Below the pieces are notes generated by a model that was not told the origin of the DNA, did no database searches, and worked only from the letters and a program-made list of their open reading frames with translations. The translations under genes were made by a program, and so were the position numbers. Source: Lophium mytilinum (Eukaryota > Ascomycota > Dothideomycetes > Mytilinidiales > Mytilinidiaceae). From it: DNA of 64,000 bases. Location of the stretch: NCBI GenBank assembly GCA_010093605.1, contig MU004192.1:1634584-1698583 (forward strand), written 5' to 3'. This document shows positions 1 through 64,000 of the stretch, one piece after another (positions within the stretch are counted from its first letter, which is position 1; each line of letters begins with the position of its first letter).

Positions 1-206
1 AATACGTCTTCTGCTTTTATATCCTTATTGGAGCTTGTGATTTCGGCGACCATACTCTCAAAATGTTTGGATGAGGATTCGTCGCCGAGGTGGTTGATTG
101 CGATGCGGGCACCGTGAGAGACGTAGGCTAGAGCAATGGCACGGCCTATGCCAGTTACGCCGCCTGTTATTGCGCAAACTTTGCCTGTGAGGAGTTGAGG
201 GGCCAT
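1..206 (-). CDS. Short-chain dehydrogenase/reductase, N-terminal part (runs off window)
   Basis: The minus strand opens with ATG at 206 and stays open for 68 codons to the window edge. The start of the protein is MAPQLLTGKVCAITGG followed by VTGIGRAIALAY, the TGxxxGIG dinucleotide-binding loop of classical SDR enzymes, and then the first Rossmann strand-helix unit. The family uses NAD(P)H to reduce or oxidise carbonyls and alcohols; the substrate cannot be told from the N-terminus. The residues NHLGDE after the second strand do not settle the cofactor preference. It is transcribed divergently from ROK1, with about 510 bp between the two starts. Most of the gene, including the YxxxK active site, lies outside the window, so whether it is intact is unknown. 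Confidence 0.8.
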   Translation of the reverse strand, partial: MAPQLLTGKVCAITGGVTGIGRAIALAYVSHGARIAINHLGDESSSKHFESMVAEITSSNKDIKAEDV

Positions 207-716
207 TCTGCGTGCGTTTGGTGGATCGACAAGAAGGAATTGTAGATTCGAGAATGGGGGTTAGTGTTTCGAAAGCGCGAGTTGAGCTCTATAGATACTG
301 TAATTGAGGTGAGACGACTTCCTGGTCAGTGATCGGTCTGTTATATAGAGCTCTGCGTGTTCCTGAAGGTTAGTTGACGCGACGTGCTCCACTTAGCCTT
401 AGAAGCTCAACTTCGGGACATCTAGGTCCGAAGTGCAGAATTGAGTTGTATGGGGGCTTTTCTCGGCCTGGGATTCTTTCAATGCGGCTTCGCGTCGAAA
501 TGCTAACAACGATGTATTGATGCTTGAGATACAGGCCACAAAGTTGAGTTCAAGTGGGAAGTGTCTGACCGTTTCCGCCAAGAAACGCACGTGACCATCG
601 GAAAAACTTCATCTTACCTCCGCTCTTGAGATTTATTTCTCGATGAACTTTAACAACTCCTCCGCTGAACCACCAACAGCTATGCGAGCGGACTCCTTAA
701 ACTAGGAACATACAAC
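207..716. promoter_or_regulatory. Divergent promoter region, SDR gene and ROK1
   Basis: This 510-bp gap separates two start codons pointing away from each other, so it should hold both promoters. I see a TATA-like TTATATAGAG at about 340-349 and pyrimidine-rich sequence upstream of the ROK1 ATG. No credible coding sequence was found. Confidence 0.5.
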
Positions 717-3032
717 ATGGATGTCTTCAAGCTCCTCTCGCGATCCGCAAAACCTGTGCAAGGAACCTCCCAACATCATCTTCCGTCCAGCGGCGAAGCT
801 ACGAACCCACAGCTTTTCGGGCATGCTGAAGCATCTCCTCCTACCGCGAACTCGAGTAAGAAACGAAAGCGCGGTGTCAATGGTGGGGATCAGCCTACGG
901 CATTGCCAGCTGAGCTGAACTTTTTCGGCAATGCGCACAATACTGGGAATGTGAACGGGGAAGAGAAGAAGCAAAAAGGCCTGCCGAGGAAGGAAAGTCG
1001 AGATGAGAGGACTGCCGCGAGGATAAAGGCTGGCGATAACGACGAGGAGGCTACGCTAGGCGCCCCGGAGCAAATGAGTGTTGTCAATTGCAAGAGAGTC
1101 CTGCGGGGCCACAAGCTCAAGATTACAATATTGGAAGAGTTCCTCGCACAAGAGCCGGACACCGCCCTGATGGAGAAGCCTAGGAAAAAGCAGAAGCGGA
1201 GAGAAGAGCCGGTTGTTCCTTTAAAGAAAGCCAAGAATGATAAAACTCAACTATACCCCGAACCACTGGCTACATTTGCGGAATTAAGGAGTCGATATGG
1301 AGTATTCAGGAGGCTAACAGAGAACCTGGAGGCACAAGGATATACCGTCCCAACGGAAGTCCAACTTGGAGGCCTTCCACTATTACTAGGAGATCTGGAG
1401 TGTCATGCGAGGGGCGATCGAGACGAAAATCTCCCCACCAAGCCACGAAAGACCACCGCTGGGCAGGGTATCGACCTGCTAACGATTGCGCCTACTGGAA
1501 GCGGGAAAACTATTGCATTTCTAGTTCCTGTACTAAATGCGCTGATAGAAGAGAACAAGCTCCAACACGAATCCGAAGACTCCGCCGAAGTGGGCCCGCG
1601 TGCTATTATCATTGCACCTACTAAAGAGCTAGCAAGTCAGACTGTAAATGAAGCCAGGAAGCTGTCGATCGGTACGGGTGTCAAAATAGCTCTCATGAAG
1701 AAGGGTATGGAAGTCGTAGAGAGTTTGGACGTTGAGACGGAAGTAGATGTCGAGTCTGAAGAGGGTCAATCCGAGGAAGATGCAAGTGAAGTCGACTCGG
1801 ATGATGCAAAATCTAGCTCGAAACCCTCACATAAACGACGAAGAGCCAAGACTACCAAAGCTGCCATTATCGTCGCGACTCCACTGTCACTTTTAAACGC
1901 CTTGAAGAAACGAGATGGCCAGATTGCGTCTCTTCCGAGCGTCAAGTTTTTAGTACTTGACGAAGCCGATGTCCTCCTAGATCCACTCTTCCGTGAACAA
2001 ACTTTGTCATTATGGAAGTCTTGCACGAATCCTTTACTCCGCATTAGTCTGTGGTCTGCTACCATGGGCTCCAACGTCGAAGAACTTGCACGGAAAACCA
2101 TCGACGACCGGTGGGATTCGCTCTTTTCGACCAAAGCATCCCGAGGCCCTGCCCGGCGACCACTCATCCGTCTTGTTGTCGGTCTTAAAGATACTGCTAT
2201 CCCCAACGTAGCTCACAAGCTTATCTACGCTGCGACCGAACAAGGCAAACTGCTCGCTCTTCGGCAACTCCTCCATCCTACTGCAACGCCTTCCGCAGAC
2301 ACCACACCGACCCTCCGTCCGCCGTTCCTTGTCTTCACTCAAACGATACCCCGTGCCATCGCGCTGCATGCCGAACTCCTCTACGACATCCCACCCGAAG
2401 CAGGTGGTAGCTCCCGAATTGCCGTCCTACATGCCGATCTTCCCTCGACCGCCCGCGACAGTACCATGGCCCGCTTCCGCCGCGGTGAAATCTGGATCCT
2501 GATCACTACTGATCTTTTAGCCCGTGGAGTCGATTTCCGGGGCCTGAACGGAGTTGTGAACTACGATGTTCCCAACTCCGCTGCTGCCTACGTCCACCGA
2601 GTTGGCAGAACTGGTCGCGCAGGGAGAGAGGGTGGTATTGCAGTTACGCTCTATACCAAAGAAGACGTGCCCTACATCAGGAACGTCGCAAACGTCATCC
2701 GAGCCAGCGAGAAACTACGCGGAAAAGGTGGTGAAGATGAAGGGGAGGTCAAGCAGTGGTTGCTGGATGCACTTCCTACCCCCAGCCAGCGCGATCGCCA
2801 GAGATTGAAGAAAAGAGGCATTGAATCCAGAAGGCCGGTGGCGGGTCAAGAGGGGAAGGAAAAGTCGAGGGCGAGGATAAGTACGAAGAGTGGGTGGGAG
2901 CGGAAGATGGAGAATAATCGGAAGGGCGCTGTTAGTGGGAGTCAGAGGAGAAAGGAGGCGGAGGACGAGGCGGAGGTGCTTATAGGGGATGGCGGTGCGG
3001 ACAAGAGTGATTTTGAGGGGTTTGAGGATTGA
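717..3032 (+). CDS. ROK1: ATP-dependent DEAD-box RNA helicase ROK1
   Basis: This single-exon gene encodes 771 residues. Motifs in order: Q-motif area (PTEVQLGGLPLLL, ~205-220), motif I APTGSGKT (~258), Ia APTKELASQT, Ib ATPLSLLNAL, motif II DEAD (~414), motif III SAT (~446), motif IV LVFTQ, motif V ARGVDFRG and motif VI HRVGRTGR (~626). The opening MDVFKLLSRS matches the Rok1 N-terminus. ROK1 helicases act in the nucleolus in early 18S rRNA maturation and release of snoRNA from pre-ribosomes. Between Ia and Ib there is an acidic Glu/Asp/Ser-rich insert (~350-385), and the tail is basic. All helicase motifs are intact. The ATG at 717 is the only sensible start. The gene lies about 580 bp from the edge of the RIP-mutated island yet shows no RIP damage. 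Confidence 0.93.
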   Translation: MDVFKLLSRSAKPVQGTSQHHLPSSGEATNPQLFGHAEASPPTANSSKKRKRGVNGGDQPTALPAELNFFGNAHNTGNVNGEEKKQKGLPRKESRDERTAARIKAGDNDEEATLGAPEQMSVVNCKRVLRGHKLKITILEEFLAQEPDTALMEKPRKKQKRREEPVVPLKKAKNDKTQLYPEPLATFAELRSRYGVFRRLTENLEAQGYTVPTEVQLGGLPLLLGDLECHARGDRDENLPTKPRKTTAGQGIDLLTIAPTGSGKTIAFLVPVLNALIEENKLQHESEDSAEVGPRAIIIAPTKELASQTVNEARKLSIGTGVKIALMKKGMEVVESLDVETEVDVESEEGQSEEDASEVDSDDAKSSSKPSHKRRRAKTTKAAIIVATPLSLLNALKKRDGQIASLPSVKFLVLDEADVLLDPLFREQTLSLWKSCTNPLLRISLWSATMGSNVEELARKTIDDRWDSLFSTKASRGPARRPLIRLVVGLKDTAIPNVAHKLIYAATEQGKLLALRQLLHPTATPSADTTPTLRPPFLVFTQTIPRAIALHAELLYDIPPEAGGSSRIAVLHADLPSTARDSTMARFRRGEIWILITTDLLARGVDFRGLNGVVNYDVPNSAAAYVHRVGRTGRAGREGGIAVTLYTKEDVPYIRNVANVIRASEKLRGKGGEDEGEVKQWLLDALPTPSQRDRQRLKKRGIESRRPVAGQEGKEKSRARISTKSGWERKMENNRKGAVSGSQRRKEAEDEAEVLIGDGGADKSDFEGFED

Positions 3033-3615
3033 AGTGTTGCTCGGAAGCTTTGGGTAGGAAATCAAAAAATGTTTTGGAGAGTCCCCAATTGTCGTATCAT
3101 GAGCGTTCCCGCGTGCGGTATCGAGCGAGCTGCGTATCATGTCTAGCAAACTAGTAATGTTTCAAAGCTTACGACCTTGTACGGAGTAAGTGTAGCCTCT
3201 CGAAGCCGAAAGTCAAAACTCCCCAGCCGGATCGAATTCCCAAGACGAATTCGCACACATGGAATGAGTGATCTCCTTCTCAGAGAGTCTGCTGCCAAGC
3301 CTAGACTCACTGAAATGTATGCCTCGTCTAGTGGGCTCGTTTCAGCGCACTGGGAAGAGGTATGCGCCTGATTCTTCTGCCTCGCGCATCGTTCTCTAGA
3401 TGCTATGAAAGTGGAAGCAAGCAGGTCACATGAGAGTGGTGCACGTTCCTCCCAGGGCGGTATAAAATCTTCCTCAGTTGTCAAAACGTCCTTCTTCACG
3501 GGCGGAAAAGGGAACAGCAACAGATGATACACAAGAGCTTCATGGTGTGGTGGTTTGCTGTGCAAAAGCAGATTTAGGAGTGTTCGATGGCAGTGTGATA
3601 TTTCCAATCACGTGA
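3033..3615. other. Intergenic sequence between ROK1 and the AT-rich island
   Basis: Normal base composition with no supported gene. Reading frames exist on both strands but lack ATG starts, known motifs or splice structure. It ends in a CACGTGA motif that abuts the first LTR copy. Confidence 0.5.
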
Positions 3616-3798
3616 TGTAAGAATTTAGAGGACAATAGATATTAATTCTATATAGGAATCTAGCTAGGCTATATATATATTAGAGAGGCCTATATAGGCC
3701 TTAATTATACTAAATCTATATAGAAAAGTATTTCTATAGTAGATCTATATATTATATATATAATATCTAAATATTAACTATATATTAAGAATTCTACA
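3616..3798. mobile_element. LTR copy, left end of the AT-rich island
   Basis: This 183-bp sequence begins TGTAAG and ends TTCTACA, so it has TG...CA termini. It matches 21751-21933 along its full length. It is the less RIP-altered of the two copies. The flanks show no target duplication, either around this copy or across the pair (CGTGA on the outside here, GTAGT on the outside of the right copy). It is either one end of an old element or a solo LTR. Confidence 0.7.
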
Positions 3799-4023
3799 CC
3801 TATGCGTTAGGGCTCTAGTATTTCGCTCCTTTAATTGGGAGCAAATATGGGGGGTTTTCTACCGCATCTACCTAAACGTGGTTCTCACTGCTGGCGCTAT
3901 GCTCGGTCTGGCTCTTTGCGTCCTCGGCCTCCTGCGCATACCAACCAATAGCGCCAACTTCGAGATGGTAATGTGGATCTGCGTTGCCCCAGCAATTCCG
4001 ATGGTAGCGACAATCATGCCTAT
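3799..4023 (+). pseudogene. Unmutated coding-like fragment, possible membrane protein piece
   Basis: This stretch between the left LTR and the assembly gap has normal composition, in sharp contrast to everything right of the gap. One plus frame is open from 3800 to the gap (74 codons). It reads WGVFYRIYLNVVL, then a hydrophobic run (TAGAMLGLALCVLGLLRI), a short polar stretch and a second hydrophobic run (MVMWICVAPAIPMVATIMP), which suggests two membrane helices. I do not recognise the family. It may be part of a host gene interrupted by the LTR, or sequence placed here by scaffolding. It is truncated on both sides. Confidence 0.35.
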
Positions 4024-4033
4024 NNNNNNNNNN
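4024..4033. other. Assembly gap (10 N)
   Basis: Ten N bases mark a scaffold join. Composition changes abruptly across it, from ordinary coding-like DNA on the left to RIP-type AT-rich DNA on the right, so neither the adjacency nor the true gap size should be trusted. Confidence 0.99.
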
Positions 4034-5065
4034 CTAGATTTAATTTACTATTAAATTATATTTATAATAGTATATTATACTTACTACTTTATACTATATA
4101 CTATTAATATATTAGGCTATTAGCTTCTTTAGAAGCTTTAAAGCTTCTAGAGATATATAATACTATAAAAGATATATTAGTAGATAGTAATATTATAGTA
4201 ATATACTTAAAAGGGGTTTAGAATTCTTTAGAGGCCTACTACTATATTAGTAGAGAAAATAATAAAGGTATTAGAATATTTAATAGCTTAATAGTAAGAA
4301 AGAATTAAAAGAAATTATAAAGTATTTATAATAAAGAGAATTATAAGGTAATATAAATATTAGTATACTAGTATGTATTAGGTTTTAATATATAATTAAA
4401 GCTATAATAGCTAATAATAGGCTTATAGAAAATCTTATAAAGTCTCTTATAATCTAGTAAGAAGCTTATAATTTTATATAGGTTTAAGAAGCTATTAGTA
4501 TATTATAGAGTAGTAAGTAGTAATCTAGAAATAATAGATTTAAAAATCTAGAGTATATATAAGGCCTTCTTAATACTCTTATACTTTTTCTTCTATATTT
4601 AACTTTCTTCTTTAAGGTTTAAGCTTCTTTTAGCTTTAAAGGTTTATTAGAGACTTTTATAGCTTTTCTTCTTATTACTATTATTTTTCTTTATTAATTT
4701 TTTTATTAGAACTTTCTCTTTCTTAGCTTCTAGGCTACTTCTTCTTACTCTAAGTTAGCGTTATAATATTACTTAATACCTAGCTAGGTTTTATAGCCTC
4801 TAGCTTACTCTATTTAGAAAGAGGTAGAGATAGTAGAGATAATAATTCTTTAGACCTTAGCTATAGTTATAAGGTTCTATACTTTTATAAATTCTTAGGT
4901 ATTTTAGCTTATAAAGTCTTATAGGCCTATAGTAAGTTTCTAATAATAGTTTAACTCTTTCTCTTAATAAAGCTAATAAGATCTAGTTACTATTATACTT
5001 ATATTAATTATTAACCTCTTAATAGTCTAGAGGTTCTATAATCTATACTATATATAGCTAATAGC
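4034..5065. mobile_element. Left arm of the older RIP-mutated element block
   Basis: AT-rich, stop-dense DNA with almost no CpA or TpG. It is separated from 13445-21750 only by the inserted element 5066-13444, as the target duplication shows. A stretch read on the minus strand around 4560-4720 is Lys/Glu-rich and may be the relic of a coding tail, but no family is recognisable. Fossil, broken throughout. Confidence 0.5.
5061..5065. repeat. Target-site duplication, left copy
   Basis: ATAGC lies directly left of the left LTR of the inserted element and is repeated exactly at 13445-13449. Five base pairs is the usual duplication length for Ty3/Gypsy integration. Confidence 0.8.
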
Positions 5066-5449
5066 TATTATAGTATAATAGTAAATTATAAGAGAAGATC
5101 TAATATTAGTATATATAGATAAAGTAGCTATAAGAAAGAGAGAAGGGCGCGGAGCGCTAGCTAAGAGGTAGGTAAGGCTAGCGCTAAGCCTAGTTATATA
5201 ATAGTAATTATATGCTAGAAAGTATATAATACTATTATATATATTAGAAATATAAGAGAAGACCTAATATTAGTATATATAGATAAAGTAGCTATAAAAG
5301 AGAGAAAAGGGCGCGGAGCGCCGGCCGAGAGATAGATAAGGCTAGCGCTAAGCCTAGTTATATAACGGTAATTATATACTAGAGGGCACATAATACTATT
5401 ATATATATTAGAAATATATTATAATAGAAGTTGCGTTATAGCTATAATA
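5066..5449 (-). repeat. 3' LTR of element A (enlarged)
   Basis: This LTR is 384 bp against 220 bp for its partner. The whole difference is an internal tandem duplication of 164 bp (5091-5254 and 5255-5418), each copy carrying the GC-rich GGGCGCGGAGCGC-like core. The outer ends match the partner LTR. Confidence 0.8.
5091..5418. repeat. Two tandem 164-bp units inside the 3' LTR of element A
   Basis: Both copies begin with AGAGAAGA followed by a CTAATATTAG-like run, and both contain the GC-rich core and the GGCTAGCGCTAAGCC dyad. The partner LTR has a single copy. Confidence 0.75.
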
Positions 5450-5464
5450 CTATCCCCCCTTTAA
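5450..5464 (-). other. Polypurine tract of element A
   Basis: On the minus strand this reads as an AAAGGGGGGATAG tract directly before the LTR. This is the expected plus-strand DNA primer position next to the 3' LTR and sets the orientation of the element. Confidence 0.65.
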
Positions 5465-8400
5465 AAGAAACTATATATAGAGCTTCTTCTAGTATTATAC
5501 TTTAGCCTTTCTACTTTATACTTACTATACATAAGTATTTCTTTCTAATTAATTAGTCCTTCTATTAATTATATAGTTTTACTATAATTCTTCTAACCCT
5601 TTAGTCTTTTATATAGTATTATAAACTATAGGTATTATAAATTATAGATGCTGTATAGGCGTAATATAAATTAGTATAGAAGTTAAATATATAAACCTTT
5701 ATATTATCTATTACCTAGTAGTCCGCTAGGGTAGCGTCTTCTAATAGAAGGAGTTAGTAATTACTTAGCTAGTTAGCGCTATTTAGCTTTAGTAATATCT
5801 AGTCTAAGTATCTACTCCTATAGTCTTAATATAATTATAGCTAGTAGGGGTTTCTAGTACTTAGGTTTCTTAAAAGACTTATAAGGGCTAGTAGTATTAA
5901 GGTATTAGTAGTAGTAGTCTATTATAATATTATAGTAGTTAAAGGTACTCTTATATAATTTCTACTTAGATTTAGTATTCTAGTTAGGGTAACCGGTGTA
6001 TTAGATTTTATATTATAGAAGGCCCTTCTTACGCGTAGCTAAATTAATTATTACTTTATTAATTTATAAGTTAATAATATTATTAACGTTCTATTATTTA
6101 AAACCTTTCTAGTTAACTTTAATAGAACCTAGTTTATTATATATTTAGCCTTTAAGTAGCTTATAAGTAACTCTATAGAGTAGCTATAGATAAAAGACGT
6201 TAAAAAGCCCTTTTACTATGCGTAGTAGGGCGAGCTTATAGGCGCTATTATTAATAACGCATATTATCTTATATAGCCCGAGTTATTTATAGTTAAGTAA
6301 CTTATTTAGGCGTTGCGTCTTAATATTATAAGCGTCTAGTATAACCTTATTACTAACCTTAAATTCTAGCGCAGGCTTACGTTTTAGATTTGCGTAGTAA
6401 GCTTATTATACTTAAACCTAGGTAAGCTTATCTTATAAGAAGAGACGTAGGTTATTAATCTATTTAGCTAGGGCGTTAGCTTTCTCTTAAAGTAACTTCT
6501 AAGGGCCCTTTAGTTTAACTAAGTTATCTACTAGCTCTAGCCTAGAGTATAGGTTATAGCCTTTAGTTACTATAAATAGTAATACGCCTATTATTATTTT
6601 AGCGCAGTTAGCCTTAAATTTAGTAATAGATAGAAGGTCTACCTAGTTATCCTATTTATAATTAATATAGGCGCGTAGATATTATTTTAAAGCTATATTT
6701 ATAATTTTAGTCTAGCTATCTATTTCTAGGTAAAATAATAATAAGAGTTTAGGCAACGTGCTAATACGGGCGTAGAGGCGTTTCTAGAAATATAAGATAA
6801 ACTAAGCGCCGCGGTTAGATATAATAGTATATAGATAGCCTTTCTTACACTAAACCTATTTAATAAATACTTAGATAACTAGCTTAACTTCTATAGAATT
6901 AAGTAGGATAAACTTCCTCTTCTTAAATAGTTAATTAACTATAACTATAATATACTTATATTACCTGCCCTATTATTTATAGATAGGCAGTAGTCTAATA
7001 AAGTTAACTAAGATATTATACTAGTAGTAATGCGGAATTAGTAATAGGCGGAGAAGGCCTTACTTATCTTCTCTAGAGTGCTTTAAGTAGTAATAGGTTA
7101 TATAAGCGCCTATATACTAATTAATATTAGAGGTTATAAGGGGCTAGTAGTAGTAGTTACTAAGCCTAGCGTATATAGAAGTTATTCTAGTATAACTAGC
7201 TAGTTTAGGTTTATATATAGATTAGATAATTATAGTATATAGTTTTAGCACTACTAGTATATAAAGCTTCTTCTAAATATAGAGGAAATTATTAATTATA
7301 TTATAATTACTAAGCTTAATTTATAAATAGTAGTCGCGGTAGAATTAAGCTAGTAGTTATTATTTATTATATTATTTAGTGTACTTAACTCCTTATATAA
7401 TAGAATTAGCTTAAGAGGCTTTCTTTACTTATTAAAGAATTTAATTACTAGTTAGAACTAGCTTTAATGTATTATATAGCTCGGCATTAAAAGCTAGTCT
7501 ATTATTAGTATAAGAATTCTTTATCTTATCTCTTACTATAGAGGTAGTTCTAGAATCCTTTATCTTATCTAGGGGCTCTAGTTATAATTATATTTATCTA
7601 GTGCGCGTAACTATAAGTTAAAGCTTATTAGTATAATTAGGTTAATTAAATTTACTAAGGTTATAAAGTATAGAGGCTAGGTCTATTACTATATATTCTA
7701 GGGCGTTATTAGTAAATATATAGGCTAGGCTAACAGCGTAGTATATATTAGGTTTATAGTTTATAGATTTAAGTATAACTTATTCTTAATACTTATAGCA
7801 AGCATTGCCTTTAGAGGGCTTATTGCCGGGTTATCTAGTAAGAAGATCTAGCTTATTATTAAGCTTTTCTAGCTTATATATAATTTTAAAGTTAAATTCT
7901 ACTAAAAACTTAGCCTATTAGGCTTAATAATAGTTAAATTATTTAGTTATTATAAATGTCTAAAGATTCTTATAATTAGAGATAACATTAATAGGGCTGC
8001 TATATTTCTAGCCTTAGCTAGTAAGTTCTAGGCGCTAGTCTTTAAACGCTAGAACTATAGTAAGTAGTTTCTTATTATAGATAGTATAGTTAATTTACTA
8101 TAGCATTATTTATTATAATATAAAGGTAATAGATTATAGGGTGCTATCTAGTTAAATCTATAATAGCACGGCCGCTACTATATAATCTAAGAAATTATAT
8201 TTAACCTATATTTTATAGTCTAGGTTCTATAGAGCTAGCTAGGGGGCGTTCTAGAAATATTTCTTAATGCGGGTAAACGCGTATACTTTATTACTATTAT
8301 CTTTCTAGGGGAATTTAAATAATTTCCTGGCAGATAATATAAGTATAGAGAGAGGTGCTATAAACTTAGAGTATCTAGTAATAAAATAATAGTAGAAGTT

Positions 8401-11400
8401 ATAGAAACCTAGAAAAGCCTAGACATTTTTAAGGTTTCTAGAGGTGGGCTAGTTAAGTACTATTTAAACCTTATATAGGTCTATACGCACGCTATTAACG
8501 CCTATAATAATACCTAGGTACTTAACTTTCTAGGCTGTAAATTTAGACTTATAAATATTAAGGAAGAGGCCTATATCTTTTAGTCTTATAACTATAGAAA
8601 TAATATATTTCTTATACTCTTCTAGGTTATTATTAAAGATAAGTATATTATCTATATAGGCTATATAGTACTAGTTAAGATTCTTATATAGTATATTATT
8701 AATATAGGCTTAGAATAAGCTAGGTGCATTATATAAGCTAAATAGAAGAACTAAGAATTTAAATAGACTCTATCTTATTAAGAATACTATTTTATATTTA
8801 TAACCTTCTTTAATATATAGAGCGTTAAAGGCGCTAATAATATCTAGCTTAGTATAGTATTTAGCTTTAGCTAGTAGAGCTAATATATTCTTAACTAGGG
8901 GTAGTATATTATAGCTTTTAATTATAATATTATTTAGTTCTCTATAGTCTATATAGACACGCAGGCCCCTACTAGGTTTTTTAATAATAAGTATTAGGGC
9001 GGTAAAGAAGAATAAACTCGGCTAAATAAAGCCTTTAGATTGTATTTTATTAATAAATACTTTAACTATAGCGGCTTAATCTTATAAGAGACTATAGACC
9101 TTCTATACTAGTAGCTTACTATTAGGCGTAAGGTTAATTAAGTAGTTTATTTCGCGGTAAGGGGGTAGTATATTAGCTACTTATAGGTCCCATGCATTAA
9201 AGAGGTAGTAGAGCTAATCTAGTAGTAGCTATTTAATCTTATTATTAGTAATAGGTAGTCTATTTATTTTATTAAAGAATTTTCTATAGTTAGTAGGGTT
9301 AATTATAAAGAGATTAGATATAAATATAGCTTATTTCTAAGCTAGGGCCTTATTTAGCTCCTTAAGTCTATAGAGGGCTAGATTATTAGCTATAGTACTA
9401 GTATAGGTAGCCTTATTCTTATAGGCGTTAAGATAGTAAAGCTTATTAAAGTTTTTATTCTATAGTTAGATAATAGTATCTTTCTTACCTTTATAGGTAA
9501 GTTTATAATATTTAGTAAGAAAGTTATTAGCTTTATCTAGGTTAAGGCTAAGCTTATAGTAATAATTAATAATTTTATATAAGGCGCTATTATATAGTTT
9601 CTTTTCTTTATAAGTAATATCTTAGTTATAACTATTACTTTAGACGCGCCGGTAGCTATCTATATATAGGTAGTAGCTTATATAGTAGTTAGAGTTAAAG
9701 TCTAGAGTATACTCTCTCTATATAGAATAGGGCTTATAGCGCTTAAACTAGAGTATACTAAGAATAATATTATAGCCTTAAAGGTTAGTAATATAGTACT
9801 ATAGGTATTTAATATAAGCGCTAAGTAATAGTGTAATCTAGGCTTTATATATAACTATTAGCGTAGAGTAACTATTAGTAAGCTATAGAGATATTAGTTT
9901 AGTAATTATAATAGTTATAAGTTTCTAGGCCTTTATAAATATCTATAATATAAAGGCTAGGTATAAGTAACTAGTATCTATAAGATATCTACTATTAATA
10001 GCGCCTATAGTAGTATAAATTTAATACTTAAAGTTTAATTACTTGCCTTACGTAACTTTCTTAGAGGAATTAATAGCGCAAGTAGAGAGCTAGAGTTTAT
10101 CTAGCTTAGGGGGTAGTTACTCTAGTTCTTAAATACAGGCGACTAGTATACTTAAATAAGTATCTACTAGACTCTAACTATAACTATAGTTAGAGTCTAG
10201 GGAAAATCCTTACTATCTAAGAAATTTCCTTGCGCTATATTATTGTCGCTGCTATTATAGTTAATAGTAGCTAGAGTATTACTAAGCTTAATATTAGATA
10301 TAGAGTTATCTATATAGTAGATTATAGAGAGCTTTAAATCTAGTTCTTTCTAGAAACGGGTAAGATATTATTAGACTATCTTTTTAAAGGGAGGGGCGTT
10401 CTTTATATAGAAATAGTCGCGGTTTAATATATAATATTCTATCTTTAGGTAGTTATAGTAGACATCTTTATCTTATTTACTAAGTACTTTAGTTACTATA
10501 GAAGGGAGATAAATGCGGCAGGTATTACTATTATAGTCTTAGCGGCGTAAGCTATTATCTATAATAGGGCGTAATAAATATACTTTAGAGTTACGGTTAA
10601 AGTTCTAGAAGCTATAATTAGACTTCTTACTAAATAGCTTATTAGTATATGCGGATCTATTACTATTATTCTAGAATAGGCTGTTAGTGCGTTATTATTT
10701 ACAGGCACGCTTGCGTTTACTAGTAAGAAAAGACACTGCGCGGTTAATAGTAGTAACTAGTTCTATTTAGAATGTATAGTTATTAGCTGCACTAAAGACC
10801 TAACTTTTAAGTTTAGGGGTAATAAGGTACTTAAGCTATTCTTTCTAATTAATAAAGTCTATTTCCTTATTAGAGTCTATTAATATTATTTCCTAGAACT
10901 AGAGAAGAAAGACGGGCTATTTCTTATTATATTTTATAAACGCCTATTAGCTATAAAGCTTATTATTTATAGCTATAGCTTTATTCTTAATTATAAAATA
11001 TAGATCTATTATTTTAAATATTTCTTTAATTATTTTAAAGTTATTATTTATAGGGCGGTTCTATTAAATATAGTTATATATAACGCTTTTAGTAAATCTA
11101 ATATAGTAAGATTTAATATATTTAAGCTTAGCTTACTTATTATAGAAATCTTAAGATTTATTCTAGAAGATAGTATAGGCGTGCGCTTTCTATAATTTAT
11201 ATTTAGACTAGTTATCTTAGCCTTTAAATTTCTATAGATCGCGGAACTTAGTATAGAGTTAGTGCAGGCTAGTAGTAAGTTAGGTATTTAGATTATATAA
11301 GAAGTTAGGCTAGGTAAAATAGTTATAGTTAGGCGGTTTATTATTATCGCCTTTATTAGAGAGGTAGCCGTAGTTACCTTAGTTAGTAGCGTTATCTTAT

Positions 11401-13224
11401 TAAGAGCGCGCTTAGGGTTATTCTTATATAGCTTATTTATACTTCTTCTTATACTCTATACCTTAAGCGTAGAAGGTATTACGCTGCTATTAGTATTAAT
11501 TGCAGTAAAAGGTAACCTTAGCTACCTTAGTAGTAAGGCCTTTAATCTTAATACTAAGCTTAGTAATAAGAATAGCCTAAGCGTTGTTTTTCTTATACTT
11601 ATTAGCTAGTTGCTTAGTAAGGTAATTATATTTATTAGTAAAGTTAGTAGTATTAACGCGTATTTTAGCTACCTAGCAATAGAGCTTTATATATTAGTTG
11701 CAGAGATTATTAAGTTTAACTTTATTTAACGCGCTTACGGGCTATTCTTAAAGTTGCGCTATCTTATTATCTTTCTCTTAAATAGCTGCCGCTATATTTC
11801 TAATATCTTTATATAACTTACCTAGTTCTTAGTAGTAGTTAAGTAGTATAGCGTAAATACTAATATACTTATTTTAAGCTATATCGCGAAGCTCTTCTAT
11901 ATTATTAATAGTAATATTAATAGATTATCTATTACTACTATAGTTAATAGTAAAGACTATACTATTATTATTATCTATAAGAAGAGACTATTAATAATTA
12001 GGCGGTTAGCTACTAGTTATAGTAGAGCTAGCGCCTGCGTTAGCTATATTAGGCTAGTCTTAAGAGGGCAGGTTAGAGTAGGTATTTAGAATTATAATAG
12101 TATTAGTAGTAGAGGTAATTAGAATTTAGAAGAAAAATAAAGTAGTTAGATTAACTAGGGGTTTAGTAAATTAGATAGTATAAGGTATAGATGTTTTAGT
12201 AAATAACTTAAAGTCTTTTTTATCTTTATCTTTACCTTCTTATATATAGGCGTTATTATTAGTATTCTACTTAGTAGAGTTAGTAAGATTATATTAAACT
12301 TAGCTCTATAGTAGGTTAGTACTAAATTAATTTAGTAGAAGGTAAATATCTAGTTCTAGATTACTAAATTTTTTAGCGCGTGCAGTAAAAGCTTCTAGAG
12401 TTATAGTTAGTTAATATTATAATACTTCTCCGCCGCCTATCTTATAGGCGGCTTTCTTTTCTTAGTAGTTAAGCTTATGCACTTCTTAAGAATTAGATAT
12501 AAGAGTAGACTAAGTAGCTTATAAGCTAGAAAGAGAAAGGGTAGAAGTATAACTAAGGATAACTAGATGCTTATTAAGGTTACCGCTAGAAGGTAAACCT
12601 ATAGGCTGCGCGCTTAGTATAGCTATACTATATAGAGTTAGAGTTTTTCTACTATAGCTTAGTATAGCTAGTCTTAGGGGTATTATTTATATCTTTACTA
12701 GTAAGTATTTATTAACTATCTAATAAGAAAGGTTAGTATAAGGTAGAGGGTATAGGTCCTCTATAAAAGCTTAAAAGTAGGCGTACTTTCTAGAGTAGCT
12801 AGTACTATACTTAGCGGCTGCCTTTAATTAGTAAATAAAAATAGAATAACTATATATAGACTAGTTAGTTATATATAATAGTAGTAAGTAGGTATATAGG
12901 GCCTGCGCGCTAGCCTATTACTAATAGGGTATATATAGTTCTTACTCTATTAGTAGAAAGTAACTATACTTATATTAGTTAGTTGCGCGTAATAGTAAGT
13001 AGGTATATAAAGCCTGCGCGCCTCTAATTAGCGGGGTATATAGAGTCCTTACTATAAGATTATAGAGCCTTCTTTTAAGCCTCTCTTATATTAATATAGA
13101 GGGTATTAGGTTTATATATTAAAATTTTAGCCTATTAAATTAGCTAGGTATATATATAGGTAGATAGGTAGGTAGAAAAAAGTACTTCTAGAAACTTCTA
13201 GAAGCTAGAAGGGTAGCTACTTTA

Positions 13225-13444
13225 TATTATAGTATAATAGTAGATTGTAAGAGAAGACCTAATATTAGTATATATAGATAAAGTAGCTATAAGAGAGAGA
13301 GAAGGGCGCGGAGCGCCGGCTAAAAGGTAGGCAAGGCTAGCGCTAAGCCTAGTTATATAATAGTAATTATATACTAGAGGGCATATAACGCTGTTATATA
13401 TATTAGAAATATATTATAATAGAAGTTACATTATAGCTATAATA
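13225..13444 (-). repeat. 5' LTR of element A
   Basis: This 220-bp LTR is homologous to the left LTR and holds a single copy of the unit duplicated there. It is followed immediately by the target duplication ATAGC (13445-13449). Confidence 0.8.
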
Positions 13445-13449
13445 ATAGC
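13445..13449. repeat. Target-site duplication, right copy
   Basis: ATAGC, identical to 5061-5065, on the other side of element A. Confidence 0.8.
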
Positions 13450-16400
13450 TTTTAATAATTCTATTTTAATTTCTTAAGCCTTCTAATACTATACTATATC
13501 TTTTAATTATTTAAACTATACTAAATACCCTCTAAAGTTTAAAGGTAGTAGTAGAGCTTAGAGAAATATACTACTTTAAGAGTTTCTTAGTAATATTAGA
13601 AATAATAAACTAATTTTAAATAAAAACTATAGCTATACTTTATACTTTATAGAGCTTCTTAAATAGTATTTAGGCTTAAAAGTAGATTATAGTAAGAATT
13701 CTAGGGCTTCTTCTACCTATAGGGCCTATAACTACTACTTAAAAATATTTTTAGAAGGCTATTAGTTTAGTAAATATATTTAGGCTTATAATTTAAATAG
13801 TTCTTCTCTCTACTAAAAATCCTATATAGAATATTATTAGTAGAGTAGTAAGGGGACTTATCTATTTTAAGATAAGTTTAGCTTTACTTTTAAAGTATCT
13901 TAGAACTTAGCTAATACCTATTATAGAAGAATAGACTTTAATAGCTTATTAAAAGACTACTAGGGCTTATATTTAATAAGGTTACTATAATATTACTAAG
14001 TTTATATCTTCTCTTTATAACTAAGAATTTCTTAAGAATCTAGCTAAAAATATAGTATACTTAGCCTTAGCTATATAGCTACTAATAAAATTAATTTAAA
14101 GAAAGACTACTATACTACTATATAATCTAGGTATTTCTTATACTTTTAAATCTCTAATAGCTTAATATTACCTATAGAGCTCTAGTAGTACTTCTATTTA
14201 GGCTTCTAGTTTAAGATTTAGCTTCTAGTAATTATCTATAGCTATATTAGGTTTAGAAAATATAGCTACTTTAGATTCTAGTACTTAAGGTTTAAGGTAA
14301 TACTCTCTAACCTCTTCTACTTAGCCTTTAACTTCTCTAACTTCTTTAACCTCTTACTCTTCTTTAGGTTTTCTATAGTACTTCTAAGAGCCTACTTCTA
14401 ATATACTATTAAGCTACTGCTTATTCTAGTTATCTATTAGTAATAATAATAATTCTACTAGAGAGACCCCTTTAAACTCTACTTAGTATTAGATAGGCTC
14501 TCTAAATACTATTCTCTAGAAGAATAGGGCTAGTAAGTATAGCTAAAATATATTAACTTAGAGCGCTACTTTAAAGTAGCCTTAGAAGAATAATAATAGC
14601 TATTCTAGTAGTAGTAGTAGCTATAGAAGTCCTAGTAGAAGAAGTTCTAGTAGTAGAATAGCTATCTAGAAGAACTAAGAGTATATTAGCTTAGTAGATA
14701 TTAATAGAAAAGTATTAATTTTTCCTCCCCTTCTAGATATAAGAAGGGTTAAGTATAATAGAAGTATAAGCTTAGCTTAGTTAATCTCTAATATAGGTTC
14801 TTAAATTTATTATCTTTTTAATTCTCTAAAGATAAAATATAGCTAAATAAGTAATAATAAAGAATTAAACGCTTAAATCTAAATTAATAAAGAAAATCTA
14901 GGTAATAAATATATAGAGTTCTTCTAATACTCTATTAGCTTAGAATAGAAGCGCTATTTAAGCTTTCTTATATTTTCTTCTGCGTAACTCTATATTAAGA
15001 GCTTAGGTAGGTTATATTATAGTTATATTAAAATTACTATCTAAATCTAACTTATAATTACTACTAGCACTCTTATTATCTTTAATATCTATTATACTAG
15101 TATTACTACTAGAGGAGCTCTCTAATTAAATATTAGAGTTAGTATTCTTATCTAAGGACTTATTATTTATGCGCATTTTAGTATCCTTAGCTCTTAAGTT
15201 AATCTCTTTATTCTATAGCTCTATAGTATTATTAGTTTAAATAATAGTATTACCTCTTAGCTGCATAATAATAGTATTTCTATTATACTTATTATTATCT
15301 TAGTATATAGTATTAGGTAATTAGATAGTAGTATTTATATTTTTAGGTATTTTATTACTATCTTAAGCTAATTTTAATAGCTTCCTATTATTAGTATTTA
15401 TAGCTAGTACTAATATATTATTAGGTTGTTCTATAGGTACTATATAATTACTAGTTCTCTATAGAATATTAAGCTTATCTTAACTTATCTCTAGCTTATA
15501 TATATAAACTTTCTAATAGGTATTTATAGTAGTCTTACTTATATCTTTATATTATATAACTATAAAGCTAGTAACCTATACTAGTATAATAGTTAATTAA
15601 CCCTTCTTAGGTTTCTTTTTCTTAGTAGCTTATTAGTCTCTCTTAAAAACTCTCTTTTTAAAATCTCTTAGTATTTAATATAGCTTTAGTTTAGGCAGTT
15701 TCTAAGTATTCTTCTTCCCTTTCTAGAAGAGCTCCGCGCCCTTATACTACTATTTTAATTAATACTTAGTAATCTTTTAATTCTATTCTACTTTAGAAAT
15801 TATAGTAAATTTAGACTATAGCTTTCTATTAGCATTATCTATATTTAATATATCTGCAATAGCGTTATTACTAGGTTTAATTTCTTCTTAATATGCAGCA
15901 CGCTCTTTATTAGTATTATTAAAATCCTCTTAGTTTTAAAGTACTTAGTTATCTTCTAATATATTATTAGAATATTCTAAGCTATATTTAGGGTCTTCTT
16001 AGTTCTAAAACTTTATATAAGTATTAATATATATATTTACTAACCTATTACTATAAATAAGGTTTTTTAATACTTAATTAGTAGGCGTTTAAAGTATATA
16101 GATACTAAAAGGATAAATAGTAATAATTTTAAATAGACTAAACTATTTTACTCTAAATTTTCTCTTAACCTTATTTTAAAGAAGTATCTAAAAACTAATC
16201 TTCTATTAAGTAACTAGATACTTCTTAGATAGAGGTTATAGATTCTATAGGCCTGCTATAATTACTTTCTTTAGTAGCTAATCTTCTACTAGTACATGCG
16301 TATATTAAACTTTTCTAATATAGGCTAAATAATACTCTAATTTAGCTTCTTTATCTATAGTCTTATTAAGAGCCGGTACTAAAGTATTATTAGGTACTTA

Positions 16401-19400
16401 AGGATATCTACTATATATAAGATAGTAGGGAGTATAGCTATAGAAGGTATTCTAAGTATATATTATATATACTATAGCCAGTAACTAGATATTTTATATA
16501 GCTATATCTTAATTAATTATTAGCTTTATAAGAATATTCTCTAAGACTTTATTAAGCCTCTCTATCTTACTATTTACCTAAGAGTAATATAGTATTATAA
16601 TATTATAGCGAGCCTTAATAAGCTTTTATAGTACTATAATAACTTTAGAAAGAAAGTTTAAACTATTATTAAAAGTAAATACTACTAGGGGTCTATACTA
16701 GTAGTAGATTCTTTTATAGATAAATATTACTATAGTCTTAGCTTAAGTATTAGAAAGCGCAGTAGCTTTAGGCTAACCTATAGTATAATTAATAGTAGTA
16801 ATAATCTAGCAATTTCTATAGATTAATTATAGTAATCTACTAATTAAATTAATGCCCTATTTATTAAATAGATCTTAATCTTTAACCTAATAAAATATTA
16901 GTTTATAAATAATCTTTCCCTTTTATACTAGCTAGTATAAGGTATACTTATAAGCATATTTATTAGTATTATAACTTATTATTAGCTACTAGCTATATAC
17001 TTATAGGGCCTTCTATATACTATAGTATATAAAGTAGCCTAGCTAGTAGGTTCTATTAAGAACCTATTAATAATAGAAAGGTGTAATATATAGTATAGTA
17101 TTCTTAAGAGTATATAGATCTAGATTACTATTAGGTTTATAGAAGTAATAGCATAGTTCTTCTTTTAGAATTATAAAGTTTTAATATAGAAATAGATAGA
17201 TTCTTTAGTAGTAAAGCTAGTGTTATTTTAATTTAGCCTCTAATAGCTATTTAGAGAGAGTAGGCTTAAGGCCTATTATAAGAAACTTCTTTAAATCTTT
17301 AATATACTCTATATTAGAATCTTTATACTTAGAGAGAGCTATAAGGCGTTTTTAGATAAAATTAGGGCGCCTACTAATTATATCTAGTACTATTATAAGG
17401 GCTTTTAAGTAATACTATATTATAGAGTTATACTACTAGAAATTCTTAATCTATTAAGTAAGCCTTAGTAAGGCTTTCTTAGTAGTTTATAGGTATTATA
17501 ATAAGTAGTAATTAGTTATAATTATTAATTCTTTCTCTTAAATATAGTATTACTAAATTCTAAGCGCTTCTTTAATTACTAGAAGTTCTTTTTTATAAAC
17601 TAGATAGTTTAATTTAGCTTTATTAAGCTTCTAACCGTTAAATATAATAGGGTGCTACTTGCTATCTTCTTCTTATTAGAGAAGGACTATTCTAATAGTA
17701 AAATTAGAAGCGTCTATTTTAATCTAAAAGGGCTTTAACTAGTTAATAAGAGTAAGTATAGGGCGTTTAATAAGCTTTCGCTTAAGGGAGTTAAAAGTAA
17801 TTTAATAGCTAATATTCTATATAATAGCTTAGTACTTTTTCTTTTATATTATAGTATTACTTTCCTTTAGAAGCTTATAGAGAGGTGCTAATATATAGAT
17901 AAAGTTCTTAATAAACTTTTAATAGTATATTACTAGTCTAATAAACTATTAGACCTTATAAATATTAGTAGAAATAGACTAACGCTAAATAGCGTCTAGT
18001 TTATTAGTTATTAGTTTTATAGTTCCGTAAGAAACTATATAGCTATAGAACTTAATAGTTTTTTAAGTAATTAAGTACTTATTAGTTTTAGTAAATAGTT
18101 ATTTCTTATAGAGAGCTTTAAATAATAATTAGAGGTAGTTAAGATACTCTTCTAATATTTCTAAAAATACTATAATATTATTTATATAGATAAGTATAAA
18201 TTAATATAGGTATAGTTATAAGGTATTATTTATAATAGCTTAAAAGGTAGTAGAAGCATTATAGAGGCTAAAAAGTATAACTAGAAATTTAAATTTCCCT
18301 TTAATTATATTAAAAGTAGTCTTATAGATATTTAATTAATAAACGCGCAGCTAGTAATATCTAGAGGTTAAATTAATCTTAGTAAAGAACCTAGCCTTTC
18401 TAAATAACTATAGGCAGTTATTAATATATAGTAGAGGGTAGGTATTCTTCTAGATTACTAGATTAAGTACTCTATAGTTAATATATATTTACTACTTACT
18501 ATTTAGCTTTAGAATAAAAAGAACTAGAGATCTCTAGGTACTAATAGACTCTTAGATAAGGCTCTATTCTAGTAGCTTATAGATTTATTAAGTCTATTTT
18601 TCTATTTAATAATATAAGAGGTAGTATATAGTATTATTTACTAGCTTTATATCTCTAGTATTAATTAGATAGTTATATCTATACTTAGGCGGTAGAATAT
18701 TAGAGAGAATATTATAGAAATAAGGTTTATACTCTTTAAAAAGCTCTTAAAACTTCTCTTATATAGAAGTAGTAATATAATTAATTAAGGGCAATAAATT
18801 CTTATCTTCTAATAGTAGATTAGTGCTAGGTTATAGTACCTAATCTAGTATTAGTTTATTAGAAGCTTTTATAATATAAAGGTAAGCGGAATTAAGCTTA
18901 TCTACTAAGAGCCTCTTATACTCCTAATAGAATATTATATTAATAAAACCCTAGTATTCTAGTTTAGAAAGACTAAGGTCTATAATAGGGCTTAATATAT
19001 TAAGCTAATAAGCTACTAGTTTAATCTTTAGGTTGCGGCTAACCTGCGTTTATAAGGTAATAGAATTAGTAAAGAAGTTAATAATAGCTTAGTATTACTA
19101 TAGCTAGGTTATACTAAGAATATATTAATACCCTTTAAGGTCTAGAATATATATAGTTAAAGTACCTAATAGTATATAGATTTTAAATAGAATCTCTAAG
19201 GCTTTTATACTAATTATAGTTATACCTAAGAGAAGTTTAACTGCCTTAGGGGCTATTATTTTAATATTCCTTAGCTAATATTAAGCATGCTTTAATAATA
19301 TATAGATAGAATTAGCGCTATAGTTAATTAAAAAGGTAGTTCTTTTCTAATAGTTAGATAGTTCTAAAGTTCTCTTATATTCTAAAAGATATTTACCTAA

Positions 19401-21750
19401 AGAGTTAAGGTAGTAGATCCTTTCTTCTATTAATTTAATAATAATTTAGTTAGAAGAATTATTAAAGGGCGGCTAATTCTTTTCTATTATAAGTTTATAA
19501 AAAGTAAAAGTCTTATCTTTTAGATTAGTTAGTTACTCTAAGGCTACTAACCCTTCTAGTTTTCTAATAGCTTTTTAGTAAGCTAAGTATAGTTACGCTT
19601 AATATAGCCCTTCTTACTATAATTATAGTACTTATATATATTAGTATTCTATTAAGTATTACCTTTACTATATCTACTATAGCTCTAACCGCGTTCTTAA
19701 GATCTAGTAGTATTTCTACCTTTAAAGGCGTTAAGTTTAGTATTATCTTTAGTATCTAGATATTTATATTTACTAGAATTAATATTAGTTACTTAAAAGT
19801 AATTATTATCTAATTCTTTATTAGCTCTAGAGATAGTATTAAGGCGGCCCTAATAGTCTCTTATTCTCTTATACTAGAAGATCTAATACTTATTAGTAGT
19901 AGTAACCTATACTATCTATTTATTAAAATTAGAAGGGGCCTACACTTAGGCGTTAATATAAAACTTAAGGCTAGATTTTAAACCTATATAGGTATATTAA
20001 TATACTTTAAGATTAGATAGAGCTATATTAAGAGGGTATATATAAGTAGCCCTAATAAGCTTATTAAAGAACTACTAAGTACTAGTTATCTATACTATCT
20101 TATTAAAGTAATATTAGCATTACTCTAGTATATCCGCGCTTTTATAGCGGTAACTAAAGATAGTAAAGAACTAATCTAATATAGTAAACTTAGTATTACC
20201 TTAGTAGTGCTATTAAATATCTTAATTCTATTAAATAGCTATAGTTCTAGCTATATAGCTACCGGCTAGCTAAATCTTTTAAGTTTCTAGTATCTACTAG
20301 TAAACCTATTAATAGGCGTCTACTTATATAGTAATAAAGTTATATATCTAAACTATCTAGATAGGGTACATATTATTATTAACTTTATCTAACTATATAG
20401 TAGAAGTTTTTATAAGAACTTTAGGTAGCACTATTAGATAAGATTCTTTTATAGCTAATATTCTCTTAAAGGCTTATTAAAGCTCTTATATAGTTTATTC
20501 TAATAGAGGCTTATTATAGTCTAGTATTAGATAATCTAAGAAAGCATTAAATAATAGACTCTAGAAGTTAGTAGCACCCTAAGAAGTAGGCTACTACTAG
20601 GGGTTATTTAATATATTCTTAATATAGGTATAGTAATTAGGGACTTTATATTATAGCTATTCTAGTATAGTAGTATACTACTATTATATAGAAGAAGCTA
20701 ATATAAAACTAAAGAGTTCTAGTTTCTAGTAATCTATTATATACTCTATTATAGAGGCTTTAAAGTATTAATAGCTATCTAAAGAAGGTATAAATAATAG
20801 CCTTTAATAGGTAAGTTCTAGATTATAGGCTAGGGCACTACTATAAATAATTAGAGGACCTTAAACTAGTAGCTTAATAGGTTCTAGGGTAGCGGCCTAC
20901 TTAGCCTATAAGGCTAATATTAGATTAGATAGATTATAAGATATAGTACTAAACTAAGAGAGCCTTTAAAAGAGTTCTTAAAGGTTAAAAGGTAATCTAT
21001 TAGAATAATAATATCTATTACTAGATATAAAAGAAAGCTAAGGGTTATAGAATATCTAAGAATAAGAAAGAATAGAAAAGAGTTAATAACTATAATATAA
21101 TTAAAGTAAGAAGTAAGAAAAAAGTACTAAGATAGTAATATTAGATTTCTTTCTTAAATGCTTTTTAATATCTTATTAGAGAGAGAGGATTCTTAGAAGG
21201 ACTTCTCTACTTTCTTCTTATAATTAACTTATAAGAATTTCTAATTACTATATAATTATTAGGCTCTATTAAGCTATAATATTATTCTTCTTACTATTCT
21301 ACTATTAATCTTACTTTAGTAGCTAATAGAACGCGTAGTTAGTTATGTAGGAATATTAAAAGAGATAGGAAAATCCTATAGTAATATTCTAGCTAAGAGC
21401 TCTTTAAACTTATACTATTTAATTTTTATAAGAATATTTATAATAGGCAGTTATACTATAATACTAGCCTAATACTAATTAGGGGCTATTATTAATAGTT
21501 ATTATTAATCTTACTAATTAGGTTAATTTTTAGAAACTATTAATATAGCTTAGTATTATTATAATAATTTAAAAATTCTACTAATTATAGAAGCTAATAT
21601 CTTCTATTATTACTAAGAGTTAATTATAAGAATATAGCCTTAGCTAGCTCTATACTATTAAGTTTAAGAACCTAATAGCCCTCTAAGAAGGCCTTAGAAG
21701 TAGCTAGAACTATAACTAAGCTACTAGATATAATATTTCTAATTATATAA
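13450..21750 (-). mobile_element. Ty3/Gypsy-type fossil (element B, host of element A)
   Basis: AT-rich, stop-dense DNA depleted of CpA and TpG. On the minus strand a CCHC zinc-knuckle-like box is recognisable near 19590-19632, and a YxDD-type reverse-transcriptase signature followed by the usual conserved helix lies near 18165-18200. The order (knuckle to the right, RT to the left) is that of a gag-pol element read on the minus strand. The 183-bp LTR copy at 21751-21933 could be its 5' LTR. The part from 13450 to about 14760 is of unclear identity and reads at least as well on the plus strand. Broken throughout, more than a hundred breaks. Confidence 0.7.
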
Positions 21751-21933
21751 TATAAGAATTTAGAGAATAATAGATATTAATTCTATATAGAAATCTAGCT
21801 AGGCTATATATATATTAGAGAGGCCTATATAGGCCTTAATTATACTAGATTTATATAGAAAAGCGTTTCTATAGTAGATCTATATATTATATATATAATA
21901 TCTAAATATTAACTATATATTAAGAATTCTATA
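21751..21933. mobile_element. LTR copy, right end of the AT-rich island
   Basis: This is a 183-bp full-length match to 3616-3798, more heavily altered by transitions than the left copy. With the left copy it brackets the island as a direct repeat, as the LTRs of one element would, although no target duplication is visible on the outer flanks. Confidence 0.7.
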
Positions 21934-23094
21934 GTAGTATAGTATAGTTTATTTAGTCTAAGATTAATAGTAAAGATTATTATATTCTATTAAAGCTAAG
22001 CTAGAGCTTATATAACTTCGTTCGCTTAGCGTTATTAGTCTAGAGATATAACCTTCATTAATACGATATAGATGATCTCCATCGTTAAAGGCAAGGAACA
22101 CGGCCCAACAGGACCCCGTAGTCCCTTCCAAACCGCAACCGCTCCCTCTCCATGAGGACTGGAGCATACCACTTCTGACGTTTGATTTCGGACCACGCCT
22201 AAGTCCTCCCATGACGGCTCCTCTTCTGGATGTCTTGCACAGACCGAACAACAAAGCTCCACAGGAGCTTTCTATATGTGATATTGAACACCACGGCAAA
22301 TCCTCCACCTCGAAGTCCATGAGGTTCAAGCTTCCTCCAGCCGGCGGCGAAGATTTATACTGTCGAGAAGTGGGGATCTCGTGACTTGCCATGGGACGCC
22401 GCCTCTCGCACGTGTCGCCACTCACAGCTCGCTGACACTTTAGATATTCCGAGGGACGAGTATAGACCAGAATCCACGTGATAAGGCGCCAAAGCACGTG
22501 TGGACGGTCTAAGCTCAGACTTCTTCGGGGTATAAAAGGAGTTCTGGAGGAAAATATTGTCGGCAGCTGAATTTGTCGAGGCGATCAAAACACCAGGAAG
22601 GAGTTTGCGCGATGGTACGGGAGTGGAGACGAAGAGAGCGAGTGCGCCATGGGATCACTTCGTGACTACGAAACCTTCAGCAACTGCAGCGTTCGGCGCC
22701 TATGGAGAGGGGGAGGACTGGGGGACCGGCCAACGCTTTTGGTCTGGCTGATGATGTCAAGCATCAATGTTAGCTTGAGATAGGAATCTTTAGGTGCGGA
22801 AGATGAGGCGTACCGTTTCTCAAAGACGATGGGAGTGATTGATGGCAAATGGAGGAGGAGATAGGCTGAGCTGGGAGATGATATCCATTGTTTAGACTAC
22901 TAAAATCTGGCGTACGACCTCTCTTCCTACTATAAGTGAGCATTGAAGCACCTCGGCGGTAGTTTCATATCTGCAGTTGAACCCATCGCCTACGTTCTGA
23001 TCTCGGAAGTTCTGGCAGGACCATGAAGAAAGAGGCTTGAAATCGGATCGACGATATTAGGATCAAAAGGCCGCTTTATTGCACCTCAGTCGAC
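21934..23094. other. Gene-free flank right of the island
   Basis: The first ~110 bp continue the CpA/TpG-poor composition outside the LTR; ordinary composition returns by about 22050. A TATA-like TATAAAAG sits at 22533-22540 but no convincing gene follows it. A minus-strand frame from 22497 to 21964 has no ATG-supported start or family motif. CACGTG motifs occur near 22475 and 22493. No supported gene. Confidence 0.45.
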
Positions 23095-24270
23095 GATTTG
23101 CCCTCTTCAGTTACTTTAAGTTACAGATCTAACCGCGCGACTCCTTTTTAGTGGACGCGGAGGGGACGCAAAGGGGGGTACGCAGCGTGCACATATTGCA
23201 GTTACTTTTCTGACCGTTTGCACGACCCTCTAAATCAAGCTCACGGTATAATGTTTAGAAGAGAGCGCTAGGGGTGTGTCTGTAGAGAATTTGCCTTCCT
23301 AGTTACAAGAAATTACATTTCTAACCGCGCAACTAGTTTTTTACTAGACGCGGAGGGCACGCGGAGTACTAATTTAGTAGCTACTTTTTTAACTGTTTGC
23401 CCGACCTTTTAAATTAAGCCTACGGAACTACATCTAGAAAAGGTCGCTGGGGTGTATTAGTAGAGATCCTGCCTCCTCTAGTTATAAAAAGTCACATTTC
23501 TAACCGCGTGTATTGGATTTGAATAGACGCGGAGGGCACGCGGCGTGCACCTATTACATAGTCGTTTCTCTCTAGTTTTCCGCAACCCCCTAAATCGGGC
23601 TCGAGGTATTAGGTTTAGAGGAGGGTACTGGGGCACCACCTACCTTCTTTAGTTACAAAGAGTCACATTTCTAACCGCGTAAAACGGTTTATGCTAGACG
23701 CGGAGGGTACCTAAAGGGGTACGCGGCGTGCACCTTTTATGGTCGCTTTCCTAGATGAAAGCAAGAGGCCGTAAATCGGGCTCCCTTTAAGAGACACGGT
23801 AGAATCTATGGAGCATTAACGTTAGGAACTGGAGGGCATAGTTACAAATAGTCACGTATTTAACCGCATGGATTGAAACTTCGTAGTTACCTTTCTAGAC
23901 AACAGCAAGAGGCCCTAAACCGGTTGCAGTTAGAGGATTAGGAGAAGCTGCTGGAGCCACTCCGTCAAGAAGTAGATCCATCCGGCTGTAAGTATTTACG
24001 GATTGAACCGCAGAAGAAGAAGTTCACACACACGGAGGGCACGTGAAGGGGTACGCGACGTGCACTTTTAACTGCACTTTTTCTTTCTCTCGGCAAGAGA
24101 CTGGGGTCCAGATCACCGTCAAACGGATGGAAAGAACCCGCTGAAGTGTCTCTGCTGAGACTTACGATGTCCAGTTACAAGTTCTTACGGATCTAACCGC
24201 ACGATACGAATCTGGTAGACGCGAAGGGCACGCAATGGGGTACGCGACGTATGTTAAGATTTTTGGTGCA
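23095..24270 (+). repeat. Diverged tandem array, seven units of about 180 bp
   Basis: A common block, AGTTACAAA-like then a CACATTTCTAACCGCG-like run, recurs with AACCGC starting at 23131, 23323, 23502, 23673, 23862, 24006 and 24195 (spacings 192, 179, 171, 189, 144, 189). After a 17-20-nt variable spacer most units continue TAGACGCGGAGGGCACG, often with GTACGCGGCGTGCAC, and a CCTAAATCGGGCTC-like block further on. CCGCG before and CGCGG after the spacer can pair. In unit 2 the spacer itself folds (CTAGT...ACTAG) and in unit 3 TATT faces AATA. No open frame runs through the array. It could be a local satellite or a family of structured non-coding elements. Confidence 0.8.
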
Positions 24271-24646
24271 AAGAATTACGAGCGGAAACGTGTGAACCGG
24301 ACTTAGGTTCACTCGTAGGGCGCTTTGCAGGTACGCCCGTACAGCATGTCGTGCTTAGCGTGCATGTGGCTGTAAGGGTAAATAACTGTACTGGAAGCTG
24401 ATGAGAGAGATCTCTATTGGCTAGAATAGCCTTTGCAGGGCTAAAAAGCCTTTCGTCACGCAGCGTTCACGAAATACACTAACCACGAGATACGGCAAGA
24501 TGCTCTATGCTGCGAAATGGCCTAATCAAGCCCGGGGCGGGAAGGTGCGTAACAGGTAATACTGCAGGCACCCCCGCATATGTACGACCTATAATGTTCT
24601 TTCCTATGCATCTTCGACTCTTCAACCTCTTGTCCACATTTCCAGT
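24271..24646 (+). promoter_or_regulatory. Upstream region of the BBE-type oxidase
   Basis: 376 bp between the array and the oxidase start. No clear TATA box close to the ATG and no gene seen. Confidence 0.3.
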
Positions 24647-26414
24647 ATGTGGTCTAGTCCGTTGATCCGTGGTGTAACGGCTGTTATCCTCTGCATTAGA
24701 AGTTTTGCCTATGAATACACCGAGCCAGAGAGTCTTGACGTCGATCATGCTCTAACAAACCTGGGAATCTCTCCAGAGGAGTATGTTCGTTTGCCGAACA
24801 ACACATGTTCTTCTGCGGTCAGTCGACTCATACCTCCTAGATCAAAGCGTTGTTCACTATGTGCTTACATCCATTGCAGTGCGCATTGCTCGCGTCCGTC
24901 TTCAAGACTAAAACTATTCCGCATGGGTCGCCCGCAATCCCCGAGTGGACATCCAGCTTCTGGGCTGCCCAACAAGCTGCGGTGACGCCATTTTGCATCT
25001 TCCAACCCAGCAACAGCAAAGAAGTTGCCATAGCCGTGCTCGTATCTAGACGGTTCGGATGCTCGTTTGCTGTGAAAAGCGGAGGTCATGCAGCCTTCGC
25101 AGGTGCTTCGAATGTCGACGGTGGTATCACCATTGACCTTGCTCAGTTGAACGCAATCGAGCTTACGAGAGACCGGAAGATCGCAAGGGTAGGCACTGGA
25201 AATACGTGGTATCAGGTTTACACCGCCCTTGAAGCAGATCAACTGGCCGTGATTGGGGGACGAGTGGCTGATATTGGAGTCGGCGGCTTAACGTTAGGAG
25301 GTATGATGATCATCCACTCTAGCTCCGTTTCGTTATCCTCTTATTCTTATCAGAATCAAGGTGGCATCTCTTTCTTCTCCGGCTCCCGCGGCTGGGCCTG
25401 CGACAACGTCGCCAACTACGAGCTCGTCACCGCCGCGGGCTCCATTCTACAAGTCAACCGAGAGTCCTACCCAGATCTCTACTGGGCTCTTCGCGGTGGC
25501 GGCAGCAACTTCGGCATCGTAACGCGCTTCGATCTCGAGACCTTCCCGCAAGGGCCCATATGGGGCGGTAGTCGGCTCTACAACGCCACAACATACGGTT
25601 CCGCTCTCATCAAGGCATTCGTAGGCTTCGGAAATAACCCAGACGAGCACGCGGCTACCTGGCTTTCTTTTGCTAAGTTCCAAGGCGCTATGATTATGAG
25701 CATCTTACTTATGCATTCAACCCCTGTCCCGGATCCTCCGATCTTTGGTGCCTATAAGGCAATCCCTAGTCTTACCGACACTACTAAGATCCGAACCCTA
25801 GCAGATTTGACCGTTGAAGTAAACTCTAGCAATCCGAAAGGACTGCGGGAATCATACTGGATGCACACGTTCAAAGCCGATGCCCAGCTCATCGAGTTCA
25901 TGACTGCGACGTATCTCGAGGAGATCTCGCCCGTGCAGGACGTAGCGGGGTTGGAGTACCCCATCGCTCTGCAACTCATCACGAAGGAGACGCTTTTGAA
26001 GATGCAGCGTAATGGTGGAAACGCGACGCCGCTTCCCAAAGAGGCGGACGAAGGCCCTTTCCTGATCATGCAGCTCTGTCCCATGTGGCTGGCGCGGCAA
26101 GATGACGAGGCGGTCATTGGGTCCATTGTGAGGATTATGGATAAGGTAGTTGAAAGAGCGAAGGAGAAGGGGCTATATCGGGAGTATATCTGTGAGTTGG
26201 TCCCAAGAAAAGACGATCTAGAATTGAGAGCGCTGATGAAGAGGCAGACATGAACTACGGGAGCGAGTACCAAGATGTGCTGGGCAGTTATGGCGATGAG
26301 AACTATGAGAGGCTGGAGAGGATTGCGAAGAGATATGATCCGAGGGGTGTCTTTCAGACGCTGAATAAGGGGTATTTCAAATTTGGGGGATCGCCGAAGG
26401 GGAGTTCGCTCTGA
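24647..26414 (+). CDS. Secreted FAD-linked oxidoreductase, berberine bridge enzyme (BBE) family
   Basis: Four exons: 24647-24817, 24880-25300, 25361-26191 and 26248-26414, giving 529 residues. The introns (62, 60 and 56 bp) have GTCAGT, GTATGA and GTGAGT donors and AG acceptors. The second is a multiple of three without stops, and removing it restores the family motif LTLGGGISFF. The third restores YIYMNYGSEYQD. The protein has a signal peptide (first ~21 residues), an NTCSSACALL block, the PCMH-type FAD domain with KSGGHAAFAG and GWACDN, and the C-terminal BBE domain ending YDPRGVFQTLNKGYF. His127 and Cys211 sit where the family attaches FAD bicovalently. Such enzymes oxidise sugars, alcohols or secondary metabolites outside the cell or in the secretory path; the substrate is unknown. 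All key residues are present. Confidence 0.88.
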
Positions 26415-27144
26415 GTTTTCGTTTGCGGGCAAAGCGGGCAGCGCTCGACTCTGGATCGGGCAGCTAGCATAGCATGTCGATTCAAAGATAACTTTTACCT
26501 CTAATTTCGTGCACGTTCGGCAGTCTACACTTACAGTAGAGTAACTAGGCCTAGACTGAAAAGTGTTAGGATTGCGAACTGATGTCACTTGACCGCACGT
26601 TCTCCGCTGCCTCCCTACCCCCCTTTCTCTTTCATCTCTAGGTCCTGACATCTAGATCAAACACCATCGTGGTACGGGCCCTCTCGATTGAGTCTTGATG
26701 CCCTGGAGAGAGTCCGTGGGAGTCAGGGAGTCTTCGATGGAGAAAGCTCAAGCCACGTTGCCGCACGGACCTTTTGCTCGTTAGACGATCGCTGGCTGCC
26801 TTTGCGTGCACCATCGACAATCCATCACATGAAGACGCCGTGCATATCAGAATCCATCTCTCTTCGCAGTTCAGACTGAATCTGTTCTCTTGACATCCCA
26901 GGATTTGCCCGGCCGCGTCGTCAATATAAGCCACAGTTCGACGTAAGCTCATGTGTACGAAGTTTGTACGAGATTGGTACGACCTTCGCACGATAGTAGA
27001 GGTTGTATATTCTTTATATCAATCAGCTCCCGTCCATACAATTGATCATTAGTTCTCTTTTCTTTGAATCACCCGAATCGTCATACCAGTCAATTCCTAA
27101 AAGTTCATTCTTGCTGCCCGCAAAAGCCACCATCCGATCCGAAA
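26415..27144. other. Intergenic, BBE oxidase to AIF-like gene
   Basis: 730 bp holding the 3' flank of the oxidase and the promoter of the next gene. The sequence just upstream of 27145 is a pyrimidine-rich leader. Short frames on both strands have no recognisable product. Confidence 0.4.
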
Positions 27145-28404
27145 ATGGCGCAAACTACTCCATCCACTCAAAAGAATATTATTATCCTCGGTGGTTCATA
27201 CGGTGGCATATCCTCTACTCATTACATCCTCAAACATGTCGTTCCCGCCTTACCATCGAGTTCATCCTACCAAGTTGTCCTCGTCAGCACCTCCACGCAA
27301 GCAATGTGCCGCCCCGCCTGCCCTCGCGCCCTGATCTCAGACGACTTTTTCGACCAACAGAAACTCTTCGTTGATATCACAAAGGGCTTTGAGCAATATC
27401 CCAACTCGAGTTTTCGCTTTGTCCACGGCACTGCCACATCACTCGACCACACCGCTCGGACAGTCTCCGTGAGCGTAGCAGCAGACAACTCCATTGAGTC
27501 CTTCGCCTACCACGCTCTCGTCATCGCCACCGGTGCATCAACTCCATCTCCTCTTTTCGGCCTGAATCAGGGCGAAACAATTCTGCGCGAATCCTGGGCC
27601 GCATTCCGCAAAGCCCTACCCGCCGCCAAGACCATCATCATCGCCGGCGGCGGTCCCGCAGGGATTGAGACAGCCGGCGAACTGGGCGAGTACCTCAATG
27701 GCCGCGCCGGGTGGTTCAGCTCCAATCTCGCGAATCCGAAAGTGGCCATCACCGTCGTGACAGCCGACTCGAAAATCCTGCCCGCGCTCCGGGCCAGCAT
27801 CGCGGCGAAAGCGGAAGTGCAGCTTGCGAAAGTGGGTGTGACTGTGATTAAGAACGCGCGTGTCACAAACGCTGTCCCAATTGGTGGGGCTGCGGGTGCA
27901 GACAGAGTGAGCAAGACGACGGTGACGCTATCAGATGGCCAGACGATGGAGGCGGATCTGTACATCCCTGCGACGGGGTTGATCCCGAACACTAATTTCG
28001 TCGCCAAGGAGCTCCTCACCTCCAACGGGCGTGTGGAGACGAGTTCGACTACACTGCGGGTCGAGAAAGCTGGACCGCGCGTCTATGCCGTTGGTGATGT
28101 GTCCTCGGCAGCGCGCCCAGCTATCCACATTCTGATGGAAGCCATTCCGGTCCTCTGCGCGAATTTGAAGCGCGATCTACTCCTCGACGCTGGGAAAACA
28201 GAAAGCGAAGTTGGTGCGGAGAGAACTTTCAAAGAAGACACGAGCGAAACGCAGATGGTGGCTATTGGGACGAAAAAGGGTGTTGGGGCTGCAATGGGGT
28301 GGCAACTACCGAGTTTCATGGTGTGGTTGATCAAGGGAAGAGACTACTGGCTGTGGACGACTGGCAATCTGTGGAGTGGGAAACAGTGGACGAAGGAGAC
28401 TTGA
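27145..28404 (+). CDS. AIF/FSP1-like FAD-dependent NAD(P)H oxidoreductase
   Basis: One exon, 419 residues from the ATG at 27145. The frame is open further upstream but has no earlier ATG, and MAQTTPSTQKN leads straight into the first Rossmann strand. Residues ~10-30 carry the FAD loop IIILGGSYGGIS, ~160-180 the NAD(P)H loop IIIAGGGPAGIETAGE, and ~312 the C-terminal flavin motif VYAVGDVSS. The MCRPACPRALI block is typical of the fungal AIF2/AMID-like branch of class II pyridine nucleotide oxidoreductases. Relatives pass electrons from NAD(P)H to quinones and have been linked to lipid-radical suppression or cell death. No mitochondrial presequence or membrane helix is obvious, so location and role are inferred. 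It lies on the same strand as the BBE flavoenzyme, 730 bp downstream. Confidence 0.87.
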   Translation: MAQTTPSTQKNIIILGGSYGGISSTHYILKHVVPALPSSSSYQVVLVSTSTQAMCRPACPRALISDDFFDQQKLFVDITKGFEQYPNSSFRFVHGTATSLDHTARTVSVSVAADNSIESFAYHALVIATGASTPSPLFGLNQGETILRESWAAFRKALPAAKTIIIAGGGPAGIETAGELGEYLNGRAGWFSSNLANPKVAITVVTADSKILPALRASIAAKAEVQLAKVGVTVIKNARVTNAVPIGGAAGADRVSKTTVTLSDGQTMEADLYIPATGLIPNTNFVAKELLTSNGRVETSSTTLRVEKAGPRVYAVGDVSSAARPAIHILMEAIPVLCANLKRDLLLDAGKTESEVGAERTFKEDTSETQMVAIGTKKGVGAAMGWQLPSFMVWLIKGRDYWLWTTGNLWSGKQWTKET

Positions 28405-28739
28405 AGAATTATAATTCCCGGGAGATTCCCGCCTTTTCCAAGCTCTTTTAGGTGGCCCTGGAGAACATGCTGCTGTCCCTATGGTTGCGCTATTGTTTTA
28501 CCTCATTAGATCCGACTTTTTGCAACTTCTATGAAAGTTTCTGCGTACATGCCATTCTTTTCCTCCATATTCTCCTCCTCAAATCTGATACTCCCTTATT
28601 TCTCCCTTACCTCCGCCGCTTCGCAGCTAGCGCTGATACAACTCTTCGGAAATAAGGTGTAGACAAAACAGGTCAAGCAGACACAGGCGCGACACCATAA
28701 AATGCTTAAAAGTGAAATGAAATCGAGGAGCCTTGTCAA
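28405..28739. other. Convergent intergenic region
   Basis: 335 bp between the 3' ends of the AIF-like gene (plus) and the NLR-like gene (minus). It should hold both terminators; nothing else seen. Confidence 0.4.
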
Positions 28740-31700
28740 TCATCTTGTGCCTGCTGCAACTTTCGAGAATGTCATGTTATAGATCTCTTTTGTCAGTATC
28801 GAGCCCGATCCACTGCAATTTCCGCCTTCGTTTTCCAAGTATTCGGCCACTTCTACACGGCCCAATGCCGTCGCGATGTCCAGCGCTGTGCCAAGTCTAG
28901 AGCACACCAAATTGAGTTCCGCTCCGAGCGCAATTAGACACTTGACTGTGTCTAGCTTAGCGGAAGATACAGCCGCTACCAACGGTGTACCAAGTACGGT
29001 CCCAAGTCCGAAACATGATTTATTGATCGTCGCCCCAAGCTGATGGAGGACTTTGACCATCTTCGTATGGCCAAGAAAGGAAGCAACCCAGATCATTGGC
29101 GGGCCTGGGTCGTGATCATCCGGGTTCGCGGCGCGCGTGAGGATTGACTCGATGGTATCCTTGTGCTCATCTTGAACAATCCTGAGCAGTGCTCGGTATG
29201 ATATGAAAGAGGGACATCCGAGCTGCCCTTCCCTTTTAAGGAGAGAGCGGACTAGAGCATAATTCTTCCAATGAGCAGCTTGAGTGAACAGCGCCGATGC
29301 ATCGGCGCCGTCTAACTTGAGAGAAGGCCTCGCGTCTAGTAATATTCGAAAGCACTCGACTACGTCTGCGTTGAGCAAAGACGGGGGGGTGTGTACTATT
29401 CCGAGCATGATCACCTCATTGACGTTTGCTCCTTGCTTTAAGAGGGTTTCAAGTACCGAGAGATGTCCTTCGTGAAGGGCCCAGTCCATTGGTCGTCGTC
29501 CGGTGTCATCCTCGACATTCACTATTTCGGCGAGATCAAAGGAGTCAATAGGAAGCTGCACGCTTGACAAGGCTTCGTAAATGCCTCGAGATAGGAATGA
29601 AAGGTACTCATCCGAAAGACGAGCGCGGTTGTAGAGACGCGCGAGAAGCGTGAAATCCATACGCTCTGGATTCCTGAAGTCTAGCTTCTCTCCTAGAACG
29701 CTCTCCTCTAGATTCCATATTGAGAATATCTTCTTGGGCGGTAGCGCTTCGAAATCTCCATCTGTCAGGTAATAGTCTGGGGTCTGAAAAGAGTCGCTCG
29801 CAGCTAGAGAGGTTGTGGGAGAATGTTTTGGGTGGGTGTACCGATAATCTTTCAAGCTACCACCCCTAGATAGGAGCAAGTCATATATCGAACTGTGTTT
29901 TCGATGCCATGCCTCACTCAAAGGGGTAGATCTATAATAGTTAGGATAGAATTCCCGCGTTTCGATCTCGGATGAGGCATTCACCGACGCTCCTGAATCG
30001 AGTAAAATCCTGACTGCTTCTTCGTTTCCAGCCCAGACTGCCACGTGTAAAGGGGTATGGCGGTTATAATCCGACATATTCGCTCCTATGCCTGCATTGA
30101 GGAGCTTCGAAAGCATCTCATTCAGACCATAATAAGCAGCAAATTGTAATGGACCCATATTACCGATACGGCCAATGTTGAAAGCTTCCTCGGACTGCAC
30201 AAGGAGAAAGGCGGTTAATTTAGGCCCAAAAGCAACATTACGTATCTCCGCAGGTGTTTGCTGTACATCTTCTAAGCACAAACGAAGAAGAAGATCCCAG
30301 GGTTTTGCTTCTCCCGCTCGTTGTGTATGCATTATAGCATAAGTAGAGGCATAGCGTGCGAAGGGCTGTTCTGAAAGATATGACCACGCTCTTGCTCGAT
30401 ATACCACCGGGGCGCCTCCCGAAAATAATTGCCCACGGCGAATCTGAGTTGGAATCTGGTAGAAACTGGTTGATAGCAAGTACGTCAAGCATGTTGCGGC
30501 TATATCTGAGTGAGCTGCAGACGCTTCCTGGGGTTTTCCGTCGAAATAGGCTTGCGCGGTTTCATGTACAGGGCGAACGACTTGAGCTTCTCTGTCTAGC
30601 TGAATCAGACCCGCACAAGCAGAAATGACGTATTCGGGTTCATCCACGCGATCTTGCTGGATATCAGTATCTCCAGCAACAATGACCATTGCGTACTGGA
30701 AGTCCTTCAAGCTGAGCGGTTCGCGGGCAAAATAAACCCATTGCAAGGCGCGAAGAGCAAGCTCAACATCCTCTGGGTGTTGCGTCCGAATCCGTAGTAA
30801 GGCATCTCCGTAGGTCTGATCGAGGGTTTTCGGGAGCTCGGTGATAGCTTCGTTGACTGCCCATCTGCTCCGCTTAGCTTTGCGCTCCAACAAATCCATG
30901 TGCAGCCTTGCAAGCAAGAACCTAGTCTCTTGTGATCAGCACAATAGCACGGAAAAGAAGAACGAGAAAAGCTGAGTAACCCACATTCCCCCTGAGCTGT
31001 TTTTCAGCGTGTGTTTGATCTTTTGTTCCAGTGCGGCATCGGCTTGACAATGTTTCCCGAGGTACCGGTCACGCTTGATACGATCGGCCACATATTTGTC
31101 CACATCCTCTTCTCTAGCCCAAATCTCTAACCGAAGAGCATTCTCGATGCTTGATTCAATACTAGGAATGTCCCGAGAAGTAAGAAACAAATGCACGTTA
31201 GGAGGGAGTGCTTGCAATATCTCTAATAGATCATCTCTTGTAAGGTTTTCTTGGTCACACTCATCCAAAGCATCTAGTATGATATACGCTCTACGGAAAG
31301 AGCGTACCTGATCAGCTAGTAGTTTAGACAACTCCTTGATGCTAGCGGCTGTGTTCTGATAAGAATTCCGCCATAGATTTTCTACGGCTTTCCAAGCTTG
31401 GGGTTGTCCGCGAGCCGCAGATGTGTGCACCAACTGTTCGATGAGACTACCGAGGAGGTTTTGAAGTGTCTGAACTTTACGTTGTTTGTAATCGCAGTAA
31501 GCCCACGCAAGTCCAACAGAAGGAGCCTCGTCCGAGAGCATTTGGATGTGTTCGATGACGATGGATGCTAACACTGTTTTCCCCGATCCTGGGATTCCTG
31601 GACAAAATAGAACTCTCTTGGATCCGTTGAGCCAGGATTCGAATTTTGGACTTCGGAGGATCCATAGACCCGTCGCTTCTAGACGAGCATTCAAGGTGTC

Positions 31701-32410
31701 TTTCTGCTTGCTATAGAAATTAACAGGCGATAGCCACGCAGACAACTTCTCATTTTTTGCGTTCTGTTTTCGAGCTGTTGCCGATATATTAGCATAACTT
31801 TAATCATAATCTGCCGTAGAGCTTTCAGGGTAGAAAACCCGGCACAAGACAGTCTAATGGACTTCATACCCTCGGTTTGTGCACGAGCGCTCTCATTCCG
31901 CGATATTTGCTGTTCAAATGCATCCTGTATACCAGAAATACGAGCTACTATCAGTTGCGTATCGCCTTTGATTGCTTTTGATAACGCCACATGGTCGTTA
32001 TCGAGGGCGAGTGATAGTAAGGACTTTTGACGCTCGATCACGGCTATCAACTTCTCCACTTCGTGCTCCTTGAAGGGCCAGCTAAATGACTTTGTGAATT
32101 CTCTAAAGCCAGGCGAAGAGGACTTCTCAATCCCGATTTTTCGAACCGTCTCGTTGAGGGTTTGTCTCAAAAGAGCCAAAGGTCCTTCAGGATACGTAAG
32201 GCTACTGATTGTCTCGGTCCAGCCCCTCGTGCAAGCATCATCTGAGGTGTCCTGGAGAGTCTCTAGCACCCCGCGAAGCGAGCTGAGTTCGAGGATGAGC
32301 TTTCTGCGATCTTTTGTGGCCCCCGAAACGCCGCGAAGGTACTGCAGCGTTTTGGCCGACAGTTGCAGTATGGCGATGATACTAGCGGTCGCGCTCAGGG
32401 GGTCTGCCAT
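28740..32410 (-). CDS. STAND/NLR-like protein: fungal N-terminal helical domain, NACHT, ankyrin repeats
   Basis: Three exons read leftward: 32410-31870, 31774-30985 and 30921-28740, giving 1170 residues. The introns of 95 and 63 bp (donors GTATGA and GTGGGT) keep frame; the second joins GGM to FLLARLHMD, a conserved junction in the family. MADPLSATASIIAILQLSAK opens the helical N-terminal domain common in fungal STAND proteins. The NACHT NTPase follows with Walker A GIPGSGKT (~240-247), Walker B IILDALDECD (~345) and HLFLTSRD. A winged-helix-like linker (~450-560) leads to ankyrin repeats from ~700 (GPLQFAAYYG, TPLHVAVWAGNEE, RRPMDWALHEGH, TALDIATALGR). Members act as intracellular receptors, some in heterokaryon incompatibility or nonself recognition; the ligand here is unknown. 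It looks intact. The ATG at 32410 is the first in frame. Confidence 0.88.
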
Positions 32411-32529
32411 AGAATAATCGAATGTAATTGGAACACTGCAAAGGGGCACTCTGCATTTTCTTTAGTATATTAGAGCGGCATGAGAAAAATCGAGGAGGAG
32501 TCAGGCTAGATAAAGAGCTGCCATCACTG

Positions 32530-32541
32530 CTGACCGGTCAG
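32530..32541. promoter_or_regulatory. Perfect 12-bp palindrome upstream of the NLR gene
   Basis: CTGACCGGTCAG is self-complementary and lies about 120 bp upstream of the NLR ATG. Paired CGG/CCG-type half sites are bound by many fungal Zn2Cys6 regulators, so a regulatory role is possible; no factor can be named. Confidence 0.3.
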
Positions 32542-32585
32542 TGGCTGTGCAGGTCAGTATGCTTAGGTAGCTGCCTGCTGCATCC

Positions 32586-32625
32586 GCAGGCAAGGTTGCT
32601 GCGCCTCCACGCCTCCTTGCCTAGC
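32586..32625. repeat. Short inverted repeat
   Basis: GCAGGCAAGG at 32586 faces CCTTGCCTAGC ending near 32625, forming an 8-bp core stem around a GC-rich loop. Function unknown. Confidence 0.3.
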
Positions 32626-32971
32626 TGCAGCCTTCTATATTCATGGGCGGATTACACGATGCCACTTAGGAGTATGAAATAAGAGAAAATCAGGGGCACC
32701 ATCTAACTCGACTTTACTTTGAATACCAAAGCTACTTATCTAGGTCAGGATGTTGGTAATATTGGGAAGAGTCGTTTTTTCTGCCATTCTATACACCATA
32801 TTCGAAGAGAAATTGATGAGAATATCCAATCGTATCATTTACAGTAGTTAGGGTCCCCAAGTTCATTTGCCCGCATTCCTTAGCTGTGCTGTGTAATCAA
32901 ATTACGCTTCACTGTTTTCCTTTTCCAATTCGAAATCCAGATCGGAACAGAGCTCTAGTCCCCTAACCAGC

Positions 32972-34966
32972 TTAAAGCAGATGCGTCGTATTGAACAAAC
33001 GATTCCCAGTAGCAGTACCTCCGCGTCCCGTATACTTATTCTGCGAAACTCGTAGCGCCACCAGACTGATCCTACCATAGCCGCTGAGTCTACGCTTCAA
33101 ACTGTTCGGATCTTCTGAGAGAGTCCCCTCTTGGACCACCCCCGCCACAATGACGATGCGAACAGTAGCATGCAGCTCCCGGACTCGCTTCCCAAACTCC
33201 AAGATGGAATTCCCGCTGTTGATGACACAGTCCACTAGCACGACGGTGATTTGCCCTTCTACGTGCTCCGGCTTGACATCTTTGGCCTCCTTCGCATGCA
33301 AGAATCCAGAGCTTGGGAAGGCTTCGTTGACACCAAATGCCATGGGTTCACCGCCGCGCATTAGCGGCACGATCAATGTCTGACTCTCGTGGTAGAGGCG
33401 GTATCCTATCGTTATGTTGCCTTGGACGTGCTGGATAGGGTATTCTTCCACGCCAATCAACTCCGAAAGGAATTCAGTAGCGATGTACCATCCAATGCGC
33501 AAATGGGCTTCTCGAAGAATCGGCCCAGAAAAAGCAACACACCTCGTTGCCGTCATTAAAAGCTTTGTAGTGGGCTTTTCCGTGGCGTGGAATATTCTGA
33601 CATCGGACTTGGATGGCCAGAAACCGAGGGAATCGACGAACTCTGGCGAAGTGATTCGGACGAGAGGCATCTAATCTGGGCAGCACGGTGCTTGGTAAGA
33701 CAACTTGGCGGGCTTTCAGACCATTTTCATCGACGGCAACCCTCAAGGCCTCATCCATGGTCTTACTTCTCGTCTCCTCAGCTCCGACGACCACGACCGC
33801 TTCATCCGCCGCTTTGAGCATGGGAATGTCGAGTGGACTATCTCCAAAGGCCCAGACCTTAGTCAACCCCATACTGGTCCTCTGCAAATGAGACACTATG
33901 GTAGCTGTTAAAGCAGGCGTCACGACGTAGCCATTCGAGACCCGGCCTCCACCGATCACCTTGACGGTATCTGATAGTCCCTCCCGTATCAGCACCTCTT
34001 CCCAGACACGACGCAGGCCTCAGCTCACGATGACCGCGCCGACGTGATCTTGTCCTGCTATGTAGTGTAGCAGGGACACGGATTCCGGATACATCGTTAC
34101 CTCGTGGGCTACATCACGACATACGGTATCAAATACCTCATCGTCCACAGCCTCTTCGTAAAGCAGGGTTGCTTGGCAGAATGCAGCATATGAGTACCCC
34201 ATAGGACCACCGAACAACTCTTTCAACGGACATTCCTTCGCGCTCTCGCGTCTGACCTGGACCAGCTTCTCCCAGAACAACGACCCCGTATCTTGGGGCG
34301 CGAAGTTCCGGTCCCCATCGATGACCAACACACTTGCCGGCGGTCCGTTAGGGAACTGGTTCTCCATCACCTCATGAAGAACTCCTTCTACAACTTCCGT
34401 ATTGTGCTCCTCATTGTGCGCCTGGAAGTCCTGAACCAACCTCACTACGTCCCCCAGCACGCCCTCCTGCCTCGAAAGCCGCGCGAACAAGATCCCATGT
34501 TTCCGACAGAGATCCCGCAACTGTCCCTTCTCCACATGCTGCCACTTCCCTAGATGATCCACCGAACACCTCAACCGCTCTCGCGTCGTATCAGCCTCCT
34601 GCCGCGCCTTGATCACGGCAGGAGGCGCGTCCAGGTACAGGTGTGCGTGTAGGTATTCAGGTCGGTCTTAGTACAGCAATAACTCGGCCCCTTTTTCTCG
34701 GCCCAGAACATGTAGTGGCCGGCCACGGCGCCCGTTTTGCCGCTCTCGGCGCATTGTGTGCGGATTTTGTCGATGGCGCGTTTGCGGTACTCTGTCTTTT
34801 TCTCGTTCTGGGAGGGCGTGGAAGGCGGGAGGCCGTAGATTCCTATTATGGTTGGGTTGGGGGAAGGGGTGGATGAGGATGCGGTCGATGAGGTGGGTGT
34901 TTGGGGATTGGATGATGTAGGGGGGCGAGTGGAGGTTGATGGTGCGTCTGAGGATTTAGTGGACAT
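32972..34966 (-). pseudogene. Decayed kinase-HAD-uracil phosphoribosyltransferase fusion
   Basis: Read leftward from ATG 34966, this matches the fungal three-part protein: P-loop kinase-like, HAD phosphatase-like, then UPRT. The first part keeps IIGIYGLP and VAGHYMFWAEK, but the GSGKT P-loop and about 40 following residues are missing. A 2-bp insertion near 34640 shifts the frame just before LYLDAPPAVIKARQ. The HAD part (FAPQDTGSLFWEKL, VWAFGDSPLDIPML) is cut by an in-frame TGA near 34019, where relatives have a Cys in TCGLRRVW. A third frame change occurs near 33670. The UPRT part is otherwise well kept: LMRGGEPMAFGVN, the PRPP loop VVLVDCVINSGNS, and the end GNRLFNTTHLL. UPRT converts uracil and PRPP to UMP. 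No introns explain the breaks; a 48-bp intron at the TGA is formally possible but would remove conserved residues. Assembly errors are the other alternative. Confidence 0.8.
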
Positions 34967-35394
34967 AGTGGGAATGCCTGGTAAAAGATGAGTAGTAATC
35001 CACAGCTTGACGATTTGCTCGAGCCTACTGAGGTGAGATTCCGGACGTTAGATCGGTAGGAAGTTAGAAGATTGCTGCGATGCGCTTCAATTTTAAGCTT
35101 GGCTCATCTTTGTATTTATCCGCCTGCTGTGGCAAACAAGATACGCAAGGAGGGCTTTGTGGTATGTTAGAAAGTTCTCCTATTGACTAAGAACTGCAGA
35201 CAAACGGGCTAAACAGCACGGTGTCTTTCTATATAGAGCGCCTAAACTCCATTCAAACAAACCGGACATACTTCCTAACCCTTCCATCCAAAGAGAAGCC
35301 TCCCGAAACGCCCATATCCAAGATCAAATATGCCGCCATCTTCTTCCTAACTGCGTTCTTACGACATACCTCAGACTCGGAACTCCCTGGCCCC
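34967..35394. other. Intergenic, decayed UPRT fusion to kinase-like gene
   Basis: 428 bp; promoter side of the decayed gene and 3' flank of the kinase-like gene. A plus-strand frame (35221-35628) overlaps the kinase tail and has no support. Confidence 0.4.
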
Positions 35395-36731
35395 TCACCC
35401 CCTCTCCACTCCAACCGCTCTCCTCACAGCCCCGACTCCGTAATCGAGATACGTACTCAACCTCCGCTTGTGGCTCTTCGATGTCTCAGCCTCTTCCTCG
35501 TTCTTGACCGTCTCAACATCGCCCTTTTCCTTCACCACCTCTTTCTCACTTTCCTTCAACCAAGCCGACTCCAAAACCTCCTGCGCCGTCGGTCTACTGG
35601 TAGGATCCGGATCCATAACCCACTTTAGAAACGCCACATCATCCTCCTGCACGCCCTTTTCTTTTAGGAAATGCCACTGCCGACCAGTCGGGTGCTCGCG
35701 ATCTCTCGCTGGCAAAGTGCAATCAGCGTAGTACGGTATCGACGTTAAGTCGTAGTCGTTAGCCAGCGCATAGCGGATCGATTGCTCCTGCTGAGAACGG
35801 AGACCGTGGCCGCTATAGAGGTCGTCGTAGAGGCCGCGGTCGGTGAAGTTGGTGCCGTTGGGCGATGGGGTCGGGGGATTGGAAATCGAAGTCGCGCTGT
35901 CGGTGCTGTTTGAGGTTTGCAGTGACGGCGGCGCGTTCGAAGGCGGCGGCGCGAGATGCGTGTTTGCTGGAGCTGAAACGAGGACGGGCGCGGGCATATT
36001 CGACCGCGCTTCGAGGAGATGGCACACTAGTAGTCCCCAGGACCAGATATCCGCGGCGGGGGTGATGCTGTGCTTGAAGTAGACTTCCGGCGCGCGGTAT
36101 GTCAAAGGCTGGACAACGCCTTGAGTGGGTGGCATCACGATCCCTAGATCGCCGAGCTTGGTGACGAGGGTGTCTCCGTCTTTATCTTCACTCAAGGGAT
36201 TGAAGCCGCTGACGAGGATGTTTTCCATCTTAAGGTCTGGATACTGTTAGCTTTGCGAAAATTTCATGTGCTTGGGGTAGAAGGAGAACCCATACCCGCA
36301 TAAACCAGTCCTTTCTCATGCACACACACTAGCCCTTCAAGCGTATCCCGCATGATGCTCTTAATCTCACGCACGCTCAACGGCCGCTTCGCACGCGCAT
36401 CCCACACGGTCCCTTCCAGGATCTCGAGCACGATACGGGGTGGCTCGCCGTATTTCGAGGGTGGTATTTGGTCCACTTTTTGCCGGATCGCTGGGTCGTC
36501 TTTGAATAGCTCTTGCATTACCATCTCTTGCTGGAAATTGGGCCATGATGCGGCGGCGGAATCGTCCGATGCGGGTTGCTTGATGATGAAGACGGATGAT
36601 TGCGTCTCGCTGTCAACGGCAGTCCAAACGTTTGGTTGGCCGAGGGGAGCCACGAGGAGGTAGTCTTTGTTGGAGTCGCCAGTGAGGGTTTGGCCTGCGT
36701 GAAGCTGATGAGATTGAGACATAGTTGACAT
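35395..36731 (-). CDS. Protein kinase-like protein, atypical motifs
   Basis: Two exons, 36731-36296 and 36236-35395, joined by a 59-bp intron (GTATGG donor, GCTAACA branch region, CAG acceptor), give 425 residues. The splice restores VYADLKMENILVSG, the catalytic-loop region: the HRD His and Arg are replaced by Tyr and Ala, but Asp, Lys and Asn are kept. The DFG triplet is DLG (TKLGDLG). YRAPEVYF is the APE motif and ADIWSWGLLVCHLL the F-helix. FIIKQPA holds a candidate ATP-binding Lys, while the glycine-rich loop is poor (APLGQPN). A proline/serine-rich insert lies between the F-helix and the C-lobe end (DPDPTSRPTAQEVL, which carries the conserved Arg). It is either an active divergent Ser/Thr kinase or a pseudokinase; the substrate is unknown. 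The first ATG of the MSTMSQ start was chosen; there is no earlier ATG in frame. Confidence 0.8.
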
Positions 36732-37722
36732 TATTGAGATTGGAATACGAAATATGGGGTATAACGAAGTAGATGCAGATTTATGAAACGCAGAGGGATA
36801 GTGAGATGTAAGACGCAAGAATCAGACGGGTGGACGTATTCACAACAGTTCCCCATAGTTATCATGCAGGGCCGTTTTGCCGGACATGAAGGCGGTTGGC
36901 TCTAGTAAAACCGGGATGAGGAGCGTCCCTGATTTAGATGTGGCGCAGTCATGTGTTTGGTTGGCCTGGGGATTCTTTGTCCTTGCTTTAGTCGGCCCGA
37001 TAGCCTCCTCACTCCACTGATTCGTCCGGTGTGCCTCTCCGTAGTGCCTTCATTATGCCTGTGGCGCAGTTCGTCCGCGTGGTCGTTTCAGGGCTGATGA
37101 TCGCGCGTCATACCAAGCCGTTGGAATCTGCTAAGCCGATCGATGTGACGAGCTCCACAAAACCTGCCTAGGCGAAGGATGACAGGTCAGTGCTCAATGA
37201 GCAGAAAATAGAACAATCTCGGAATGAAATTGTATTTCCCTGTTGATAGCGTGACGTCCTCCTTTCATGAGTAAAATCTAGTAGTTGTAAGTAGAAGTGA
37301 TGATGAGATATTCAAAGAAAAGCAAGTAACACTTTAGGGCATTATTCGAAGTGTGATTCATTTACTTCTTTGTGCCTCCCTCTTACCTTTCATCGCCCGA
37401 TCTATTTCTGAACCTCCTCTTGCTCTTTCATCAAAGTATGTCGTCCATCATAATGCTGAATAGTTGAGTAGTTGTAGGGTGGAAGGGACGGTCAGTGCAT
37501 TTTGCTTGGGAGAGGAAACGCGTGAAAGAAAGGCAGAAGATTTGAAGTGGCCAGCGTGCGTGCAATCAGCCAAACAGGCAGAATCTAGCTGCTGACGATG
37601 CTCAGTGATGCAAGAAGGGAAGTTGTGATAATGCGGAAGTAAGTTCGTAGACAATCTGAAAAGGGGAATAATCTATTTCCCCGATATCAGTACGAAACCT
37701 CAGCTTCTATGAATACCTACCT
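36732..37722. other. Intergenic, about 1 kb
   Basis: Upstream of the kinase-like gene and downstream of the nucleoside hydrolase relic. Only short frames without motifs (e.g. 37448-37654 minus). No RNA gene recognised. Confidence 0.4.
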
Positions 37723-38785
37723 TCATCCCCACATCCTCGCCCCTTTCAAATACAGCCTCTCCAACTCATTCGCCGCTGTCACGTTGCTTGCTTTCAGCTT
37801 CAACCACCGCTGCTGCTTCTCCACCCCATACACCCACTCATTAGACACATTTGGGTACACATAATTACGCCCTCCGGCCCCCTCGTACTCAAACAGCGTC
37901 CCCAGTCCCTGACACGCATACAACACAGCAAACGGGTCCCATGTCGCGCGCGAAGTATTATACCCAATATGCCATCGGTACGCCGCCGCCACCGGGTCCG
38001 TAGCCGGGCCCTCTCGTGTCAACGCAGCGCCGGCGGTGACGTTGAGCTCAGCGCCGGAGAAAGTCATGGGGCCAGGCCAGGTGTTGACAACTAGTGCAGT
38101 GGATAGCGGGTTGAACGAATAGAAGTTGTATTCGGAGCCGGAAGGGTATTGGCCGCCCACTATGACGAGCTTGGAGACTTTGGCACGCATGAGGGCCGGC
38201 CCGGGAAGTGGGGAGTGGGCGTCCGCGGTAGAGTTGAGGAGGCCGGATAACTAGGCAGAGGAATGTTAGCTCCGTCGATAGAGATGGAAGGTGTAGCGTA
38301 CGTTGTCGAAGAAGCCGATGCTGGCAATCGTGACGCTACCAATCCTTTGTGCCGCTAGTGTTTTGCGATACAATGCCACTGAATCCCACGCCTCGGTCGC
38401 GTTGCCCCATAATAATGATAGTGGTATGCCACTTTGCTCGCAAATTCCCCACGCTCGTACAGCCAGTCGTCGAAGAATGACTCGTTTGTGATGGGGCGAA
38501 GGAGCCCGACTGGGACATCGGTGTGGCCATAATGACTGATGATGGCAGAGATAGCGAGTGCGGAGTAGGAGGATTGCGTGTTGACGTTGACGGCGAGGAG
38601 GTTGACGTTGGGGAGAGTCGAGACGAGAAGGTTTACAGGTGCAGCAATGCAGGAATGCCGTACTAAATTGCGCTGAACATGTCAGCACCAATGATCAACT
38701 GCGTCGTCCTGTGGTGCACTCCAGTTGCGTTGGCAAGCAGCAGCGTGCTGCCAACGAGGATGGTTCTGAGGAGTCTGTGAAGCAT
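37723..38785 (-). pseudogene. Decayed secreted nucleoside hydrolase (IUNH-like)
   Basis: From ATG 38785 the minus strand gives a signal peptide (MLHRLLRTILVGSTLLLANA) and TTQLIIGADMFS, where the family has an IIDTDxxSDVDD calcium-binding active site. Here DTD reads GAD, the DVDD part is lost, and a stop follows. Downstream, LPNVNLLAVNVNTQSSYSAL, HYGHTDVPVGLLRPIT and FFDDWLYERGEFASKVAYHY are well conserved. A frame change near 38410 then leads into WGNATEAWDSVALYRKTLAA. A 51-bp intron (38251-38301) joins SIGFFDN to LSGLLNSTADAHSPL. The C-terminal half (VIVGGQYPSGSEYNFYS, ending GARMWG) is open to the stop at 37723. Intact relatives split ribonucleosides outside the cell into base and ribose. 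Loss of the active site and two disablements argue for a dead gene. Confidence 0.72.
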
Positions 38786-39264
38786 GCTGCGACAGTCTCG
38801 GGCTCAGCCCATAGGCGTGGAAAGGTAACGGCATTGTGGCCGCCCCGGATATATACGTTCACCCCATCTTCTGGTCGTGATTAGAGAGTGGGGAGAATGA
38901 TCGCTGTCATGGAGTTGAGATAGACGTTGCTCTCCGGCTACTGCGGGGTCCGAGCTGTCCTGTGCTCATTCTTATTTGGCTTGAGAATGTGCGATACCGA
39001 TTGAGATTAGAGATCTATTTCACTAAGATATTGATGGGGATAACTTGGTATTGTGAATTATAATCATATTAAATAAAAAATACAAGATCCCCAGTCATCT
39101 GTTCCTTAGCATCGTTAAGACACTGGACATAATCATGATGACGGGACTGCCCGTTGTCCGTAGACCTGAACTAGGTCGACATAAGCCCTAGAATACCTCA
39201 AACGCCCAACTGTCACCCAATGAAGGTGATGAAAGACTTGCACTCGATGAGACCTCAACACCGC
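38786..39264. other. Intergenic region
   Basis: 479 bp between the nucleoside hydrolase relic's start and the 3' end of the next minus gene. AT-richer in the middle (39000-39080). Nothing recognised. Confidence 0.4.
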
Positions 39265-39939
39265 TCAAGCAGCAACCTCGACAACCCCCATCCTCTTCCC
39301 ACCCATCTCCACATTTCCCTCAAGCGGTAACTCCCAGAAGTTTTTGACGACCGGTGCATCGTCCCTTTTACCATGACACGGACAGCCGCTTACGTCGTTG
39401 TATAGTTGGGCCATTTCTTCGTTTCCCTTCTCCCCCGTGACCTTCTTTAGCACTTCCTGATCCGGATCGTTGAAGACAGGTTGCAGCAGATCATCCAAAT
39501 CCTCATCTGATGACGAACTATCATCATCCGAGGGAACTAGTGCGGGTTCCTGTGGCGGCCTCGCACTTCCAGACGGGAATCGCATCAATCCAAGCCCATC
39601 GTCGTCGTCGTCTTCCTCAACAGCTTCGTCCTCCGAGCTACTCTCGTCGATCCGTTGCGGCGGTGGTGACCTTCGTGCCCTCTTCTCTGCAGCCAGAGGC
39701 GATGGCTTGTGATGTGCTGATTTGACCCCGCCCGCACCTTTGAACTTAACATCGGAGGAGTGGTCACCCTTCTCGATTCCTTCTTCGATCTCAACCAGGC
39801 GTAGCATGAGATTGTCGAGCACGACGGCGTGGCCGAGCACAAAGCGCCAGTCGCGGTCTTTGCGGTCGGGTCGATTGATGGCCATGTGGAGCTTGCATTG
39901 CGCTGTGTGCGCGAGCGTGGTGGTTTCCCTCAGGGACAT
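39265..39939 (-). CDS. Conserved hypothetical acidic protein
   Basis: One exon, 224 residues, ATG at 39939. I do not recognise a named domain. The first ~55 residues look folded (TLAHTAQCKLHMAINRPDR, then VLGHAVVLDNLMLRLVEIE), resembling the start of a family of uncharacterised ascomycete proteins. The middle is low-complexity and acidic (EEDDDDDGLG, SDDDSSSSDEDLDDLL), with serine clusters that could be phosphorylated. The C-terminal part has a compact GCPCH motif and NFWELPLEGN. There is no signal peptide or membrane helix, so a nuclear or cytosolic protein is likely by composition. It is divergent from the RBR fusion gene, with 1285 bp between starts. Confidence 0.7.
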   Translation of the reverse strand: MSLRETTTLAHTAQCKLHMAINRPDRKDRDWRFVLGHAVVLDNLMLRLVEIEEGIEKGDHSSDVKFKGAGGVKSAHHKPSPLAAEKRARRSPPPQRIDESSSEDEAVEEDDDDDGLGLMRFPSGSARPPQEPALVPSDDDSSSSDEDLDDLLQPVFNDPDQEVLKKVTGEKGNEEMAQLYNDVSGCPCHGKRDDAPVVKNFWELPLEGNVEMGGKRMGVVEVAA

Positions 39940-41224
39940 GGTGGTGAGGTGAGATTTGATTCTGAGTGTGTGTGTTGACTGAGTGTAATAGAATGGTTAT
40001 GTCTGAGTGATAGAATTCAGTTGGAGTACTGAGAGGGGTGTTTAGTAGGTTGTTGAGACTGCAGGTTTCGGCGTAGTGGTGATGATAGGGCTCGATTTCT
40101 TAGTTCGGAGTCAGAAGTTCGATTGATGACTATTCAACCCGGATTCTAAAAGGCACCTGGGCCAAGAGTGTGGTAAAGAAAGATTGATTAACAATCACGC
40201 TTAGGCAGCACTCCGCCAGTCCCGCAGAATTCGATTTGGCTTCTGTGGGCGACGGGCAATGTGAGGTCAGCGTCGCAGGTAGGTTGTTGAGATCGAGATG
40301 GATGCAGTGAGAGGCTCGGCGATGCATTGATGCAGATGCACCATCAGTGGGGTAGTCACGTGATCCTGATCATGATCGATGAACACCTTGAATCTCGGTT
40401 TTGGTAGTGTATAACAGGTTCTATGTATGTGTCTGCCCAGACTTCATCAGATTCCTTGTGCTTGCAGGGTCTAGAACCCTGCTAAAGATCACGTGACCAA
40501 CTCCCTCCCTCCATTCTCTCATTCTCGTCTTCCATCTCTCAACCATCACGGCTTTCTCGATATAGCATAATCAGCAATACGCCGTATCTACCTCACACCG
40601 TAAGCCGTTGATACTGAGCCTTTGCTCGCTCGCACTGTGCGATACCCGTCGCAGCTCCGCAGCCTACAGCCTCGTTGATCTCAGTACATTTTGCGCTCGC
40701 CAATTATTCTACATCCCTTCTGGCGGCGAATGTTAGGCGTTTCTCTCAGAAAACATGGCGCGCCTCTAGAAAGAGATGGAACACTGCGGTCTTACTTCAT
40801 GCTCCCAATGCATCTGCCTTACGATCGTCAATTTGGGTGTCCAATGATTCTCGAGATTTCGATTCTCGACAGCCTTACGATTGATTGGATTTCCAGCCTG
40901 GTCCCCGGGAGCACTGTAGTCGCCTCCGGTGAGGGTATGCAGCCAAGATATGCAGCCCCTCAGATTTGACTGCGCCACAGCGCTTCCAATGTCTGAACTT
41001 ATCCCGCCTTCTCCATAACGAAGCCGATATCAGTCACACATACCCATCAACGAGTTCCCTCTACTGAGCTCAGAGCGCCTTTCTTCCGTACTTTCAGTAT
41101 CTTTCAAAGTGTCCCGCACTATCCCTTCCTCGTGGAAGTGTGCGCGGGATAATAAAGCCCGCTTCAGCCTGGTGGAGATAACTCTTCTCGCGAAGATAGC
41201 TCTTCTGACGAAGAGATCGACAAA
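39940..41224. promoter_or_regulatory. Long divergent promoter region with two CACGTGA motifs
   Basis: 1285 bp between divergent starts. CACGTG boxes, bound by bHLH factors, occur at 40357-40362 and 40490-40495. A short inverted repeat (GCAGGGT at 40464, ACCCTGC at 40476) lies just before the second. Overlapping short frames from 40675 to 40980 show no motif and probably lie in the leader of the plus gene. Confidence 0.45.
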
Positions 41225-44200
41225 ATGGCCAATCGGCTGAGCTCTTTTGACGAGTCTCTTCGAAGTCCAGCGCCCGACGACAAAGACTTCCCGGAAATCC
41301 CAGAGGAGATTCATAGAAACCCCAAACCCGAGCTGCCTAATAGCAGAATCAAACGTAACCCGCGTCCGGCATCGAAAACGCCTAAACTTCGAGAACCAAG
41401 TTCTCTGTCGGCTCGCTACAGTGACCTTCGTCGTGATAGTCCTAGTGAACCAGCAGATGAGTCGTCGAGCCATTCAACACGAGGGCGCCTTGATCGAAAA
41501 CCAACGAACAAAATAGAGTCCGCTCCTCGTGCTGTGGATCTTAACGAATCGGCATTAAACCGGTACACCCCTGTAGATCCACACCAGCTGCGCGACTCTC
41601 CTCTGTTTCGACAACCAGATGGTCTCCCTTCCTTTGAACAATGGAAGAAGCCACGGCCCGCTAGGGACTGTGCATTATGTGGAGAACTTCATCTTACAGG
41701 GGATCTTCCGTCTCTTACGAACTGTAACCATCATCCAAAAGTGTGCAGAGATTGCTACTGTGTCTGGCTTGAGTCGGAATTGAATTCAAAAGGCTGGAGG
41801 CAAATCAAATGTCCAGAAGTAGGTTGCAAAGAGTTTCTGAATCACGCGGAGATGCAGCAATATGCCTCACCGGAAGTTTTTGCACGATTCGACGCTCTCT
41901 CTATCCTTGATTCTGTACAGGACAATCGTAACATCCGATGGTGTCGCAATCCTGATTGCAAATCGGGCCAAAAAATTGAACCAGACGCCTGTAGTCACCT
42001 GTCCCGGTGCATAGCCTGTGGCTTTGAATCCTACACCTTCCTTGGGGAAGGCCCACACGAAGGGGAAACTTCTAGAGAATTTGATCTCAGAACTAGGATA
42101 GAAAATGAAAAGTCCCAGACTGCATCTGAAGCGTCAGCATCAGCAATATCTCAAGGTGTGAAGAAATGCCCTGGGCAAAACTGTGGCTGGAATGTTGAAA
42201 AGCTTGAGGGCGACGATCACATGACTTGTAAGTCTAGCATGCCTCCCTGTGCCTAACCACAGTTTAAACAGAATGCTGACGAAGGACGGTATCTTCAAAT
42301 CTAGGCTCAAAGTGTAGACATGAATTTTGTTGGAACTGTCTAGCTGGCTATCAGGCCATCCGGAACAAAGGCAGCTCAGAGCATGCCACAAATTGCGCTC
42401 ACCATCCGAATCAACGGCATGCTATCGACGATGGCGCAGTCGCGAATAGGAAAGCTCCGGCAGAAGCTGAAGTTCAAGACACAGCTAATAAAGCATCGAC
42501 TAAGATACAACCCAGCACGCTAAAGGTGTGGAAGGAGACCCTAGGTAACCAACCCTCTGAATCACCGCAAAGGCGGAGCACTCGTAAGAAAGGCGGCTTC
42601 CCTTGTTTGCACTCTGGGTGTGGTAGGGCGTTTGACAGGCTCCGTGATCTTCAGTAAGTTTCTTTATCTTAGATTGCAAACTTCCCTACTAACAACTTAG
42701 ACGTCATACTAAGGTGCACTTCGACAAATCCGAGCGGCCGTACAAGTGTCCGTCCTGCTCCGAGGCCTTTATCTACCCTAGAGACCTCGAGCGTCACCAG
42801 CGCACCCATCGTACCCTGCCTGTCCCACAGCAGAAGATATACTGCCCCGTGAGGGGATGCTCAAACACCAAAGGATTTGGTCAGGAGGATGTCTTCACAC
42901 GACACATGCGCAATCAGCACCCCGACGCCGCTGTCGAGATCCAAGCAGAGAAACGTGCGGAAAATCATCATTTGGAAGCAATTTCGACGGATTTGTGGGT
43001 TTACGATCGTGATTTAGAGGACGATGATTCAGTCTTGTCTGACCGTGGAAGTCAAGGTTCCGCCGTGTCTGCAGTGTCATCCGCTACTTCCTTCGGTATC
43101 CACCTCCCGGCACTTACTGACCAGTTTGTAAGCGTGGTCCTGAAAGACGCCGGTATGAAGTCACTACTTTTCAGCGGGTTTGATGCGATGAGTAGAGACC
43201 GATTCGAGCGGAATACACGCCGTCTATTAAGGCGTTATGCTCTCAATCTTATCAAATCAGCGTCCAACGAAATCCAGATTCGAGCTGCGAAGTACATCAG
43301 AAATCAGAGTCGTCTGATAGCTAATCGCATTCTATACAACATCACACCCTTAGAGCATGCGAGTTCTAGCACGATGGATGAGCTTGTGAAAACACAAACG
43401 GCACTGCCTACGTTGACCGGTGTTCAGAAATCAGAGCGCTTCCTCGAGCAAGAAGTGCCAACGGAGGAAATGGAAGATCCAAGCCAGCCATCCAAGGAGC
43501 AGGTCCCGGACGGGCACTGGTCTGATTCCGATAACTCTGATGATGACGCCCATTCATCATCACAAGAGACTATTGACATTCAACCTCTCCTACCGTTCTT
43601 GATATACAGCGACCAGTTTGAAATGTTGAGGGAAGAACTGATGAACTTTGTCATTCCGACGCAGCTAGCAAACCATAAGTTGATGGATTGGAGCTTCCCA
43701 GCGCCTCAAAGCGCGATAGAGGTGAGACCAATCGTCCCCCTCTACCGAAGTTACTCGATATCCCATTCGATCCTAACATCATGATAGTGCACTCACTGTA
43801 TGCAGCAAGAACAGCGATGCCGTGGTTTTCCCACGGAAGGAGTAGTGTACGAAACGCTAAAGGCTGCAAAAGCCTTCCTCAGCTCATGTCCACTGCAAAA
43901 TCATCTCCATTATCATTGCCTAGCCCTGATAAGTCAGTGTAAGTTCATTCGGATCTCTTTCCTCGACTTATTGGAGTTCGGAGTTGATAGAGCATAGGTC
44001 GTCGATCTCCGCTTCCAAGTGACATTAGCGAAAGTCTGATCGCCGATATCCTAGCAGTGTGTAGCTGTAGCAACCGGACCGACGTCAAACCGGATCTCAT
44101 TTTTCAGATACTGAAAGGCGTGGAGCAAGGCGTGGAAAATGAGTCCACCAGAATACTACAAGAGCGCTACCAGCATCCTGAGTCCGCAAGCCAGACAAAG

Positions 44201-45580
44201 GCTGCGACAAACTCACAAACTAGTGCCCACTTGGAAAGACTACTTGAGCTGCAACAGGAAATTCAAAACTTGGTTCAACAGCCTATAGCAATGGATACAG
44301 GGGCGCCCTTGGTCACTAATATCCTTGAGGCCTACCACGAAAGCGAACTTTTCAGCCACACATCAATTAGTCCATCATCTAAGGGACTTTCCATTGATGC
44401 GACACCCTCACGATGCAAACCACAACAGGCTTTCGGAGCGCCGACGGGCTACTGGCAAATGATCGCGAAAGGCTGGAGTAAGATAAGAAGGCCGCGAGTG
44501 CCTTCAGGGATGAAGAGAATCGAGTGGACCTGTGTAAGTCAAGCCAAAAAAAAAGCGCAAAGGCTTTGGAAGCTTACAGTGCCAGGACTGCGGCCATGAG
44601 CTTTACGGTGACTTTAACGACTCGGATCCAAACGCGCTCAAGAGCTTGGAAGCTGCTCTGCAGAACTGTGACCCCGAATCGCAAAGCAACACGTCTCTAA
44701 ATTCCGACTCTGGCAGCCTAGCTAGCACATCAAGTAATCCAACAACGTCGACAAACGCTGCAAGCGGTGGAGTTTCAAATAGCCATGTTCCTACAAACCA
44801 ACCATCGACTTCCCAAGTACAGAAACCCGGGGAATCGCTGGCGGAAGAAGCCCAAGCTGCCTTGCCGAGATATCTTGCAATCTGCGTCAACACTGGAGGC
44901 ATTTACGTGACTCTGTCTGAGATTTCTGTACCAAGAAACACTTCCGATGCCGCTCTATTTGATATGATCAAAATATCATACCAGAAGCTCCGTGGGTTCC
45001 GCATCCGCTTTGCGTTTCTCTTGAGACCTATAGGCGTGGAATTCGTTTATGTAAGATGCCCTCAGAAAACGAAGCTACTCAACATAATCCGTCTACGTGG
45101 GTTGCTGACCACTGATAATAGTTCACCCTCTGGAACCTTCGCAAAGGCTACGTCTCCATCTGTGACCGACCTCGATGCGTCCCACCGGAGAGCCTCTCCG
45201 ACTACGAGTTCCTCCCGCGTCCGATCGTCCCGCTCCCCCCAATGCCATCTGAAGTCTTCATCCACTACCTTCAACATGGCGATGGGGACCTCAATCCGGT
45301 TCGCAGTATCTGGGCACCTCGTCTCCCGAAGCGGCTGCACAGCCCGATCGTCAACGCTGACATGCCAAGTTACGGATGGGGAATTCACATTGTTGAAGGG
45401 ACGAACCGGGTGCTTGTCTTTTGGATCTTCATGTTCACAATCTTCGCTAGTATCCTAACGACTGTACTCTGGTCTTCGTTCAAGCACGATGTTCAGGGCG
45501 GGTCGGGTCTTGGGTCGTTGATCGTGGCGCTGCCGTCCGTCGTATTGATGGCGTGGCTGTTCAGACTTGGTGCAACATAG
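41225..45580 (+). CDS. RBR (RING-IBR-RING) ubiquitin-ligase-like protein fused to C2H2 zinc fingers and a membrane tail
   Basis: Seven exons: 41225-42227, 42305-42653, 42701-43721, 43788-43938, 43998-44533, 44586-45050 and 45122-45580, total 1327 residues. All six introns (47-77 bp) have GT donors and AG acceptors and keep frame. Order: disordered N-terminus; RING1 (CALCGE, ~148, ending CPEVGC); IBR (WCRNPDC, ~238; CIACGFES); RING2 (CPGQNCGW, ~314; HMTCSKCRHEFCWNC). After a linker come C2H2 fingers (CLHSGCGRAFDRLRDLQRH, ~434; CPSCSEAFIYPRDLERH; CPVRGC...FTRHMRNQH), a Cys-rich middle, WTCDCGHELYGDF, and the C-terminal module with YGWGIHIVEGTNR and two membrane helices, as in large fungal C2H2 proteins. 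Exon 2 alone carries both the RING2 end and the first finger's start. RBR ligases move ubiquitin through a RING2 Cys; here that position is Asp330 (EGDDHMTC), so activity is doubtful. Confidence 0.85.
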
Positions 45581-46746
45581 TCGCGTAGAATCGGGGAAGC
45601 CTTCCCTACCCGCTCTAGGCATTAAATACGCTGAAACACCTCCGATAGCGCCCAGACGGTGGGCGCGGATGTAGTAGCGGCCACATCAGACACATCACGT
45701 GTGAAATTCCGAACCATGATTTGAAGCACTCCCGACACTATTCCCCGCATGGATACATCCCTCTAGGTCTGCCTTTGAGATCGGTTCCTAAGCCATTGAA
45801 TGACATGACGCCCAATGGAGTCGCGACCGGCCAAGCACACGTGACGGCTGGATCATGCTGATCGAACCATCTTAGACTAACCTTTCAAGGTTTTTTTGTG
45901 ACACTCATCATTTTTCCAACTCCATCAACAAGAAGACCGCATTTCGACAACCATCGTCCCCAACCCGTTCAGAGCCATGCGGCATCGGCCATCTAAGCCT
46001 TGTCAACGTACATTCGACCTATGGAGGCTACCCTATTCCTAGCGAAGACGAAGCCTTGTTGTGCCTCGTGGAGGCTGCCACCCCGCTAAAAATAAGTCGT
46101 CTCAAAGCATCTGCGTGCATTTCAGCGTGTTCTACCAGGCTAGCGCCAGCAACTTCATTCGCTGGCTACCCGCCCCCTCGCCGTCCCGACATCTCAGCTG
46201 CGGCCCGTTCCTCTACGCTTTTGGGTTTAGGGGATCGCTTACTCCGCCAAGGGGTGCTCAAGCATCATTCTTCAGCGTATCATGTCTTCGCTAGCAACTT
46301 CATTTGTGGGCCGCCCGACTGTGCCACCCCAGCCTTCCCGAAGTCTCAGCTCCAGGCCACGGCCCGCGCGGATTCGCTTTTGAGTTTATCGAGGAGATCG
46401 ACTAGCGTGCCGAGGGGGGCTACGCAGTTGACCAAAAGGACGCGGTACAGCCTCTCATCACGCCCGGCAGTTTAGCGCTACGCTGAGTTGATACTAGTCT
46501 ACTTCTTTTCTGGTGAAATAGTCAGCCGGCTTGAAGATTGATTGGCTTGTGGGTCGCTGTTCCTCTAAAGGCGTCCGGTGTTGCTGCCTTTTACGGTAAG
46601 TCTGTTGCTTGATTGCAGAGGGTGACCACCAGACAGGAAGAGAGGCTGAAACTTTGCGTGCAGTACAGATAAGGCAGCCTCGTCCCCTTCAACTGTAGCT
46701 TCTCGACTTCTCCCGGCACTCTTCCTTTAATCAAACTTTCGTCAAT
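45581..46746. other. Intergenic, about 1.2 kb, with a tandem duplication
   Basis: Holds the 3' flank of the fusion gene, CACGTG boxes (45696-45701 and near 45837), the duplicated segment 46100-46421, and the promoter of the membrane protein gene. A plus frame of 139 codons (46056-46475) follows the duplication and is probably not a gene. Confidence 0.4.
46100..46421 (+). repeat. Two diverged tandem copies, about 160-170 bp each
   Basis: Copy 1 (46100-46255) and copy 2 (46256-46421) share in order: CAAAGCATC/CAAGCATC, TTCAGCGT, CTAGC...CAACTTCATT, TCCCGA..TCTCAGCT, GCTTTTG.GTTTA and a G-rich end. Copies differ by many substitutions and small indels, so the duplication is old. Function unknown. 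Confidence 0.6.
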
Positions 46747-48399
46747 ATGACGTACATTGACCTAGGTAGTCGTGTCTCAACACCCTCGACAGAAAACTTA
46801 AGAGACCCATTGTCATCCTCCCTGCTACCAGACAGCGATAGCAAGCTTCCGCAATTCGACATTGCACTGGGCACGCGACGACTCTGCTTTATCGGGCTCG
46901 CTTTCTCATATCTCCTCTCGCTAGGTCTCATCATCGGCGGCTCATGGCTGCTTGGAACAAAAGGAGGCGAAAGTGACGACCCAATATGGATCACTATTGA
47001 TGCGTTAAACTCTAGTGCCGTCATCGAGACTCTCACGCTCATCTTCAATGCCTCCGTGACAGTAATCACAGAGTGCCTGGGATACATCCACGCCACGTCA
47101 CTTCGGTGGGCTTTATACCACGAGGGCCGCCTCCACCACAATTCCAACATTCGCCTGCTCACCAGTTCCCGGAACTCAACTCCCAACGCGTGGTACATGA
47201 ACGCGGTCTGGGCTATCCTACTAGTGATGGCTCAGAGCTGCGCCTCGCAAGTGCTTGTGAGAATCAGTGTCAGTGCCAGTGACTACGCTCTCTTCGGCGC
47301 TCTCGTCGGCGGCATTGTCGACGGCATGAACGGCGTCAACGACCTCGCCATGCTCCTCCTCGGTTTATGCCTCTTCCTCCTCTGCCTCCTCTCAACATGG
47401 TCTCTCCACCCCACACACCGCGCTCAAATCATATCCTGGAGCCCTGATCCACTCAACAACGCCCTCGCCCTCCACCACGCCACTCCCAACACCCTCGCAA
47501 CCCCCGACCTCCCTTCCAGCCTTCCCAAGCGCCGCCAGCTCTCTTCCAGCTCCACCAGCGGCAGCATCACCGCTACTGTCGTATACCTTTGGTCAGTCGC
47601 GATCGCGTGCACCGTCGGCGCCATAGCTTGGTACACGTACATCAAGCGCTACCCCGAGTCCAACAGGACAGACAATGGCGTAACGAGCATCTTGCTGATC
47701 CCAGATTATTTCGATTCCAGCTCCGGTACCTTGGCGGCCGTGAACATATTCTTCCTCGCCGGCATGCAGGTTTTGTATGCGCTCGCGCTGCACTCAACCG
47801 AGCAGCTCGTTAACTTCTCGCGCGACGAGGCGGCATGGCGGCGTGCCGCCTCCACAAAGGGTGCCGTTGTCGGCGGTGGGTCGCTGTTTAAGGTCTTCAC
47901 ATCTTGGGAGGCGCTGCTACTGCTAGCGATGAAGCCGCTGAGTCATTGGATATTCGGATTAACCATCTCGACTTTTGGGGAGTACGGAGTGGAATTCTCG
48001 GTGTATGCTTTTCTGGGGCTCACGGCGATGGCAATTGTGTTGGCGATGTTTGGAACATTCCTGGCGTACAGGAGGCCGAAAGGGCCACAGCCGGCGCTTT
48101 ATGGGCACTTGAGGGGATTGAGGCAGCTAGTAGACGAGTGGGGGAAAGGAGCGGGTGGAAGGATTTATTGGGGTGATAAGGGGGAGATTGAGGGGCAGGG
48201 TGGGATGAGGTTGGCGGGCACGTCGCCATCCCCCGGGGGTGTGATGCCAATTAGCTTTGCTGGGAGGGAGTATCGGGGGTTGGTGCCGGATATAGAGCTA
48301 CGAGAACGGCGGGGGTGGTCTTTACCGCGGAGTTTTACAAGGATATTCAGAAGGGGGATGTCTGAGAAGGAGAAGGGTGAGCAAGAGGGGTTAGCGTGA
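46747..48399 (+). CDS. Multi-pass membrane protein, uncharacterised fungal family
   Basis: One exon, 550 residues, ATG at 46747. After a polar N-terminus there are about seven to nine hydrophobic spans, among them LCFIGLAFSYLLSLGLIIGG (~47), WAILLVMAQSCASQVLV (~157), LAMLLLGLCLFLLCLLS (~207), VVYLWSVAIACTVGAIAW (~288), VNIFFLAGMQVLYALAL (~340) and YAFLGLTAMAIVLAMFG (~430). The C-terminal cytoplasmic-looking part has a conserved-looking QPALYGHLRGLRQLVDEWG and YWGDKG stretch, then a basic tail. I recall this layout from uncharacterised membrane proteins of Pezizomycotina, but no function is known to me. It has no enzymatic motif. It is convergent with the first F-box/ankyrin gene. Confidence 0.8.
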   Translation: MTYIDLGSRVSTPSTENLRDPLSSSLLPDSDSKLPQFDIALGTRRLCFIGLAFSYLLSLGLIIGGSWLLGTKGGESDDPIWITIDALNSSAVIETLTLIFNASVTVITECLGYIHATSLRWALYHEGRLHHNSNIRLLTSSRNSTPNAWYMNAVWAILLVMAQSCASQVLVRISVSASDYALFGALVGGIVDGMNGVNDLAMLLLGLCLFLLCLLSTWSLHPTHRAQIISWSPDPLNNALALHHATPNTLATPDLPSSLPKRRQLSSSSTSGSITATVVYLWSVAIACTVGAIAWYTYIKRYPESNRTDNGVTSILLIPDYFDSSSGTLAAVNIFFLAGMQVLYALALHSTEQLVNFSRDEAAWRRAASTKGAVVGGGSLFKVFTSWEALLLLAMKPLSHWIFGLTISTFGEYGVEFSVYAFLGLTAMAIVLAMFGTFLAYRRPKGPQPALYGHLRGLRQLVDEWGKGAGGRIYWGDKGEIEGQGGMRLAGTSPSPGGVMPISFAGREYRGLVPDIELRERRGWSLPRSFTRIFRRGMSEKEKGEQEGLA

Positions 48400-48728
48400 G
48401 GATGTGAAGGGTTTCGTACTCTTAGACAATTTGCATCAATGAGACTCTGATGTTGTATTTGTATAATCCTGCTAGACTGTACAATCGGAACTCAAGATCA
48501 GGACTCCACGCTTGAAGCGTTGTCCAGATCAAACAGCCTCCAGTGCACATGGGAGCATAAGGGTTGCCCAGTCACTCTGTTTCTGTATGATGCATGGAAG
48601 GATCGACACTCCAATTCGTAGCCCAAATTGACAAGCTCGCTTTATCTCTGACAATGTACCTGGATAGACGTTCAGAGACTCGTCGGAATGGCAGACCCGG
48701 CGGAGTCGGTTCTGCTGCTACTTTAACG
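48400..48728. other. Convergent intergenic region
   Basis: 329 bp between two 3' ends; probably holds both terminators. Nothing else seen. Confidence 0.4.
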
Positions 48729-50569
48729 TCAAAGCTCCTTCCAACCTTCGCCTTCCCGCCACTTCTTCCACTGCTCCGCCTTCCACGACGACTGACATTC
48801 CCGCACATACTTCCTGCGCACATTCCACTTCAGCCCATCCTGACCTGGGGTGTACAGCGTGATCTCGTCCCGATACATATCCCAAAACTCGGAGAACTGC
48901 TCGGTGATTGCATCATCTTTCCGCGAGGACGACTCCAGAGCGAACTTAACATCAAGAAACAATTTGACAGTTTGTGACCGAATGTGCGACTGGAGCCCGG
49001 AAAACGGGCAGGGCACTTCGCGGGGGAACTTCTTCAAAACGTGTTCGGAACGAGCTTGGTCATACACGACCTGAGCGGGGATCAGGTCCAATCTGTTGAG
49101 CTTGAGTGCGTGGTGAAGCCAGAAGTGTAGTCGACGGTAGGTATCCTGGTAGCCCCACCCACTCGGCTTTCCGTAAGCGAGGAAATTGCCGATGCCGAAA
49201 TTCGTCTTCTCAAGGAAACACTCGAGCGGAGTATTTCCAGATATATCTCGCGCTGTGGGATCAGCCCCCGCCTCCATCAACAGTGCCGGGTATGGTATAA
49301 TGCCGTAAGCGCGCTTCCAGGAGTCCTTTGCTTCCATGACAATGTGGAGCGCCGTTTTCCCTTTGCGGTTTAGGACGTTCAGGTCCTCGCAGAGAGATAG
49401 CAGAAGTGCGAAACCGTTCGGACTCATCAGGCTGAAGTTTTTTGCGGGATGGGCGACAACCTTATGGATCGGATAGTCTTTTTCCACATACGGGATGTTG
49501 GGGTTGGCGCCGTGCTGTAGGAGTATTTCTGCAATCATTCGTCGGTCGACTATATGGCCTTGGCCCAGAGCTTCAAGGGTGCGGTTGAGTGGACTGATGG
49601 AATCGCCTGCTTGTCCGTCGTTCGGATCCATCCCTGCCTCGAGTAATGTCTTGACCATAGGGAGGTGGAAGTTGTCCACTGCGTGGCACAGAATGTTCCC
49701 GGCGTCGGAAGCCCAGCTGAGATCCACCCCATTGTTGATCAGGACCGTGAGTAGCCTTGGCGATTGCGCTCTGAACACATGTGGGACCGGGGAAGCCAGA
49801 ACGGCTTGTGTTGAAGTATCGTATGGCCACCGTATGTTGGAATTTGACAGGTGCATAGGATTCGCTCCTAACTCGAGCAGCAACTCGAGCTTTCAGCCAT
49901 TAGTCTATCCTTTGAAGTCAGCGCAGCAGTTGAGAGACTCACAGTTTCGATCTCCCGGCTTCCCACTTCGTAACAGTTATCCCATATGCGATCACGATCA
50001 GGACACGCCCCAAAACCCCAAACTTTGTCATCGGTTTCGCCTTGTATGCCGAAATAGCCCAACCAATACTGAAGCAAGTCTGTCACCTGACTACTCAGAA
50101 TGTTGCGGTCTTTCGCTAGCCGCTGTGCGTGTTGCAATAGTGAGAGAAGGGTATCAGTGTAATAGTCTGAATCGGAGGAGTCTGCAGATTCCATGATTTC
50201 GATGAGCCATGGAATGGCTTGCCAGTATCCATTCTCCGACTTGCCGCTGGCATTGTGATCTAGCAGGTACTGGGTAAGGCGTCGATTTTGCTGACGCATT
50301 GCCCATATCATAGCCGGAAATGGTTCACAATCGCAGGCATCCGGCCAAGTCTCCCTGCTAGCGACAAAGACTGTTGGAAATCGATGACGAACCCACCTGT
50401 TGCCGCTGCGTTCGCAGTCGGTCCTGTCCCGAACAGCGCGTTTATGCAACTCCGGCTGCAGGAACACATGGATTTCGGAGTGAGTTCGAATGAGGTTGTT
50501 GAGATCGGAGTCCAGGAGCAATTTCGAGATCTCCAATAGGATCTCGTTTGGGATTGTATGCAGCGCCAT
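48729..50569 (-). CDS. F-box/ankyrin repeat protein, paralogue 1
   Basis: Two exons, 50569-49943 and 49889-48729, separated by a 53-bp intron (GTGAGT donor, GACTAATGG branch region), encode 595 residues. The N-terminus MALHTIPNEILLEISKLLLD with FLQPELHKRAV is F-box-like. The ankyrin part starts right after the intron (LLLELGANPM) and continues with HGANPNIPYVEKDYPIHKVV, GKTALHIVMEAKDSW and AGADPTARDISGNTPLECFL. The C-terminus is Trp-rich (SSWKAEQWKKWREGEGW). F-box proteins recruit substrates to SCF ubiquitin ligases through Skp1; ankyrins would bind the substrate. It shares start, intron position and tail with the genes at 51603-53337 and 59739-61525. It appears intact. Confidence 0.85.
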
Positions 50570-51602
50570 CGCTGAGAATACGCTTACCCGATGAATTCGG
50601 TTGTGGTGATAGGGAACGAGAGGAAATTCAGTGGTTAATTACCTTTAGTTTCAAACTGTTGAGTGAGCCTCTATCAGCCTCTGCCGAGAGCGACAGTGAG
50701 GTAGCACTTGAACTCTAGTGAGTCGTGGGCGAGATGAAGTGAAGAGTGAGGTCTTGTTGATGTTGATGAACAGCCCGCTGACTCATCCAAACTAGTCTAT
50801 ATTAGGCTAGCTCCTGTGCACGTGCCTCGTCATTCCAGACCTCATTGACAGACCACAAGTCTAGGCACACTGGTACCCCACTGCTTGGGGTACCCCCACC
50901 GGGTTTCTAAGACTTAAGGGCAATATCAGGTTTCAGGCAGTGCGAATTAGACTACCTCTTACCTAATTACCTGTTCAGCAACCAGGCTCCTCCTAACAGT
51001 GATGTTGAGCGGGCAAGTTGGAGCCGAGCTGTGATGAGCCCATGCGCCCAGACTTCTGGCCCAGGACCGTAGTAGTTGAAGAAGTCTATTTGAAATATTA
51101 AATCCCGCGCATGTGCAACACTAAGGAGTGAAGTACTAAGAGAAACCTTGAAGCAAACTAGTTATAGAGATAACCTTTGTGGTCTTTCTAGTCATAGAGT
51201 TCGATAAACTAGTAGATTGATAGGTGACACTTTTAGGGTACGTATTCTCAGTGGAGCTTGAAAGAACTTGTTGCCGTTTGTGAGTGCTTATTACACAAAA
51301 AGCCTCAGGACCTTGTTGAATGCAGGCCATGGCGTGTGTTGCTAGGTAGAACGCGAAACTATGTACATTGAGAGCCCCTGTTGGCTACTAGCATTGATTG
51401 CTGCAGGTAATTGTCATAATCCAACAGACTTTAGGTATCTCTGTAATCTTTCAATTCTGCTCTATAGCATTTCGATAAAGCTTGGGTAATCCTGAGTCTA
51501 TGTAAACCCAGCTTGCACATTGGATGGAGGAACCCTAGCTTCTCTATCCGCAGATGGCCCTGCAGCCCTGGGGTGTTAATATCCGGGCCACTCCTCTTTC
51601 AG
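50570..51602. other. Intergenic, about 1 kb
   Basis: Upstream of paralogue 1 and downstream of paralogue 2, both minus. It contains the hairpin at 50872-50894. No other feature recognised. Confidence 0.4.
50872..50894. repeat. Perfect 9-bp hairpin
   Basis: GGTACCCCA, a 5-nt loop (CTGCT), then TGGGGTACC. It lies about 300 bp upstream of the paralogue 1 start. A chance perfect 9-bp stem is possible. Confidence 0.4.
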
Positions 51603-53337
51603 CTACTCCTGCCCATCCCGCCACACCTGCCACTCCCGAGCCGTCCAGGCTGGCCAGTCCGCCCACGCCCTCTCCCAGTTTTCCTGATCAAGCCGTGAAA
51701 TTGTATCCAACTCCTCATACTCCGGCGGAGTCAAAATATCGTGTTTATGCTTTTCCCAGAAAGCGCGGAACTTCAACCCCATCGGTCCTCCCTTCCATGG
51801 AAATGACTCAAAAGCGTACATAACGTCAAGGAAGGCCTTCACTGTCGACGAATCGACGTGCTCCCGTTGATGGGCATCCGGGGGCCAGACCGTTTCTTCA
51901 ATATGCTTTCCCAGGACGTGCTCCGCATATGTTTGCTCGTATACGATCCGAGCGGGCAATAGATCCAGTCGATTGAGTTTGAGTGCGTAGTTGGTCATAA
52001 AATGAAGGCGCTCGTAGACGTGAGGCATAGAGCCCGTACAGCTGCCGACGCCGAAGGTGGATGTTCCAAGAGCGCACTGGAAGGGAGTGCGTCCAGACGA
52101 GTCGGGCAAGTCCAGGTTCGCCCCCGCGTCCATCAAGATCTTCGCGCACCACAGCGAGTTGTCTTCGCAAAAGGCGTTCTTTCCGTGTTGCCCCATGACA
52201 ATATGCAGTGCGGTCTCGCCTTTGCCGTTCTGTACGTTGACGTTGCTGCAACGGCTTACGAGAAGCTGGAAGTATTCCTTGTTCATTGGCAGATAGGTTT
52301 CGTCGATTTCGGTAACCGCTACATGGATTGGGTACTCCTTGCCGTGAAGCGGTGTATCGGGATTGGCGCCATATTGAAGAAGCAGCTCTACGAGCTTGGC
52401 TTGCGCCCTCTCTTCCTCATACTCGTCGCTTATCCCATGAATACTAGTGAATGCCTCGTAAAGCGGGGGGAACATCTCTACCTGTCCGCTATCGTTGGGA
52501 TCCATACCAGCTTTCAGCAGCGCCTCAACCACGGGAAAGGGAAGCCTTCCGACAGCATACTGGAGGACGTTCTCAGTCCCTGAAGAAGACCATTTCAGAT
52601 TTGCCCCGTATCTGATGAATAATGCAAGAATTTCGGGCGAAGAGACCCGGAAAAGGTTAGGTATTTTAGGAAATGACTCGAACACGATTGAATGAAAAAC
52701 TATATCATATGACAGTGCCATGGGATCTGCCCCCAATTGAAGTAGCATTTCGACCTGTAACCTATCAGCAATCGTCTTTTGGAGATCTTGAAGCTACTCG
52801 GTGACATACCATCTCAATATAGCTCTGCTCAACCGTCCCTTGGGTACAGAATTTTTCCTCCCTTGTCAGTCGCAAATGCTCACCCATGAGATGATTCAGA
52901 GAATTTGTCAGGAGTGTTGTGAGCTGACCACCAAGGACTTTACTGTTCTTCCCCGACTGGTGTACATGTTCCAAGAGAATGAGAATACTGCCAAGGTAGT
53001 GATGGGGATAAACCCCGACCGTTTCGATGACGGGCCAATATCCATCTACCGTCATCCCATCAAGATTGTGGCGTAATAGGTATTGCAATAGATGACCGTT
53101 TTGGTGTCTCAATGCCCAGTGCATCGAGGAGTCTTGGCAGCCATCAGCATATGCTCCGTTGTAGTGACCAGAGTCTAGACTGATTAGGGACCGGTCCTTC
53201 ACCGCGCGCTGGTGCAGCTCAGGGTGTAGGAAATCGTAAATGTTCCGATGCGCTTGGGCAAGGTTGTTGAGGTCGGAATCCTTGAGCCACTTGAAAACCT
53301 CCAAGAGGATCTCATTGGGAACCGTGTGGAGCGCCAT
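51603..53337 (-). CDS. F-box/ankyrin repeat protein, paralogue 2
   Basis: Two exons, 53337-52810 and 52754-51603, with a 55-bp intron (GTATGT donor, GCTGATAGG branch region, CAG acceptor), encode 559 residues. The start MALHTVPNEILLEVFKWLKD is F-box-like, and the exon-2 start VEMLLQLGADPM matches the other two paralogues at the same intron position. Ankyrin repeats include LFIRYGANLKW, EALLKAGMDPNDSG, LLLQYGANPDTPLHGKEYPI, GKTALHIVMGQ and DAGANLDLPDSSGRTPFQCA. The Trp-rich tail reads WADWPAWTAREWQVWRD. The first exon is shorter than in the others. Likely an SCF substrate adaptor, by domain only; the target is unknown. It appears intact and lies head-to-tail with paralogue 1, about 1 kb away. 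Confidence 0.85.
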
Positions 53338-54370
53338 TCTCGTGGTGGGGCGGTGAGGTGTTGAGGACGGAGCAATTTATGAAGGTTTGGTGCTTAAGCT
53401 TTCTCTTTGGCGAGAGGTAGGCCGGCCCTGGCCATAGACGCTGGTGAATGGGATGCGAGTGTGGAGAGCCGCCTCCTCCTCTCTAGCACCTTCAACCTCG
53501 TAGCCCTCCTCACGCGTTATGCCAGCTTGTCCATCCTGTATCCTGGATAGCTTCCTTCTTCGGAACACTTGTAGCTCCTTTTCCTTTCGTAAATCGACAG
53601 CGTCATGCTTTCATTCAAGTAATTCCCCTAGGCCTGACTTCTTATTGACGCACGAGGTAGGCTTGGCTTGCAATTACCATCGTGCGTGCACCCGTGTCGC
53701 CATCCCCACTCTGGGCCTTAAGAAACGGAGAAGCAAGAACAATGATGCGTGGACCGTCTGGTGTTTTATGGGAGGAGTGTGATGGTTCAAGTAAGCAAGT
53801 TCGGGAAGAGTGGATCCAGGTGGGATACAAGAAATGGACCCCTTGCAAGCCCTAGCCGCGGCGGTGCAGGGGGTGGGGGTGAGACGCACGATGGGTGACA
53901 TCTGACGTGTGTCGATCAGGAAATCCCTGCTGGGTTTGAGGAGATGATCTTCGGAGGAGTTGGGAAGGTGTTTGCAATTTATGAGGGGGTTTGAAGCAGT
54001 CACGTGGCCGATTAAGTTGATCAATGGGAGGGAAGGTAAAATGTGAACAAGAAGAAAGTATATTGGATATCATGTCAAGATCGCTGACCGCCAGACTAAA
54101 AAAAAGCACATGGTCTCGTAAATGCCAACACACATCCTGCACGCCGCCCTATTCCACACAGGCTGTTAAGAAGCCACGAAAACACCCAAACTCCTCCCTA
54201 TTTCGCACAGGTGGAAATCCAACTCAAGCACCCAGACTCCTCCCTATTTTGCATAGGTGGGGAACTCACTCCAGTACCCAGACGCCTCGTGAATGCGCTG
54301 CAATAACGCTAAGCTCAGTAATATCGGCAACATAGAAAAACAGCAGCAATGGCCAACTCCTTCATCCGCT
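53338..54370. other. Intergenic, about 1 kb
   Basis: Upstream of paralogue 2 and downstream of the DUF7703-like gene. Holds the minisatellite at 54142-54292. Short frames on both strands have no support. Confidence 0.4.
54142..54292 (+). repeat. Minisatellite, unit about 46 bp, about three copies
   Basis: ACCCARACTCCTCCCTATTT followed by GCAYAGGTGG recurs (54184-54229 and 54230-54275), with a degenerate copy before (GCCCTATTCCACACAGG) and a partial one after (ACCCAGACGCCTC). It lies just past the 3' end of the DUF7703-like gene. Confidence 0.6.
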
Positions 54371-55491
54371 TTATGCCTTCTTCTCCTCATCTTCGTGCTT
54401 GTCTTGAGTGACCGATATGCGCGTCGTCTGCAGGATCGCATCTTTCCCATACGGCGCGAGCTTCAGGCTTTCCGCGCCCGACGAACTCCGGCGCACGCTG
54501 GGCGGGGCCACGATATTGATCTCGCTTGTGTTGGAGTAGGTGTTGAGGCGCACATCATGGCGCGGGGTCGATCTCCACCGGCTCTCCCCCTCCTTCTTGC
54601 TGGCGCCATGATCGGGAAGCGAGTGCGAGCCGTACGTGTTGTTTCCGCGGACCGACTGCACGAGGCGGTTGAGGATGGAGAATTCGACGCGCAGCTTGAC
54701 GCCGTACACGCAAGGCTTGAACGCGGACTGGACATAGAAAAAGTGCGAGTAGGAGAGGCCGAGGAGGGCGATGTCGAGGCACACGACGAGCAAGTTCGTG
54801 AGGATGAGGTGCTGCATGACGGTGCGTACCATTTTGTCGGTCTGGCCGAGGGTTGCGCGGTTCTCCAGCACCCGCCGCGTTTCAATGATGTATAATACGG
54901 AGATGATGGTTTCCTGCACGAAGAAGACGGTGACTTGGACCTTATCCCAGACTTTGTTCGCGGCGAGGAGTTTGGCGTCGCCGGAGCCTTGCGAGGCGAT
55001 GCCGAGACCCATTGTGGGCAGGGCGATGCAGGTGGCGGTGAAGCAAATCATATAGAGGACGTAGCGGTGGATGTTGGGGTTGGCGATGACCAGGTGGAGT
55101 CGCGAGTAGAGCACGACGGACTGCGGAATCACCATCATGAACCAGCTGATGTAGATCAGGGTCAGGCCGGCGTAGGGGTTTGTGACTTGGTCGAAGTCTA
55201 CGAGGACCTGATGAATGGTGAGCTCGGCGCATTTCAATGTGCGTGTAGGCGTCGAGTGTTGTCCCAATGCGCCGGGAAATTGAAGAAATTGGGAATTACC
55301 ATGAACAGCGGCTGCGTCATGACGCCCCATGAGGCCACACAACACGCCCAGAAATAGAGACCCTTCTTGCGCAGAAAGGCAAACCATAGCCGTATGTTCA
55401 GCTCGACGCACAGGTACCAGGCCACGCCCATGAAGGCGGCCATGGTCATGGCGGTAGGCAGGTCAGCCTTGAGATCTTCGGCAACGCCCAT
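54371..55491 (-). CDS. Fungal integral membrane protein, DUF7703-like
   Basis: Two exons, 55491-55300 and 55207-54371, encode 342 residues. The 92-bp intron (GTAATT donor, CAG acceptor, phase 0) joins WGVMTQPLFM to VLVDFDQVTNPYAG. The start MGVAEDLKADLPTAMTMAAF, then VELNIRLWFAFLRKKGLYFW and SWFMMVIPQSVVLYSRLHLV, resemble the DUF7703 family. About seven membrane spans are visible (e.g. YVLYMICFTATCIALPTMGL, VTVFFVQETIISVLYIIE, HLILTNLLVVCLDIALLGL), followed by a Ser-rich cytosolic tail. The role of the family is unknown; the layout is receptor-like but I would not claim that. The ATG at 55491 was chosen because it opens the conserved N-terminus; longer upstream frames are low-complexity. Confidence 0.78.
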
Positions 55492-55920
55492 GGTGGTGGT
55501 GGGTGTGGGGACTGTCTTAGATGTCGGGGAGGCGGAGAGGCGGAGGGGATCTCCACGCGTGGTGGGTGGGACGACAGTGGGCAGGAGGCAGCGGGCGTGG
55601 CATAAGTTATGTGATGTCGAGGTTGCACAGACTGGTGGCGCCCATGTTCCGAACGGTGAGCGATCGTTGACAGTGCTGGGAGCGCAGAGGAGAGGAGCAG
55701 CGGCTGGGATGCGGCATTTTGGTTTAGCAGCGCGGATCGGGGCCCTGTTTGGCAGCTCTGTTATCTTGGCTCGCAGTTCCTGGGACAGCCGGGGGCTCTC
55801 GCTGGCCACCTCAGCCGAGGGAGAAAACAGGCTCGCTATCTGGGGGCATCCGAGTCGGTTTTCGAGGACGGCCCCTGATTGGGTACCAGCCGCCCCTGGC
55901 CCGGGGTAGGTCCCGCTGTA
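55492..55920. other. Upstream region of the DUF7703-like gene
   Basis: About 430 bp between the gene start and the MITE. GC-rich, with frames open on both strands but no motif. The TA at 55919-55920 is the left target duplication of the MITE. Confidence 0.4.
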
Positions 55921-56543
55921 ACCGGACAATAGTCTATGATGCCTGCGAAATACCCCTGTACGATCCACGATGCCTGCGAAATATCACACGGACGTTAGTG
56001 GCTTTGCTCCAAGCTGAAAATAGCCGTAGCTCCAACCGGCCATGTCTATGCAATATTTTGAAGGCATGCACAACTCACGTAGAGGTGCCTGTAAGGTGCA
56101 AGATAGAGGCAGAGAGGGCGGGTAATAGGAGAAGATAAGGAGTTGAGCACGTGTATGGCACGTGCTTATAGTGTTGGCAGAGCAACTACACTATAACATA
56201 ACATTTAGCCGGCCCTAATCCTCTTCTCTCTCTTACACACCTTGCCAGCGCACAAGAACGATACCCAACCAAGGTTGGGTGCCTTTTGCGTATATTTTCG
56301 GACGTTTACTTTATTGCCTTGGGGTTATGTGCTAGTCCAACATCCTTTACCGAGCAGCTCCTTATTGCTGTCTAGAGCTAGGTAAGGTAAGTTGTGCATG
56401 CCTGCGAAACGCTGTATAGATGTCGTTGTCCACCGCTCCAACTATTTCTGGCTTGGAGCGAGGACTACGGCGTCCGGGTGGCGTTTTTAGGCATCGTAGA
56501 TTACAGGGGCCTATTCGCAGGCATTATAGACTATTGTCCGCTG
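55921..56543. mobile_element. MITE with ~55-bp terminal inverted repeats and TA target duplication
   Basis: The left end (55921-55978) and the reverse complement of the right end (56488-56543) share CGGACAATAGTCTAT, ATGCCTGCGAA, CCCCTGTA and ACGATGCCT in the same order, about 55 bp in all. TA flanks both ends (55919-55920, 56544-56545). The 623-bp length, lack of a transposase frame and TA duplication fit a non-autonomous Tc1/mariner-pogo type DNA transposon. An inner TGCCTGCGAAAC motif near 56400 resembles the terminal motif. Confidence 0.75.
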
Positions 56544-56545
56544 TA

Positions 56546-57282
56546 ACCTTAGAGGAAAACCCCCCGGGCGGGATGTGGACCTTAATTCGTTGGCAGGCGC
56601 GGGACATAGCCGCTAAGGTAAAGGGCTTGTACCTCCAGAGCTTAGCGAATCATTTAGGGGTGAGGTACTTGTACTTCTAGAGCTTAGCGAATCATTTAGG
56701 GCTCCTGCGGGAGCCAGGACCCGACGGGGATCACGGATCGCGCGTGGGGGAAATGCAGGCCTCCCTTTTCGAGTGCGCGGGTCCGGAGACGTCCACAAGC
56801 ATCTTGAATCGTGAACCGTTCCCTTTATCTGCCTGGGCAGTGCTGGCGTCGTCACAGCGTTCATCGTGGCGTGATAGTGCAGATATTGAGGACTCTGCTG
56901 AACAATTTCACAGCCGTCATGAAGAAAGTGGTGTAGAGTGCAATTCTTCAATGGACTGCTATTTTTTGCCATGTCGTGCAACGATGAGTGGCGCTGAGTG
57001 AGCTGTAAATCGCATGCACCACGCCGCTTGCGCAATATGACAACCCCATGCAGTAATCGCGGTCGGTTAGGTAAAGCCTGCCCGCCTCCCCGGGTCCCAG
57101 CCACCGCAAATGAGCTTCTGCCGCCCTCTCAAATACCACCTTGTGCGCCCCAGCAATCGGGGCCCGACACCCTCCTGCTTGCTGCTCTCACCTGCACCGC
57201 GTCAAATCTGCCCAATTGTGCTTTTCCCCAGCCTAGCATCGCCCCAGATCGTCCTATATAGCCCCCCTCGTGTGTAGCAGCT
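56546..57282. promoter_or_regulatory. Upstream region of the secreted cupin gene
   Basis: 737 bp with a short tandem duplication (56617-56701), no supported gene, and a TATA-like TATATA at 57255-57260, about 25 bp before the ATG. Confidence 0.45.
56617..56701 (+). repeat. 42-bp tandem duplication
   Basis: AGAGCTTAGCGAATCATTTA with its upstream CTTGTAC block occurs twice in a row (56617-56660 and 56661-56701). The copies are nearly identical, so the duplication is fairly recent. Confidence 0.6.
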
Positions 57283-57927
57283 ATGTTTCACCTCCCCCTG
57301 CTCGCCCGCCTCACGGCCCTGCTGGCTCTGGCAACGGTCGCTCCCGTTATCAATGCCGCCCCAGCCAACGTCGAGGATCATGCCCTCGCCCTGGCTGAGA
57401 GAGGCGCTCCCGTTGGTTACGCGGGGAACACCCACCACTACACCGCCGCCGATGTCGTGAAGAAGCTCGGCCTCGTCTCAAACCCGGAGAAGGGCTACTA
57501 CGCCCAGACCTTTGAGGACTCCCTCCAGTTCAACGCCACCCGCTCCGCCAGCACCGCCATCTACTACCTTATCGAGGGCAAAGTCGGCTGGTCCTACTGG
57601 CACCGCATCGATGCCGCCGAGGTTTGGCACTACTACGCCGGAGCCCCGCTGGCCCTCGAGCTGTCCTACAACAACGGCACCAAGACGGTGAAGAAGACGC
57701 TGGGCCCGGACATCTTCCACAGCCAGGCACCGCAGGTCGTCATCGACCACTGGCAGTGGCAGCATTGCAAGAGCCTAGGCGAGTGGACGCTGGTTGGCAC
57801 GACGGGTACGTACTTTTAATCTCTCGGGGCTTATTCTTGTAGACTAACACAGGTCGCAGTTGCACCGGGATTCAGCCCCAACGAGTATGAGATCGAGGAT
57901 GGAAGCTGGCAGCCGAGGAGCAAATAG
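57283..57927 (+). CDS. Secreted cupin, DUF985 (Cupin_5) family
   Basis: Two exons, 57283-57805 and 57860-57927, joined over a 54-bp intron (GTACGT donor, GACTAAC branch, GCAG acceptor), give 196 residues. The splice extends LVGTT with VAPGFSPNEYEIED, the usual end of the family. The first ~25 residues are a signal peptide (LLARLTALLALATVAPVINA), followed by the cupin: KLGLVSNPEKGYYAQTF, RSASTAIYYLIEG, WHRIDAAEVWHYYAG with candidate metal ligands His/Glu/His, and PQVVIDHWQWQHCKS. DUF985 proteins are RmlC-like cupins of mostly unknown activity, usually without signal peptides in bacteria. NGT (N-glycosylation) sites are present. A TATA-like box precedes it closely. It appears intact. Confidence 0.85.
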
Positions 57928-59738
57928 ATTGCTTGACGCAGGGTAATGCTTCTTCGTGCGTCTCGGTGTATGACGGTACGCTTTCGATGGGACGGGAGTC
58001 CCGTACCGCAATCCATGAGCAGGGCACTATGCTACGTGTCTAGTGGTGTTGCTGACTCCTTATTCTCTTTAATTGAAGCGATGATAGCATCAGATGACGA
58101 ACCGGTCGCTATCCTATCTGCATTGAATGGCGATCATCACCTGCATTAGACCGCGATCACTATTGCATTCAACAATCTCAGAAGCATGGCGGAAAAGTAA
58201 CTTTCGACTGTAAATACTCCGACAATTCAAACTCCTGGCATTGGCTATATGCCTACCGATCACGACCTCATCTCCAAGTTGCTCTCCGAATCGCTCATTA
58301 TCTCATGTATCACTGGCCATCACTCAATCTGCTACTCCCCGAAGTCTATATTTCCTTTCTCCGCCGCTGTGCCGTGCAACCCACTCCTTTTCCATAATCC
58401 CCAAAGCTTCTCAAGACGTGGGCCTCGGGTGGCCTCGCGGAAGATCCACTCAACAGAAGGTCCTAAACGTGATAACAGCTAACAGTATGATACGGCATTG
58501 CTTCTATATGAACGCGATGTCCATAACTCGTAAGTCGGTCACATGATCCGCCACGTGTGCCAACGGGCAAACCAAACACCTTTTCCGTAACCTCATCCCA
58601 ACCACTACTGAATTTTCTCATCTTCTATCACTCACCCCAAACTCACAACTACTGCACTACCTCTCTGCTTTTTCATAATCAAGTCCTCCCGCACCTTCCC
58701 ATCCCCAGTCCTCTTCGTCGCCTTCGCCGCCCTCGCCGCCACCGGACCCAACTGCTCCCCTCCCTGCTCATGAATCTCACAAAGATCCCTCTTTCCCCTC
58801 GGTTTCCCCCTCGTACCAAAGTTGCCGCCAACATGAGCAAAACGCCTGCGGTAGTGACTCTTCAGCGCCACGGGCTGCTCGTCATCAATCGAAGACTCAA
58901 TATTATTGCTTTGCTCCTGCCCCAGTGAAGCATTGTAGCGTTGATTTCGCGATTTTTGGCCGTGGGGTCGATGGAAGCGAGAATGGCAATTTGGGTCTTT
59001 GGGTCTTGTATCAGCTCATTCCTTGGAACTAATGAGTAGTCGTTGCGAGGATGCGGTTGCTTGCTATCTCGCTAACGTATGCGGGATGGTTTGTGCATAG
59101 ATGGTGTGACCTCGTAGTGGGAACCTTGGTGAGTTTGGCAAACGAGATGACAAGCGTTGTTAGATTTGTGGCGTATTTAAGATTTAGGGTTCGGATCTAT
59201 CTCTTGATGTTGTATCCTGCGGTGATAGACTGGACTTCACTACGTCACAGGTACTCTCTTCAAAAGCCTTCGGGCATATATACTAATCCCGCCGATACTA
59301 AGGAAATGAAGAAGGGAGGGAGAGATTCAGAGGAAGTCAAGACTCCGAGGACCACTCGTTGCACATGGGTACGGTAGGGATCGTCGAGGCCCGCCCTCAT
59401 CGCCGTGGCAATCCAAGTTGGTAAGAAAAAAGAAGACCGACTCATAAGCCAGAGCAGCCTCCCCTGATCCCTCGGAATGGGAAGCCGGTGTTCTCAAGGC
59501 AACACGTGTGCAGGGCCATATGAGTGAATGTTGTGTGTTGTCAAGAGGCCGTCAACACTCGAATCTAGAACCGTCGACATCCCTTGCCAGGCTTGAGCCG
59601 CTTGCCACGGACGTCGCGTATAAAAACGTCCTCGAACCCAGGACCGACCTCCAGGAAACTTGTCCTCAAATCAGTATTTTCACCATCGCCACCACCACCA
59701 ATACCTCCGCAAATCACATTCCCCTCGATACTCTACCA
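57928..59738. other. Intergenic, about 1.8 kb
   Basis: Downstream of the cupin gene and upstream of F-box paralogue 3. Overlapping frames on both strands around 58560-58930 and a plus frame at 59051-59377 lack ATG-supported starts or known motifs. CACGTG boxes occur near 58553 and 59502. No RNA gene recognised. Confidence 0.4.
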
Positions 59739-61525
59739 ATGGCGCTTCACACTATTCCAAACGAGCTTCTTCTAGAGTTCTCACGATGGCTTTCGGATCA
59801 ACAGCTCAAGAACCTAGTTCAAACCCACCCGAATATACACATCTTTCTACAACCCGAATTGCACAAGCGTGCTATACGAGATCGGTGCCAATGTGACCAC
59901 GATTCCGCAGACTACCGAGGGGCATACGATCTAACCTGCGAGTATGAGCCGCCGTATGCACACACGTTCAAGCCAGCCCTGCATTGGGCAATAGCATGGG
60001 AGCGGCGTCGGCTTGTGGAGTATTTGGTCCGTCACAAGGTCGGTTGCAGAGTGGACGACGGACACTGGCCAGCCCTGGACTGCCTAATCGACTCGATTGA
60101 ACATCCAGCTTGCATGTCCGAAAACTACCCCACTGAGATTGTCATCTCGGTCTTGCAACACGCACAGCGGTTAGGCAAGAACAGGAATATTTCGAAGAGC
60201 CAATTCACACGCTTGCTGGAAGACTGGTTGTGCCGCCACTGCCTATACCCACATTTTATAGGTTATTCCAGTTACATTCCGAAGCTTGAAGTCAAAGTTG
60301 TACGTCATTCTGAAGCTTGGCAAGGCATCGAACTATGATCGCTAATGTTCTGTAGGTGAAAATGTTGTTCCAGCTCGGAGTCCACCCGATGGATCCATCA
60401 AACTCAGGCGCGCATATGCCGTTCGCACCCCGGGTATCCACTACGTCTCCCATCCCTCACATGTTCAGAGTCCAGAACCCACGGCTTCTGAGAATATTCA
60501 TCAAGCATGGCGCGGATCTCAACTGGACCACGCCAGAAGGCGAAAACATTCTACACTTTGCCGTGAAAATGATGGACCACGCCATGGTCAAGGCTCTTCT
60601 AGAGATGGGTATGGATGCAGATGTAGGAGGAAATAACAACCTTTTCAACCCACTGCATCGAGCGATCACAGGCGAGGACCACGACAACTCTATTGAGAAA
60701 CGGCGAATGATTGTGGAGCTGCTACTTGAGCACGGTGCCAACCCAAACATACCTTCACCGAGTAAGGAATTTGCGCTCCACAAGATTCTAGCGAAATTCT
60801 ACGGCGATAGCTACAAGGGGCTGAACCGGGATCATTTCGACGTCCTCGTGGCCCGATGCCAGCACATCAACGCACGCGACACCCAAGGAAAGACGGCGCT
60901 CCACATACTTATGGAGCAACGGAAGCGCGTGCGAAACAATGGAAGCTGTCTCTGGTATGCAAAGATACTCATTGAAGCCGGAGCAGATCCGTCATTGGTA
61001 GACAGCACCGGGTACCCTCCATTTCACTCTGGTATTCGGAAGTCCAAGTTCGGCATCGGCAACTTCACCATTACCCCTGAATGGAGAGACCTTTGGTGGA
61101 CCCCAAACGACATCTATCAGCGACTACATCTTGCCACCTACTATGCGTTAAAGCAGGGTAGGGTGGACTGGATCCCAGCGCGCGTGGTGTACCAGCAGGC
61201 ATACTCCGAGCATGTTTTGAAAAAGTGTCCGGCCGCTTACGCTTGGCCCGCCTTACCGCATATTCGAGCAGAGACTGTTCAGATCTTTCTTGATGTGATG
61301 CACGCCTTGGGGTCCTTTCCTTGGAGAGGAGGGCCTGCGGGTGTGATGTTCCGCGCTTTCTGGGAGAAGCACCGAGAAGAAATCACTGCTCCTCTACCCC
61401 AATCCTATCAAGGCAATTACAACTATCGCGATTGGAAGGAGACGTGGGCTCATTGGCCAGCTTGGAACGTGGAGGAATGGGCAAAGTGGCGAGAGGATCA
61501 GGAGTGGATGCGTAACGATAGATAG
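59739..61525 (+). CDS. F-box/ankyrin repeat protein, paralogue 3
   Basis: Two exons, 59739-60299 and 60356-61525, with a 56-bp intron (GTACGT donor, GCTAATG branch, TAG acceptor), encode 576 residues. MALHTIPNELLLEFSRWLSD with FLQPELHKRAIRDR is the F-box-like start shared with the two minus-strand paralogues. Exon 2 opens VKMLFQLGVHPM, again at the same place. Ankyrins include IFIKHGADLNW, EMGMDADVGGNN, LLLEHGANPNIPSPSKEFAL, GKTALHILMEQ and EAGADPSLVDSTGYPPF; the tail is WAHWPAWNVEEWAKWREDQ. The frame is open upstream of 59739, but only the MALHT start is shared by the family. Likely SCF adaptor by domain; target unknown. It is inverted relative to the other two and about 6 kb away. Confidence 0.85.
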
Positions 61526-62836
61526 TCTGTGATGATGGCTCTACCCTGTTGCGTCATTCGGATTTCCGTGGCCTCTAGATGTGTCTTAGTTCAAAGTTCG
61601 ATGCCGGGCCTGCGAATCTCTGATTAGACAATGGGTCAGGACAGTTCTTTGAGCCTCTAGCTGAAATCAATGGTCTCGAATTCATACCATAGGACAAATC
61701 AGCCTCCATTTGGCCTTCTCGGAGTAATAATAGCTCTGGCAGCGGTCGTCTATAATCGTGTCTTAACGTTCTCTATGTTATCAAGTTAGGGACAGCATGC
61801 AACAAAGTTTGAGTATCAACTCACGTGAGCGAATAATCAGCGGAATACGATTCTTACAAGTGAGCTATATTGCGTCAACGAAACTGCGGTAGCACGAACG
61901 TTTCAGGTGACCTCAATGCCTTTAATGAACGAGTACTTAATGAATTCACGATCTCGATCTTCCCATGGCAGATTCCGTCCACTTTTACGAAGTAGGGGTC
62001 TGCAGCACGTACTTATTCTTGATTCCCAGGCCTGCTAACTGGCACTCCCGACTCCTTTATTTCCAACCAGTATCTGAACCCCTTTCATTTGACACTTACG
62101 TAGTGACTAATACAGTCAGAGGACTGCGCCGGCTCACTTACGAAGTTTGAAAGTGTTCGCAATAGACTGTCAAGTACTTCTTTGCCCTATTAAGAATACT
62201 ATACAAGGCAACCCCTTTGGAAAGTGCAAATTAAGCCAGCACTGATTCCTATTTGCCAGGACTCACAAGCTTGTTGCAGCCTAGGTCTGCGGCTTAACGT
62301 TGTCGCCAAATTTTGTATATATTTCTCGAAAGTTTTGACCTTTAATCCTTAATCTTTCCGTCTGTTGACAATAATCATGTGCTCATCAAACGCCGTAGAC
62401 TGCACCGTCATAGCACGACCGTGGGGATGACGAAGATAAGGTCTACACGCGAGACTGCTGAATGAGTGAAGATCGCATTAAAAGGCTAGAGGTAGGATCC
62501 ATGTCGACATCCAGTGCTCTTCGACCCTATTCTCTTTGAAAGTTTACCCAGGTTTCCAAATCACCCCTCCGCACCACCACAGTCCTAGTACCGAGCACTC
62601 AATGGTCCCTTCTACCGTGCTTCGTCGAGCTGTAGAAACCCATAGCTCCAGGACAAACATTAACCGTCAACCTGCACCACCTTCACTGCGTCCCTTCACC
62701 GTCATCAAGCCACCGCACCGCCACCTACCACCTCCGCTAACACCCTCTCCCCGTCTTCAACGCTTCAAAAGCCCCCAGCTCCACGCTTCAAAGCGTCTTC
62801 TGAGTGGCACCGTAGAACGGCCAAGGCAATAATTTC
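61526..62836. other. Intergenic, about 1.3 kb
   Basis: No supported gene. Short frames (61965-62150, 62536-62832) have no motifs. A palindromic CTCACGTGAG occurs near 61822. Confidence 0.4.
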
Positions 62837-63205
62837 ATGACCCCACAAGAACCCCCTGAAATGTGCCTCCTCATCGCCCCTCTCCACAGCTGCCGCCACC
62901 GCCCCGAATTCCCCCTCTCTCACGAGCACAAACCTTCCTACATCTTCTGCAAAGGTGCGACGCGCTTGCCTAGGAGAAAGCCGTGTGCAGATACGATGAC
63001 GAAAAAGAGGGAAACGGGGACATGGTGTCCGAATTGCGAGAGGTATCTTGTGGATAGTTTGAGGAGGATGGATATGCTGCAGCAGGCCGGGGATGGGGAG
63101 TTGGAGTTGTTCTTGGGGGAGCAGAGACAGAGGAGGAAGGCGAGGTATTGGAGGAGGTTGGCGCAGATGGAGATGGGAGAGGGGAGTGGGGAGGAGGGAG
63201 GGTGA
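62837..63205 (+). CDS. Small Cys-containing hypothetical protein
   Basis: One exon, 122 residues from the ATG at 62837, or 113 if translation starts at the later ATG (MCLLIAPLHSC). I recognise no family. Cysteines are spaced Cys...Cys-x-His near the start, then IFCKGATRLPRRKPC, then TWCPNCERY, a CPxC pair that could bind zinc. The C-terminal part is charged and helical (Glu/Arg/Gln-rich) and ends in low-complexity GEGSGEEGG. There is no signal peptide. Many fungi encode short MC-starting proteins with such scattered Cys pairs; this may be one, or a chance frame in GA-rich DNA. Confidence 0.4.
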   Translation: MTPQEPPEMCLLIAPLHSCRHRPEFPLSHEHKPSYIFCKGATRLPRRKPCADTMTKKRETGTWCPNCERYLVDSLRRMDMLQQAGDGELELFLGEQRQRRKARYWRRLAQMEMGEGSGEEGG

Positions 63206-63922
63206 GAGGGGAAGGGGAGAGTGGTGGAGATGCGGAATGGTGGCGTTGATCGTGTTGTTGGTGAGGAGGTGGTAATTTTTGAGGAAGTATGATGGAAAGA
63301 TGGATGGGCATCTTGCCCTTGCCTAAACTTTCTTCATTTTAAAAACGCTATCACGCTTTACTCATCGGCATGGGAATATTTCGTCGCTGCTAGCAGGAGA
63401 AAGAATTTCGCAAGATCCTGTCAACTTTAGGTTGCGTGATGACGATAGCAACTATCAACTGGGGATGTTAGAGTAGTACCGGGAGTCTTGTAGTGTGGAT
63501 GGCGAGGAAAGGTTCTAGCAACGCACAGAACCTAGGTAAATGGTCTTGCATGAGCTACGAGCATAAAATCTACCTGAGAGCGCGTCTATCAGCAGAAGGC
63601 CTAACCCTGCCTAGCAAGAGATTTTCTGTCAAGGAGGAGCAGCAAGGGTTACGCCATGTATATCTTACCTCTTTTACTTAGCCTCACCTTCTTTCATACT
63701 CCTTCTTCCGTACCCCCTCGTCATCTTCGTCCAATATAGCACGAATATAGCACGCATAGCTGTAACCTCTACTTCTCTTGTTACATGGTTAATTAGCCAC
63801 CACTAGATAGTAGATATAAAACGCCTCAGTCTAAAGGCGTAGATGGAATTCGCTTATATATGAAGTATAGGAGTATCAACCCTCTTCCTCTATCTCGACG
63901 TACATCCTACAAGAAAGAAACC
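63206..63922. other. Intergenic, about 0.7 kb
   Basis: No supported gene. TATAG-rich stretches near 63740-63880 are AT-richer than the surroundings but are not RIP-like. Confidence 0.4.
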
Positions 63923-64000
63923 TTACAACCTCGGAGTATCCTCAGCGTAATCCGTTACCGGCATCACAGTCTTGACATCAGTGTACGACATATAACCCGT
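63923..64000 (-). CDS. Possible 3' end of a minus-strand gene (runs off window)
   Basis: On the minus strand the last 78 bp are open from the window edge to a TAA at 63923-63925, reading TGYMSYTDVKTVMPVTDYAE and ending DTPRL. This is typical coding composition but far too short to name. Confidence 0.35.
   Translation of the reverse strand, partial: TGYMSYTDVKTVMPVTDYAEDTPRL

Follow-up and report, generated by a model that had tools for sequence, protein, structure and literature searches.

Gene structure and genomic surroundings

The window, by which we mean the whole 64,000-nucleotide stretch of DNA that was analysed, contains at 41225-45580 on the forward strand a gene whose seven exons are joined across six introns into one frame of 1327 codons plus a stop in the spliced translation. 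The initial annotation had described seven exons in a single frame, and all of its named boundaries, together with the length of 1327 residues, match this translation. The parts of the gene are as follows.

Exon 1, 41225..42227, + strand: N-terminal region without a domain match, RING1 (C149-C201), IBR (C240-S283) and RING2 as far as HMT (its first half)
Codon 330, 42212..42214, + strand: GAC, an Asp where RBR ligases have their catalytic cysteine
Intron 1, 42228..42304, + strand: GTAAGT..CTAG, within RING2
Exon 2, 42305..42653, + strand: RING2 (second half), a linker containing the basic stretch RRSTRKK (residue 424), and finger 1 (first half), with no Met in frame
Intron 2, 42654..42700, + strand: GTAAGT..TTAG, within finger 1; if retained, stop after 451 residues
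Exon 3, 42701..43721, + strand: end of finger 1, finger 2 (C467-H487), finger 3 (C499-H524), charged middle, helical-looking by eye
Intron 3, 43722..43787, + strand: GTGAGA..ATAG
Exon 4, 43788..43938, + strand: CTHC (residue 792) at its start
Intron 4, 43939..43997, + strand: GTAAGT..ATAG
Exon 5, 43998..44533, + strand: middle region, last residues WTC
Intron 5, 44534..44585, + strand: GTAAGT..CCAG, within WTCDCG
Exon 6, 44586..45050, + strand: DCG completing WTCDCG, a low-complexity stretch and a region predicted as strand-strand-helix-strand-strand (pLDDT 63.8, weak)
Intron 6, 45051..45121, + strand: GTAAGA..ATAG
Exon 7, 45122..45580, + strand: last part of the tail with two stretches that look membrane-like (about 1272-1290 and 1304-1322), and the stop

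All six introns are bounded by GT..AG and measure 47-77 nt, with GTAAGT as the donor in four of them and GTGAGA and GTAAGA in the others. A branch-like motif (C/T)T(A/G)A(C/T) is present in five of the six, and no motif of this pattern was found in intron 5. When introns 1 to 6 are retained singly, the first stop comes after 343, 451, 811, 860, 1041 and 1310 residues, respectively.

The window has ten N bases (4024-4033), which are distant from the gene and lie inside an 18-kb AT-rich island (3598-21931) flanked by 199-nt direct repeats of 93% identity (3598-3796 and 21733-21931). Between 3800 and 21700 the GC content is 0.264, TpA/ApT is 1.78 and (CA+TG)/(AC+GT) is 0.13, dinucleotide values that are the signature of repeat-induced mutation. 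Adjacent NPHP3_N/NACHT and ankyrin frames occupy several reading frames at 28740-32461 (-) and resemble fungal NLR-type genes; the frame 31691-32461 lay outside the Pfam scan. Short introns, the AT-rich island and this NACHT-ankyrin gene point to a filamentous ascomycete as the probable host. Just downstream of the gene, a 566-codon frame (46699-48399, +) has many hydrophobic stretches by eye and gave no Pfam match at E <= 0.01. Three similar-looking genes follow at 48729-50638 (-), 51603-53376 (-) and 59448-61525 (+), and their common MALHT(I/V)PNE start suggests, by eye, a small local gene family; in the part of 48729-50638 that was scanned, Pfam identified ankyrin. The frame at 54371-55462 (-) matches Pfam DUF7703 (1.1e-28).

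A single gene across the RBR and finger parts

It had been argued in the initial annotation that the RBR and finger halves could not easily be separate genes, and that exon 2 carries the second half of RING2 together with the first half of a finger. Both half-domains do lie on 42305-42653: it takes the splice of exons 1 and 2 to complete RING2 (HMT followed by C) and that of exons 2 and 3 to complete finger 1. Before residue 560 the only Met residues are 1, 210, 333 and 520, with none in frame between 333 and 520, so a separate finger gene would be without an in-frame start before the third finger. That an RBR gene was joined in error to a neighbouring C2H2-tail gene is thus very improbable: although retention of intron 2 would give an RBR-only product ending at residue 451, this explanation has to contend with the two half-domains of exon 2, the absence of an in-frame Met from 333 to 520, and the GTAAGT donors of both introns flanking that exon. 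No second copy of the RBR or of the tail was found within the window at E <= 0.01.

The openness of the reading frame was compared with 20000 first-order Markov simulations preserving the gene's base order. A frame of the length of exon 2 (115 codons) was open by chance in 0.7% of them, and a linker of 50 codons in 12%. Openness therefore supports a single gene without deciding the matter, and it is the two half-domains of exon 2 that carry the argument. Codon scores were best in the coding frame for six of seven segments, the linker included, with small margins in the front part; a reverse frame scored slightly above the coding frame in the finger segment. By its sequence, then, 41225-45580 appears to be a single gene of unusual architecture. 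As the seam of the fusion falls within exon 2 rather than at an intron, whole-exon shuffling would not be the simplest origin.

The RBR module and its zinc ligands

The RING1-IBR-RING2 order proposed for the front part is supported. Pfam detected IBR (1.3e-11) and IBR_1 (3e-07) in the whole protein, and IBR at 6.6e-14 when the RBR part was searched alone. No Pfam RING model matched RING1 over its cut-off (lowest E 0.067), and RING1 was assigned by its C3HC4 spacing and by alignment to solved RBRs. With residues 1-430 as the query, these were ARIH1 (2e-09, from residue 164), HOIL-1 (3.9e-08) and CUL9 (5.7e-08), the last two from residue 145, and the alignments span all or most of RING1. NCBIfam gave no match to the RBR piece at E <= 1, and a single-sequence structure model of the exon 1 fragment 41645-42226 was uninformative (pLDDT 34).

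The RBR signature is C3HC4-C6HC-C3HC4, as described in an excerpt of PMC2904391. RING1 has all eight ligands of its C3HC4 (C149, C152, C167, H169, C174, C177, C196 and C201). The C6HC of the IBR is incomplete, with five of eight retained (C240, C245, C262, C265 and H278) and Cys positions replaced, in comparison with ARIH1, by Y270, L273 and S283. C256 and H258, which lie inside the IBR, might substitute for the lost ligands. With the IBR damaged, the module may fold badly. RING2 departs from the signature at one position of eight, keeping C315, C320, H332, C335, C338, C343 and C346 but with Asp330 where the catalytic Cys would stand.

Asp330 in place of the catalytic cysteine

The RING2 core of the window protein reads KCPGQNCGWNVEKLEGDDHMTCSKCRHEFCWNC. 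The solved RBRs matched also include Parkin, HOIP and more; in the alignments compared here, those to four of the solved proteins, Asp330 faces the Cys of three (ARIH1, ARIH2 and CUL9), and in the fourth, HOIL-1 chain 8eaz, it faces an Ala that is taken to be the engineered C460A. Close by, His332 and Glu341 are both retained, and we take them to be at the positions of the catalytic His and Glu of Parkin (placed by hand, Parkin numbering). The passages available from PMC9834252 describe a Cys-His-Glu triad in Parkin and state that RBR ligases carry ubiquitin on a RING2 cysteine that is essential, C460A being inactive; an excerpt of PMC3305615 describes this catalytic Cys as highly conserved among RBRs.

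A change from TGC or TGT to GAC involves at least two bases, so one miscalled base does not explain Asp330. Repeat-induced mutation consists of C-to-T changes on either strand and makes no T-to-G change; it was rejected as the origin of Asp330 because the change to GAC requires T-to-G.

The module is, most likely, not a normal RBR ligase but a pseudoligase carried on a membrane-anchored C2H2 protein, in which thioester transfer of ubiquitin by the RBR module is predicted to be absent. The front part had initially been called an RBR ligase module, a name that does not fit a protein with Asp330 instead of the catalytic Cys and with three IBR zinc ligands missing, and the proposal of a ubiquitin-linked regulator would hold in a non-catalytic sense and not for a ligase. 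A working RBR ligase using another residue as nucleophile would be compatible with the triad His and Glu that are present, but position 330 has no Cys and the catalytic Cys is described as essential in RBRs (excerpt of PMC9834252), which makes this alternative very improbable.

Fingers, middle region and tail

Pfam zf-C2H2 matched the whole protein at 1.5e-05 and the finger part alone at 5.8e-13, over the cut-off and in three stretches. Together with the cysteine/histidine pattern, this confirms the three C2H2 fingers reported earlier: C435-H457, C467-H487 and C499-H524, the third with a C-to-H spacing of 14 residues. The pattern C-x2-4-C-x12-H-x3-5-H has a single match when all six frames of the window are read without splicing, namely finger 2 of this gene. 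A looser pattern applied to the spliced protein returned the three fingers and C343-H367, which is the end of RING2 and was not counted as a finger.

The Cys-rich middle and the WTCDCG block were recovered as well, the former as the CTHC stretch. Hydropathy above 1.6 in 19-residue windows was reached only by windows starting at 1269-1277 and 1301-1309, two C-terminal hydrophobic segments that agree, by hydropathy, with the two-helix tail described initially and that may insert in a membrane. The Pfam search returned the IBR and zf-C2H2 parts of the proposed architecture, and not RING1, the middle or the tail. Searches of the middle and tail pieces gave no match over the cut-off; Zwint came closest (E 0.0084, with 16.1 bits where 29 are required), and Xpo1 (0.078) and ATP-synt_I (1.7) also fell below it. 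The tail piece had no NCBIfam match, and the last 745 residues no PDB match, at E <= 1. A structure model of the exon 6 fragment 44808-45050 (pLDDT 63.8, pTM 0.45) gave a strand-strand-helix-strand-strand arrangement; a ubiquitin-like fold was considered for it and found unsupported, with a best PDB match of E 0.22 and none at E <= 0.001.

Possible role of the protein

We propose that the locus holds an intact gene, probably fungal, for a protein with a membrane-held C-terminal hairpin, three C2H2 fingers and, in front, an RBR pseudoligase acting as a non-catalytic docking unit, a reading to which we give about an even chance. RING1, with its zinc ligands intact, could still dock E2~ubiquitin, and RING2 has kept its scaffold and the triad His and Glu but, with Asp330 for Cys, would form no ubiquitin thioester. 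From a complete RING1 and a RING2 without its nucleophile, one would expect E2~Ub to be docked and not discharged. The module would then serve as a non-catalytic docking unit for E2~Ub or ubiquitin that regulates the zinc-finger and membrane parts or is regulated by them. Joined to the basic stretch RRSTRKK at residue 424, to the fingers, which may bind DNA or protein, and to the predicted membrane hairpin, it would be the part that docks or senses within a tethered regulator. Since the catalytic cysteine is absent, a docking or sensing protein seems more likely than a working ligase.

Excerpts of PMC5758712 report that in four RBRs the RING1 fragment by itself binds UbcH7, and that RBR RING1 domains keep E2~Ub in an open state while suppressing transfer to lysine. 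The second of these reports bears on the idea that RING1 is here an ordinary RING ligase activating the E2 directly, so that the protein would be a membrane-bound ligase despite Asp330. The C3HC4 of RING1 is complete, as this idea would have it, but the suppression of transfer to lysine, along with HHARI RING1-IBR, for which the available part of PMC3305615 describes no enhancement, makes it decidedly unlikely.

The strongest rival is decay, in which the RBR part is a functionless remnant of a fusion, degenerating on a working C2H2-tail protein; it is strongest because the IBR is damaged and a single sequence is at hand, from which selection for Asp330 and decay are indistinguishable. Losses have occurred at two places, the catalytic Cys and the three IBR ligands, and third-position GC is 0.42 in the front 435 codons compared with 0.53 behind (p = 4e-4). 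However, this step is poor evidence for decay because three of eight other long frames of the window also have their best GC3 split at p < 5e-4. As a mark of fusion the step was likewise weak after controls, the gene's strongest splits being near codon 1150 and near 400. Long decay, moreover, would hardly spare all eight RING1 ligands, seven of eight in RING2 and Glu341 in an open frame. We regard decay as possible but somewhat doubtful, and continue to favor the docking unit. A more specific form of it, in which a conserved fungal family of membrane-tethered C2H2 regulators is under the control of an RBR pseudoligase with Asp330 fixed, which captures E2~ubiquitin, does not accept the ubiquitin, and by its occupancy sets finger activity or membrane release, is put forward tentatively and seems rather unlikely.

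Recognition of an RBR protein as a ligase relies on its cysteine-histidine pattern, and genes such as this one risk a wrong ligase annotation; here the earlier ligase interpretation is replaced by that of a likely pseudoligase. If the proposal is true, fungi reuse the RBR module as a docking or sensing part, with RING2 well kept and only the triad nucleophile replaced. The module offers a clean test, namely E2~Ub binding without discharge.

Relatives and comparison with known systems

In the titles and abstract starts of the literature matches listed, neither a fungal RBR-C2H2-membrane protein nor a precedent for inactive RBRs or ARI14 was found. Arabidopsis ARI14 is a putative inactive RBR. 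In an excerpt of a 2010 plant RBR study, fungi are named as one of the groups yet to be analysed (PMC2904391). Viral contigs scanned twice with pieces of the protein gave one pattern-matching stretch each time, and a scan of them with a two-row alignment gave 34 stretches, in all cases with no relative; plasmids gave no match. One scan of prokaryote genome contigs returned 22 stretches with a single relative among them, a 760-residue protein of a Dependentiae bacterium MAG (L001, 7209-9491), in which an IBR-RING2 unit is surrounded by ankyrin-like repeats by eye. An IBR family search was positive for its genome and for none of 14 control genomes, and its fragment had no match in phages. It could be a eukaryotic-type protein of a bacterium, or it could come from contamination.

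The 16-residue RING2 core of the Dependentiae protein differs from that of the window protein at two positions (GDDHMTCSKCRHEFCW in the window, GCDHMTCTKCRHEFCW in L001), one of them the nucleophile, as L001 reads GCDHMTC and the window GDDHMTC. Both proteins have a hydrophobic C-terminus by eye in the bacterial case, but the Dependentiae protein has the catalytic Cys, and ankyrin-like repeats by eye instead of fingers; inspection revealed no RING1 in it.

ARIH1, ARIH2 and CUL9, RBR ligases of the Ariadne/CUL9 kind, are among the best solved-structure matches, and share the RING1-IBR-RING2 order and a RING2 core with HMxC and FCW.C. They differ in that Asp here replaces the catalytic Cys and three IBR ligands are gone; they also have other parts where C2H2 fingers and a hydrophobic tail follow the RBR here. 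The fingers, middle, WTCDCG block and hairpin tail we take to be as in large fungal C2H2 proteins, a putative kinship; no Pfam or NCBIfam model was over the cut-off on the tail. Compared with those C2H2-WTCDCG-hairpin proteins, the window protein has an RBR module in front.
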